A DNA stretch of 64,000 bases from Odontesthes bonariensis (Eukaryota > Chordata > Actinopteri > Atheriniformes > Atherinopsidae), in assembly GCF_027942865.1 (NCBI RefSeq), contig NC_134510.1, positions 27,521,209-27,585,208 of the forward strand, in the 5' to 3' direction. Shown here piece after piece: positions 1 to 64,000 of this stretch (position 1 is the stretch's first letter; each line of letters starts with the position of its first letter). A program made the position numbers and the translations under genes. The notes under the pieces were generated by a model. The model made no database searches. It was not told the DNA's origin and saw only the letters and a list, made by a program, of their open reading frames with translations.

Positions 1-1503
1 AGGTTGCGCAATTATTATAGGAGTAGGATCAGCAGAAAATCTCCAGGTCACAGAAACAAATGGTGTTTCTGTTGGAGTGAGACTTGTTGTGAACATCACC
101 GTCCCTCCTATAGATGCATTCAGAGGACCATCTGGTAACACACCAGCTTCCTCAGTTAAACCTGCAGGAGACAGTTTTTGGTTTTATTGGGAATCTAATC
201 AATACATTCAAATACCTTCTATGAGCAGGATTTCTTTTTTACGACACAGGAGGCTTTTGTTATTTCATTATCAGTTAGAGGTAGAATCTTTTCAATAGCT
301 GATTAAATATCAATAGTCTGCAAAGGGAAAAATTCTTCATTAGATACAGTATATTTACAGTTTCACACAGAAAGTTAATTGAGTGCTTGAATGATTCAGT
401 CCCCCACCTCTCTCTCTCTCACACACACACACGTTATATTGATGATCCGGCATTGGAAGAAAACTAGTTTGGAACCTAACAAAAGAAAATGTTGCCATGT
501 GCAACGTGTGCAGGACAGCTGACATGGAGGTGAATGTGAGTAAGAGAAAGGAACAATTAATCATTCTGTTACTAATAACCTACTTAAATCAATAAATATG
601 TCAATGAAATGATGAATTCCACCAATTAAATAGTCCTATTTTCAAGAAAATATGGTTTGAAAATTAGAACATAACCTGCATGTAGTGGCCCGGATAGAGT
701 CCAGACCTCAGTGCAATTCAGACATTTATGGACTTAAGTTTTCCAACAATGATGAACTTTGGACATTGATAATTGAAGGCGCACATGACTTTTCAGAAAT
801 GTTGTGAAAAAGACTAGTTTTACAGTTAGAAAAGGAAAGCCACCACCGAGCAAATGTACCTTGCAGCTGTCTGCTGTGTTTATCATGATGTTACATTTGA
901 ATGCTCTCTCATGTGTAGAAAGTGAGGAAAATCTGTGTTGGTCTTTTTTTTCCACCAAAGTGTATCTATGTATTTATATTCATTCTATTCTATTTTCTAA
1001 GCTTTTTATTTACTTATTTACATATTTGTTTATTCATGTTCCCATCTTACACAGACTCAAACAGCATTTGATTTCTTATTAACTTTGCTATGTCTGTATG
1101 TTAGATGCATCTCCCTGTATATGTTTGCTCGTATATTGTCTTCATAAAACAAAATAGTTACAGAATAGATAGAATAAGAAATGTATGCTTTCCGAGTGAA
1201 AGAGTTTCCTTCTATGTAGCTTATTGTTAGCTTTGATGTTAGCTGTAATGTTATATCCTCATTTGTAAATTGCTTTGGATAAAAGCGTCTGTTAAATGCA
1301 TAAACATAAACACATAAATCACTGAACAAGTATTTTTATCATACATAAATGTAAACATCCAACTAAATATTTCAATTTAAAGTTTAAGAAAATTGGTTGC
1401 TTACTCTGTAACTCAGCTGTTAATGTTTTCTTAATCTTCTGTGTGATAAACACTAACCTGAGATGGCTCCAAAGATGATGAAATATATTGTGGCTGTTTC
1501 CAT
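1..1503 (-). CDS. CEACAM-like Ig receptor, 5' end only (gene A)
   Basis: Two exons are visible. The signal-peptide exon is 1458-1503 ([15 protein letters not shown], donor GTTAG, ends in phase 1). The V-type Ig exon runs from about 164 down past the window edge (acceptor CTGCAG; it begins [12 protein letters not shown] and contains [10 protein letters not shown]). The V exon matches those of the genes at 18598-18924 and 21485-21811. As in mammalian CEACAM N-domains, the B-strand position has no cysteine. The gene continues to the left, so downstream Ig domains, anchor and tail are unknown. The 1.3-kb intron holds a CT/CA microsatellite and a 145-bp block also found at 16187-16329. The 5' flank, on the minus strand, carries the GAAAGAAGTGGCG-type block shared with the relic at 20143. 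Expected to be a type I surface protein. Confidence 0.75.
241..386 (+). repeat. Intronic block repeated at 16187-16329
   Basis: About 145 bp beginning ACGACACAGGAG and ending AAAGTTAATTGAGTGC. It is closely similar to 16187-16329 in the same orientation. Here it lies upstream of a V exon; in the other gene it lies just 3' of the third Ig exon. Confidence 0.75.
408..432. repeat. CT/CA microsatellite
   Basis: A short run of TC dinucleotides followed directly by AC dinucleotides inside the first intron of gene A. Confidence 0.9.
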
Positions 1504-1784
1504 TTTATCCTATGTGGTCATCTGTGAAGAAGAAAGAAGTGGCGTCTTTCACTCACTGACTGCTGCTTTAATGATTTCAGTGAGAAATAAAACGGAATGA
1601 AAGAAAAGTAGTGATTTCTGGATGTGATTGTAGTATAAGGAAGTAGCTGTGTATCTGACAGCTGAATGGTTCATCAGACCTGCACCCGTTGATGATTAAC
1701 AGATTTTAATTTTTTCCTCATCCTCTGTTGCCAATTTATTTTACAAGTGATTTAACACTCACAGTAACGGTACATAACATACAT
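1504..1784 (-). promoter_or_regulatory. 5' flank of gene A
   Basis: Immediately upstream (minus sense) of the gene A signal exon. It contains AAGAAAGAAGTGGCGTCTTTC and a TATAAGGAAGTAG block (GGAA core), both also present upstream of the relic signal exon at 20143, with a weaker match near 13263. Conservation between copies suggests promoter sequence. An ETS/PU.1-type site at GGAAGTA is only inference. Confidence 0.4.
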
Positions 1785-2178
1785 CAGAGGTCTTCAACAG
1801 GGGGGTCGCGAAATCTTTGGTTGATTAGACGATTTTTAACTTTTTTTTTTGTCAAACAGTTTTTGCTCACAAATTGTGTGCAAACGTGTGCCATCCACAC
1901 GATGGTTTGAGGATTCATTGTCCCATCTACATGCATGTTTAAAGTTAAAATCTGTGGATTATTTGAATAGCTCAGTGTTGTATGCAAGATGTTTGTTTAT
2001 AAATGGCAGTGGCACGGCCACCCTGTACCTTGCACATGTTTAAAATAAAAACATGAATATATTAACCTGTGTATTATTTGAATAGCTTAGTATTGAATGT
2101 ACAATAACAGAGTAGCTATGTTTATACACGGCACTAGGCCCCGTTAAATATAAAACACAATTGTATACCATATAAATA

Positions 2179-3405
2179 TGTAGCCCGGTGGTAAAATGAG
2201 GTTACTGTAATGACTGTATGGTGGGGTTGATAAAAATCTTACACCGTTCAAGACAGAAAGAAGTATATTAAAAAAACAACCTTTTATTTACTACTGCATA
2301 GCATTGGTGAGAGCTATGAATGTTGTAGTCTTGTTTCTGAAAGAAATACAATAGTATTTTACTTTGCCTTAATATTTAAATAATATAAAGGGTAATAGTA
2401 ACTATTGAGTAATTAGTTTACTTTGTAACTAAAACGGTATGGTTATAAATCAACCAAGAGCATTATTTTATGTAAATATTGCAATGGAAAGAAATGTTAG
2501 TGTGATCTAAGATGCACTGTGTATTTTATTTTGGTTCTGCCATGTAATTGGTGATTGAGACTGTCAGTCATGTGTTGGACTGGTGATTGGTGGAGAGGAA
2601 AGGTGAGCAGAGAAAAACGGGAAGGGTGGAGAACGAAAACGGAGATGAGGAGAAAGAGAAAAGTGAGAAACTGAGACTAAAGAAACTGGACAAAACAGGG
2701 AGAGAACGAAATTAAGAAGAAGTTGGAGGAGCTGGTGACCCGTGAGAGACGGGACGAGAGGAGGCAGAAGCAAGTAGTCCTGGCGAGCTTTGAGTTGAGC
2801 TAAGTGAGCTAGCTGTTTAGCTTCACGTGTTGGTTGCGCTCAATGGACGTCGGGAGGGAAGGACGAGTTAATTGCTACGCTCTCAATGTTTGGAATTAAT
2901 TTCAACGCTCTCAATGTTTGGAATTAATTTCAACGCTCTCAATGTTTTTTCATCTGGGATTTCGACTTCAGTTTTTTTGGTAACAGGCCTGCAACGGTTT
3001 CACTTTCCTGGAGGTTGTGAGTAACAAACTGAATGGGTTACATTTTGTTCAGGACTGTATATTGATATAAGTGGATCTTACTTGTTGTGCCCTGGTTGGG
3101 AAAAATTGGGCATTAATATTTTATTTATCTTGCTTTATGTGAAGAGGTATTTGTTTTCTTAAATGTCAAGACTTTTCCCAGCGATAAAGTTTATTGTGGT
3201 GACTATCCGAGTTCCTGTCACTCTTAGTTTATTTAGTTTAATAAAGTTAGGCTGAAGTATTTCGCCCAAAATTATAATGTTTCTCTGGGTCATATTTGTC
3301 TTAAACTAGGTCATTGGTGCCTCACACTAATTGGGGTACCAGATTTATACCGAACCCAAGCACCCTCCATTTTAATTTTCTACATAAAGTGTTAGAGGTG
3401 CTACA
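2179..3405 (+). repeat. 5' long terminal repeat
   Basis: 1227 bp, bounded by TGTAG and CTACA. It contains an AATAAA at 3240-3245 as a candidate polyadenylation signal and a short 28-bp tandem repeat at 2877-2946. It is nearly identical to 9571-10794. Confidence 0.95.
2877..2946 (+). repeat. 28-bp tandem repeat inside the LTR
   Basis: Two full copies and a partial third of a unit beginning ACGCTCTCAATGTTTGGAAT, at 2877-2904, 2905-2932 and 2933-2946. The same array is present in the 3' LTR near 10268-10337. Confidence 0.9.
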
Positions 3406-3410
3406 TAAAG

Positions 3411-3429
3411 TGGTGGCCCGTACGGGGAT
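3411..3429 (+). promoter_or_regulatory. Retrotransposon primer-binding site, tRNA-Ile type
   Basis: TGGTGGCCCGTACGGGGAT begins five bases after the 5' LTR. It is complementary to the 3' end of eukaryotic tRNA-Ile(AAU), ...CCCCGUACGGGCCA plus CCA. The complement is seen directly; the tRNA identity comes from known tRNA sequence. Confidence 0.8.
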
Positions 3430-3612
3430 TTGGTAGTAAATAAATTAAAAAAAAAAAATTATCTGACCCAGAAAAAATAAATGTAAGTTATTTTACTGTT
3501 TTAAATCAAATGCAATAGTGTGTTGCCAAAAAAAAAAAAAAAAAACTTTGCTACACTTTGCTTAACCTAACCTAACTAAGCACTAATTCTATAGAGAGCT
3601 ATAGCAAAGGTC

Positions 3613-6600
3613 ATGGGAATGGCTCAGTTGAGGCACTGGTGTAAGGGTGAAGGTATTGACCCAGAGTATGCCATACTGGTCAAAGATGTCCCAGAAGAGG
3701 CAGAGGTGAATTTCATTGAAGAAACTCTGCAGTCAATCAAGGCACTTGGTCGGGTTAAGGTGAGAGGTCGGATGTATGATCCACAGACTCAACGCTTAAC
3801 TGTGCTATGTGAGTGTAGGCAGAAAGTCAATGCTAAAGCCTGCCCGCTGGATGTCTTACCAGAAGGCTCTGATGAGGCATGGAGAATAATTGGACCTGCC
3901 GAAGAGGAAAATGAACCACAAAACCCTGGAAATGGAAGTAACCTTTCAGCAGACTCAGGTCAAGATCCCTCATTTAAAACATCCACCCCTGAAGCCATCA
4001 TCAGAGCAGTGGGCGAAGTCCTTCAAATGACAAACATCCAGTCAAGCAGTGAGAGTAGCCCTTACAGACGTCTGCGCACTTTCTCTGGAGTGCGACCCAC
4101 ACCTCCAGGGGAAGAAACATTGGAGAACTGGATTGAACAAGCAAAGTTAATGATCGAGGAGTCTGATCGACCTGAAAGAGAAATGAAAATGAGAGTCATG
4201 GAAAGTGTGAAGGGTGCAGCTTTAGAAATATTGCAAGCTGTTCGCTTCAATAACCCTGATGCAACAGCTATGGAGTTCCTCGAAATATTGGAGAACACGT
4301 TTGGTACACCTGAAACAGGAGACGATCTATACTTCACATTCAGACAACTGTGCCAGCAACCAAGTGAGAAACTATCCGAATTCCTGAGACGTATGGAACG
4401 AGTTCTCAATAAAGTTGTTCAAAAGGGTGGTCTGCAGTCAGCTACCGCCAATCAGGCACGTCTTGACCAGCTCATTAAAGGAGGCACTCGATCAGATCTA
4501 ATGATTTTAAATCTTCGCCTGAGAGAACGCCGGCAAAATCCCCCTTCATTTGTACAGTTGCTGAATGAAATACGGCATGAAGAGGAACACGAAGCTTCAC
4601 GTCGTAGATTACACCCGACCAAAGCCGTGTATGCTAAGAGCACCACCGCGGTGCCAGACAAAGAGATGAAAGATCTAATAACTGAAATACAAGGGCTCCG
4701 AACCCAAGTGAGTGAATTTACCACCTCACCACCCCTGCAAAGAGTTGCTGCTGCAACCTCAAAGCCCACGGTCAACACAATGAACGAGACCGTAGAGGAT
4801 AACGGCCTGCAAGCCTTAAAAGAAGAAGTTATAAAGCTCAGAAAGCAAGTTTCTGTCCTGTCCATTCAGCCCAGTTACAGTTCTGCTATAGTGCCACCCC
4901 ACGATGAAGCCAAGTCAAATTCAGTGTCCCAAAGACCTTTCACACCAAGGGACTCGAGTGGCTTCTTCTGTTATCGGTGTGGGGAGGATGGACACTTTTC
5001 AACTAAATGCACAGCCCCCGAGAACTACCCCAAAGTAATACAGAAGTTGATACAGGCGCAAAGGAAACCACGGACGAACCAGAAACAAAACAGCAATGCA
5101 AGACCAAAACCCACCAATGCAAATGTAAGGAGAAGCGCTATTATGGTAGAGACCAATAGTTTGCCAGAGGGATTAATTGGACCTCAGTCACTTGCCCAAG
5201 TCAAAATAAATGGCAAGCTCTGCACTGCTCTGATGGACAGTGGGTCACAAGTAACGATCATCTTTGACAGCTGGTACTCAGAACACCTGTCACACGTCCC
5301 ACTCCATCCCGTTACTGGTCTAGCCATATGGGGCCTCAGTGAATCAGGGAACAGCTACCCATACAAGGGTTACATCCATATTGATCTGGAGCTCCCTAGG
5401 CAATCAACGTCCAAAAGCCCCAAAGCAGTCCCTGTTCTGGCCTTAGTGTGTCCTGACCCACGTTGTTCTGAGACCGTACCAATCTTGGTCGGTACAAATG
5501 TCAAAGGGATTCAATCTATCAACTCGAACCCAGAAGCAAAAGGCTTAGAGTACGTCCACTCAGCCAAAGTCCAAGTGCAGGAACAAAGTTCGTTATCTGC
5601 CCATAAAGCACCGCTCACAAAAGGTATTGACGAATTACCTGTGGCTGATGTAAAGTGGACAGGGCCGGGCCCCTTAATCATTCCTGCTGGCGCAGAGTAT
5701 ATTGCCACTTGTAAAGCCAAAGTAAATCGAGAGGTTGGAGACAGCATATTAATAACTGAACGTGCTGCCTCACCTGCTCTCCCACCAAGTGTACTGGTCC
5801 AGCCCACAGTACTGTTCTCTAGAATGCTAGATAAGAACAGTTTTCTGGTACTACTGCGAAATGAGTCATTAAAGCAGACAGCTATTCCAGAGGGCACCAT
5901 TATTGCTCACCTGTATGTGGCTGACATGGTGATGGATGCCCCAGGAGCGAAGGTCAATACTAATCCCCCCATAGACCCGTCTTTGTTCCACTTTGGTGAT
6001 GCCACAATCAGCAAAGAATGGAAAGAAAGACTGCAGCACCAGTTGTCACAGCATTCCAATGTGTTTTCAATTGATGAATGGGATGTAGGTTTGGCTAAGG
6101 GGGTGGAACATCATATCCGCCTAACTGACAGTACTCCTTTCCGGGAGCGTTCTCGCCGCATTGCTCCAGCCGATTTGGATGACCTCAGGCGGCACCTTCA
6201 AGGGCTGCTTGCAGCAGGCATCATAAAGGAATCAAGAAGTCCCTACGCTTCTCCCATTGTCCTGGCCCGCAAAAAGAATGGTCAACTGCGGATGTGTATC
6301 GACTACCGAACATTAAATCGCAGAACCATCCCAGACCAGTACACGGTGCCACGGATCAATGATGCCTTAGACTGTCTGACGGGCAGTAAGTGGTTTTCTG
6401 TATTAGACCTCCGCAGCGGCTATTATCAGATCCCTATGGCTGAAGAGGACAAGGAAAAGACAGCTTTCATATGTCCTCTGGGGTTCTACCAGTTCGAACG
6501 GATGCCTCAGGGCATAACCGGGGCTCCTGCAACATTCCAAAGGCTGATGAAGAAAGCGGTTGGAGACATGCATCTGCTGGAGGTCATAGTGTACCTGGAC

Positions 6601-8355
6601 GATCTGATCGTGTTTGGCAGAACCCTGGAAGAGCATGAAGAGAGGCTGCTTAAGGTCATAGCACGCCTGGAGGAGGCTGGACTAAAGCTGTCCCTTGACA
6701 AGTGCCAGTTTTGTTGTTCACAAGTTACCTATGTGGGTCACATCGTCTCTGAGCATGGTATTGCTACCGACCCCAAAAAAGTGGAAGCTGTAACCCAATG
6801 GAAGCAGCCAACTGATCTCTCTTCTCTGCAGTCGTTCCTTGGATTCTGTGGCTACTATCGGCGATTCATAAAAAACTATTCCATCATCGTTCGACCCCTT
6901 ACTGAACTATGCAAAGGATATCCTCCCACACAAAAGAAAAGCAAGTCTAACCAAGGGACAAGCAAAACCTACTACAGGATTAACGAGCCTTTCGGCGATC
7001 GATGGGATCAGTCGTGCAGTGAGGCATTCCAACAAATCATTTCCTGCTTCACAAATGCACCTGTACTGGCATTTGCTGACCCTGCCAAACCCTATACCCT
7101 TCACATAGATGCCAGTATGCAGGGTCTGGGTGCGGTCCTGAATCAAGAACACCCTGAAGGATTGAGACCTGTGGCTTTTGCAAGCCGGAAGCTGAGTGCA
7201 TCCGAAAAAAACTATCCGGTGCACCAGCTGGAGTTTTTGGCTCTAAAGTGGGCTGTGGTTGACAAATTCCATGACTATTTGTATGGAGCTCAGTTTAAAG
7301 TACAAACGGACAACAATCCTTTAACATATGTTCTCACAACTGCTAGGCTCAATGCCACCGGTCATCGCTGGCTCTCTGCTCTCTCAACTTACGATTTCAC
7401 GCTGCAGTATAGATTAGGGGCTCACAATATTGATGCTGATGCGCTATCACGAAACCCCTTACCTACAGAAGATAAAGACTGGCAAACTGTGCCGTCTGAC
7501 AGCGTCAAAGCATTGTGTAAACAGACCAACACACCAAAAGGTTGTGACGAGACTATCACGGTCGCAGAGTCTCTAGGAGTTTCCCCTGGAGGTATACCTG
7601 CCTGCTACGCTTATCCAGTTCGCCTCGATCTGGGTTGTTTGATGCGACTTAGCCCCGATGACATAATCCGGGCCCAGGATGCAGACCCGGCAATCGCTCC
7701 CATTAAGCAGTCACTGTGCCAGGGTTCGCCATTCTCACCAGGGGATAACATTGTGGCTAATTTGCTAAACAGAGAGGCAAGTAAACTTGTCATCAAAGAT
7801 GGTTTGCTTTACAGAAGAGTTAAGAGACCCTCAGGAGCTGAAATTCATCAGATTGTGCTCCCTAAAGAACACGTCTCCATGGTGTTAAAATCACTCCATG
7901 ATGAGTCTGGGCACCTGGGAGTAGAGAAAACTGTTGGACTTGTCCGTGATAGGTTCTATTGGCCCAAGATGGGAGCTGAGGTTGAGCAATATGTAAGACA
8001 CTGTGGAAGGTGTATCACTCGTAAAGCGCTTCCGCAGCGAGCTGCTCCCTTAAAACAGATAACTAGTCAAGGTCCACTCGACCTTGTGTGCATCGATTTT
8101 CTGTCACTTGAGTCGGACTCGCAGGGGTTTTCCAACATCCTTGTAGTGACCGATCATTTTACGCGGTATGCACAAGCCTTCCCAGCTAAGGATCAAACGG
8201 CTGCCACGGAGGCAAAGATTCTTTGTGAGCGTTACTTCGTGCATTATGGACTCCCAGCACGAATACATTCGGACCAAGGGAGGGATTTTGAAAGCAGATT
8301 GATCAAAGACCTTTTGAAGATGCTCGGGATCCGTAAGTCAAGAACGACTCCCTAG
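3613..8355 (+). CDS. Gag-Pol polyprotein with PNMA-like Gag, stopped inside integrase
   Basis: 1580 codons. The order, by approximate residue, is: a Gag whose first 80 residues and capsid-like region (about 155-290) resemble vertebrate PNMA proteins; a CCHC zinc knuckle starting at Cys453 (CYRCGEDGHFSTKC); an aspartic protease with Asp-Ser-Gly at 542; reverse transcriptase with YLDD at 994-997; RNase H near 1165; an integrase zinc finger (H-H-C-C) near 1428-1470; and two integrase catalytic aspartates near 1492 and 1552. A TAG at 8353-8355 ends the frame before the third acidic residue of the D-D-E triad. Gag and Pol share one frame. The start at 3613 is the first ATG; another lies two codons later. 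Confidence 0.93.
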   Translation: MGMAQLRHWCKGEGIDPEYAILVKDVPEEAEVNFIEETLQSIKALGRVKVRGRMYDPQTQRLTVLCECRQKVNAKACPLDVLPEGSDEAWRIIGPAEEENEPQNPGNGSNLSADSGQDPSFKTSTPEAIIRAVGEVLQMTNIQSSSESSPYRRLRTFSGVRPTPPGEETLENWIEQAKLMIEESDRPEREMKMRVMESVKGAALEILQAVRFNNPDATAMEFLEILENTFGTPETGDDLYFTFRQLCQQPSEKLSEFLRRMERVLNKVVQKGGLQSATANQARLDQLIKGGTRSDLMILNLRLRERRQNPPSFVQLLNEIRHEEEHEASRRRLHPTKAVYAKSTTAVPDKEMKDLITEIQGLRTQVSEFTTSPPLQRVAAATSKPTVNTMNETVEDNGLQALKEEVIKLRKQVSVLSIQPSYSSAIVPPHDEAKSNSVSQRPFTPRDSSGFFCYRCGEDGHFSTKCTAPENYPKVIQKLIQAQRKPRTNQKQNSNARPKPTNANVRRSAIMVETNSLPEGLIGPQSLAQVKINGKLCTALMDSGSQVTIIFDSWYSEHLSHVPLHPVTGLAIWGLSESGNSYPYKGYIHIDLELPRQSTSKSPKAVPVLALVCPDPRCSETVPILVGTNVKGIQSINSNPEAKGLEYVHSAKVQVQEQSSLSAHKAPLTKGIDELPVADVKWTGPGPLIIPAGAEYIATCKAKVNREVGDSILITERAASPALPPSVLVQPTVLFSRMLDKNSFLVLLRNESLKQTAIPEGTIIAHLYVADMVMDAPGAKVNTNPPIDPSLFHFGDATISKEWKERLQHQLSQHSNVFSIDEWDVGLAKGVEHHIRLTDSTPFRERSRRIAPADLDDLRRHLQGLLAAGIIKESRSPYASPIVLARKKNGQLRMCIDYRTLNRRTIPDQYTVPRINDALDCLTGSKWFSVLDLRSGYYQIPMAEEDKEKTAFICPLGFYQFERMPQGITGAPATFQRLMKKAVGDMHLLEVIVYLDDLIVFGRTLEEHEERLLKVIARLEEAGLKLSLDKCQFCCSQVTYVGHIVSEHGIATDPKKVEAVTQWKQPTDLSSLQSFLGFCGYYRRFIKNYSIIVRPLTELCKGYPPTQKKSKSNQGTSKTYYRINEPFGDRWDQSCSEAFQQIISCFTNAPVLAFADPAKPYTLHIDASMQGLGAVLNQEHPEGLRPVAFASRKLSASEKNYPVHQLEFLALKWAVVDKFHDYLYGAQFKVQTDNNPLTYVLTTARLNATGHRWLSALSTYDFTLQYRLGAHNIDADALSRNPLPTEDKDWQTVPSDSVKALCKQTNTPKGCDETITVAESLGVSPGGIPACYAYPVRLDLGCLMRLSPDDIIRAQDADPAIAPIKQSLCQGSPFSPGDNIVANLLNREASKLVIKDGLLYRRVKRPSGAEIHQIVLPKEHVSMVLKSLHDESGHLGVEKTVGLVRDRFYWPKMGAEVEQYVRHCGRCITRKALPQRAAPLKQITSQGPLDLVCIDFLSLESDSQGFSNILVVTDHFTRYAQAFPAKDQTAATEAKILCERYFVHYGLPARIHSDQGRDFESRLIKDLLKMLGIRKSRTTP

Positions 8356-9501
8356 CATCCACAGGGAGACCCCCAGCCCGAAAGGTTCAATCGTACACTT
8401 CTGTCGATGCTGGGGACCCTTGATCCAAAGCAAAAGAACAAGTGGAGTCAAAAGATAAGTCAGTTGGTTCACGCCTACAACTGCACTCAAAATGAAGCAA
8501 CAGGGTACTCGCCCTACTTGTTAATGTTTGGACGAGAGGCTCGGCTACCAATAGACATTTGCTTCAGTGTGTCTGATGAAAGTTCAAAGTCCAATTCCTA
8601 TCATCAGTATGTCACCAAGCTGAAGAAAGATCTCGAGAGAGCTTACAACTTGGCGACAGAGTCAGCTGACAAGAATCATACACGGAACAAGGCAGCTCAC
8701 GATAAGCACGTGAAAGAACAAGTTCTGGAAAAAGGTGACAGAGTCTTACTGAAAAACTTTGGTGTCAAGGGAAAACAAAAGCTGAAAGGCAAATGGAGAC
8801 CTATGCCTTATCTGGTTGTGGATAAATTACCCAATCTTCCTGTGTACACAATTAAACCTGAACGAGGTGTGGGTCCAGAGAAGACGGTTCATAGGAATCA
8901 CTTGTTGCCTATTGGCTACCTTGTGAGACTTCCATTGGATGACAGTGAGACAAAACCACCAGAAAGATGCATAACAAAAGCACTACCACAACGAGCAAGT
9001 GGAGCTCTGCAGTATTCCAACAATGAAGAGGAAATGTACTCAGACTCAGAGTACGAGGAAAGATCCTTATTTCAACCAGTGGGAGTTGACTTGGATGGAC
9101 TACTAACTCATCCAGAGTTGTCCAACAGGATATCCGGGATCACTACTAGTGCAACTGAACAACCAAGATCCATCCAAGACTTGAGAGAATTGGAGCCAGT
9201 TCCTAGTACCTACTCAGACAACATTGCTGTCCCTGATCCAGCCCTTGATGATCCAGTTGGGGAAACAGACCTCAACTCGCTACGTATGCCTGCTGTAAGA
9301 TCAAAGAGAATTGCCCGACCTGTAGTTCGGCTGAGCTACGATGAACTCGGCAAGCCATCTGACCAGCCGGTGACAGTCTTCAGCCATGGAGTGTTGGTGG
9401 GAAGTGGAACTTACCAAGTCCCCAGAAGCCAGTTTTGCCATACCTTCTGGTGCCACCCCATGGCCATGTGTGAAACATGTTCTAGGTTAACTAGTCACTA
9501 A
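8356..9501 (+). pseudogene. Integrase remainder and C-terminal tail, in frame after the stop
   Basis: The reading frame resumes in the same phase directly after the TAG and stays open to 9501 (first ATG at 8407). It holds the rest of the integrase core, including its final catalytic acid, then an integrase C-terminal GPY/F-like module (GDRVLLKNFG ... KLKGKWRPMPY) and an acidic tail of unknown role. No frameshift separates it from the upstream part, so a single nonsense change is the only visible break. It would be translated only by readthrough or reinitiation. Confidence 0.85.
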
Positions 9502-9558
9502 AGTTGTACTCTGTTAGTTGTCCAACTTTTGGTTTGATGAGGACATCAAAATCTTTTA

Positions 9559-9570
9559 GCAGGGGAAAGA
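9559..9570 (+). promoter_or_regulatory. Polypurine tract
   Basis: GCAGGGGAAAGA ends exactly at the first base of the 3' LTR, the expected place for plus-strand priming in LTR retroelements. Confidence 0.85.
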
Positions 9571-10794
9571 TGTAGCCCGGTGGTAAAATGAGGTTACTGT
9601 AATGACTGTATGGTGGGGTTGATAAAAATCTTACACCGTTCAAGACAGAAAGAAGTATATTAAAAAAACAACCTTTTATTTACTACTGCATAGCATTTTT
9701 GAGAGCTATGAATGTTGTAGTCTTGTTTCTGAAAGAAATACAATAGTATTTTACTTTGCCTTAATATTTAAATAATATAAAGGGTAATAGTAACTATTGA
9801 GTAATTAGTTTACTTTGTAACTAAAACGGTATGGTTATAAATCAACCAAGAGCATTATTTTATGTAAATATTGCAATGGAAAGAAATGTTAGTGTGATCT
9901 AAGATGCACTGTGTATTTTATTTTGGTTCTGCCATGTAATTGGTGATTGAGACTGTCAGTCATGTGTTGGACTGGTGATTGGTGGAGAGGAAAGGTGAGC
10001 AGAGAAAAACGGGAAGGGTGGAGAACGAAAACGGAGATGAGGAGAAAGAGAAAAGTGAGAAACTGAGACTAAAGAAACTGGACAAAACAGGGAGAGAACG
10101 AAATTAAGAAGAAGTTGGAGGAGCTGGTGACCCGTGAGAGACGGGACGAGAGGAGGCAGAAGCAAGAAGTCCTGGCGAGCTTTGAGTTGAGCTAAGTGAG
10201 CTAGCTGTTTAGCTTCACGTGTTGGTTGCGCTCAATGGACGTCGGGAGGGAAGGACGAGTTAATTGCTACGCTCTCAATGTTTGGAATTAATTTCAACGC
10301 TCTCAATGTTTGGAATTAATTTCAACGCTCTCAATGTTTTTTCATCTGGGATTTCGACTTCTGTTTTTTTGGTAACAGGCCTGCAACGGTTTCACTTTCC
10401 TGGAGGTTGTGAGTAACAAACTGAATGGGTTACATTTTGTTCAGGACTGTATATTGATATAAGTGGATCTTACTTGTTGTGCCCTGGTTGGGAAAAATTG
10501 GGCATTAATATTTTATTTATCTTGCTTTATGTGAAGAGGTATTTGTTTTCTTAAATGTCAAGAGTTTTCCCAGCGATAAAGTTTATTGTGGTGACTATCC
10601 GAGTTCCTGTCACTCTTAGTTTATTTAGTTTAATAAAGTTATGCTGAAGTATTTCGCCCAAAATTATGTTTCTCTGGGTCATATTTGTCTTAAACTAGGT
10701 CATTGGTGCCTCACACTAATTGGGGTACCAGATTTATACCGAACCCAAGCACCCTCCATTTTAATTTTCTACATAAAGTGTTAGAGGTGCTACA
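9571..10794 (+). repeat. 3' long terminal repeat
   Basis: 1224 bp, TGTAG to CTACA. Differences from the 5' LTR include GG to TT near 9698, single changes near 10167, 10362, 10563 and 10642, and a missing TAA near 10667. Confidence 0.95.
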
Positions 10795-10846
10795 AATAGT
10801 AGGGGGGTCCCTGGCCTGAAAAACGTAGAACACCCCTGACATACAG

Positions 10847-11094
10847 GATTATCATTTTATCTCTGATAAAGCACTAAAGAACAAAAGTAAAAGATTCAGT
10901 TGTTAATCAGTCAAATATTTAAAAGAAACATTAAAACAAAATAATTCTGAATTATTTTTCCAGTTCAAGGTGGAACAAACTGCTCATCACTGTAAGGTTT
11001 TTATAGAATTAATACTTAATTATTGTAATGTTTGTTAATGTATGTCCCTTTGTAAGATGACAGCAACTAAAGAATCCTTTTTTTCTCCATCCAG
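10847..11094. other. Flank without recognised genes
   Basis: AT-rich sequence between the hAT right end and the broken Ig exon. Its last 50 bp (TATGTCCCTTTG...GCAACTAAAGAATC) resemble the intron before the Ig2 exons at 22561 and 26396. Confidence 0.6.
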
Positions 11095-11272
11095 TGTCAG
11101 TCTCCACTTTAACAGAAACTCTCAGCGGCAGAGACAGTTCTGTCAGTCTGTCCTGCTCCTCCTCTTGGTCCTTCATCTCTTTCCTCTGGATGAATGGCAG
11201 CTCTGAGGTTACAACCAGCAAAAGAGTTCATTTCACTGGATGCTCTTCCCTGCATGACTCAGCTATTTAGAT
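11095..11272 (+). pseudogene. Broken C2-type Ig exon of a CEACAM-like gene
   Basis: After an acceptor-like CCATCCAG the sequence reads VSTLTETLSGRDSSVSLSC ... [13 protein letters not shown], clearly related to the Ig2 exons at 22561-22839 and 26396-26674. Homology stops abruptly after the stretch matching DRVQLT, and the frame then meets TAG at 11270-11272. The F-strand cysteine half of the domain and the splice donor are missing. No signal or anchor exon belongs to it nearby. A stranded fragment of a duplicated gene in plus orientation. Confidence 0.8.
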
Positions 11273-12096
11273 AATTGTGCTACGCAGTGCTGTTGGATGG
11301 AAGCTTTTGCATTCACATTTGTTTCACTTCAGGCTTATTTTTTAAATTGTCACCACAAACCTTAAATGTTAAGCAAATATCATATAATCGATAACATTGG
11401 ATTTATTCCCACTCATCTCATAATTTGCAGAAGCTGTTCAAGAAGTCTCTAAATATCAGTTATCACTTGAGACACTTTGCCACTGGAAGCCCTTCATTTC
11501 CATGTAATCACATGACCTAAATATGTTTTTCACATGTTACTTTTGGTCATGGTTCATTTCAAGCCTTCTCCATTACTGTTCATTTTGGCCAATACTTTCA
11601 GTCAACATGAAATATATTAAATTAATCCTGAATGAAGCTGTCCAACTATTCAAAAAGACAGAAACAGAGCTCATGAGAAATTTGTACAATAACTTTGTCA
11701 ATATTAAGCGACATCATGCAGAGAACCAGAGCACAAACTTTACAGGAAATTCAAAGTACACATCAAATCCACTCTGTACACTCCTCTGTTCAAATATTTT
11801 ACAAATGATTTAAAAAAAAAAAGCTGAGGATAAACATTATTTTACATTAAATTAAATATGTTTAGAGAACATAATTATGCAGAAATGCTCTTCTTGTTTT
11901 TGTGAACTTCAGACTCGGCCATCAGTCATCTCCTCCCTGAAAGTTCAAATCAAGTTATAAACTGCTGGCAGTAAAATCATAAAAGCTGAATAAATATTGC
12001 ACCATGAAATGGGTCAGGAGAGCACCAAGAAGGATGTTCTGAATTTAAGTAAAATTTTGTTTCAGTTTAGTTCTAATGACCTGTTAAACTGTTATA
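11273..12096. other. Intergenic, nothing recognised
   Basis: AT-rich sequence. A 96-codon open frame near 11523 shows no recognisable domain or splice context and is not called. Confidence 0.5.
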
Positions 12097-12104
12097 ATGG
12101 GATT

Positions 12105-12541
12105 CAGGAGCGATTTTAGGATCTGGTCTTTAGGGGTGCCCAGCCCCCAGTGCTCACAGAGGCACATTATTTCTCACTAATTGAGGCGAACTAGTACATT
12201 TATAAATTTTGGAGCCGTATTAGTTTTGCTTTGAGTAGTGTTTTCCCCTACCACATTTAATTTTGACCTCTTCATTTCAAAAGACTGTGGCTTGACAGGG
12301 ATAACAGAGAGCCTGAGACAAATATTGAAGATAACTCAACATTTATTTTGGGAGTAAAGAGTTAAAACAAAAACAAATGCTAGAAAATAAATAGAATGGT
12401 CACTAAAATAGTGTATCCTTAAGCAAAGAAAAAAGTGTTTTTGCATAATATAATATTTTAAAAATGTGCTGAGCCAGGGGGTGCCGAGCTATCTCACGGT
12501 GGTGCCTTGGCACCACTAAAAATACCCTAGCCTCGCCCCTG
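12105..12541. mobile_element. hAT-like non-autonomous DNA transposon, 437 bp
   Basis: It begins CAGGAGCGATTTTAGG and its minus strand begins CAGGGGCGAGGCTAGGG. Imperfect inverted repeats include the subterminal AGTGGTGCC/AGGGGTGCC. It is flanked by 8-bp duplications ATGGGATT (12097-12104) and ATGGGATA (12542-12549). No coding capacity. The CAGRGGCG termini and 8-bp duplication are hAT-type features. Confidence 0.8.
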
Positions 12542-12549
12542 ATGGGATA

Positions 12550-13532
12550 GATGATAAATCAGCACCTTTCTCTCCTTTCTGTCCATGTGACTTGTTGAAA
12601 TCAATCATTTCTTCTACTTGTCTTGTCCTACAAACACATTTTCACCACTGGAGGGAGTCTTGGTGCTTCTTACCACAGATTGAAACACACGGAGAGGGAG
12701 TTTTAATCTGAAATAGTTATTTTCATAAAGGGTTAAACATTTAAACATGTTTTGCATCAGCACACAAAACATTTTAGGCCTAATTAGCAGGCGGAAACTG
12801 GAACTTTAACATTTAATTTTCTTTTCTCTCTTTTTACAAGTGAGTTATTGTTTGTGTAGGAGAACATTCAGTCAGATGAAATGGTTTGACAGGAGTCATA
12901 TCATCATGTAGTGTGCTGTTTGTCATGGAGTTTAGTTATTGAGAAAAAGGAGTAAAAAAAAGCAGAAGTAGCTCAGTCTGCAGGCAGTACAATCAGTCAT
13001 AATTCAAATGAAGGAAAGGTGAAAATACATTTACTTTTTTACAAAAATTTAAAATATTAACAAACATAATGATAAACCCGATTCAAACAAAAGGTGTGCT
13101 ATAAATTCAAAACACACTGATGCCACTTTGCAAAGGATGTATTTATACTTAGACATTTTACAGCATGATTTTCATGTTTCCATGCTCATGAGTTCATAAT
13201 TATAGCGTCATAGAATCACAAACTTTACAGCCGGTCAAGTTTATCATTTATTGTCATATATAGAAAAGAAAGAAGTGGCGTATGTGAGGCCTGCTTTAAA
13301 GCAGCAGAGCAGAAAAAAATGAATAATTAACAGTCTCAGAAGAGAACTATATATATTACAGTTTATGTGTAAACCCAAGGGTTAGGTTAACATTTTACAC
13401 TGTTTACTGTGCTGTAGTTGGAGATGATAGAAGATCAGCAGGATAAAAAACAGCAACACAGAGTGGAAATGCTCAGTTCGATGAAAGAAAACCCGCTCAC
13501 AGCTTCATCTCTTCTTGGTGGGAACAAGAGTT
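12550..13532. other. Intergenic with promoter-like relics of the receptor family
   Basis: At about 12632-12720 the sequence ACAAACACATTTTCACCAC, followed by GGAGGGA and an ACCACA, matches the 5' flank of the plus-strand receptor near 20940-21000. At about 13263-13310 an AAGAAAGAAGTGGCGT block matches the 5' flanks of gene A and of the 20143 relic. No signal exon is attached to either. Part of this stretch may be 3' flank of gene B. Confidence 0.4.
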
Positions 13533-13538
13533 TTTATT
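13533..13538 (-). terminator. Polyadenylation signal of gene B
   Basis: AATAAA on the minus strand, about 210 bp after the gene B stop codon. Confidence 0.6.
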
Positions 13539-13749
13539 TCAGCTCATCTGCAGGACAGAAAGAGGTCAAGTGATTCAAATAAACAGTGACTGAATATGTT
13601 ATTTCATCTTAATGTATGCTGTCATTAGAATGCAGTAGATTTAAAGCAAAGAAAGTCATTTCTACAGAACTCACTGTTCACAGTTAGATATATTATCATT
13701 TTCAGTCTCAGAGTTTGAGTTCAGAACTTACCTTAAAATGGAAATAAGG

Positions 13750-16700
13750 TCATTTGGCTTTGATGTTTTCATACACCGCTGACTTCTTCATGTCTTCATA
13801 TGTGTGCTCTTGTTGCTCTGTGAAAAAAGAGATCATTCATGCTGTAAGCCTAATGTGTCTGATTCCCTTCAGTTTTATATTTCATTAAAAGCACTCTGAT
13901 ATGATCATCTCAGTGTGGGAAACAGAGGGAAGGATGAATACGTACCTGCACTGTGCTCAGGATCAGGACTGTTGCTGTTTCTGAATATTTTTCATATGAC
14001 AAATGTTATTTAAATTTCATTTTTACTGAGATTGAAAAAGATGATTGAGTGAGCCAAAGCTGCAGTTACAGTTATGGTTATGGTTATGTAGAGAATTCAC
14101 ATTTGCTTAAAAGCAATACATCTAAAAGTGATCGTTTTTATACATTTAAGTTAAATAAAACTGCTTTTATCTTTTGCTGATGTGTATATTTACTCTTAAA
14201 TTATGTTGTGTCATGATTATAATTATAAGGAAGTATAATATTTTCCCACTTACTTTTTTCTGTACATGTAGTAGCCCCCACTTACAGCTGCAGCAACAAT
14301 GACTGAACATGTTATTACTATTGCAGCGATGCAACCAGAAGAACATGCTGGTGATGAGATGTCTGGAAAGGAATAAAGAAAAGAAAGTTTTACTCGCACC
14401 ACTTTCAAACAGACTCGTGATGAAAATCAGACGCCTCACAGGATGAGCTACAAAGCTGCTGGGTTGTTCATGCCTTCACAAAAGCCTGATATTTTGGAGA
14501 GTTTGACAAAATGAATAAAGAAACTAAATGTGAATGTTTGTATAATCAACCCAATATAAAGTAGTTTAAGAAAAGTGTCTGTAAACCAACACTGACATGA
14601 AAGCGTTGATAATTGTGACAAACAGACCCGTACATACTCATATCTAAGGGACAAAACAGGTTTACTGCCAATGACCAAAACCACATTTGCATATATAGAA
14701 ATATAAGAGGAGGCATAAAGTAGTGACAAGGTCTAAATTAAATTTTTATCAATGAGATGATACTCCTTCTGGCTTTTTTTTTTTGTTCACAGTGAGTCAG
14801 TTTTCATCGTTTGGGTCAGACGGCTGTAAAACTGAAACAGTAGCAGAGATATGAGGTGGACACTACTTCTGAAGGCTCCTCTGGTATCAGGAGAGAGTGG
14901 AAATGGGGAGACGGCAGGTTACACCAGAGGGGGGGTGACAGAATAGAGGACAGTTTTAAAGCTGAGTTTGACTGCGTGGGAAAATGGCATTGACAAAGCG
15001 TAGCAGGATGAAAAGCTCAAACATCAGATAATACAGGTTGAAAAGATCTTCCTCATTTAAATCCTTATGCATGAGCTTAATTTGACTGAGGAAGATTTCT
15101 TTCCTCCTATTTGCTCTTATCACTGGGTGTATCGGCTTTTCTTCACTTCTCTTCGCCGTCAAACTTTTCTTATCCTCAGTTCTGATGTCACAACTCTGAC
15201 TGTTGCACTAATTTCTTTGCCAACTTTTTTTAGCCAATCAATTTTTTTAGTTTTTATTTTCTGTTCTGTAATTCTCTCTCAAGACGTTCTTTTGCACAGC
15301 CGTCCTCCTCTGCTCGTCTCGTCAGAAGTCTCCGTCACCTCCGAACACTGCTTATCCACCACCAGTCCAGTCCTTTACGTTCCTTCATCCCAACCATGAT
15401 ACATTGGAGTCTGAGTGCCAAAATGTTATTAATTCATCTTTTTGTGGATCAGTGCACTTTTTCATTCTTTCAGTTGATCTTACCTTGTTGGATTAGCTGT
15501 TTTAAGTCTGTCTGTAGATACATGGCTGCAGCCACCTGATAAATGGCCTGTATCATGCTCTACTGCCAAACTCTGAATTAATCATTAAAATGCAGTTCTC
15601 ATTGCTTTGTTTATCATTTCTATATTATTATGGTTGCCTGCCCTGTGATGGACTTGTGACTCGCCCAGGGTGTACCCGCCTCCACCCAGTGGAAACTGAG
15701 ATAGGCGAAATATAGAAAATGGATGATGGATTATGATTGCCTTTAATCCCAATGTTGTTGTCATGACATCATATCATTCTTGGTCATAGACAGATCCTCT
15801 GACATCAGATTAGAAATGGGGCAGGTTTATTAATTAAGTCCACTTTCACTTAAGGAATGTCAGACTTGAAATCAAAGCCTGATATTCTGTTGCTTTTTGT
15901 ATTTGTCTCCTCAGTTATGTCTGAATTAGTAAAAAAAAAAAAGCCAGGGTTTCTTAGGTGTAAAAATGAACACACATATGTATGTTTTCAAAAGTAAGCA
16001 TATTAACATTGTTATGTATGAAGCCTAAATCACGTGTTTCTAACCTTAATCATTTGAAAAAAATATTCAGAGACGGCTGACACATAAGTCTTACTAAGAA
16101 AATAAATCAGCCATTTCAGTTTGTCTTATGTAACAATCTTTCCATCACTAACTAACTAACTAACTAACTTACTGGAAAACAAAAAAACGACACAGGAGAA
16201 TTTTGTTATTTCCAAATCAGTTAGAGGTGGTATCTTTTCAATAGCTGATTAAGTATCTATAGTCGGCAAAGGGAAAAGACTTTATTAGATAGTATATTTA
16301 CAGTTTCACACAGAAAGTTAACTGAGTGCAGGATAGGCGCTAATTTTGTTATGACCCCACGTTATAACCTTATTCATTTGAAAAAAAAAGACAAAATATT
16401 CAGACTGACCATGAACAGAGATGGCTAAAGGCTGGGAAGTTACATATCTCAGAGTTCTGGGGTTAAAGGCCTGACAGCTGTAGCTTCCACTCTGATTCAT
16501 CTGAATGTTCATCAGTCTGAGCTCTGGTCCAGTATCAGGCAGCTTGTCTCCATTCAAAAACCACATGAATTGGGCTGCAGGTCTGGACTCAGCTGAGCAG
16601 GTCAGTGTGATGACTGACATATAGTGTTCTTTTGATGGAGACAAAATCAACTTTATATCTTCTGGGCCATCTAAATGTGGAGAGAACAGCAAAGATAAAG

Positions 16701-19307
16701 TATCGTAAGTTGCTTGATAAGTTAAAACTGAATGGTTTATGGTTTACAGTCTGATTCAGAGTATCATGAAGTTTTATATTATGACTAATTATTATGTAAA
16801 ACTGCACTGCTTTACAATAAGTTGATCGAAAAAGTAAACTTCTGTACAATGTAATAAAGCCACACTGACTAAATGAAAGGTGGTATTGCGCTGTATGTGA
16901 TGGTGTTGTACTGAATGAATACTGACAAACAGGTTTCTAACATGTTGTTCAAATCATGTGGGAACAAAACCAAACTTTTCACAAAACTATGACAACATTC
17001 AAAGCTCTCTTTGAGGTTCACATGCAGAAAATTTTAAGATAACTCACAGCTGACGGAAAGGTTTTCTGGACCACTGCTGTCATTACTGGCAGGATTGAAA
17101 GCACGACATCTGTATGGTCCCTGATCATAACGGGTCACATTGACTATAGTCAGAGTGGAGCCTCCATCAGTGAGCTGAACTCTGTCGCTGGCTGTAACCT
17201 CAGAGCTGCCGTTCATCCAGAGGAAAGAATTGGGGGATCCAGAGGAGGAGCAGGACAGACTGACAGAACTATTGAACTCAACCAACTCTGTGCTGCTGGG
17301 AGTTATTATGACATTTGAGATTGAATCTGTGGGTGGAGAACAAAACCATTCTTTATTTGCCATTATCTTCCAAAGGGACATATGAATACTAGCACTGCAA
17401 AAATAATAGATTAATTCAATCTAAACTTGCAATATTTAGGATATATAAGATTGATATTTGCTCCTGCTTGATCCTTAAAACAGTTTAAAGTGTGAGACTG
17501 ATGAACATCATGTAAAATCCCTCTGTTTGAAGTAATCAGTAATCTGAGAGGCACTCTGTGAACACCGTAATACAGGGGTCTTCAACGTTTTTCAGGCCAG
17601 GGACCCCCAAACTGATGGAGAGTTGGAGCAGGGACCCCCCTACTATTTATATGGCATACAATTGTGTTTTATATTTAACGGGGCCTAGTGCCGTGTATAA
17701 ATATAGCTACTCTGTTATTGTACATTCAATACTAAGCTATTCAAATAATACACAGGTTAATATATTCATGTTTTTATTTTAAACATGTGCAAGGTACAGG
17801 GTGGCCGTGCCACTGCCATTTATAAACAAACATCTTGCATACAACACTGAGCTATTCAAATAATCCACAGATTTTAACTTTAAACATGCATGTAGATGGG
17901 ACAATGAATCCTCAAACCATCGTGTGGATGGCACACGTTTGCACACAAGTTGTGAGAAAAAACTTTTTTTTTTTTTTTTTTTTTTAAATGTTAAAAATCG
18001 TCTAATCAACCAAAGATTTCGCGACCCCCCTGCAGTACCTCCGCGGACCCCCTGGGGGTCGCGGACCCCCTGTTGAAGACCTCTGCCGTAATATATTCAG
18101 TTTGTTCTCTATTTTGGTTGCCAAATATGTCCTTAAACTAGCAGAGTTTAGTTACGTACCTCCCTCATCAGTGTTTAAACACTTTCTGAACATCTTTGTG
18201 ATTCAGTCTTAAAAATCAAGAAAATCTGATCAATAACCCTGTAAACAGTTTATTTAAAAGACTGCTGTAGTCGACTAAATTAGTGCAGCAAATAAATGAT
18301 CAAATAACAGATGTATCAAAGGTGTTTGTACTGCTGATGGTGCTGCTGAACATCCAGCATTCATTGGTGAAAACTTGGTGAACCAGCACTGATAGTAAAC
18401 TGATTATTGATCTTTCAGACATGATATGGATGTCATTTGATAGCTGACAGATGAGAAAATGATAAATTTACTGAAACATTATTAGAAATGTGTAATTATT
18501 TTAGCTACTGTACATAATTATGTGTAACAATCTTTCATTTCACAAAAGAACATGTTTTAAAACAAATATTTGATGTTGTGTTTCAATACTTGCTCACCAT
18601 ATACATCCAGTCTGGTTGTTCCACTCTTAACTGCTCCAACAGTTGGTATTATAGACACTGAGTACTCTCCACTGTCACTAAGTTTCAGATTCCTGAGCTC
18701 CAGAGATCCATTTGATGTGAAGAGGGTGATCCTGCCTACATACTCTGGTCCAGTTATGTTTGAAGTATGTGAGGTTATTATATTAATACGATCAGCACCA
18801 AAACTCCAGCTCACAGAAACAAATGGTGTTTCTGTAGGACTGAGATCTGTTGTGAACATCACCGTCCCTCCTAAAGATGCATTCAGAGGACCATCTGGTA
18901 ACACACCAGCTCCTTCAGTTAAACCTGGAGAGAACAAATACAAAACTGTTAGTAAAAGCTTCTTAAAAGTCTAAAATCGAGTGTGTTTTCGTTTGCATGT
19001 TTTGTTGTAAAATCTACTCCTGAGAGGTTGAAGAGAACTTTTAACAGTTTTTAATTAAATATGTTGTCAACCATTCTAAACCACTGAAGTCCAGTAGTTT
19101 TAAAAATGTGTATAAGTTGAGGATGCACTATAATTTTACAGAATTTTGACCGCAAGGCTTAAGCTTAATAACTTTACTTAAGTTTAACAGGAAGTTAAAA
19201 AAAAAAAAAAAAAAAAAGTTTAACAGGAAGTTGTAGTTCTGAACACTTTAAAATGATTTAACATTCTTACCTGTAAATGCCATCACAAAAATCAGTAGTG
19301 GTAACAT
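13750..19307 (-). CDS. CEACAM-like receptor with ITAM-like tail (gene B), 371 aa
   Basis: Exons in order: 19271-19307 signal peptide ([12 protein letters not shown]); 18598-18924 V-type Ig with no canonical cysteines; 17048-17326 C2 Ig (A-type); 16410-16670 C2 Ig (B-type); 14254-14362 transmembrane helix then YRKK; 13946-13980; 13750-13817 with stop. The lengths sum to 1116 bases, closing the frame. Ig exons are symmetric phase 1. The tail holds TYEDM, five residues, then VYENI: two tyrosines spaced almost like an ITAM, though the first motif has Met and the spacing is one short; YENI also fits a Grb2-type YxN site. The V-A intron contains a hAT insertion, and the signal-V intron a poly(A) insertion. 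Sequence and introns mirror the gene at 21139-30204. Predicted to be a plasma-membrane immune receptor; ligand unknown. Confidence 0.88.
15637..15735 (+). repeat. Teleost interspersed repeat fragment (LINE tail type)
   Basis: CCCTGTGATGGACTTGTGAC...CGCCCAGGGTGTACCCGCC...GAGATAGGCGAAATATAGAAAATGGATGATGGA is the familiar fish repeat tail ending in a GGATGGA-like motif. It lies in the 2-kb intron of gene B between the last Ig exon and the transmembrane exon. The rest of that intron shows nothing recognised. Confidence 0.6.
16187..16329 (+). repeat. Intronic block repeated at 241-386
   Basis: Near-identical to 241-386. Located immediately 3' (minus sense) of the third Ig exon of gene B. A short CTAA/ACTAA tandem run lies just before it at about 16147-16170. 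Confidence 0.75.
17573..18085. mobile_element. hAT-type element with perfect 8-bp duplication
   Basis: It starts CAGGGGTCTTCAACG, and its minus strand starts CAGAGGTCTTCAACA. It is flanked on both sides by CCGTAATA (17565-17572 and 18086-18093). It is the full-length relative, in inverted orientation, of the split copy at 1785-10838. It lies in the V-to-A intron of gene B. The matching intron of the inverted partner gene (near 22310-22345) lacks it and shows the uninterrupted target. 513 bp, non-coding, with a poly-T run near 17965-17985. Confidence 0.93.
19180..19232 (+). mobile_element. Poly(A)-only insertion with 17-bp target duplication
   Basis: AAGTTTAACAGGAAGTT occurs at 19180-19196 and again at 19216-19232, separated by 19 A residues only. 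The partner gene (minus strand of about 21215-21240) has a single copy without the A run. This fits a target-primed LINE-machinery insertion consisting only of the tail. It lies in the signal-to-V intron of gene B. Confidence 0.7.
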
Positions 19308-19354
19308 AGCCACTGATTAAAACTTCTTTAAGTGTGTAGATGAGAACTGCCTTC

Positions 19355-20143
19355 ATATTCTGGTCTAGTTATGTTTAAATCAGGTTGAGCGGTTATTATA
19401 GGTAGAAGATCAGCACCAACACTCCAGATCACTGACAGAAATGGTTTTTCTGTTGAATTGAGATGCTCTCTCGTAGTCAACAGTTTTGGCCTCAGCGAGT
19501 TGATCTTGCATCATTGATTCGGAATATATTTTACGCCGTTTATGCCCTTCCTGACGCCATTTATCCAGGCACTAAAAACACACTGGCTTGTGCTGCCCAG
19601 TGGCTGGGCATTCACACTCAGGGTCAATTTAGAGTCACCAATTAACCTAACATGCATGCTTTTTGGGGGGTGGGAGGACACCAGAGTACCCAGAGAGAAC
19701 TCACACATACACAGGGACAACATGCAAACTTGACACACAGAAAGGCCCCAGCTGGGAATTGAACCTGGAACCCTGCTACTGTGAGGCGACGGTGCTAACC
19801 ACCACATCACCGTGCAGTCCCAACAGTTTAGGTAATAAGAAACTTAAATAAGAAGTATAAAATATAGAACATAGAATACAACGTCAGGAAGGAGAAGAGA
19901 ACAAAGAAGTAACTGGACTTGGAGAGCTCCACAACGTCGAGTCCGCAAATTACTGAATAAATATTAAATCACAAAAAAACATCCTATTTAATAACTCAAT
20001 TTTGAGTACAATGTTATTGTGCAGAATTGGTTGAGGTGCACGATAACTCAGCTGTTGATGTTTTCTGAATCTTCTGTATCAAGTCATAAAGACTCACCTG
20101 AGAAAGCTCCAAAGAGGATTAAATATATCATCGCTGTTTCCAT
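19355..20143 (-). pseudogene. Relic of a third CEACAM-like gene (gene C)
   Basis: A signal-peptide exon at 20098-20143 (METAMIYLILFGAFS, donor GTGAGTC) is nearly the same as that of gene A. About 0.65 kb downstream in minus sense is an internal piece of a V exon (about 19355-19465: STEKPFLSVIWSVGADLLPI ... then NITRPEYEG). The V piece lacks its start and acceptor on one side. On the other side it runs, at EYEGS, straight into sequence matching the 5' untranslated flank of the 21139 gene (TTCTCATCTACACAC). No other exons follow before gene B begins. Not expected to encode a receptor. Confidence 0.75.
19490..19815 (+). repeat. Common teleost interspersed repeat
   Basis: It contains TTAACCTAACATGCATGCTTTTTGG, CATGCAAACTTGACACACAGAAAGGCCCC and CTGTGAGGCGACGGTGCTAACCACC, word patterns found throughout fish genomes. 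Related fragments are at 40660-41010 and 49120-49220. Family not assigned. Confidence 0.65.
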
Positions 20144-21138
20144 TTGATCAAATATCATTATTTATAAAGAAAGAAGTGGCGTCTTTCACTCTTCAACCTG
20201 CAGCTTCAATTACTTTGGTTTATGATGCTGGTATAAGGAAGTATTTATGTTTTTCTGGAAGCTGAATGGTTACTCTATCTGCTCTTGTTGATCATTAACT
20301 AATTTCTTTCTGTTAAAAATTTACTTCTTCAGCCTCTGCAAATAAAAGGAAGCTTTTGGAGAGAAATTTCTCCTTTGAACAAATATTTAGGAGAAACACA
20401 ACTAAAAGTAATTTTCAGTTGTTTTTCTCTTTAAAGTTGCCACTGCTCATATAAAAAAATCTTGTAGAAAATGATCTAATCAATGTCTGTAGGTCATTTT
20501 TCTTGCAAAGTAATTGTATGATGCTTTAAATAAAAGTTACTGTAAAAGTTGAAGCTGAAGAGAGTAAATCTTTAAAATAACTTTAACAGTTGTCCAGTAA
20601 AATAATAATAAAATAAAGCTGAACAAATAAAACCACATGGAAAGAGGTTTGAAAGACATTAATGAGGATCCTCTGAATTTCTATAAGAGGGACAAAGCAT
20701 GCAGTGAATTCATCAAAGAACGTTTTTATTAACAAGTTAATCAATTTTCCAGAAAAACAAATAAAAACCCAACTCAGTGTTGACATTGACTGTTAAATCT
20801 ATGCTGCCAAATTATTATGAGGTTTGTGTTTCACCAGCTTATTTGTTTCTGTAGAATCGTCAATGATTCATCATACTGAATTAAATGAAAAACTTCAACA
20901 TTAAAATGTACAATTATCTTTAATTAATCTTTAATTGCACAAACACATTTTCACCACAGGAGGGAAGCATCCGGCATCTTATAACCACACTGTGAGAAGA
21001 GGCATAGAGTCAGTGGGCGGCTCTCAGGGAGTTTCCAACACTGCACCTAAGTCCACATGAAACACGAGTGTCCAGGTTTCACATTTGATCATTCAGCTGT
21101 TCTCATCTACACACCTCAAGAAGTTTTAATCAGTGGCT
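20144..21138. promoter_or_regulatory. Head-to-head flank between gene C relic and gene D
   Basis: The left part (20144-20300) is the minus-sense 5' flank of the relic and shares AAGAAAGAAGTGGCGTCTTTC and TATAAGGAAGTA with gene A. The right part (about 20935-21138) is the plus-sense 5' flank of gene D. It contains CACATTTTCACCACAGGAGGG, GTGGGCGGCTC (GC-box-like) and ACCACA. Start sites are not determined. The middle, about 20300-20930, shows nothing recognised. Confidence 0.4.
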
Positions 21139-24100
21139 ATGTTACCACTACTGTTTTTTGTGATGACCTTTACAGGTAAGGATGTAAAATAGTTTTAAGG
21201 TGTTCAGAACTACAACTTCTTGTTAAACTTAACCAAAGTTATTAAGCTTAAAGACTCACGTACATCAGTCGAAATTCTGTAAAAGGATAGTGCATATGTA
21301 ACTGATACACATTTTTAAAACTGCCAAATGCTGGACTTCAGTGGTTTAGAACAGTTAACAACATATTTAATTTAAAAACTGTTAAAAGTTTTCTTCAGGC
21401 TTTTTATTTTACAATAAAACATGCAAACTTGGTTTTAGACTTTTAAGGAGCCTTTTCTGAGAATTTTGTTATTGTTCTCTTCAGGTTTTACTGAAGGAGC
21501 TGGTGTGTTACCAGATGGTCCTCTGAATGCATCTATAGGAGGGACAGTGATGTTCAAAACAAGTCTCAGTCCAACAGAAACACCATTTAATTCTGTGAGC
21601 TGGACTTTTGGTGCTGATCGTATTAATATAATAACCTCACATACTTCAAACATAACTAACCCAGAGTATGAAGGCAGGATCACCCTCTTCACATCAAATG
21701 GATCTCTGGAGCTCAGGAATCTGAAACTTAGTGACAGTGGAGAGTACTCAGTGTCTATAATACCAACTGATGGAGCAGCTAAGAGTGGAACAACCAGACT
21801 GGCTGTATATGGTGAGCAAGTATTGAAACACAACATCAAATATTTGTTTTAAAACATGTTCTTTTGTGAAATCAAAGATTGTTACACAAAATCATGTACA
21901 GTAGCTAAAATAATTACACATTTTTAATACTGTTTTAGGGAATTTATCATTTTCTCATCTATCAGCTCTCAAATGACATCCATATCATGTCTGAAATATC
22001 AATAATCAGTTTACTATCAGTGCTGGTTCACCAGGTTTTCACCAATGAATGCTGGATGTTCAGCAGCACCATCAGCAGTACCAACACCTTTGATACATCT
22101 GTTATTTGATCATTTATTTGCTGCACTAATTCAGTCAACTACAGCAGTCTTTAAATAAAATGTTTACAGGGTTATTGATCAGATTTTCTTGATTTTTAAG
22201 ACTGAACCACAAAGATGTTCAGAAAGTGTTTAAACACTGATGAGGGAGGTATGTAACTAAACTCTGCTAGTTTAAGGACATATTTGGCAACCAAAATAGA
22301 GAACAAACTGAATATATTACGTTGTTCACAAAGTGCCTCTCAGATTACTGATTACTTCAAACAGAGGGATTTTACATGATGTTCATCAGTCTCGCACTTT
22401 AAACTGTTTTCAGGATCAAGCAGGAGCAAATGTCAATCTTATATATCCTAATTATTACAAGATTAAATCGAATTAATCTATTATTTTTGCAGTGCTAGTA
22501 TTCATATGTCCCTTTGGAAGATAATGGCAACTAAAGAATCATTTTGTTCTGCATCCACAGAGCCAGTCTCAAATGTCATAATAACTCCCAGCAGCACAGA
22601 GTTGGTTGAGTTCAATAGTTCTGTCAGTCTGTCCTGCTCCTCCTCTGGATCCCCCAATTCTTTCCTTTGGATGAACAGCAGCTCTGAGGTTACAGCCAGC
22701 GACAGAGTTCAGCTCACTGATGGAGGCTCCACTCTGACTATAGTCAATGTGACCCGTTATGATCAGGGACCATACAGATGTCGTGCTTTCAATCCTGTCA
22801 GTGATGACATCAGTAGTCCAGCAAACCTTTCCATCAGCTGTGAGTTATCTGAAAATTATCTGCATGTGAACATTAGAGAGTGCTTAGAATATTTCATAGT
22901 TTTGTGAAAAGTTTGTTTTGTTTCCACATGATTTGGACTCTTTATTAGAAACCTGGTTTTCAGTATTCATCCCGTACAACATATAACTCACAATAGCTTT
23001 CATTTAGTCAGTGTGGCTTCATTATAATCTGCAGAAGTTTATTTTTCTCAGTTATCTTAATTTGTAGCAGTGCGGCTGTACATGTTAATTAGTTACAGTA
23101 CTTCACAGTCATACTCTGAATCAGACTGTAAACTATAAACCATTCAGTTTTAATATCTTAAGTAACTTACAGCACTTGTTTTTGCTGTTCCCTCCACATT
23201 TAGATGGTCCAGAAGATATAAAGTTGATTTTGTCACCACCAAAAGAAAACTATGAGGAAGGGTCAAATATCACACTGACCTGCTCAGCTGAGTCCAGACC
23301 TGATGCTCAGTTTACATGGTTCCTGAATGGAAGCAATACTGGTACTGGACCAGAGCTCAGACTGATGAACATTCAGATGAATCAGAGTGGAAGCTACAGC
23401 TGTCAGGCCTTTAACCACAAAACTCTGAGATATCAATCATCTCAGCCCTCAGCTGTCTCTGTTCTCAGTAAGTCTAAAATAAATCTTTAACAAAAAGACT
23501 CGTAGTTTAAAAGATACATGATTTTGAATTGGGTCTTAGATGAATATCATTCTTAAATATAAAAACATTTCTAGACTCAAGATCGTTTCAGAAAACTTTG
23601 GGATCTTACAAAACAAGAAAAGTACAAACTAAACTTGAGGTCACACAAAATGGATTTCTGAAGTAAAAGAAAAAGTGAGGCTGTTAATGACTGATACATT
23701 CATTCAGAGCAAAGATCATGTTTATCAACATCTTTATATCTTTTTAAAGTACAAAGTTGAACCATAATCCCGTCTGATCTGAGTTTGCTGTATTACCATC
23801 TGCATCTCATATGAAGGCTTTGATTGGTTAAAAAATGGGAAGGGGGGGCAGTGCTGGGAGGGAGTTCAGCATCCTGACAGCCTGGTGGGTCAAGCTTTCT
23901 CTCAGTCTGCTGGTTCTCGCCCGGAGGCTCCTCAGTCCCCTCCTGGAGGGCAGGAGGCTGAAGAAGCAGTGGGTGGGATGGGTGAAGTCACCCGCAATGC
24001 TGAGTGCTTTGCGGGCCAGGCGTGTGTTGTAGATATCTCCTCTCAGCTGCTCTCACTATGCGCTGCAGGGTCTTCCTGCAGGATGCAGTGCAGCCGCCGT

Positions 24101-25173
24101 ACCACACAGTGATGCAGCTGGTCAGGATGCTTTCAGTTCTCCTTCTCAAGAAGGAGGTCTTCAAGGTAGAAATGAAGACCAACTGCATGCTCTATTCTTG
24201 GTTCTTAAAGGCAAATCATTTAAGATTTCAATTAAAGTAATTATTGTTGGACATTCAGGCACAACACTTTATTTATTCTCTTTATCTGAAAATAGAATGT
24301 TGGACTTTGGTCCATCGATCCAGCCGTTTACTATACCTGCTTTGTCCAATTCAAGGTCACTGTGGTTCCATACTGAAGTATCTGTCTGACAAAGGGATGT
24401 TTCCTCAGATTAGGAGGGTCCGTAACTGCAAATCTACACTTTAATCACAAACATCCATACATTGACATTGTTAAATTGGTACAATGAAAAAAACACAGTC
24501 AATATTTCTTCACAGAGATTTTAATGTCTGCTCAGGTTGGCACTTGATTGGTCAATGGGTCTGGAAACGCTTTCAAAATCTAGATTCCAAAGGATAAGTC
24601 ACAGAAACAAAGAGATGTGTTGTTCTTACTGTGGGGTGGGAGAAGGAGGATGCAGGAGATGTCTGAGACCAACAGGGTACTTTAGGACCTTTCTAGATAA
24701 CTCTCTTGTGCTCCGTTATTCCGACTGCTTCTATAGAAGCACAAGTACACACTTCAACAGCAGATGTTGGAGTGGTTTATTTTTCTTACGTCCATTTGAT
24801 GCTTTTTATCTGACTTTTCTGGCTAGTTTTAAGTTGCACAAGCAATTTAAAAGCTACCAATAATCTGCTAGTCTGTCCTTTTCCTCTGTTATGACATATT
24901 TGATGGTGTTACAGTGATCTATGTGCACTTAACGATAATCCTTTAATGTATAGATTAAGTGCAACAAGCCAACAGAGAAACACGTCAGTGTGGCACATCC
25001 CAACACACCGTTTCTTTAAATGCACCAGTATGATATGCTGAGGAAGACAACAGTCTGTATTCATGGTGCATAGCCAAAGAAATGGTGGTCACATTGAAAA
25101 CTGAATTACATACATGCATGAGGTGTAAAATTTGCATTATCTCATAAATGGACTAGCTTAAACTTCCCTCTTA

Positions 25174-25215
<42 letters not shown>

Positions 25216-28200
25216 TCCCGTCTTCAATTCCTCACTTTTGTGCACAAGCTATTTGTAACTTCGTTTAAATAACAGGCCTTGTGCATTGAAGCAGAAATGA
25301 TTAGGAAAGTAATTATATCAATGAAAGCATGAGAAATTGGTTCATCAACATTTCGTGGCAGATTTTCCAAAAAATTGAGGAAGAAAGATTTTAGAGGAAT
25401 TTCCTACTTGTACACTTTCTTTAAAAAAAAGGCTGTTCAGTTTTTGTTCAAATAAATCATTTGTTGCTGTAGGATTTATTGGTTGAATCCTGATTAGTTG
25501 TAAATTAAATAAAGTCTATACTTCAATTAAATGCACAGACGGATAACAATTAAGGAGAAATTAGAAAGATATTGGGCCCCCATGAGATGCAAGAACATCC
25601 TCACCACACCTTGGCATCGATTCTACAAGTCTTTGGATCTGTACCTGAGGGAAACAACATCATTATTCCAAAGATTATCCACTGATTTTGTGTTTTGAAG
25701 ACGGTGGTAGAAAGTGCTGCCAAATAAGTTGTTCCAAAATCTCCCTCAAGTTTTTAAGATGGGTTGAGATTTTGTGATTGCGAAAATCAAAGCGTGTGAT
25801 AAACATAACTGTTGCATCAAACATGTTGTATCATGCAGGTGTACTGATGGTCATCATGAGAGACAACTCCTACATAAAGACAGAAATATTTCAGCAAACG
25901 GTTAAGTTGATCACATCTTTGCATTGATTGCATTGGTTTGAAATCATATCAGCAAAAGGCCCACAAGAGACCACGGATCATTTCATTGTTGGATTTATTT
26001 ATTCAGGCCTGTATTCAGGTCTTAATCTGGTGGTATTCATCTCACATGCTTTTCTTTATTAATTCAGACTCGATTAAAGATAACCATTCTGACCATTTGA
26101 TTTCTTTACACATCCATGTGTGAGGAAGAATGTTTTTGCACCACTAAACCCTATATGTACTCAATATTGGATTGAGAGACATGGCAAATGTCAAACTCTT
26201 ATTATTAATCCCAGAATCAGTCAAATAGGATGTAGTGCTCGTGTCTCTGATTAGTTTGTACTTCTCTTTTTTTTCTTAAATATCTTAATTATTACAAGTT
26301 TAGATAGAATTAATCTATTATTTTTGCAGTGCTAGTATTTCTGTCTCTTTTGAAGATAATGGCAACTAAAGAATGGTTTTGTTCTCCACCCACAGAGCCA
26401 GTCTCAAATGTCATAATAACTCCCAGCAGCACAGAGTTGGTTGAGTTCAATAGTTCTGTCAGTCTGTCCTGCTCCTCCTCTGGATCCCCCAATTCTTTCC
26501 TCTGGATGAACGGCAGCTCTGAGGTTACAGCCAGCGACAGAGTTCAGCTCACTGATGGAGGCTCCACTCTGACTATAGTCAATGTGACCCGTTATGATCA
26601 GGGACCATACAGATGTCGTACTTTCAATCCTGTCAGTAATGACATCAGTGGTCCAGCAAACTTCTCCGTCAGCTGTGAGTTTTCTTAAAATTATCTGCAT
26701 GTGAACATTAGAGAGTGCTTAGGATATTTCATAGTTTTGTGAAAAGTTTGTTTAGTTTCCACATGATTTGGACAATAATTAGAAACCTGGTTTTCAGTAT
26801 TCATCCCGTACAACATATCACTCACAATAGCTTTAATTTAGTCAGTGTGGCTTCATTACAATCTGCAGAAGTTTATTTTCTCAGTTATCTTTTTATAGCA
26901 GTGCGGCTGTACATGCTAATTAGTTACTGTACTTCTTACCATACTCTGAATCAAACTGTTAACTATAAACCATTCAGTTTTAATATCTTAAGTAACTTAC
27001 AGCACTTGTCTTTGTTGTTCCTTTCACATTTAGATGGCCCAGAAGATATAAAGTTGATTTTGTCTCCATCAAAAGAAAACTATGAGGAAGGGTCAGATAT
27101 CACACTGACCTGCTCAGCTGAGTCCAGACCTGATGCCCAGTTTACATGGTTTCTGAATGGAAGCAATACTGGTACTGGACCAGAGCTCAGACTGATGAAC
27201 ATTCAGATGAATCAGAGTGGAAGCTACAGCTGTCAGGCCTTTAACCACAAAACTCTGAGATATCAATCATCTCAGCCCTCAGCTGTCTCTGTTTTCAGTA
27301 AGTCTAAAATAAATCTTTCACAAAAAGACTCGTAGTTTAAAAGATACATGATTTTGACTTGGGTCTTGGATGAATATCATTCTTAAATATAAAAACATTT
27401 CTTGACTCAAGATCGTTTCAGAAAACTTTGGGATCTTACAAAACAAGAAAAGTAAAAACTAAACTTGAGGTCACACAAAATGGATTTCTGAAGTAAAAGA
27501 AAAAGTGAGGCTGTTAATGACTGATACATTCATTCAGAGCAAAGATCCTGTTTATCAACATCTTTATATCTTTTTAAAGTACAAAGTTGAACCATAATCC
27601 CGTCTGATCTGAGTTCGCTGTATTAACATTTGCATCTCATATGAAGGCTTTGATTGGTTAAAAAATGCCAGCTATTAAGAATATCAGGCTCAGTTTTAAG
27701 TGCTCAGATTATCTTTGTGAATTTCAGCATAGTCAGTAAACTTTCCTGGTCCATGTCTACAACCGAGTAATCAAGGGGTAATGATGACAAATACTTTACT
27801 TCTCATAATTACTTTGAATTGTACACACACACATATATGTCAAATTACATTAATATTCATATAATTCAGTTTAGTTTCATTAGATAGTTTGTTTTGTTTC
27901 CAAAGTTTCAATGAGGTCTTTTGTGCTTTCCTCAACATAGTAAAAATGGTCTAAATTTAATAATATAACTTCAAGAACATCATCAGACATCCATGAATTA
28001 TTTGTTGTATTGGAATGTACGTATAGCATTGATTTCAGATGTGTTTTAAGCTTTTGGATCTTGGGGTCAATTGGCAGTAATGTGGATAATATAAAGAGCA
28101 TCGGACCTCCTAAAGTTTGTTTTTGAATATCTTTTCTGTCAACTAAACATGAAAGATTTACATTAATCTGATAAGATAACGGTGATTTGAAACATAAAAC

Positions 28201-30204
28201 TTCTCTTCACCAGAGCATTAATCTGCCACATAGTATATTCATCATTCTGACAAACTACGTGCTCTTCATCTGTATCTCGGTCCTTATACCAGACTGAAAT
28301 CTGGCTAACGATAAAGTCACACAGAAGAAGCAAAAAATTCAGACGATGTGGAAAGTTTCGGTTTGAAAATGGAGTAAAAAAACATTTTTTCTTTTTTTGT
28401 CTCTTTCTAGTTCCAGTGGCCTCATCAAACGGATTGTCTCCTGGTGCCATTGCTGGAATAGTAATTGCATGTTTAGTCATTGTTGCGGTAGCTCTAGGTG
28501 GAGGGTTTTGCATCTATAAAAAAAAGTAAGTGGAAAATTGCATTGAAATACAAGCAAACATACATTTTGTGTTAATCTAATGATTAGTAACTGCAATCAC
28601 AGTAAAATGTAGAGACTTCAGTGATGAAATACAGCAAATATCAACTAAAGATTTCAACAAAGGTCATCATCAATCATGAACTTAGCTTTCACTGTTTGCT
28701 GTTATTTATCCTTACAACTTACAAAATGTCTTTGTAAACATGTAAACTTCTAAAGTAATGAACCCTTTTTTTGTTATTTATTCTTAAAATAAAAATAAAT
28801 GTTTATGGAATTTTTTGATGGTCCTTGTTTTTATTAACCAAAAAGTTATAAAATATTGTGCTGGATAAGCATAAGTAGACTATTATGTTTTTTTTTTATC
28901 AATTTGTTGTAATTATTCAAAGAACGCCTGTTTTTGTTGTAATGACTTTTTATATCTCTACACAGTGCAAAAAAGTCCTCTGATAGAAACACTCACATCG
29001 TGACAGGTAAGTGTGTCTTTGTTTTGTTTTTGCTGATTCATTCATTTAATGTGGCATTATTTAGCTAGTTGATTTAATTCTTTGCATTACTTATATTTCA
29101 TATTTTAAAGGTGTTGATGGCCGGAGCAATGCCGGATACGAAAGTGAGGTAAAATTCAAAATTGCCTTTTCTGATTAAGAAATATTAACCAGGGTGCTTA
29201 AAAAATGATATTACTCACAAATTGGGGAATGTGTTTGGATGACAAACTCAGTATATAAAAGCTTTGGAATGATTGAATGCAGTACACCCATGCATTTACA
29301 TACATGTGAGTATGAGTAATGATGAAACAAGTTTAAGTTTTTATTTACAGTAAGTCATGGGCCATCAGTGAAGAATACTACAAGACATACAGCACATACA
29401 GTAGCATCCACATGCATACAATATTAGAGTGTTACACAGTCTATTTTTATACATATAGAAAAGAGAACAGTCTAGCTCAGCACATGTTCAGCAGTATGGG
29501 AATAAAACACAACACAAACGAGCCTAACCCTAAAGTGACACTAAGAAATTGGTAATAGGTTGATTCTTCGCCAAGGCAAGGCAAGTTTATTTGAAGAGCA
29601 CAATTCGTACTCAAGACAATTCAAAGTGCTTTACAGCTACAGCTACAGCTACAGCTAAGATCTATTAGATCACTCATAGTACACTGAATAGAAGTGACTG
29701 CTTTAGATGTTGTTTGGGTTGATTCACAGAGCACACAAGATTGAACTTTGAACCAGGAAAAAGACATTAGACACAGTGGAGTGGAATTTTATAAGGTCTC
29801 ATGCTTGTTTCTGGAAACACTAAAAATATATATTATATTATGTGCTATTTTATGGATATTTAGATATTTTATGTGCTGTGATTTAAGTCTTAGTGAAAGT
29901 TTAATTCAATATAATCTCAAAGAGAGATGATGAGATGCCCTGAAGAAAAGATAAGATTACCATTCTTTTTCTTTTCTAGGACATGAACTATGCAGATGTG
30001 AAGTTTTCCAAGAACAACAACAGAGGGAGAGTCCAGATGCCGTCGGAGGAAACTTCAAACTACGCTCAGATCAGAGTGAACAACAGTAAGCCTGCAACAA
30101 TGTCCCCTCCCACCTATGATGTCCACATGCAGCAAGCGAGGAGGCCAGTTTCTCAGCCTGATGCTAGTGGCACACAAACTTATGCTCAAGCCCACAGAAA
30201 TTGA
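21139..30204 (+). CDS. CEACAM-like inhibitory receptor with ITIM tail (gene D), 622 aa
   Basis: Exons: 21139-21175 signal peptide ([12 protein letters not shown]); 21485-21811 V-type Ig without canonical cysteines; 22561-22839 C2 A-type; 23204-23467 C2 B-type; 26396-26674 second A; 27034-27297 second B; 28411-28525 transmembrane ([20 protein letters not shown]); 28966-29006; 29111-29148; 29980-30204 with stop. The lengths sum to 1869 bases and the frame closes. The tail has MNYADVKF, then SNYAQI, which fits the ITIM consensus S-x-Y-x-x-I, plus TYDV and TYAQ. ITIM tails usually recruit SHP phosphatases. The overall plan resembles mammalian CEACAM1. The second A-B pair is a local duplication separated from the first by 2.4 kb of inserted repeats. 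The V exon and introns mirror gene B on the other strand. Confidence 0.92.
23840..24190 (-). mobile_element. LINE reverse-transcriptase remnant
   Basis: The minus strand reads [18 protein letters not shown] followed by [20 protein letters not shown], the C-terminal region of a fish non-LTR retrotransposon ORF2. It is truncated at both ends. Clade not assigned (L2/CR1-like or Rex1-like are possible). Confidence 0.7.
25176..25214 (+). repeat. TG microsatellite
   Basis: An uninterrupted TG dinucleotide run of about 39 bp. Confidence 0.95.
29570..29680 (+). repeat. Teleost interspersed repeat plus CTACAG hexamer run
   Basis: AAGGCAAGGCAAGTTTATTTG...AATTCAAAGTGCTTTACA is a very common fish repeat word. 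It is followed by four tandem copies of the hexamer at about 29632-29656. It lies in the last intron of gene D. Confidence 0.65.
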
Positions 30205-30852
30205 ACACATTTGATCTGATGGTTGGAGGCCAGAAACAGCTGTGTTTAAAGAAACTTGCACTTCCCCCTCATTGGTCTGTATGATAGACAAATTTGGACT
30301 TGAGTTTACTTAGTCAAAGCACTTTAGTCGTTAATAATCAACCAGCTCTGACAATTATTACCATGACAAAGGCCCCATGGTGCACATTATGTGCCTTTTA
30401 TAATTTTCTGTGAGCAGTCAATGAAAAGTGAGCTGTAATATTTGCGTTGTGATGGAGTTGTTTACTTGAACATTATAATTGTCATTACACTGATATATTT
30501 TACATCATATGTGTGATTCTTGGTTTCAGTTGTAAATCTGTTCGCAACTCAGTAGTGAGACATGAAGTCATGGGGAAAAATATCAGCTGCACCAATTTTA
30601 TATATGATAAACTGCATTTAACTGAAATAGTCATGTTATGGATATTCCTGGATACTGCTCGACATCAGTGTAGCTTGTTGATTTATAAAGTACTTTCGCA
30701 AAGGTGAAGTGACAAGTGAGGTTAACTGGTAATGTTAAGATGTCTTTCTACCTTTCCACTTGGACCACGATTGAAACAACATATTGGCACTAAATCTGAG
30801 AGAATTTAAAAGCTGAGGAGTACGTTGGTTGTTCTGTGGTTATCTGCAGGAC

Positions 30853-30858
30853 AATAAA
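30853..30858 (+). terminator. Polyadenylation signal of gene D
   Basis: AATAAA about 650 bp after the stop codon. The intervening 30205-30852 is read as 3' untranslated region. Confidence 0.55.
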
Positions 30859-30984
30859 TGCCTTGTTTCTGCCTGCAGACAGACAGAAACTGTGACCTGA
30901 TTCAGAGCACGTTTACAGAAAATGTCGAGGGCTGTGCTGATGGGATTAAAAGGTGCTTCCTGTCCCAGCGTGTCAGAAGTACAT

Positions 30985-31662
30985 GTAAAAAAGGGATGTT
31001 GGATTATATTGCCACATACTTGTACATTTAATTTTTATTTATTCAAAATGAGCTTTGTCATGGTAATACATACAGATATGGACATGTGTGTATCGACCCA
31101 TATCGTGAATTACACTCAAAAGTTTCCACACAAACCTAATTTATATAATTCCCACAGGGCTGTGAACTAGTACAGACACCCTTTGTAACTCATTAACTTT
31201 TGCAACAACGTGTACACGCCACCATGTCCCGTGTCACGTTTCAAACAGGTCTGCAGTCACATTTTTCACACAAGGGTTCCTCTTGTCCAAAAAACAAAAC
31301 AAATGTACAGTTTTTCAGAACAATCTAATTTAAAAGTGTGACTTTTCACCTTTCCCTGAATGTAGCAGACAAACTGCAAAAAGGTTCACAACCAACAACC
31401 CAGAACTTTTTACTCAAGTGATGAAATTTATTTTGTAATCTTGACTGAAATGTGATGTTGTGAAGTTTTAAGAGGGAACAGGAACATACAACAGGAAGTT
31501 GTATGTTGTATGCAATGTTTGTGCTATTGTTTCCTTGTTTAGAGTCAGATACCAGCAGGCATGAGACTGAAGTCCAGGAGGACACACTGAGGTAGAGGAG
31601 TAAAGGTGGATTATAAAATTGTGCTGGATGTTACTCTAATGAATGATTAAGGTGTGACACAA
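30985..31662 (+). repeat. Duplicated segment, copy 1
   Basis: From AAAAAGGGATGTTGG to GGTGTGACACAACT. It is near-identical to 32801-33949 once a 465-bp insertion there is ignored. It contains no recognised gene. The 79-codon minus-strand frame occurs in both copies and is probably incidental. Confidence 0.85.
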
Positions 31663-32800
31663 CTAGGGATGGGAATAGATAAGATTTTTACGATTCCAAT
31701 TCCATTTTCGATTCTGCTTAACGATTCGGTTCTTTATCGGTTCCCTTATCGATTTTCATTTGGAGAAAAAGGACAACAAATCGGTCGATTAGCATCAACT
31801 TTGTTTAGTTTAGAAGTAACACGAGTCATGACCTACAAACCCAACAACGGTGAGGTCCACATTGGTCTATCCTGGCCTGGGTAATTTAACTCTTCCCTGC
31901 TCTGGTGAAAGGAGAAGCTGGAGGTAGACGTGAACTGGGGGTAGTACCACCAGCCTCTGGCTCTGAGCCAGTCAGGCTCTGTCTCTCATGATTTCATCTA
32001 AATGTAATGCCTGAGAAGGCATTACATTTAACCTTAACCGTTACTAACAGCAGGTTTTACAATGAGGCAAATGGCGGTAACATGATAGGCAGTGTTTGTT
32101 AGTTAGTTAGTTACCTGCAGTGTTAGCCGAGGACATGCTAACGTTGCTAACGTTGCTGCTGCTGGGTTCAGATTCACCAACGTTAGTCTGGAGCAGATCG
32201 AAAACACGACATTCATTCATAGTTATTGCATGTTGGTAGTATTTCCTCCCTTTGATGAAATATTCCCTTTGCAAGTTGCCCTGTTGTCGTCTTTTTTAGG
32301 GATGTGGAACCAAACTTTCGAGCGTTTGTACCGCTTGGCCGCCATGTTTACTGTTGACTGCTGGCTGCGCTGGACTCTGTTGTGGAAATTTTAGTAAGGC
32401 ACAGAGTCAGTTATTTTCTGAGGAGATAAGATGCTTTTAATAATATCTTGCAAGAGAGAACAACACAGATCAGAATACAGAGTTGCTCTGAGCCTCTTAG
32501 GCGAAAACAAGTCAGTTAATATACAGGTTATTACGTAATCGCTCCTTTGATATGTTCAAGCATTTGTTATCTATCTTTCCTCCCTTTCTTCAGCGAAGGC
32601 ACCTCGGTATCGTGCCATCTTCCCTGTCAAACTCCTTAAAGTTGTTAAATCATAAGAGCACAAAACCCTCATTGAAAGAGGGAGAAAAGAGAAAAACAAG
32701 TGTCTTAAATGAGTTATTACCGGGTGATACAGAGTAACACAATGTACGGTATATAAAATGTATATACAATGTATATGTGAATTAAATTTAAATAATAAAA
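31663..32800. mobile_element. Partial hAT-like repeat and unassigned sequence
   Basis: TAGGGATGGGAATAGATAAG...CGATTCGGTTCTTTATCGGTTCCC is the left end of a widespread fish hAT-like repeat. It starts exactly where homology between the two duplicated segments stops. The expected right terminus was not found. A TTAG run lies at about 32098-32114. From about 32390 to 32800 nothing is recognised. Confidence 0.5.
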
Positions 32801-33949
32801 AAGGGATGTTGGATTATATTGCCACATACTTGTAGCCTGGGAATTCCCATGCTGCTTTGCACGCAATTTCATTCTCACTGCAAAGTCAGCCTGGAAACCA
32901 CCGCCCGTATTTTTGCCAACCAATCACAGAACGGGGGGGGGCAGTAAGACGATGACGACGTCTATGCGCTACACCGAAGCTTGTAGAGTGTTAATCCAAC
33001 ATGGCAGCGGACACAACGTTACCGTTCGATGCAGCCTTAGAAAGTGTTTACTTTTATTTTACTTTTTTTTCTTCTTCTTCCTAGTCAAATTTCTGTTGTC
33101 ATCTGGTATAAGTGATACAATTGGCTATGAATCGTGGGCAAAGCAGCATGGGAAGAACCAGACGCCATTTGATAGACATTCGTAGCGCCCAATAAACGGC
33201 TCTAGGCATTCGTAAACCACGCCTCAAATACGAGAAAATGCACACCTAGTTCCCAGACCACCATCTCATCGAGATTGTGGACGCGTCATCCAGGCTAACA
33301 TACTTGTACATTTAATTTTTATTTATTCAAAATGAGCTTTGTCATCGTAATACATACAGACATGGACATGTATGTATCGACCCATATCATGAATTACACT
33401 CAAAAGTTTCCACACAAACCTAATTTATATCATTCACACAGGGCTGTGAACTAGTACAGACACCCTTTGTAACTCATTAACTTTTGCAACAACGTGTACA
33501 CGCCACCATGTCCCGTGTCACGTTTCAAACAGGTCTGCAGTCACATTTTTCACACAAGGGTTCCTCTTGTCCAAAAAACAAAACAAATGTGCAGTTTTTC
33601 AGAACAATCTAATTTAAAAGTGTGACTTTTCACCTTTCCCTGAATGTAGCAGACAAACTGCAAAAAGGTTCACAACCAACAACCCAGAACTTTTTACTCA
33701 AGTGATGAAATTTATTTTGTAATCTTGACTGAAATGTGATGTTGTGAAGTTTTAAGAGGGAACAGGAACATACAACAGGAAGTTGTATGTTGAATGCAAT
33801 GTTTGTGCTATTGTTTCCTTGTTTAGAGTCAGATACCAGCAGGCATGAGACTGAAGTCCAGGAGGACACACTGAGGTAGAGGAGTAAAGGTGGATTATAA
33901 AATTGTGCTGGATTTTACTCTAATGAATGATTAAGGTGTGACACAACTG
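32801..33949 (+). repeat. Duplicated segment, copy 2
   Basis: Same sequence as 30985-31662, interrupted by a 465-bp DNA transposon at 32833-33297. Beyond GACACAACT it continues into unique sequence (GCCATTGTTG), unlike copy 1. Confidence 0.85.
32833..33297. mobile_element. Non-autonomous DNA transposon, 465 bp, 9-bp duplication
   Basis: Perfect 8-bp terminal inverted repeats TAGCCTGG/CCAGGCTA. It is flanked by ACATACTTG at 32824-32832 and 33298-33306. Copy 1 of the segment (about 31010-31030) shows the empty target with a single ACATACTTG. Family not assigned. No transposase. Confidence 0.88.
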
Positions 33950-35893
33950 CCATTGTTGTTGTTCACTTAATGTTAGGCAACATGTTGAAACATTAAGAGG
34001 AGGCGCTTAGTTAAAAGTTGAAGTCACATTAACCACAGCACGTCCGTGTGTTATCCTGTTGCCCAGCAACGCTATAATTTATTGTTAGTAAATGATTTCT
34101 GCAAGAATCCTGGTTCAACATAGCAGCATAATTGATCTGTCTGTGAGCTTAGGTTGTATTTTGATCATCGCTGGTACGCTGTATGAAACAAAAAGTTTAA
34201 TTCAGACCAAATTAGACGGTGAGAAAACATGTCTTTTGCTTTAAGATCAGTCACCCTTTTCATGAGTTCCTCTATTGATTTTTAATGCAGTGAAACTTGT
34301 TGAACTATTTCCTGTTCACCAGTAAAGTCTGTCATGCCTTATTCTTATTCTTACTCTATAAAATGACCAGTTTTTAACCTGCTTTGTTTTTCAAGGATGC
34401 TTTGAATGTGATTCTCAGGATGCAGATGTTATATTTGTAATAATGTGGCAGCTTTTTTTTTTGATGAATAAACCACTTTTTAAATTTTTGAAGTTTAAAG
34501 AATTTTTTTCACCGTTGTTGCCTTTGGGCACATGTTACATGTGCACAACCACACACACCAGCATTATGTTTTTTCTGTGTTTCTTATTCCGCAATGTCTT
34601 GTCAGTCTCTTCACTGTCAAAGAATCAGATGGCACAGTAGGTTGTTCATTTACAGGATGTGGAAAATGAAGTAAAAGGCACAGTATAAATTCAGCGAAGG
34701 TTTAAGAGGAAGGGTTCAGCTCAGCAATGCAAATATATTGTGTGTTTGGCAGTTTTAATCATCATGCTGTATGCAAAATAACGCCTCCTAACAGAGTTAG
34801 GGAAATGTATATTTTCCCCATTGTAAATTTTTACATCTGTATTAGTCCATCCTTTGTGATGGCTGACCTGAAATAAAACGTGATGAGAAAAAACAAAAGA
34901 CTAAATGAAGGAGGAAGGTAGAATAGTTGGATTTTTTTTTAACCATTTCCAAGAATGATACTGCATTTAAATTGTGGCAATAAAGTCAAAGTTCACTGGG
35001 AATAAAATTCTGGCTGTGACTGCACAATGGCATCCCAACAGGACAATTTAGTCATACCAGTGCTATAAAAGTGTTGCGTTGATAACTGAACAATGTCAGT
35101 TATCGACAGCAAACTTCCTCTGTTGTGCTTTTACTCGAACTTATAAGAAGTTTCATAACAGACAGAGTAAAGGCTGAGTAAAAGTAAAAGACAATATCTA
35201 ATTTGAACTTTTAATGTAATAAAGAATCTTACCGTTGCTGTAATAAAGATAAAATCCCACATTATGACATATGTGATTTTACTTGGGATACTCTCTAGGT
35301 CACACTCTGTCTTCAGAGTACAAGGACCAAATAGTCTTGCTCTTGGATTTAAACAGTGAATAAACTTAAGCATGACTATAATGAGCAAAGAATGCAAAAA
35401 GATTATACATGTTAAGATGAAAGGAGGAAAAGGGTGTCATGTACTATGTCATTATATCAATAAAAGTCTGACAGCTGTTATGCTGTATTGTGCAAATGAC
35501 TGAGATCATTTCCTGCAAACCCAACTTTTATAGAGGCTTTATTTGGTAAAAGGGACGGCAAGTAATGACAGACTCCAGTGAGAAAGTGGCATCTAGTGGT
35601 GAAAAATGCATGTGCAGGTTCAACACAGCTGTTTCTACTTGTCTTATTATTAATGTAGACTTATCTAAACATTTGTGGAAATAATTATGCCAATAAAAAC
35701 ACAACACACAAGACATTTCAAATCTCATTAAGACTCAACAGTTGCACTACGATGATAAAATTCCTCGCTATAGTTGGTAAATTTCCACTTCTTTGGATTT
35801 CATCATCAAGGAAATTCTGGTGCTTTGAAATATGGGTGCAGCTGTTTTATAAAAATGACTACTGACTACCTGTAGCACACAGTAGAGACGGAG
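33950..35893. other. Intergenic, nothing recognised
   Basis: AT-rich sequence. Short frames (at most 88 codons) show no domains. The last few hundred bases should contain the promoter of the next gene, but no TATA box or shared motif was identified with confidence. Confidence 0.5.
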
Positions 35894-38211
35894 ATGAAGA
35901 GCACTCCAATGACACCCAACGGGAAGAGTCTTTATTGTGCTCTGCTGGTGGCGCTTATAGGTGAGAACCATTAATTTACTGACTTTTACTATGATTTAAA
36001 AACCTCATAAATGAGCAGCTTGTTCAGTGTGATAGTAAGAGCACTGATGATATGACGGTCAATGAGTGTAAGAGATATAAAGTTCAGTAACTAACTTCAC
36101 TTAATTAGAAAATTAATACTAGCTACTGACAATCAATAAGCTGGAAATATAAGGCTACGGTACAACAAAGAGAAAGAGAGAGGGTGTGAGGATACAATGA
36201 TGCATACTTTCTCAGCTATCACTCAGAAATTAGTTATAAATTAGTGATAACCACAAAATGAGACTTGTAGAGTCAAAAACCTCCTATTTGTATGTGCTAA
36301 CACAGGCATTGTTAACCCAAGCAGAGTAAGAATACTGCATCTCCACTTAATACCTCACACTTTAATAGCTGTGATGAATGTTCCTCTCACTCAGGTTCGC
36401 CAGCTTTGGGTACAACTCTGCAGATCTCCTGGACTGGCGGGGTGACAGCTGGCTCCCGAACTACGTTCACCTGCTCTTCTTCTTGTTTTCCCAACTGCGT
36501 CTACACCTGGAACTTTAGGGGCAGGACGTACAATGGGAGTACATTAGCCTGGACACCGGATGGACTGGATGATACAGAGGAGCTGCAGTGTATCGTCTTC
36601 AATCCACGAACAGGACTCTACACCAGGACTACTACCATCGTCAAAATTAACAGTGTGTAGTAGTGGACAGAAACTAAATACTATTGCTTAAATATTACAC
36701 TTCACAACTTTTTCATGCAGCTCTGTACTTCTTGTCCATCACTTGTTTTGACAGCTCTTATGACTTATTACTTTTCAGATTGGATTCGACATAAAAAAAA
36801 AACATGAATATGTGATAATGTAACACAATATGAATTTAGTTAAAGATCCTTGTAATGTTTCTGAGGTTTTAGCAGCGACTCCTGTTCTAAACTTTGAAGA
36901 GGGTCTATAAGTTTGATATTTCAGGCCTGAAAAGATAAAACTGTTCACTTTTTCACATCAGCGATTGTTTTATAATGTTTCTATATTTCACAATCCCTCA
37001 GGTGTATCTTAAGACCCTTTTGAGGGGTCTGTTTCATAGTTTGAAGAGCCACTATCAAAACTACAAAAAAGCCGCCTTATTAAACTGCTTTAACACCAAT
37101 CAGTATTCAGGAAAAACAATAAATTATACTTTTAGTCCTGTGTTTTGTGACATTTTGCAGATAATACTCTGTTCTTTTACTTAAATAAGGCCCAAAACAA
37201 AACAAATGTTCTCTCTCTCTGAAGTGATGCGTGAGAAATGTATTGAACCAGTTTTAGAAGATGTTCATTCATGAGATGAGTTGGAGTGATTCTTCTTTCT
37301 TAATCAATTAAAAATCTTCTCTTTTGGGTTTCCTCTCTTACAGATCCACTGTCTGTACAAATCAGTCCACCAAACACTGTTCCATCGCTCAACCAGTCAC
37401 TGAATCTCGTCTGCCATAATGCTGCAAATGGTGACCCTCGAGGACCACCAGAAGTCGTCTGGTACAAAGATGGACAGAGAGTGACTTTACGTGAAAACAT
37501 GCAGCTCCTGCGAAACAACCTCACGCTTCACTTTGACTCACTGTTGCCCTCTGATGCTGCTTTCTACCACTGTAACACTGATGTACCCACACTGGATACC
37601 AGCGTTTTCAGCTTGGGCTATTTACTCAGCTGTAAGTATAAAGATGGACGAGTAGATTAAGCAACAAGGATTCTTTTTTTTGTTAGTAATTGTTATAAAC
37701 TCTCTAATCTTTGTAGTTGTTCCTTGGAACGTGAGCATCAGTGGACCAGACGCCGTATTTCCCGGCAATTTGAGTCAATTCACCTGCCTGACCAGCTGCA
37801 CCCTAAATGTTGAATGTACTGTCAGGTGGGAGTTCAGAGGAGGTTTTCCCATCGGAACGTTCTTTTCAGTAAATGCAAATAAGCTCAGGTGGACTCCTTC
37901 GATTCCTGGGACTTTCCAAAACTTCACTTGCATTGCAGAAAATAAAGCTGCTGGACGCTCAGCTGAAGCCACCATAAAGGTAGAGGTTAAAGGTAATGAT
38001 AACTCTTCAGTATTTGCTTCTTTTTTTGCTGTCGTTTGTTCATTTTCAGCAAAATGTTGAATTCAATTTAGTGACTTTTTCCCTGTTTGTCATCTTTACC
38101 TAAATAGGACTTCTGGCTTCCGGATCAGATGCAGTGCAGCTCAGTAGACTTTTTCCATTGGGCCTTGCTGTTGGACTTTGGATTGTACATTCTTTACCCA
38201 TAAAGTATTAA
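35894..38211 (+). CDS. Three-Ig-domain surface protein with GPI-like end (gene E), 330 aa
   Basis: Exons: 35894-35960 signal peptide (LYCALLVALIG); 36395-36652 Ig1; 37344-37631 Ig2; 37717-37992 Ig3; 38108-38211 end. The sum is 993 bases and the frame closes at TAA 38209-38211. Ig1 and Ig3 share an unusual pattern: TC-x3-C-x3-C or TC-x2-SC-x5-C after the B strand, then W-x-F-R-G and L-x-W-T-P, suggesting an extra disulfide and an internal duplication. Ig2 is ordinary (VVWYKDG ... DAAFYHC). The last exon gives SGSDAVQLS then a hydrophobic stretch (LFPLGLAVGLWIVHSL) and no cytoplasmic tail, as in GPI-anchored proteins. It is more distant from the CEACAM-like neighbours and has no V domain. Family name uncertain. 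Confidence 0.82.
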
Positions 38212-38414
38212 CTGGTTTGTTTTCCCTGTTCCCTGTTCCCAAATGTATTGACTCGTCTGTTTAATCATGAATCGCCACTACCTGCTAAACAAAAGAAGGA
38301 ACAGTCAGGTAACAAAAACTTTTGGGGCCTTTATTTAAAGTTTTTTGTCCATTTTTATTACCGAAACCTTGCAAACATGTGAAAATAGATTGTTTGTTCC
38401 ACAAGGGACTTAAC

Positions 38415-38420
38415 AATAAA
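38415..38420 (+). terminator. Polyadenylation signal of gene E
   Basis: AATAAA about 200 bp after the stop codon. Confidence 0.6.
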
Positions 38421-40769
38421 GCCTGGTTGCTCTTTGGTTTATTCACTATTCAATACTTTCAAACCTCAACACACAACAACAACATTTCTTTGTAAGAAAA
38501 ACACTGTGACACACCTGCATGTGGTCATTCTCTGAGCTTCACTGACAGTCAGTAAAACTGCACTGACTCAGTGATCAGCTTTCTTCACATCCATCAAATG
38601 TTTCCTGAAATTCAGTTTAATCATTTTCTTTCAAGGTTAAAAGTTTTGTCAGAGGTGTTTCTCCATAATGACATCAGCTTGTTTTCCTCCCCACCCTCCA
38701 CAAGTCAGCATCATTAGATGCTGTAAACATGACTCACTAACTGATTCACTCATGCTGAATAGAACCCATGAAATCACAGGAATTACACTAAATTAAAGGA
38801 CTTTGAGGCTTTTTTTCATGTTAAGCTTTTCAGTTGACTTGCAGAAAAACAACTGTTTAAATCCTTTGTGGACTTTATCGTATCTCTCACATTTAGTTGA
38901 ACCCCTTTTCTTTAGATTGGGAATCAAAACTAGAGAGTGATTTTCAACTTTTTTGTAGTTGACCATCTGTGCATTCAAGTTTTTGTTGAAACACTTCTAT
39001 AACCACAACCTCAAACTATATTTCTGCGATATGAGATGTTGCTTTTGTTGATCTGTAAAGCAGTGCTACAAACATTAACAGCAGCATCTCTAAAAAAAAA
39101 CTTTACAGACAAAAATACTATAAATAAAATAAAATAAATGTCTGGACATGGTTTTCTACTGTTGCTAATTATAAGTTAATATTAACTGTTGACAGATAAC
39201 TGTTATCTGAGATGATGTTTTATATGATAACATATGAACGTATGTAACATGCATACATTAATTAACACAAAAACACGCACCAGAAAACAGTACAGTCAAT
39301 ACACTGTTAGTGTTTTGGAGCTTCATGTGAAGTGCGGCACAAATACAGCGAATGAAATTACAGCTAATTTAGCATTTCTCACATGAAAATGTTATGATGC
39401 TTTTAATGACCAAACTGTATGATAGAATTCAAGAATTTTCAAAATGCTCATAGCTATAAAAATATTGATACAGGAATTCAAGTTTATATAATTTTTTTAA
39501 GTGAATGCATTTCTGATTCTTTTCTTATTTCCATTCTTCTGTATTATATTTGTCGCACCTTTAGTTTATATGGTGGAGTTCTGTCGGTTTGCCAGAAGGA
39601 GGCGCTGTGCACTCATGAACGTCAGATATGAACTAAGTGTGAGAAAGTTAGGATTGACAGAGAAATCAGAACATTAATCCATAATGATGAGGCAATGGAC
39701 ACACTTTTGTGTGTCATAAATTGATCATAAGTTAGGTGTTACTCAGCAGTTTTGGCAGTTACTCAGAAAGTTATGAGAATGAGCTCATGGGTCTGCATGT
39801 CCGAGACACCCACTACACCTTCACGTGAACTGCAGTTTAGTTCAGTTTGGTTGAGCTTAGTTTGGTTAGTTTATGATTAACCCTAACTAGCACTTAATAA
39901 TGACATTGTTGGGACAGACTCAAACAGTTTTCACAGATGTGTATACCATTCACTTCAGGCTCTCTGCCAAGCAAAGGAGGATGTCTCTGCTGTTCTCTGG
40001 AACTCTGGTTTCTCCTATCTGGGTATTGTATAATACAACAATGACATATGGGCATCTGAGAATCAAGTGGCAGCCACCCTCTTCTTCTACTTCCTAATAA
40101 TAGCTATTGTTTTCATTCTTTGAGGAAGGTCTGCTGTGCACTTGGTTAATTTTGTTATGTCAGTTTTATTGTACGTGCACTCAAGTGCAAACATTTGCAT
40201 GTCACATAAAACAAACAAATAAAAGCAGGATTTGCATTAGTACTCTCAGATTTTAAATAGAGCACAAATGGGATGATAGCAAGACTGTTTCTATCAGCTT
40301 ATATACGTCATGCAAATGAAGATGAGATATACTCAGGGAGTTTGGGTTATTCTTGAAAATTCAGCTGAATGGAAAAATGTTGAAGCTGCATTTCATTCAA
40401 TTTATTAAATGCATCACTCATTCATAACATAGCCAAGAAACCACAGCACTTGATAATAGGGCAGTAGCTGTGGGTAGGGATGACCTGCCGTGCCTTTCTT
40501 TATTGCAGTGTAGCTGAAGTCTCCAAGAAGTTTGTTGTCTTGTGTTAAATGTAAGGTTGAATGTGAAATTGTGTACAGATACCAATGTTACAAACAAAAT
40601 TTGGACAATCGCAGATACCATTTGTTTTTGCCAAGACGAATAACCATGCACACTCACTCCTAGAGTCAATTTAGAATCACCTATTAACCTAACATGCATG
40701 CTTTTGGGGGGTGAGAGGAAGCCAGAGTACCCGGAGAGAACCCACATGGGGAGAACATGCAAACTTTAA

Positions 40770-40965
40770 TATTATTTTTAAGGATTTTATTGGCACTAGT
40801 GGCCCTTATTGGAAAGTTGCTTAACAGGAAACGAGAGCAGAGAGAGAAGGTAAGGACATGCAGCAAAGGGCCCTGAGCCGGGTCTCAAACTGAGGGCAGC
40901 TGCAATGAGGTACTTCAGCCTCTGTAAATGGGACGCCCGCTCAACCAGTTGAGCTAACCAGCACC
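40770..40965 (-). mobile_element. tRNA-derived SINE
   Basis: The minus strand begins GGTGCTGGTTAGCTCAACTG (A box) and continues to GTTTGAGACCC (degenerate B box), then the typical fish tail CCCTTTGCTGCATGTCC and a 3' end with AATAAAATCC. It interrupts the common repeat whose halves lie at about 40660-40767 and 40976-41010. Confidence 0.75.
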
Positions 40966-41012
40966 AGGAATAAGGATCCCTTTTACTGTGAGGCAACAGT
41001 GCTAATCATTTA

Positions 41013-41014
<2 letters not shown>

Positions 41015-41061
<47 letters not shown>
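41015..41061 (+). repeat. TG microsatellite
   Basis: About 46 bp of uninterrupted TG dinucleotides. Confidence 0.95.
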
Positions 41062-41064
<3 letters not shown>

Positions 41065-42334
41065 AGAAATTTGAATAAATATAAGGCTGTCAAGCCGTGG
41101 ATAGCAATGTCACCACATATTCCTGCGTAGTTTGCATGTTCTCCCAGTGTTCTCTCCTTGGTTTTTCTGCAGGTGTGCTTCCTATTACAGGTCAAACATA
41201 AGACGATTGATTTAATTAATAATTCTAAGTTCACCACAAGCATGAACAGTTTGATTGTCTGTCTTTCTGTGTCCTGTAATGGACTGACAAGCTGTCAAGG
41301 GTGTACATAGTTAAAGAAACATGCAGCTTCCTGTGATCCTGTATATGATGAAAATAGGTGTGGCTAATGAATGTATGAAGATTCAAAACTAGATTATCTG
41401 GCCTTTAATTCTGCTGCTCATACTGACCTTTGTGCTGTACAAATAAACTCAACAGCAATCACTTCTTCTATGCGTTGTGCATTACACAGGTGCACTCCGA
41501 AACTGGAATTTGCATCACCACAGTTGAAATGATGCCACAGGAGTTTCTGAGGTCTATTGTTTGCCTACTTAACATGTAAAGTTAGAAAAGGCAGCATTCC
41601 TGAATGTCAGAAACTGATAAGAAACTGCTTGTTTGAACTGTGAGATTCAGAATTGTGAAAATGCGTAGCAGTTTGTCTCTTAAGAAAATAAATGTCTGTA
41701 ATCCATTTCTTTGTTGCTATCTGCAAGATTCAGAAGACTGAGTACACAGAACAGACCACATCCCAAGGTACAATACAAAAGCTCATGCAGTTGATTTAAT
41801 TCTGAACGTAAACCAGCTGAGAACATGTTGACCATCACACAAATACAGAGCAATGAAAGTGTCATATGTCAGGCATGTATGTTAAAATTTACTGGTGGAA
41901 AGAGAAGAAACATTACAAAATCTAATCCATAGAAGTTGGTTTGGGAAGATAGGATAGACAGGATACTGATGTGCAAAAATATGTGATAATATCACTAATC
42001 AATAATTAGATTATCGATGATATCAATAATATCATCTTTGAATCATCTAGCCATACAAAAAAAAAAGGTTTAACTAACAAACAACACAACCCCCACTCAC
42101 CATCATGCCCCACATACTTTCTGTCCTAATTTGTCATTTAACAAAACTTCACCCTGAAAGGCAAACAAAATGTTATCACCTTGTGTAAGTTTGTCAAGAC
42201 TGGACACCAAACATCCAGAAACACCTGCAGATAAGAAGTGAGGTTGCTGCTGAATAGATATGGGGCTGAACACACAGTGGACCACTATAACAGAGGGGAA
42301 AAACGTAAGAAGATTGTCAGACCACTTGAACAAA

Positions 42335-45106
42335 ATGGAGAAGAAGTTTGATGGAACCTCAGCGATTGTTTTCCTGGCTTTAATGCACAGTAGGCCCTGA
42401 TAGATTTAAGATTTTCTGATTAAACCTAAGTGGTTAAAACTGTAAACTCATATGTGGGTTTTGTGCATTGTATATTACATTATATCTTCTCTCTATCAGG
42501 TTTTCTAGCCTCGGATGCTGTTGAGGTCAAGCCTTCCATCAACCCTGCTGTAGTCGGGGGCACGGTGATTCTGTCGCTGTCTCCCTCGGTGACGTTAAAA
42601 GGCGGAAGCTGGGCAGTGGGAGAGTCCCTTATCCTAACCTGGCTGGGGGACCAGCAGGCGGTTTTCTCCGGTTACAGTGGCAGGGCGTTTGTTAACATCA
42701 CCACCGGGGCGCTCACTCTAAGCTCTCTCACTGTGGCAGACTCAGGAGTCTACAGGGTGCAGAGCAGTGACCCCCAGCTGACGGTCAACACTTCCGTCAC
42801 CGTTGTGGGTGAGAAAAATCAGATGATGATATATGTTTATAGCTCATTAAGGTTCATTCATTACAGTTCAATCGCTGCAGCATCTCCAAAGAAATAGAAT
42901 ACAAAACAAGAACATATGTGTATATTTACACATATTTATTTACAATATTACAATATTACAATATTTACAACACATATTAATATACAATATATTTACAATA
43001 TCAGGAGTCAAACAAGGTGAAGGGACAAGGACTAGTGTTGTGTAACTGATGGTAAGAGGAAGTGAAAAATGTGCTAATGATGTATTTACTCTGCCTTTTT
43101 ATCGGAACAGGTTCCTGTTGTAATGAAAAAAGGGTTTTTACAAAAAGGTCACAGGTGGGGAGTTTAAGGAATTCACGTTCTTGCCTCGTGATATTTGGAC
43201 TGATAACTATGAAACTATGAAAAAGCATGCCTAATAGACAGCTTGTGTTTTGGTTTTGCTGCCCTTTCGGCCACATGACTGTGTCCTCAGGGTGTTTCAG
43301 TCAACACACACCTGTATTTATCCTTTTGTGGTACAGTGTACTTGATCCTTTAGTTCAACGGAGTCTCGTTTTCAGTAAGGAGAGACTATCTGAACTTTCC
43401 TCTTTCGTATATGGAAAAAATGTGCACGTGTAATAAATGTCTGCTGTGTAAAATGTAAAGTGCGCACCTGCTGTATAAGAGCTGTTTTTGACCACACAGT
43501 GTTTAGATTTTGTTTAAATAAGTTTGGATGCCATAAAATCTGAAACAACCAACTACTACCTGAATATTACATTAACTTTTAAAATAAATTCTACTTAGTA
43601 TAAAAATGTTCTAAGGTGTAAGTAATGTCTACATTAACGATTATTTTCTTTCATAAGCATCTGTGAGATGACCTGAATGGGAACAGATTGAGTTGCCAAG
43701 TTGTTAAAAATAAAAACACCGTCGCAGATTTGTGCTTTTAGATTTCTATATATTATTTTAATTTGTATTCTATGGGAAGATCAAACCAACCAGCACCAAA
43801 ATCAATTATGACAAACATCTTAAAGACTCTTTTGATGAGATATGTTAAAAGTGTTGTGAGTCACTGAAAAGGGATCGTTAGTTTTCAATAACACATTTGA
43901 TCTGCTGTCGTAAAAAGTAATTGTAATAAGCATTACTGAAAAATACAGAATCAGGATTATTATAAATGCATACAATCAGCATTTTCTGTATTTGAGTCCA
44001 ACACAAATATTGTGGCGTAAAGTCTATTCTTATTATGTCAAAATATTATCTTTTCTTCTTGGTAAGATAAATTATAAATGTTGATGAAAATGTCTTTTTA
44101 ACATCCCTAAAATCAGTATTGACGTTGCACATTTTCACTTTTGCGAGTAAAGATAAAATATGATGAGCCCTTATGGTCACCAGTGAGTTAATGAACATAT
44201 TGATTAATTCATTGATCTTCCACAGAACCTGTTTCAAATGTTACGGTCAGTGTGAATCAAACTGACCTGACTGAGTTCCAGAGTTCAGCGGACATTAAGT
44301 GCTCCGTCTCCTCTGGATCCTCCCTCTCAATCATTTGGATGAACCACAGCTCTGAGGTTACAGCCAACGACAGAGTTCAGCTCACTGATGGAAACTTCAC
44401 ACTCACTATAGTTAATGTGACCCGCTACGACTCTGGACCATTCAGGTGTTATGTGCTTAATCCTCTCAGCAATGGAACCAGTGATCCAGTACATTTCATC
44501 ATCAGCTGTAAGACAAACTATTTTAATCCAACCAATATTTGCTATAATACCCCAGAAACAATGGTTGAATTCCACTAAGTTTTAAAGTATACCTTTTTTT
44601 TGTACCCGCTCCTCTCTCTGTCTCTTTCTCAGATGGCCCAGACAATATGGCTCTCACTGTGAATGGACTGAACATCACTTCCTTTCAAAGTGGATCCAAT
44701 CTGACCATGCTCTGCTCTGCAGAGTCCAATCCCCCCGCTCAGCTTCAGTGGGCTTTCAGAGGAAAACTCGTGAACAGGACAGACACATTGTTGGAACTGT
44801 GCCATGTCGGGGAGAACCAAAGTGGTCCATATTCCTGCCTGGCTTTTAACAACCAGACTAAAGCGCACAACTATATAACCACACACATCGTGATATCAAG
44901 TAAGTTTGTTTTTTCACAACTTTTTTAACAACTCTTATTGTTTTTTTAGTCCTCATCTTTATGTTTTTGTCTCTGTAGATTCTGGATTGGACCACCAGGC
45001 GCTGAATGTGTTGCTTGTTACTCTGCTGATACTGGCTGGATTCACTCACACACTGGAAGGCAAGTTATGGAGAAACTTGATACTTTCATATCCTTTTTTT
45101 AGATAA
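42335..45106 (+). CDS. CEACAM-like protein, V + two C2, short anchored end (gene F), 346 aa
   Basis: Exons: 42335-42389 signal peptide ([10 protein letters not shown]); 42500-42808 V-type Ig lacking canonical cysteines ([12 protein letters not shown] ... DSGVYRVQ); 44226-44507 C2 A-type ([10 protein letters not shown] ... FRCYVLN); 44633-44899 C2 B-type ([17 protein letters not shown] ... YSCLAFN); 44979-45106 hydrophobic end ([17 protein letters not shown]) and stop TAA. The sum is 1041 bases and the frame closes. The V exon is more GC-rich than its surroundings. At 45059/45060 there is a GC-type donor (GAAG then GCAAGT); if used, splicing to about 45463 would give a different, very short end. 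Both versions lack signalling motifs, so GPI anchoring is plausible. AATAAA at 45851-45856 may be the poly(A) signal. Confidence 0.85.
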
Positions 45107-45850
45107 ACAAAGACTTTTGTTTTATTTTTATTTTTTTTTAGCAGATAAGCTAAAAAGAATGTCATCCCCTGAAATTCTACATAAATCAAAACCAAATCAA
45201 AATTTCTGGTCTAAATCATAATAAAGACATTTAGATATATTCTGTAAAACCTTTTCAACATCTATTTGATTGGTAGTTAGGGTTTAGTCAATGCTGCCTC
45301 ACTTGCTTTTGTCTTCAGAGTGAGGGAGTACACACCATGAATTTCTAGTTAATTTAAGAATAGACTTGGTAGTATTCAGAAAATAGAGACAAAATTGGTA
45401 CAGTTTGCATACCCACAGAGTTCATTAACATGAGAAATAAAAACCTGCCTCTCTTTCACAGATGTCTGTGACTCATTAAGACCCTGAATGACTTCGATGC
45501 GATGAAGAAAGTCTTACGTCAGTCTTGTTAACTGTCCAATTGTATGTGATTCAAAGGTGAGGGAAACAGAGCAAATGCTAAAATATTTTTAACTTTTCAG
45601 AAAGACTACATGTCAGTAATCACATGGTAGGTCTTTGTGGTAGGTTTAAAGGGCTGTTTGAGGCTCTGGTTTTGGGTAGTAGGTTAGGTCATAGAGCAAT
45701 AAGTCAGTGGTGGGTTCCCACAAATCATTGCTAATTTAATCGGAAAAATAGATGGAAAGTAAGCACTATTTTTCCAACCATTTTTCCTTTCCTTTACTTT
45801 TACATAAGCAAAAATTGTAGAAAAAGGTTTGTTAAGAAGTCACAATTCCC

Positions 45851-45856
45851 AATAAA
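45851..45856 (+). terminator. Polyadenylation signal of gene F
   Basis: AATAAA about 750 bp after the stop codon, in CCCAATAAAGCTG. Confidence 0.5.
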
Positions 45857-47746
45857 GCTGCTCTCATTTACTCATTTCTCTGTTTTTGTTGCAGTTGAAT
45901 GTGTATGTCATAATGACTGAAACAGTAAGAGTCAATACAGTACAATCGAAAAGTTGTTTAAAACAATTAATTTGGGATTTTACGTGTAACAAACACATGC
46001 ACAGCTGTCTGCTCCAGGACACAGAATCATTCCTACACATAATTCTCTTCTCCTTCTTGCTAAATTTGTCATAATCTGCTTTTTGTTTAAAGTGTTTAGA
46101 CGGTTGCAAAATTTTGTTTCTGAGCCATTAGCGATACCACAAATATAGAAAAATAAGGATTTTGTGGCATGTATGTATGTGTGTGTTGATGGCTATTTGT
46201 GCAAAATCATTTGCTATGTTATCTGTAGTAAATTACACTTTGTATGTTTTGATTCGATAATTAAAATATGAATGCTTTTGACCGTTTCCATAGTCACTGC
46301 GTTCACTCATTTTACTGAATTCTACCTGAAGAAAATACTTTTAAATTAAATTCAGTTCAATCTTATTTATATAGTGTAATGTCATCACAAGGCAACTCAG
46401 AGATACAGCCCAAGTCAAGACAATCATAAATCAATTAATTGCAGTACAATCATAACCCAATCCAATCAATTTGATTAAAATCCAAATTTCATACAATGTC
46501 AATTCCAGAAATGTTGCCAGGCTAAGGAAACTGATAGATTGCATCAAAAGTTGTCTTTGATCAATCCCCATATTGAGCATGCACGAAATGACGGTGGAAA
46601 CAAAGAAAATCCCCTTTAACAGGATGAAACCTCCAGCAGAACCAGACTGAAGATGGGCGCCCATCTGTCTCGAACAGATGGGTGAGAGGAGAGGAAAGAG
46701 GGAACAACCAGCCAAAAGTGCAGCGTCACTTACACCAAATACGAAACCAGGTGCAGGTAGATCAACAACAAATGAATGTTATCCCTAAATCAAATCTGAC
46801 AGTCCCATGTCTGCGCTGTCTCTCAGTGTTGTATCAATAGGTCTTTGTTGGCAACATTCTAATGCTGCCACTCACGATTTAGTGTTTGGTTACCATCATA
46901 ATAAAGTAATATATTCAATACAAAGCTGAGGAAAATCCCCTTTTATGTGACCTTTAATATGATCTCATACAGTGGAGGTTAATGGCCTGCGATGTTGTTG
47001 TGGCTCCATAATGTTAAACCATTATTCAGCTGTTAATCGCTTGTTCTCTTTTTGAAAGATACCGCTATCATTGAAGAGTATCATCTCTTTTGTAAATAGA
47101 CAAACAGGAAATACTGGATGAGTTTATGTTGAGTATAACTTTACAGTCAACACTCCAGGAGAAAGAGCACATCCAGTACGACAATGGGAGAGTCTACTGC
47201 CCCATATTACATCCTGTCAGTCTTGGTTATTTCCTCAATTCACTAGATGACTTAACTGTCCAGTGGGAGGGTATTTATCATAACGAGCTTGGTTTACTTT
47301 ATTTGACCTAGTATTCACAAATTTATTCCACCTTTACTTAATCCTTCGATAGAAAAAGCAAAGAAATTAGATTTAAGCATGAATGTGTCATCAGTTTCTT
47401 TGTTTGGGTACAAACTGATAACACAGTGACCTCACAAAATACAATGCAATTTCATGCAATTTTCTGGTAGGTTAACGTTGCCAAAAGACCGATTAAAGTT
47501 TACAGTAAATGAAGACACCAAGGTGAGCACCAGTATACCATCAGTATACGAGGGCAAAACAAGGTGTGGCCATGACTGGGGGAAAGCATTTGCATCAAAA
47601 GATCTGGTGTGATTTTTGTTCAACTACTTGCTGATTGAAGTCCTGTGCGAAAACAACCAGACGCCAGATTTGAATTTATCAAAGCAAGAGACCAGTCCAT
47701 TTAATTTACAAAGAGGTTTTCAACTGAAGAGAAAGTGAAGAGCAAA
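45857..47746. other. Intergenic with a common teleost repeat
   Basis: The segment 46335-46735 contains TCAGTTCAATCTTATTTATATAG and CCCTTTAACAGGATGAAACCTCCAGCAGAACC, words typical of an abundant percomorph repeat. The remainder shows no recognised gene. Promoter elements of the next gene were not identified. Confidence 0.6.
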
Positions 47747-50700
47747 ATGAAGTCTACAGTGGTGTTTGTCCTAACCCTGACCACAATAACCTTTGCAGGT
47801 ACATTTAAATTATTTTTAACTTTTACATCTTACTTTTTATTCATAGAATTTCTCTGCTCAGGCAATGAGTTTAATGAGTTTTACAGTTTAATGATTTTGA
47901 TGATAAAAATCTTAAATACACATCTTAAAATTAAATATGAATGTCTTAAAATGTGCTATTGTTGAACATTGCAGTGTTTTTATATGAGCTCTTCACCAAT
48001 ATCTTAGCAATGTTTGGATGGATGAGGAGTATTTTCATTCTATTTCCTTTCTGTCTGTTTTTAGGTCTTGTGCACAGCCTGCACATAAGCGCCTCTGAAA
48101 ACGTCTTACTTGTTGGCAGCAATGTGACACTTTCCAGCAACGTCACTGTCGAACGCTGGTCATGGAGGTTCAATGATGTTACAATTGTGATTGTACTCCA
48201 AGGAAGTTTTTATATAGGAAAATCTTGGGAGAACAGGACAACTTTGAATTTAACAACGTCATCCCTGACTATAAGGTCACTAACAGTGGAAGACTCTGGA
48301 GAGTACACATTTGAAAAACTGTCCGGCGATACTTTCACAGAGGTGTTAAAACTGTCGGTCCAAGGTAAGGACTTTCTTACATTTTCTGTTTATTCACTTA
48401 TATCTTATCCCAAGCACATTGAAATATTCAAAAGGTTACACACATCCATGCATGTGAACTCTTGAGCGACTTGATCTTGTGCCAGCTCGTGTCAGCAATT
48501 TCTCAAAATATGCAAACCTAAATGGAAATACAGAATATAAAGACAAAAACTGAGATTGTACAAATTGAATGAGCTTGAAAGTCAGTATTTGTTATGTGGA
48601 CCTTTATTCTTCAACACAACCTGAACCCTCTTAGACAAGCTTTCTGGTCGTTTCTGGTAAAAGCAGTCCTCAGGAATAGTTCCCCAGGCTACTTAAAGGA
48701 CATTTCAAAGTTCTTCTTTGGATGTTGGCTGCCTTTTGTTCTGTTCTCTGTCAAGATGATCCCACACTGCTTCAGTAATGTTGAGATCTGGGCTCTGGGG
48801 AGGATTCATCAGTCCGTAAGACCTGTTGCTTCCTATTTTCTGTTTGGCATTATTGCTCAAGACCCTTTTAAAAGATGACAAGAAAGTTTGGCTCATTGGT
48901 AGCAAAATTTTTGCACAATACTGTAGGGCTGCTTTTTCTTTTACACCTAGCAGCCGAACTCAGCGTGATTTAATCGAGGCTCTGCTGGGACTTAGCTCTA
49001 AGTTTTCACTTTGACTATGAATAAATCTATTTTTATGGAAGTTTTTCTGTGCCATCAGAATTTGAATACGAATTTCTAATATTGAATTTTTACAGCATCA
49101 AAATCAGACTTTGAATTTGAAAATGCTCGGGGAGAACATGCAAACCCCACATAGAAAGGCTCTAGTCGGGATTCAAACAGGGGACCCTCTTACTGTGGCG
49201 GTGGCCACAGCACTCTGCAGCCCGAAGCTTAGTCAATGCATTCAAATTTTACAATTACATTTTTCTCGTAAAGCTGTGAAAACTGAAACCAAAAACATCA
49301 AGCTTGAGTTTATTCAAGATGAAGAAACGAATATTTGCTGCATTTGGAAAAAAGGGAAATGAAAAACAGCAGAAAAATAAGATACAGAAAACAAATGCGC
49401 AAAGACATGTGTTGTCTTTACAGACTCATAATTGCACTGACAATTGCAGCATGAGGGCAAAGTAGCAGGAATGAAAACCTTTCTTAAAACTTGCATTACC
49501 CTTTTGAATAATCCAAGTCATTAATATAAGATCATTCATGAGCAGCATTCATTTTGTCTGTGAATTTTCAGCAGAACAAATTGCAAATTTGCTGGAATTT
49601 TCAATCCATCAAACCTGACAAATGCCTTGCTTTTGTTTTCCCTCTCTACAGAGCCTATTTCAAATGTGACTTTGCGGGCCAAATCTACCAATCTGGTGGA
49701 ATTCAATGACACAGCAGTCCTTGTGTGCTCTGTGTCCAGTGGCACGTCTTTGTCTTATGAATGGTGGATGGACAACTCTACAATCACAAACGGAGATGTA
49801 CAGCTCAGCAATAAAGAAGCTACTCTCAGTATAGTTAATGTGACTCACTATTATCAGGGACAATACAAGTGCAAAGTGTCTAATGGATTTGGGCAGGAAT
49901 TTAGCGGCGTTGTACATTTGAACATCAACTGTAAGTTTTATTCAAAATGGATGTACATATAGGCATCTGTATTAAAGCAACAAAAATTAATCCTCAAAAC
50001 AATTCCCCTATTGTTGTGTCATCAGATGGCCCAAGTAACACAACTATGATGGTCATGCCTGCAAAGGAGGTATACAAATCAGGATCTAATATCACACTCT
50101 CATGTGCAACCCAGTCCAGCCCTCCAGCGACGGTCCAGTGGATGTTTAATGACACATACCTGGACCCTTATGGACCAAACCTACAACTGAAGAATGTTTT
50201 AGAGGGAGATACAGGACATTATAAATGTGTATTTCACAACAATGTCACATTCAGGTTCAGCAGTAAAAGTACAATGATCCAGGTCACAGGTAAGGCTTTC
50301 TATTTTTCTTTGGTATTTTTTTTTTCTATCTATCAGCCCGAGTTTAGATTATTTTCAAACAACTGGTGAATGAGCTCATTAACTTTCTTGCAAAGATTTT
50401 GGTCAGTGAATCAAAAATATGGTCACAATGATATTTTCAGGCAGAAGCACTTTTAACACTTGACAAGCAATAGTAGTAGTTTGTGGTTGTTGGTAGGTGA
50501 AATTTGAGGAGCTACATAATGTTTGGACCTGTCTGCAAACTAGGTTTCCCATCAGGGACAATAAAATGACTGAACTGCCTTTCTTTATGCAAAGCTGACT
50601 GAGTCAGCTGTGCCATAGCGTCATGTTTAAAGGACATAAATATTGGTCAATGCGGGCACAAAGGCAAGAAGCATTTAACTGGATATGTTGAGTTATTCCA

Positions 50701-53700
50701 TTAAATCTTTAAAGCAACATGTGCTGTAATCATTCAACCCGTATACATGTGTGAATTTAAACCACAAGTTTATTTGTTCTTTTACAGCTCCTGTGACAGC
50801 TGTTGTAATAAGTCGTACCAGTGGCCCGGCAATACTTCATGAATCCTTCACTCTGAAATGTGAAGTGACTGGACGTGTGGACAGCATTCAGTGGTGGAGG
50901 AATGACCAGCAAATTTCCGCTGACAATAGAGTGGACTTTGGCATTAACAAGACATTGACTCTTAATCCAGTTCAACATTCTGATGGTGGACGCTATTCGT
51001 GCAGGGCTTTTAATTCTGTGAGCAACATGACCAGCAGCCCCTTTGAAGTCCAAGTTAACTGTAAGAACATGATATTTTTTCATCACCATTCCCAAACGAA
51101 AGAAGTAACTGTCTGTTGTCTGGAAACCTATGTGATGCTGTTGTCATTGAAAGTAATATAAAAAATGATTAATGTATTCAGATGGACCAGAGACGCCAAC
51201 TATCACAGGACCAAATGTGGTGAAGAGTGGAGACAGTGTGACTCTCAGCTGCAATGCAGCATCTACCCCAGAGAGCAGCTACGTGTGGTACTTCGATGGC
51301 GGTAAAGTCTCCACTATGTCTAAATATGTCACACCTGCTCTTACCAAAGGCCTGAGCTGGAAGTACACCTGCATGGCTTTCAACAACATCACCAACAAAA
51401 ACAGCACTGCCCATATAATGATTACAGTTGTCGGTGAGACTTGGATACATATCTTTTTTTGTTTCTGTAAAAGAAAATGTTACTTACAAAGACACCAAGT
51501 TGCTGAGAAGAGAACTAAGTGCTGTGGCTTTTGTGTTGTTTCCAGATCCGATAGAAAATGTTCGAGTACAAGCCGAGATGAAAACTGTCATGGAAAGCTC
51601 CTCGTATACTTTAACGTGCAATGTGACTGGAGATGCTGATCACATTTACTGGACGAAGAACAATGAGTCTCTGCAAGAAGATGAGACAATTATTTTCCGG
51701 AATATGAAACTCTTGCTCATTTCAGTGCAGCGTTCTGATACTGGACACTACAGATGCATGGCTAAGAATGCTTTTGGAAACATGACCAGTGCTCCTTACA
51801 ATCTCGTGGTCAACTGTGAGTATGATATTTAAAGGATTTTTTGTGGGCAATAACTGATGACTTTCACACTATGTAACAAAATATTAACTTGTGTAGTTAT
51901 TGAAAAATTATAATCAGTGATTTAAGTTCATACCTGTGTGCTCAGATGGACCAGACATTCCAACTATCACAGGACCAAATGTGGTAAAGAGAGGAGACAA
52001 TGTGACTCTCAGCTGCAATGCAGCATCTACCCCAGAGAGCAGCTACGTGTGGTCCTTTGATGGCCGTGACGTCTCCACTATGTCTAAATATGTCACACCT
52101 GCTCTTACCAAAGACCTGAGCGGGAAGTACACCTGCGAGGCTTTCAACAACATCACCAACAAACAGAGCACCGCCCACATAATGATTACAGTTGTCGGTG
52201 AGACTTGGATACATACCTTTTATGTTTCTGTAAAAGAAAATGTTACTTACAAAGATAAAAAGTGGCTTAGAGTGAAAACTAAGTGCTGTGGCTTTTGTGT
52301 TGTTTCCAGATCCGATAGAAAATGTTCGAGTACAAGCAGAGATGAAACCTGCCGTGGAAAACTCCTCATATGCTTTAATGTGCAATGTGACTGGAGATGC
52401 TGATCACATTTACTGGATGAAGAACAATGAGTCTCTGCATGACAATGAGACAATTATTTTCCAGAATATGAAACTTGTGTTCATGTCAGTGCAGCGTTCT
52501 GATACTGGATACTACAGATGCATGGCTAAGAATGCTTTTGGAAACATGACCAGTGCTCCCTACATGCTCATTGTCAACTGTGAGTATGATATTTAAAGAC
52601 TTTATGCTTATGTATGAAGGGACACATTTATAGTTGATATTTTCTATCTTGCAATGTTTCTATTATGTTTTTATTAGAGTACAATAATGGGAAAATAATG
52701 TAACAAGAACAAGCTATATGTTGATCCACTCACATGTTAACACACGCTCATCATAGACATAAATGTCAAGAAAAAAAGACTTTTGGTAATGTTGTTTGAA
52801 CTGTTTTTTTTCTGTGGCAGGATGAAACAAGTTCAACTGATAAAAAACACAAAATGTACTCACTTTTTTCTTATTTATTGTGAGTTTTCTTAATCAACAA
52901 AGAGCTAAACTCACTTTCAGAAAAGTCATGATGAATTAAGTTTGTGCAGCAACTTTAATATTTTTCTTTACTTTTTAATTTAAAGATGTATGTTGTAGAA
53001 TCCCTAAAAAAGTAACAATAGCTAGCAAGTCACTGGAGGCTTCTGCCAAATTTCTACTGTAATTCAAAGCAGACACATGAAACACAGGCTCTGGAAAAAG
53101 GGCCTTTTGCATTCTTAACAGCGACCATAGTTTCTCCTACAAGCTCAGAAAGGAAGGATAAGATTAGAGGTATCCAACTAGTTTTAACATACAACTTCAC
53201 AGCTAAATATCTCTAAATCTTACACACTGTTCCTTCAAGTTAAGAGACTGCATATTATTAATGGTTATTGAAACATGATAGTTAACCATAAATGACTGAA
53301 CATATCTGTGTGCTCAGATGGACCAGACATTCCAACTATCACAGGACCAAATGTGGTGAAGAGAGGAGACAATGTGACTCTCAGCTGCAATGCAGCATCT
53401 ACCCCAGAGAGCAGCTACGTGTGGTCCTTTGATGGCCGTGACGTCTCCACTATGTCTAAATATGTCACACCTGCTCTTACCAAAGGCCTGAGCTGGAAGT
53501 ACACCTGCATGGCTTTCAACAACATCACCAACAAAAACAGCACTGCCCATATAATGATTACAGTTGTCGGTGAGACTTGGATACATATCTTTTATAGATA
53601 TGTAAAAGAAAATGTTACTTACAAAGATAAAAAAGTGGCTGAGAAGAGAACTAAGTGCTGTGGCTTTTGTGTTGTTTCCAGATCCGATAGAAAATGTTCG

Positions 53701-55806
53701 AGTACAAGCGGAGATGAAACCTGCCGTGGAAAACTCCTCATATGCTTTAATGTGCAATGTGACTGGAGATGCTGATCACATTTACTGGATGAAGAACAAT
53801 GAGTCTCTGCATGTAGACAACACAACTGGTTTCTATAAGGATAAAAAGACACTCATGTTCATGTCAGTGCAGCTTTCTGATACTGGATACTACAGATGCA
53901 TGGGTATGAATGCTTTCGGAAACATGACCAGTGCTCCTTACATGCTACTTGTTAACTGTAAGTATACCATCACTAAGATTCCTACTTCCAACTAGTTCAT
54001 TTGTTTTTGCTACAATGCATCATCCTACATTATTTAAATGGAAAATATCAATAAATATTGAAGAAAGTAAGATTAAATGAATTCTGTTGTAAAGTCGTTG
54101 GTATCAGAGTGTACTTTCTCCTTTGCAGTTGGACCGGACAAACCCATTGTTGATGGACCAACTTTGGCTGAAACCGGAAGTCATGCTGACTTTATGTGCT
54201 CTGCCGTGTCAGAGCCGCCTAGTCATTACACTTGGTGGTTTAACCATGAAACCATGACAGCAAATACCTCTGTGTTTACAATCGACCATTTGTCTTTAAA
54301 CATGAGTGGAGAATACACCTGTATGGCCCACAATCATGTGACAGGAAGGAACAGCACAAACTCCATAACACTCAGAGTCATAGGTATGATGACTCATCTA
54401 AGGCAAGAATTAGATTAGACATTGTTAATATATGTTATGGACCTATATCATAGATCTAATAGTGTTATACGATGCTCTAAATGTGTAAATAGTTTTAATA
54501 AAGTGCAACCAAAATGTCTCACCTTCTACATTCACTGTGTCATGTGTACACAGAGGCAATAGAGTCAGTGATAGTCCACAACGAAACAACCCCAATAAAC
54601 CAGAAAAACTTCACTCTCACGTGTCACGTTGTTGGGCCTTACAACATGACCTACTGGATGAAGGACAACATGTACCTCAACATGAGCACCATGGACCGAT
54701 ACATGTCGTACGACACTGACGAGAACATGCTACACTTCACTCCAGTGACAAGAGACCACGATGGGACATATAAGTGTGTTGCTGTCAATGAGGTTACTCA
54801 ACATCATAGTCCCAAGTACATGCTCCAAGTAAACTGTGAGTGCTGAAGAAAACATTTGTGTTTAAATTAGCTCTTAGAAAACTGTTATTTGAAAATGTTA
54901 TCATTGATGTGTTGGATCAGTCAATTATCTTCTCCACAACTATTACAAGCTTCATGATGAAAATCACTTACACATTAGCTAAAACCTCTGGAACAACATC
55001 TTACATTCGGCAGATTTACTCATTGTTTGTTTGAACAAATGAAAAATGATGTGAATTGAGAGTTATCAATCAGGGGATTTGACACTGAAGAAACATGTTA
55101 TAGATCATTTTGCTGACTTTAATTCTGAGTCTTTCTGTCTCTGTGCAGATGGTCCTCTGAGTGTGACTATCTCTGGTCCTGAGTTTGGAAAGGAAGGCAC
55201 TTCTATGTCCCTGAAATGCTCTGCTGATTCTCGACCAGAATGTCAATTTCACTGGTTCTTAAACAATCAGTTCATGATTCTGACGGATGGACCCGATGTC
55301 ACGTTTGTTGCCATACAAAAGTATATTGGGAACTACACGTGTCAGGCGATAAACCCTGTGACGAATATCACAATGTACCAACATAAAGCTGTAACTATCG
55401 CCGGTGAGTGAGTTTTAGTTTTGATGTTTTCACTGCTGTATCTCCATAATGTCTTTTTTCAGAAAAGCTTACAACCTTAATTTGGATCAATAAGAGCCAT
55501 GAGTTTACTTATGTAATGTCAAAATCCCTCTTTATAATGTTAAATGACTGAAAAACGCAAATGATTGCATCCATCTCACATCCATCGCCATTACTTTGTT
55601 GTTGTTTATTATGTTTAACAGTATTAGAGTGGGTGCTGCACAATTGCAAAATCTCGTAAATGTTATCATTTCTTCTCCATTCAGACATTTATCTTTCGTT
55701 CTCGTTATTTCCTCCAGCTCATGCTTCAACCATCCACCTCCCCACCCAGGGAGGTCTGATGATGATGGGTCTGTTTGCTTTTTCTGCCCATGCGTTATTC
55801 CACTGA
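47747..55806 (+). CDS. Giant CEA-like protein, V + twelve C2 Ig domains, GPI-like end (gene G), 1206 aa
   Basis: Exons: 47747-47798 signal peptide; 48065-48364 V-type Ig without canonical cysteines; then twelve C2 exons at 49652-49930, 50026-50289, 50788-51060, 51182-51433, 51546-51815, 51946-52197, 52310-52579, 53318-53569, 53682-53957, 54129-54383, 54554-54835 and 55149-55403; last exon 55718-55806 with stop. The sum is 3621 bases, closing the frame. All Ig exons are phase 1-1. The domains alternate A-type (ending VN then Cys) and B-type (starting DGP or GP), giving N-(A-B)x6. Human CEACAM5 is N-(A-B)x3 with a GPI anchor. The short hydrophobic end (GLMMMGLFAFSAHALF) has no tail. The exon pairs at 51182, 51946 and 53318 are recent tandem copies. 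Many N-x-S/T sites. An upstream in-frame GTG is not needed. Likely adhesion, mucosal or decoy role, by analogy. Confidence 0.9.
48595..48905 (-). mobile_element. Tc1/mariner-like transposase remnant
   Basis: The minus strand contains PPQSPDLNITEAVWDHLDR, the C-terminal D-D-E region signature of Tc1-like transposases, within broken frames. It sits in the V-to-first-C2 intron of gene G. Confidence 0.75.
49120..49220 (+). repeat. Fragment of common teleost repeat
   Basis: GGGGAGAACATGCAAACCCC...CTTACTGTGGCGGTGGCCACAGC matches the word pattern of 19490-19815. Intronic in gene G. Confidence 0.55.
51182..53957 (+). repeat. Three tandem copies of an A/B Ig exon pair
   Basis: Units start at 51182, 51946 and 53318, each a 252-base exon, a short intron of about 112 bases, and a 270- or 276-base exon. 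Exons and the short introns are highly similar. The third unit is preceded by a longer 738-base intron; the equivalent intron before the second unit is 130 bases. Confidence 0.92.
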
Positions 55807-56592
55807 GTCCTACGCACCATGGAGTCCGGTCAACCTGTAAGGTCTCTTGCGCCCCCTACAGTCTTCTACAGCATTTATATGGCTGGAAAATTGTAGACAT
55901 GCCATATAGTCCATATAAGTCATATAAACGGTAACATGTTGTGATTTCTTAAGTTGAATGTCATAATCAATAGCATACTAGCAGATCATATTAATTGTGG
56001 TAGTATTGTAATAACTGTTGTCACTGGCTATGAAAATTCAGCCAAATTGTGTAACTACACTTGTACTGTTTTGTGATGAAAATCGAGATTATTCCTCTCA
56101 AATACTTCAACACTAATTTGATATAAATTGCATTTATTCACTTTGAGCAAAATGATGAGTACATGTATGTATTTTACCGCACATTTATTAACTGTAATTA
56201 CTTGCTAATCAATTAAAAAAAACACAATAATTGATTTTGTGGACTTTTGTGGCCAATCCAGACAGTTCCAGTCAGCTTAATATACACGACTTGTATAGAG
56301 GGAAAGAGTGATCATTACAGAAATATTAAAAGCATATACGTAGAAGAATGCAGTGTATAAGGATGGACTCCTTTTGTTGCTCATATGGGGACACTGGGAA
56401 CAGAGGGTGGTTTCACGGTAGTCAACTTGCACCTCTTCAGATTCTTATATTTGTGCAGCTGACAGAATTTTTTCCCTTGTGGTTGCATATTTCCAGACAG
56501 ATTTAATGAGAGGATGAGAAAAAAGAAAACACACAAAAGAAATGTGAATTAAAACTTTTGAAAATCTCAAACAAAGACTTTTGAACAACAAA
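55807..56592. other. Between convergent genes, nothing recognised
   Basis: 3' flank of gene G and of the small minus-strand gene. No clear plus-strand AATAAA was identified for gene G. Confidence 0.5.
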
Positions 56593-56598
56593 TTTATT
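56593..56598 (-). terminator. Polyadenylation signal of the small secreted gene
   Basis: AATAAA on the minus strand, a few bases after the stop at 56603-56605. Confidence 0.6.
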
Positions 56599-56602
56599 AT
56601 TT

Positions 56603-57241
56603 TTATTTTTTAACTGAGTGCAACTCACATTTACGCTGATTGCGTGTGGTGGACTGCTGACAGAGGCAACGTGTTTTCACCGTCTCTCCTCCTAATCCTG
56701 GATGGCCCAAAAACACAAAGAGAGAAGAGCCGAATGGGTTTTTGTGATGCACTTTGACAAGATCCTCGACAGATGCACATTTTTAGTTTAAGTCCTCCAT
56801 AATGCAGTTTTCACCTTTGCAGTTACATGGTCTTTTGTGACGTCTTACGATGACGATTGGATGTGAAGTTGTGGGCAAATTTCCAACAGGAGAAGCTACA
56901 ACAAAATTTATATCAAAATGTACTTAGAAATTAAGTCAAAGTAAAGTCATTGGGATATAAAATACTAAATGACCACTAATGACAAACCACATTAATTGAA
57001 TTGCAATCAATGGAATTAATTTTACATACCAACAGTGACTGGGCTGTCAATTGGGGATAGTTCAAATGTCTCAGGTACCCCTTTGAGAAACAAAAAGAAA
57101 AGTAAAAAAAAAATCACAAAAAACGTGTAGAATTCAAAATTACTTGAAAAGATTAGCTCAGATAAATCATACACTACCTTGGCTGTGATCAGTGAATATA
57201 ATCAGTACAAGAACTGATAGGAAAAGCAGCCTTGGTCCCAT
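56603..57241 (-). CDS. Small secreted cysteine-rich peptide, possible CXCL17-like chemokine, 96 aa
   Basis: Four exons: 57178-57241 signal peptide (MGPRLLFLSVLVLIIFTD); 57030-57080; 56815-56895; 56603-56697. The sum is 291 bases and the frame closes at TAA 56603-56605. The mature part has a basic stretch RRHKR, then C-N-C, twelve residues, C-L-C-Q-Q, nine residues, C, ending CELHSVKK. The last intron is 117 bases with a good pyrimidine tract and CCATCCAG acceptor. If it is retained, a 75-aa form ends at TAA 56783-56785. Human CXCL17 also has four exons, paired CxC motifs, a final C-Q-Q ... C-x-L segment, and lies between CEACAM1 and PAFAH1B3, as here. The Leu-Pro-Leu end of human CXCL17 is absent. 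Orthology is inference; gene structure is better supported. Confidence 0.6.
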
Positions 57242-57350
57242 GTTGTAGTGAAATCAGTAAAAAGCAGTTGGTCCAGGTAAAGAAATCCCGATTGTTCACC
57301 AACTTCAGTTCCTGTTAAGGAAATGAATGCAGTCCTTGTCGATCTGGAAC

Positions 57351-57356
57351 TTTATA
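57351..57356 (-). promoter_or_regulatory. TATA box of the small secreted gene
   Basis: TATAAA on the minus strand within CCTTTATAAAGTT, about 110 bp upstream of the ATG at 57241. This leaves room for a short 5' untranslated leader. Confidence 0.5.
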
Positions 57357-57736
57357 AAGGATGGTGTTGATGTCTGAAATCGTATACATGGCACATTCAT
57401 CATCTGCCACCGGTATGAAACGTGTTCAAACCATCACATTTACAATCGGCGGCTGTGAATAACACGAACATTGGACCCTTGCCAACAAGTCTTATCAAGC
57501 TTTTGAGTAAATACTGGTTGGCGTGAGAAAATGAGATGAGATTTAACACGATAATGACCTGGAAAAATAAAACCCAAGAGTATTTGATTGCCAGAGGTGT
57601 TTCTGCTGTGACCTGAATTGAAATGTTATCCACAGGGTTTTTGCGATACAAGTAGTCGGTCGTGGTATTAATTCAAATAGCTGAGTGAGTCATACACACT
57701 TCTTAATCCAAGTTGGTATCATCTTTTGTCCTGCAC

Positions 57737-58210
57737 ATGTATCAGTTACTTTTTTTAATAAACCTGGGAGAAGTTAAAGGGATACAAACCATGTGTTTTG
57801 GTGAAAGCACTTCATGCTTGAAGGAACAATTAGGCTTAATATGCGTCAGTCATCAGATCACAAGCTGTCAATGTTACTGTAATGGACCAACCTCCAACTG
57901 TGACATGTCAGATTATGTTCGTTATCTCAGTGAGAACGATGTTTTATTTTATTTTAATGTGTCAGGACTGATATTGATGGGGACAAAACAAGGTTCATTC
58001 CCCCCTTCTAATATTTCAGAACCGTATCTGGGACAGGAAGAAACCAGTTACATTCACAGACCATGTCCACAAGACATAAGCAGCATATATGTACTCTTGA
58101 TGAACCAGATGGTTGGTGATCAATCTTTGAGGCTTGAAAACGTTCTGCAGCTCTGCTTCAGTGGCAAAGTGTTGTTAAATGGATCTAATAAATCAATCAA
58201 GGGACACTGA
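57737..58210 (+). CDS. Hypothetical open frame, possibly secreted
   Basis: The ATG at 57737 opens 157 codons ending at TGA 58208-58210. The N-terminus MYQLLFLINLGEVKG is weakly signal-like. Several cysteines cluster near residues 20-55 (CFGESTSC ... CQCYCNG). The frame lies divergent from the small secreted gene, with no introns evident. No domain is recognised, and the sequence could equally be a chance frame in AT-rich DNA or part of an unseen multi-exon gene. The frame is also open for eight codons upstream of this ATG. Confidence 0.22.
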   Translation: MYQLLFLINLGEVKGIQTMCFGESTSCLKEQLGLICVSHQITSCQCYCNGPTSNCDMSDYVRYLSENDVLFYFNVSGLILMGTKQGSFPPSNISEPYLGQEETSYIHRPCPQDISSIYVLLMNQMVGDQSLRLENVLQLCFSGKVLLNGSNKSIKGH

Positions 58211-59662
58211 AACCATCTTGTTTGAAATTTAATGCATTTCTTTCACCACTTAAAACAACTTGCCATCCTGGACCATATTTCGAGTTTTGCAAGACAACCC
58301 CTATCCAAGAAGCGCTCAAGCATGTCAGGGGAAAGGAAAGCATTTTTAATGGTTGAATGAGCCATTATGCTGTAGAAAAGAGTGACTTTTAAGCACAAGC
58401 AACGATACGAATGAATACAGCTTCACAATCTAATCAGGTACATCTATGATCTCAACAAAACAGTCACTCACATGTAACCGCTGTTGCTGTTATAAGAGGT
58501 GACGTTAAAACATACAAAAGGCAATAATGAGCTTATGTGACTTGATGAAAAGCAGGCAGACAGGTCAATTACTTGCCATGTAGACAAAGTCAGAACCTTT
58601 GGTCACTGAAATGAACAAATACAAAAAACAAAGCAAAACAAAAAAAGCATCACAGTAAAGCTATAGACCCCTTTTTTTCCACAGCAGACAAAGTAAAAGC
58701 ACAGATGTATTCAATATCATTAGTGATGACCACATTTCAGTTCAGTAAGCTAGATCCAGTTTTGGTTGTCTGCATGCTGTCTCAGGGGAGGATTCTGGGC
58801 AACAATGAAAGAGAGTTAATGTTTGAGGTTCCATCTGTGCTTTTCCTGCTATGAAGAGACAAAACGTCTAATGCCAAATAACGGTAGTGATGTGTAACTA
58901 AGAAACAAAAAGGACAAATTGCAAGGATAGTTGTATCGAGCACGTAAGCATTTCCTGGTCCAAATCTGAGTCCCAAACCATGTCCCAACTAGATCGTGTT
59001 TCTGTTGCCTCAGATAGACAAATGCATTAGTTGGTTTCTTTCTTCAGTCCTTCAAAGAAATCACTATTCAAAGGGAAAAAAAAAACCTTTGAAGGTTCAT
59101 GAGAGCTGTAGCTGAAGGGTTGAAATCTGCATCACATGGTTATTATAAATAAAACTTCATCATGGTGCAGCAAGCGACGTGTGACCTACAGAATGTACTT
59201 GTGAAAATAAAAAAAGTTGCTGCATATCTATAAAATCATTTCATCTAAATCATAACCACTGAACATTTGATTTAATTTCATTTTATTTTCCTAATTGAGC
59301 AGTTATCTGCACTTTGAAGTTGCCCTCATCTTATTCATCCCTTCTATCATGTGGCAGTGAAATGAAATTATCCTTTAAAGCAAGAATGTTTTGTGAACTA
59401 GAAGGAAGTGGGAATCAGGGCGGGCTTTGTCTCTCTATAGCACAATATATTTCATTTCTGACTGTATTGTAAACACAAAAAAAAACCTTATGGTCCCATT
59501 GTCAGTAACAGTGGTCACCAACCCTGGTTATAGAGAAAACTTGCTCTTAGCCCTTGACAGTTGATCCTATGCAGCATTCAAAGTCTTAATAAGCTGAGTG
59601 CAACGCTCTCTGGAAACAGGGACGAGGACCACTGTGGTAGTGTACATTTGTAAACTGGGTGC
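58211..59662. other. 3' flank of pafah1b3, no gene seen
   Basis: Probably includes a long 3' untranslated region of pafah1b3 on the minus strand. A candidate AATAAA on the minus strand is at 59282-59287. Otherwise anonymous. Confidence 0.45.
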
Positions 59663-62515
59663 TCAGTTCTCAGCAGGCTTGTCAAGCATGGACTTGACAT
59701 GAGCATGCAGAGGTTCACACACAGCTTTGTAGCCATGAGGAGTCAGGTGAAGGTAGTCGTACATGTCCTGGTGGGAGATGCTACCGTTTGACAGGACAAA
59801 GCCAGGGTCTACATCGAGGAAGGAGGAGTGGGGGAGAGATGATACGGCATCCTGGACTAGCTTGTTCACCTTGGTGTTTCGCTCTCGCAGAGGGTTTGGC
59901 ATTTTACCTCTGGGCAGTAAACCCTGGAAAAACAGATGTGGCAATGTTTTTAACAATTTTATTTCTACTCTTAAAATAAATCTAATAATGCAAAAAATTA
60001 GTTTAAGATTTGAAGAAATGTTTCACAAAAGACTAAATCAGAAGCAATCAGACACAGATTTGTACCCTAATGTAAGCTGAAATCAAATTAAGTTTGTTGA
60101 GCCACCAAACATGCATCACTGTCACGTAATTCATCTCAGCCCTCACCAAAACAAGTCCAGCTTGTTAGATATAGTATCTTAAAACCGTTCACACATATAA
60201 TCTAGGAGCTGAACTACTGCAATGTCTGTAGAACTCCGTTTACCTTGTTTTAGAAAGCTGAGATGCTGCTAAAAGGGATGACATCACTATGGAGTTTGAT
60301 GGTTGTATGAACTTCATTTTCTATTTTCAACCAACATGCAGTTGAGTCAATTAAAACTTCCGTTAAGGAATGCATCGCAAAAAACCTACAAGCACAAGCG
60401 TGTGAGCGTGGGGAAGCTTGTTCTTGATGACCTGGACGATAGCCATGATACCACCACAAATCTGTTCAGCTGTGTGGCCGTGATTGTTCGTGCCAACCCA
60501 CAACACCACAACCTGCAGCAACAAAAAGAGATGGGACAGAATGTCTGAGCACATGTCACTGATAGTTTGGTGTCAGTGTACCTGGAATCTCTATTTTAGC
60601 ACAAAGTCAAGCACAATCAATCTTTTGTGTGAATAAACAAGCATGCTCATGTTCTCTATATTTGGCCGTGTTTTGAACCTTTGGGCTGATGTTATCCAGT
60701 TCACCATTGCTCAGCCTCCACAGCACATGTTGTGTTGCATCACCACCCACCCCGAAGTTCAGGCAATGGAGAGGAGAGAACAACTGTCGCCATATCTGCA
60801 GGACAAACAATTTAAATCAAAATATTGGGCATAAATAGAAATTATTTGAAAGCATGTTTATGGAAAATGAAAATCTATTAGAGCCATCACAGTCAAGTCC
60901 ATATATATATTTGGAAAATTACATATTTATATATTTTAGCTAAATTAAAACATATGCAAGTTACAGTTATATTATAAATACATGTGTAAACTGATGACTC
61001 ATCTTAAATATGAGAGCATGCACTTCCAAACAGGAGGGAGGGTTTAGGGATTCTGGTCTTTTTTAATATATAGAACCATGTTCAGGGGGTTTATTTGTAA
61101 TTGTATGCAAGTTTTTATCTTTTATATTCCTAAGAATCATTTGCAGGCAATCACTACCTGAATTGTGTAAGTCATGGGCATCAAAAACTGGATTTTCTCC
61201 TTAGTGGTGCTTAGACAGACCTTGACTACGACTGCCTTCAGTTATTCATGAGACTTTCTCTCTTCAATCTTATTTTGAGTGGGTAGAATGCCACCCACAC
61301 AGATTGAGATCAGGTTATTGACCATGTTATTGCAGAATATTCCACCTCATTACTTTGAAAAACTCCTGGCTCACAGAAGAAACACTTTTTGGTCACTTCC
61401 TTCTTCTCTGACACCACCTATAGGCATTAATCGTCTGAAGCCACTGGAAGATGTTATTGCCCATCCTATAACAATGTGATGCTGCAGTCATTCACCATTA
61501 CAGTCATCTGTGGACATCTGGGCCTACTTTGTTGCCGAGCTCCTCTGCATACGTTTTCTTTTTCAGAATGCAGCAAACTGTTGCTTTTACCATTAAATGT
61601 TCCTGCTATCGCTCTGATGACTATGTTTTGTTTCTGCTACCCAAGAGTGACCTCACTCACATGTACAGAGCTGGTGTGACTGCATATTGGGGCTTTACTG
61701 CAACAGCTTCCAAATTCATATGTATAATTGCAAAACAATTCCAAATTTTGAATAATGAACGACTATTCCACACATGTCCATGGCACAGATTTTGATTCAA
61801 GTGTTCCATAACAAAATCTGTGTAATTGTCCAAATATTATTGGATCTATCGATATGGGCGCGATCAGTGTTTTACCCCAAACTCATGCATGAGCTGAACG
61901 AGAGAGTCTCCAACAAACAGGACATCAGGTTCTTTGTCTTTGCTGTCAGACACAAAGCGGTTGTGCTGTAAATAGAAAAGGAATGAGGACAGATGACCAT
62001 TTTTTCATTATTCAGTATAAAGCATTACACCAATTGTTGTTAAATGGGAAAAAAAATTACTTTGGAAATTGCACACAAAACTTATAAGAAGCAAAAAAAA
62101 TGAAAGCATTTGGCCTATTTTGTTATGATGATACAGACATTTGAAGGCATTTTCTAGGTAAAAAAAATGTCTCAGTGGATGAAACATCACTTTATGTTCC
62201 CTTGTAATCATAATTTAAAACCAAAAACATATACTCCCGTAAGCTAATTCCAACATCTGTTGGAACATCTGTAGCAATTAGCTAACAAACAACGTTTTTC
62301 TCATTTAAAAAAACCCACAAGGCCAAACTGTTTCTAAAATCTGAATAAAAGGATAACTAATATCACTTTTTGTTTTCAAACCCACAAAAGGACAAATCAT
62401 ACAAAGTTCATACGAGCAATGCTATTTCACATACCATAGAAATCCATCGTCCATCTCCTTGGATGTCTTGACAAGCAGTGGGTGTGGCGGCTGGGTTTGA
62501 GTCTTCTGCACTCAT
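59663..62515 (-). CDS. pafah1b3: Platelet-activating factor acetylhydrolase IB, catalytic alpha-1-type subunit
   Basis: Exons: 62435-62515, 61876-61965, 60679-60795, 60390-60512, 59663-59923. The sum is 672 bases, 223 aa (human protein 231 aa). The start MSAEDSNPAATP ... QGDGRW matches the family N-terminus. The GDSLVQLM motif holds the catalytic serine, GGD and GTNNHGHT build the oxyanion site, and DYLHL gives the catalytic Asp and His. The protein is a cytosolic GDSL-type hydrolase that removes the sn-2 acetyl group of platelet-activating factor; it dimerises and binds the PAFAH1B1/LIS1 regulatory subunit. FLDVDPGFV and HQDMYDYLHL favour PAFAH1B3 over PAFAH1B2. Exon 4 ends at GTAGGT (donor at 60389); the alternative donor four bases on would break the frame. 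Introns hold no recognised genes. Confidence 0.93.
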
Positions 62516-63045
62516 GACTTTGGCTTTACCTGTCTTGGAAAGCAGTCACGTAGTTTTTGATATTTTTGGCAACAGAAGCCAACCAATTAATCAATGGCCT
62601 ACAGCCCTAATTGCTAAAGTAACCTATAGTGGTTGACTGACTTAGCCACAGCAGCTAGCCTACTTGCTGCAACAAAAGATATTGTTTAAAATATAGCAGT
62701 AAGGCACTAAATTATTATTTGAAAAGCAGTATTGGGCAAAAAAGGGGAGGCCAGAGCTTACGAGAATAACGAATATATTCTGGAATATATGTGAACAAAG
62801 GCGACCATTAAATCAAAATATCGTTATCCCTCCAGTTCAGCTTCAGGAAGTAAATTTTCATTGTGGCTGTCTGTACCATTCTCTTCCACGGGCAACAACA
62901 AAATTGTTTCAAGTATTTAAGAACTTGTCCTACAATTTTATGACCATTATAAGTTTTATGTTTAACTTGGAATATAACAAGTGAAAAATAAGAAATTATG
63001 CACATTTTAACTTAGAAAAAATGACTAGAAGTTAGACCCCGTTAC

Positions 63046-63183
63046 CTCCTTGTCTGTAAAAGTGGGTTCGTCCAACTCGTCAGTGCTCATAGAAGTCAGT
63101 GCTGCGCAAAGAAACGCAGCTGCAGCGTGTTGCCGGGCAACGGCAGTCTAATGTGCGATTACAAACGACCACGAAGCATTTCG
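63046..63183. promoter_or_regulatory. pafah1b3 promoter, likely bidirectional, with RFX X-box
   Basis: A minus-strand leader exon appears to end at 63046 (TTTACAGACAAGGAG then GTAACG). It contains an ATG at 63088-63090 that would make a short upstream frame. The segment is richer in CpG than its surroundings and contains GTTGCCGGGCAAC (63129-63141), a perfect inverted repeat of six bases around one, matching the RFX X-box form. On the plus strand GCATTTCG is followed by GTAAGC at 63184, a good donor, suggesting a divergent non-coding first exon. In mammals PRR19 is the divergent neighbour of PAFAH1B3. Confidence 0.5.
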
Positions 63184-64000
63184 GTAAGCAAAACGTGATT
63201 TATTTATGATTTTTCATCATTATAACAATGGTTACTCAGATATTCCTTTTGTCTTAATTTATATGTGCTTAACAATAGGGATAGTTTCTGTAGTTTATTA
63301 ACCCTCGCAGTTGTAACTTCATACACGTGTGCCTCAAGTTAAATTTTACCTGATGTTGTTAATCGAAAATGTCAGTTATCAGTAACCGCAGATAACTGAC
63401 AGAGGGCGCAGTGGCATAGTAGTACAGTATAGACAATAATTTTGCATTGATATAACTTAGTGTTGAGATAACTGTTTGGTTCAATATTTTTATATTTCTT
63501 CAGTTTGTTGCAGAAGACCCTCGTTAAACTTCTTAAACTTTTAGCGCCAAGCAATGTGTAAAATAGATGAGGGAAGTTGAGGAAAATACTGAATTTCATG
63601 TGTCGTCTCACATTTTAAGTAAACATTTTTATTTATCTATATCCAATAAGCAACATCAGAATTGCATTTTCATTGACACACTGTAAGCTGGTCATATTCT
63701 TGATTATTTTCTGTTTGAAGTACGAGGATACTCAAGATTCAAATGTTTGCAGATGTGGTGTATAATATATTAGATTTGTTTACTGTATCACTAATAACAA
63801 AATTAAACACCTTTAGCATACTTCACATTGAATAACTGGCACGAACATTGTCCGTGTGTAGGCCTACTCCAGCTGAAAGTTTTCTGGTCATTTCTGGTTG
63901 TAGTTACTCTGATTTTAATGTATTGTGTTGTGGAAATGAGCCACTCAGTTCTTGCATTAACCTCAGAAGAGAATAGTTCAGACCCTCTCTCGGAAACTAT
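63184..64000. other. No coding sequence recognised
   Basis: If the divergent transcript exists, this would be its first intron. AT-rich, with no Ig, enzyme or repeat signature seen. Confidence 0.4.

Follow-up and report, generated by a model that had tools for sequence, protein, structure and literature searches.

Gene content of the CEACAM-PAFAH1B3 interval

The window, a stretch of 64,000 nucleotides of Odontesthes bonariensis DNA, contains a small minus-strand gene located between CEACAM-like exons (up to position 55411) and a PAFAH1B3-like exon, the arrangement described for zebrafish CXCL17 in PMC12905490. An initial annotation had proposed a fish CXCL17-like peptide gene of four exons at 56603..57241 in a CEACAM-PAFAH1B3 interval, and this setting was confirmed by the exons found on the two flanks. 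The features of the locus, with the gene in the corrected form described below, are listed here, splice sites being ranked on a consensus matrix against all 7,688 GT and 7,994 AG sites in the window.

59663..60022, minus strand: PAFAH1B3-like last coding exon (PDB search: PAF acetylhydrolase IB alpha/gamma, 97 bits, versus beta subunit, 87 bits)
57351..57356, minus strand: TATA box (TATAAA), 115 nt upstream of the ATG
57178..57241, minus strand: exon 1, with the ATG at 57241 and the signal peptide MGPRLLFLSVLVLIIFTDHSQ, ending in phase 1 (AAG/GTAGTG); donor in the top 6.9% of GT sites
57030..57080, minus strand: exon 2, 51 nt encoding 17 aa, phase 1-1; acceptor in the top 2.3% of AG sites, donor in the top 4.8% of GT sites
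56815..56895, minus strand: exon 3 (81 nt, phase 1-1), carrying a basic stretch and the first CxC motif (RRHKRPCNCK); donor in the top 3.1% of GT sites, acceptor weak (equalled or exceeded by 37% of AG sites)
56629..56697, minus strand: exon 4, 69 nt, second CxC motif (CLCQQSTTRNQRK) with a GTGAGT donor at its end, phase 1-1; acceptor in the top 3.0%, donor in the top 1.2%
56603..56628, minus strand: 3′ tail of the initially annotated model (CELHSVKK, stop), the start of the last intron in the corrected reading (sequence and splice scores)
56381..56475, minus strand: exon 5, KKFCQLHKYKNLKRCKLTTVKPPSVPSVPI and stop, with the fifth and sixth cysteines and a C-terminal Val-Pro-Ile; acceptor weak
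56133..56189, minus strand: 3′ side, with AATAAA at 56189 and 56138
53296..55411, plus strand: CEACAM-like immunoglobulin exons, the end of a longer immunoglobulin exon array (PDB and Pfam)

The CEACAM-like exons were recognized by PDB matches of 53296-53772 to carcinoembryonic antigen (E 1.2e-25), CEACAM6 (1.8e-12) and CEACAM1 (2.5e-9) and by Pfam immunoglobulin domains at 54077-54418, 54502-54846 and 55055-55411; a V-type exon at 21439-21849 matched biliary glycoprotein (CEACAM1; E 5.6e-6). Additional frames resembling PAFAH1B3 exons, as judged by eye, were present at 60363-60572, 60607-60816 and 61864-62004.

Correction of the gene model

The 5′ two thirds of the annotated model, from exon 1 into the 5′ portion of exon 4, were retained: as described, the minus strand carries the ATG at 57241, a signal peptide of hydrophobic character, three coding exons that join in phase, the CxC motifs in exons 3 and 4 and a TATAAA at 57356. 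The TATA box is weak evidence alone, as there are 47 copies of TATAAA on the minus strand of the window. The 3′ end of the model was not retained. The four-exon frame does close in frame, as had been observed, with the last exon running through the GTGAGT donor at 56628 and stopping in AT-rich sequence. Splicing from 56629 to 56475 keeps the phase and adds an exon, 56475-56381, that is absent from the annotated model and is the terminal part of a minus-strand open frame (56381-56548) ending in FCQLHKYKNLKRCKLTTVKPPSVPSVPI and a stop codon. The corrected model hence has five rather than four exons (64, 51, 81, 69 and 95 nt), every intron is in phase 1 and the predicted product is 119 aa in length. 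The AATAAA sequences at 56607 and 56598, annotated as poly(A) signals, would fall in the first part of the last intron, and the tail at 56603..56628 could represent a read-through or early-poly(A) isoform.

The corrected protein has six cysteines, at residues 62, 64, 76, 78, 93 and 104, in the order CXC-CXC-C-C and terminates in S-V-P-I, an Xaa-Pro-Yaa end with large aliphatic residues at Xaa and Yaa, whereas the annotated product, with five cysteines, closes with SVKK and lacks a terminal Xaa-Pro-Yaa. A C-Q-Q ... C-x-L segment and a C-terminus unlike that of human CXCL17 had been reported for the gene. As this segment straddles the second CxC motif and the presumed intron, the difference is an artefact of the model and not a property of the gene; the true counterpart is CQLHKYKNLKRCKL in exon 5, and the corrected end is V-P-I. 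The signal peptide, judged by hydropathy, has a mean Kyte-Doolittle value of 3.4 across residues 5 to 16. Cleavage after residue 21 would leave a basic mature part of 98 residues, and the basic character noted initially was borne out by a calculated pI of 10.2 for the corrected model. Omission of the 51-nt exon 2 would reduce the protein to 102 aa; this exon could be spliced as a cassette or be absent from zebrafish.

Evidence for the last exon

The two splice sites of the last intron differ in rank, the donor at 56628 being in the top 1.2% of the 7,688 GT sites, versus an acceptor of exon 5 that is equalled or exceeded by 63% of the 7,994 AG sites. Exon 5 is favoured by the lack of any AG in the preceding 79 nt and by a branch-like CTCAT motif 35 nt upstream. 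A second donor that would keep the phase, at 56634 (GTAAAT), was set aside due to its poor matrix score (24.7% of GT sites score at least as high); its use would cost the protein two residues and leave the six cysteines and the VPI end intact.

The terminal signature was examined across the window. Stops preceded by C-x(5-12)-C-x(4-22) accounted for 224 of the 7,358 stops in six frames, and just one of these 224 also ended in [ILVMF]P[ILVMF], namely that of exon 5. Among 921 combinations of donor-like site and phase, two reached a two-cysteine exon ending in [ILVM]P[ILVM] within 500 nt, and both led to exon 5. Dinucleotide shuffles of the downstream 500 nt produced a two-cysteine exon with such an end and an acceptor at least as good in 82 of 20,000 cases, indicating that the terminal signature alone is not overwhelming. 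The signature nevertheless occurs on the correct strand and in the correct phase, together with the expected number and spacing of cysteines.

Comparison with human CXCL17

In the human CXCL17 query, residues 23-111 were confirmed by Pfam PF15211 (E 6.7e-53), the last eight residues lying outside this match. From this sequence we take human CXCL17 to be a secreted, basic protein of 119 aa with six cysteines in the order CXC-CXC-C-C and an aliphatic-Pro-aliphatic end. The corrected protein, itself predicted to be secreted, shares each of these features, the length included, as well as the gene interval; the cysteine steps are wider in the human query (2-23-2-26-7) than here (2-12-2-15-11). Local alignment of the corrected mature peptide to this query gave a score of 54 versus 27 ± 5 for shuffled sequences, with one of 2,000 shuffles scoring as high, or five of 2,000 when the cysteines were held fixed. 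The annotated model scored 40, a value reached by 28 of 2,000 shuffles and by 64 of 2,000 with fixed cysteines. BLASTP of the corrected protein, run as a single comparison, detected a weak match (31% over 54 residues, E 0.012). The similarity to human CXCL17 beyond composition is thus slight, though it points towards CXCL17. The corrected model was derived from the splice site and the terminal motif before the human alignment was run; as the motif was chosen with CXCL17 in mind, alignment and motif are not wholly independent lines of evidence. The human gene is described as lying by CEACAM1 and PAFAH1B3 (PMC12905490).

The profile search for which the initial annotation had called yielded no match between the corrected protein and the Pfam CXCL17 family (PF15211) at E 10. 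We did not treat this result as decisive, as PF15211 models the mammalian-type sequence and zebrafish CXCL17, according to PMC12905490, also has no overall similarity to mammalian CXCL17. No chain, of CXCL17 or otherwise, was matched in a PDB sequence search. The Pfam search at E 10 likewise detected no chemokine domain, the sole match being IL2RB_N1 (E 0.071; 14.1 bits versus a cut-off of 31). Canonical CXC chemokines have a CxC motif in common with this protein and a chemotactic role in common with its namesake; CXCL17 has been described as unrelated to canonical chemokines (PMC10792014).

Comparison with zebrafish CXCL17

The first CXCL17 of a fish, and the first outside mammals, was reported from zebrafish in January 2026 (Biochem J; PMC12905490), and this was the only report of a fish CXCL17 among the literature matches listed. 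The zebrafish gene (zgc:158701; UniProt B0S594) is described there as being located between pafah1b3 and ceacam1, near cnfn, and as having four exons encoding 109 aa, with cysteines at C47, C49, C60, C62, C80 and C91 and an L-P-I end. The recombinant protein is reported to bind and activate zebrafish GPR25 and to draw receptor-bearing cells in vitro, whereas a form lacking the last three residues had lost almost all binding, activation and chemotaxis (PMC12905490). The criteria applied in that report were a signal peptide, a length of <200 aa, six cysteines in the mature protein and a terminal Xaa-Pro-Yaa; two of 795 short secreted zebrafish proteins had this combination, and both were GPR25 agonists.

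The corrected protein, at 119 aa including the N-terminal signal peptide, shows each of these properties and is encoded in the same gene interval, so that the CXCL17 identity proposed in the initial annotation is now better supported than it was by the earlier model. Comparison by published features places the gene close to zebrafish CXCL17 in its pafah1b3-ceacam1 interval, signal peptide, basic charge, CXC-CXC-C-C order and aliphatic-Pro-Ile end. The cysteine steps are 2-12-2-15-11, followed by 15 to the end, here and 2-11-2-18-11, followed by 18, in zebrafish as calculated from the published positions, the step between the last two cysteines being 11 residues in both. The gene model described here has five exons and 119 aa, versus four and 109 in zebrafish; the additional exon, with 17 of the aa, is the in-frame 51-nt exon 2. 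The second zebrafish agonist, CXCL17-like (si:dkey-112a7.5, near ponzr5 and ugt5g1; PMC12905490), shares secretion, six cysteines and an Xaa-Pro-Yaa end but has a different cysteine order (CXC-C-CXC-C) and chromosomal place and is, hence, not the counterpart of the gene described here.

These comparisons, made on genomic sequence and published features, indicate that the minus-strand gene is very probably a fish CXCL17 orthologue: a further member of the kind already known from zebrafish (PMC12905490), with a newly corrected active end. Fish CXCL17 is the best reading of the gene, and there is a high probability that it is the best explanation of the observations as a whole.

Alternative explanations

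The four-exon form could itself be a real product that ends at the early AATAAA, giving a secreted peptide with five cysteines and a CELHSVKK terminus that would not activate GPR25 by the known route. Its frame closes, AATAAA sequences lie right at and behind the stop (56607 and 56598), and two splice variants are described for some fish CXCL17 homologues (PMC12905490). For such a product to form, however, a donor in the top 1.2% of GT sites would have to be ignored. The peptide would carry an odd cysteine, and its alignment to human CXCL17 is poorer (a score reached by 28 of 2,000 shuffles, as given above); moreover, it would be a coincidence that the one Cys-Cys-Xaa-Pro-Yaa stop in the window lies in phase 154 nt downstream. 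We consider this explanation very unlikely.

A small, cysteine-rich secreted peptide of unrelated origin, antimicrobial or otherwise, whose likeness to CXCL17 arose by chance in this interval would agree with the lack of a significant match to the CXCL17 profile at E 10, and fast evolution leaves short motifs as the main evidence in any case. As cysteine order, spacing, terminal motif, charge and interval all match the functionally tested zebrafish CXCL17 (PMC12905490), this explanation was also given little weight. The weak acceptors of exons 3 and 5, in a model known here from genomic DNA, are what might be expected of a pseudogene or of a chance string of frames that yields no product. The presence of five open exons in one phase, a TATA box, AATAAA sequences on the 3′ side and a terminal signature found nowhere else in the window makes this highly improbable.

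Predicted mechanism and significance

If the gene encodes CXCL17, action through GPR25 is likely. The peptide would be secreted, its basic middle would hold it on cell-surface glycosaminoglycans, and the last three residues, V-P-I, would enter the GPR25 pocket on lymphocytes, by analogy with the behaviour of zebrafish CXCL17 in vitro. Lymphocytes would, in this manner, be drawn to the producing tissue at mucosal surfaces.

A variant of this proposal, which we regard as improbable, is that one locus produces two ligands, the five-exon V-P-I form and a five-cysteine SVKK form, the latter arising when the 56628 donor is ignored and the poly(A) signal directly behind it is used. The SVKK form would still bind glycosaminoglycans and would not turn on GPR25; if real, it would correspond in nature to the inactive peptides obtained experimentally by removing the C-terminal residues, and the in-frame, 51-nt exon 2 would constitute a second switch.

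As recently as 2024, CXCL17 was described as restricted to placental mammals (PMC10792014). A further fish CXCL17 in the same interval, recognized from sequence alone, lends support to the view that the CXCL17-GPR25 pair arose before fish and land vertebrates diverged. The three residues that carry the activity belong to a short final exon, which is omitted by a gene model that looks plausible but is wrong, and the active end may likewise be missing from the annotation of CXCL17 in other fish.

Copy number and candidate receptor

The corrected protein was used to search the genome of the same species (945 Mb in 187 contigs). Seven matches were obtained, of which five were the exons of the gene itself and the next two had E values of 4.0 and 6.5. 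By this search with its own protein the gene is single-copy, and no clear CXCL17 orthologue was found elsewhere; a divergent CXCL17-like paralogue would escape such a search.

Human GPR25 and GPR15 were also used as queries, with 113 candidates scored per query. A receptor on contig C3 (G000:C3:19547631-19548560) was the top match in the genome for GPR25 among the 118 matches listed and for GPR15 among the 17 matches listed. In a small tree this receptor grouped with GPR15 and GPR25 with a support of 0.98 and was placed nearer to human GPR15 with a support of only 0.54; alignment columns that it shares exclusively with one of the two numbered 43 for GPR25 and 48 for GPR15. Among the best 60 of 245 PDB matches, GPR15 ranked first and GPR25 did not occur. 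For GPR25, PMC12905490 gives a contact residue at 104 and a Lys at 274. The contig C3 receptor has Trp at the 104 position and a Lys at 268 rather than 274, which does not decide between GPR15 and GPR25 as GPR15 has a similar Lys. A myostatin frame was recognized by eye within 60 kb around this receptor and did not settle its identity. Elsewhere, a receptor frame of 527 aa (L012, G000:C12:25214200-25217400) resembles teleost APLNR3 as described in PMC6315173.

Further features of the neighbourhood

Beyond the CXCL17 gene, a TLR-like gene and a retroelement are followed, at approximately 25 kb, by a PLAC8-family gene, which may be cnfn; the ponzr genes, which we take to belong to the PLAC8 family as well, provide an alternative identity. 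The sequence between PAFAH1B3 and this gene contains a single-frame Toll-like receptor gene with LRR and TIR domains (L009, 4240-7266, minus strand). Large retrotransposon frames are present at 3595-9498, with PNMA-type Gag, protease, reverse transcriptase, RNase H and integrase domains in 3595-8352 and another frame starting at 8356. Nearly identical non-coding frames beside them, at 2567-2839 and 9959-10231, suggest flanking terminal repeats.

The CEACAM-like immunoglobulin exon array spans 16321-28526 and 36316-55411. Two near-identical V-type exons within it have opposite orientations (18560-18970, minus strand, and 21439-21849, plus strand), which suggests an inverted duplication. Approximately 30 kb beyond the CXCL17 gene, two look-alikes of CXCR3-type chemokine receptors were detected by eye on the plus strand (L011, 3330-4514 and 7045-8459), so that the probable CXCL17 ligand gene and these putative chemokine-type receptors share one neighbourhood.
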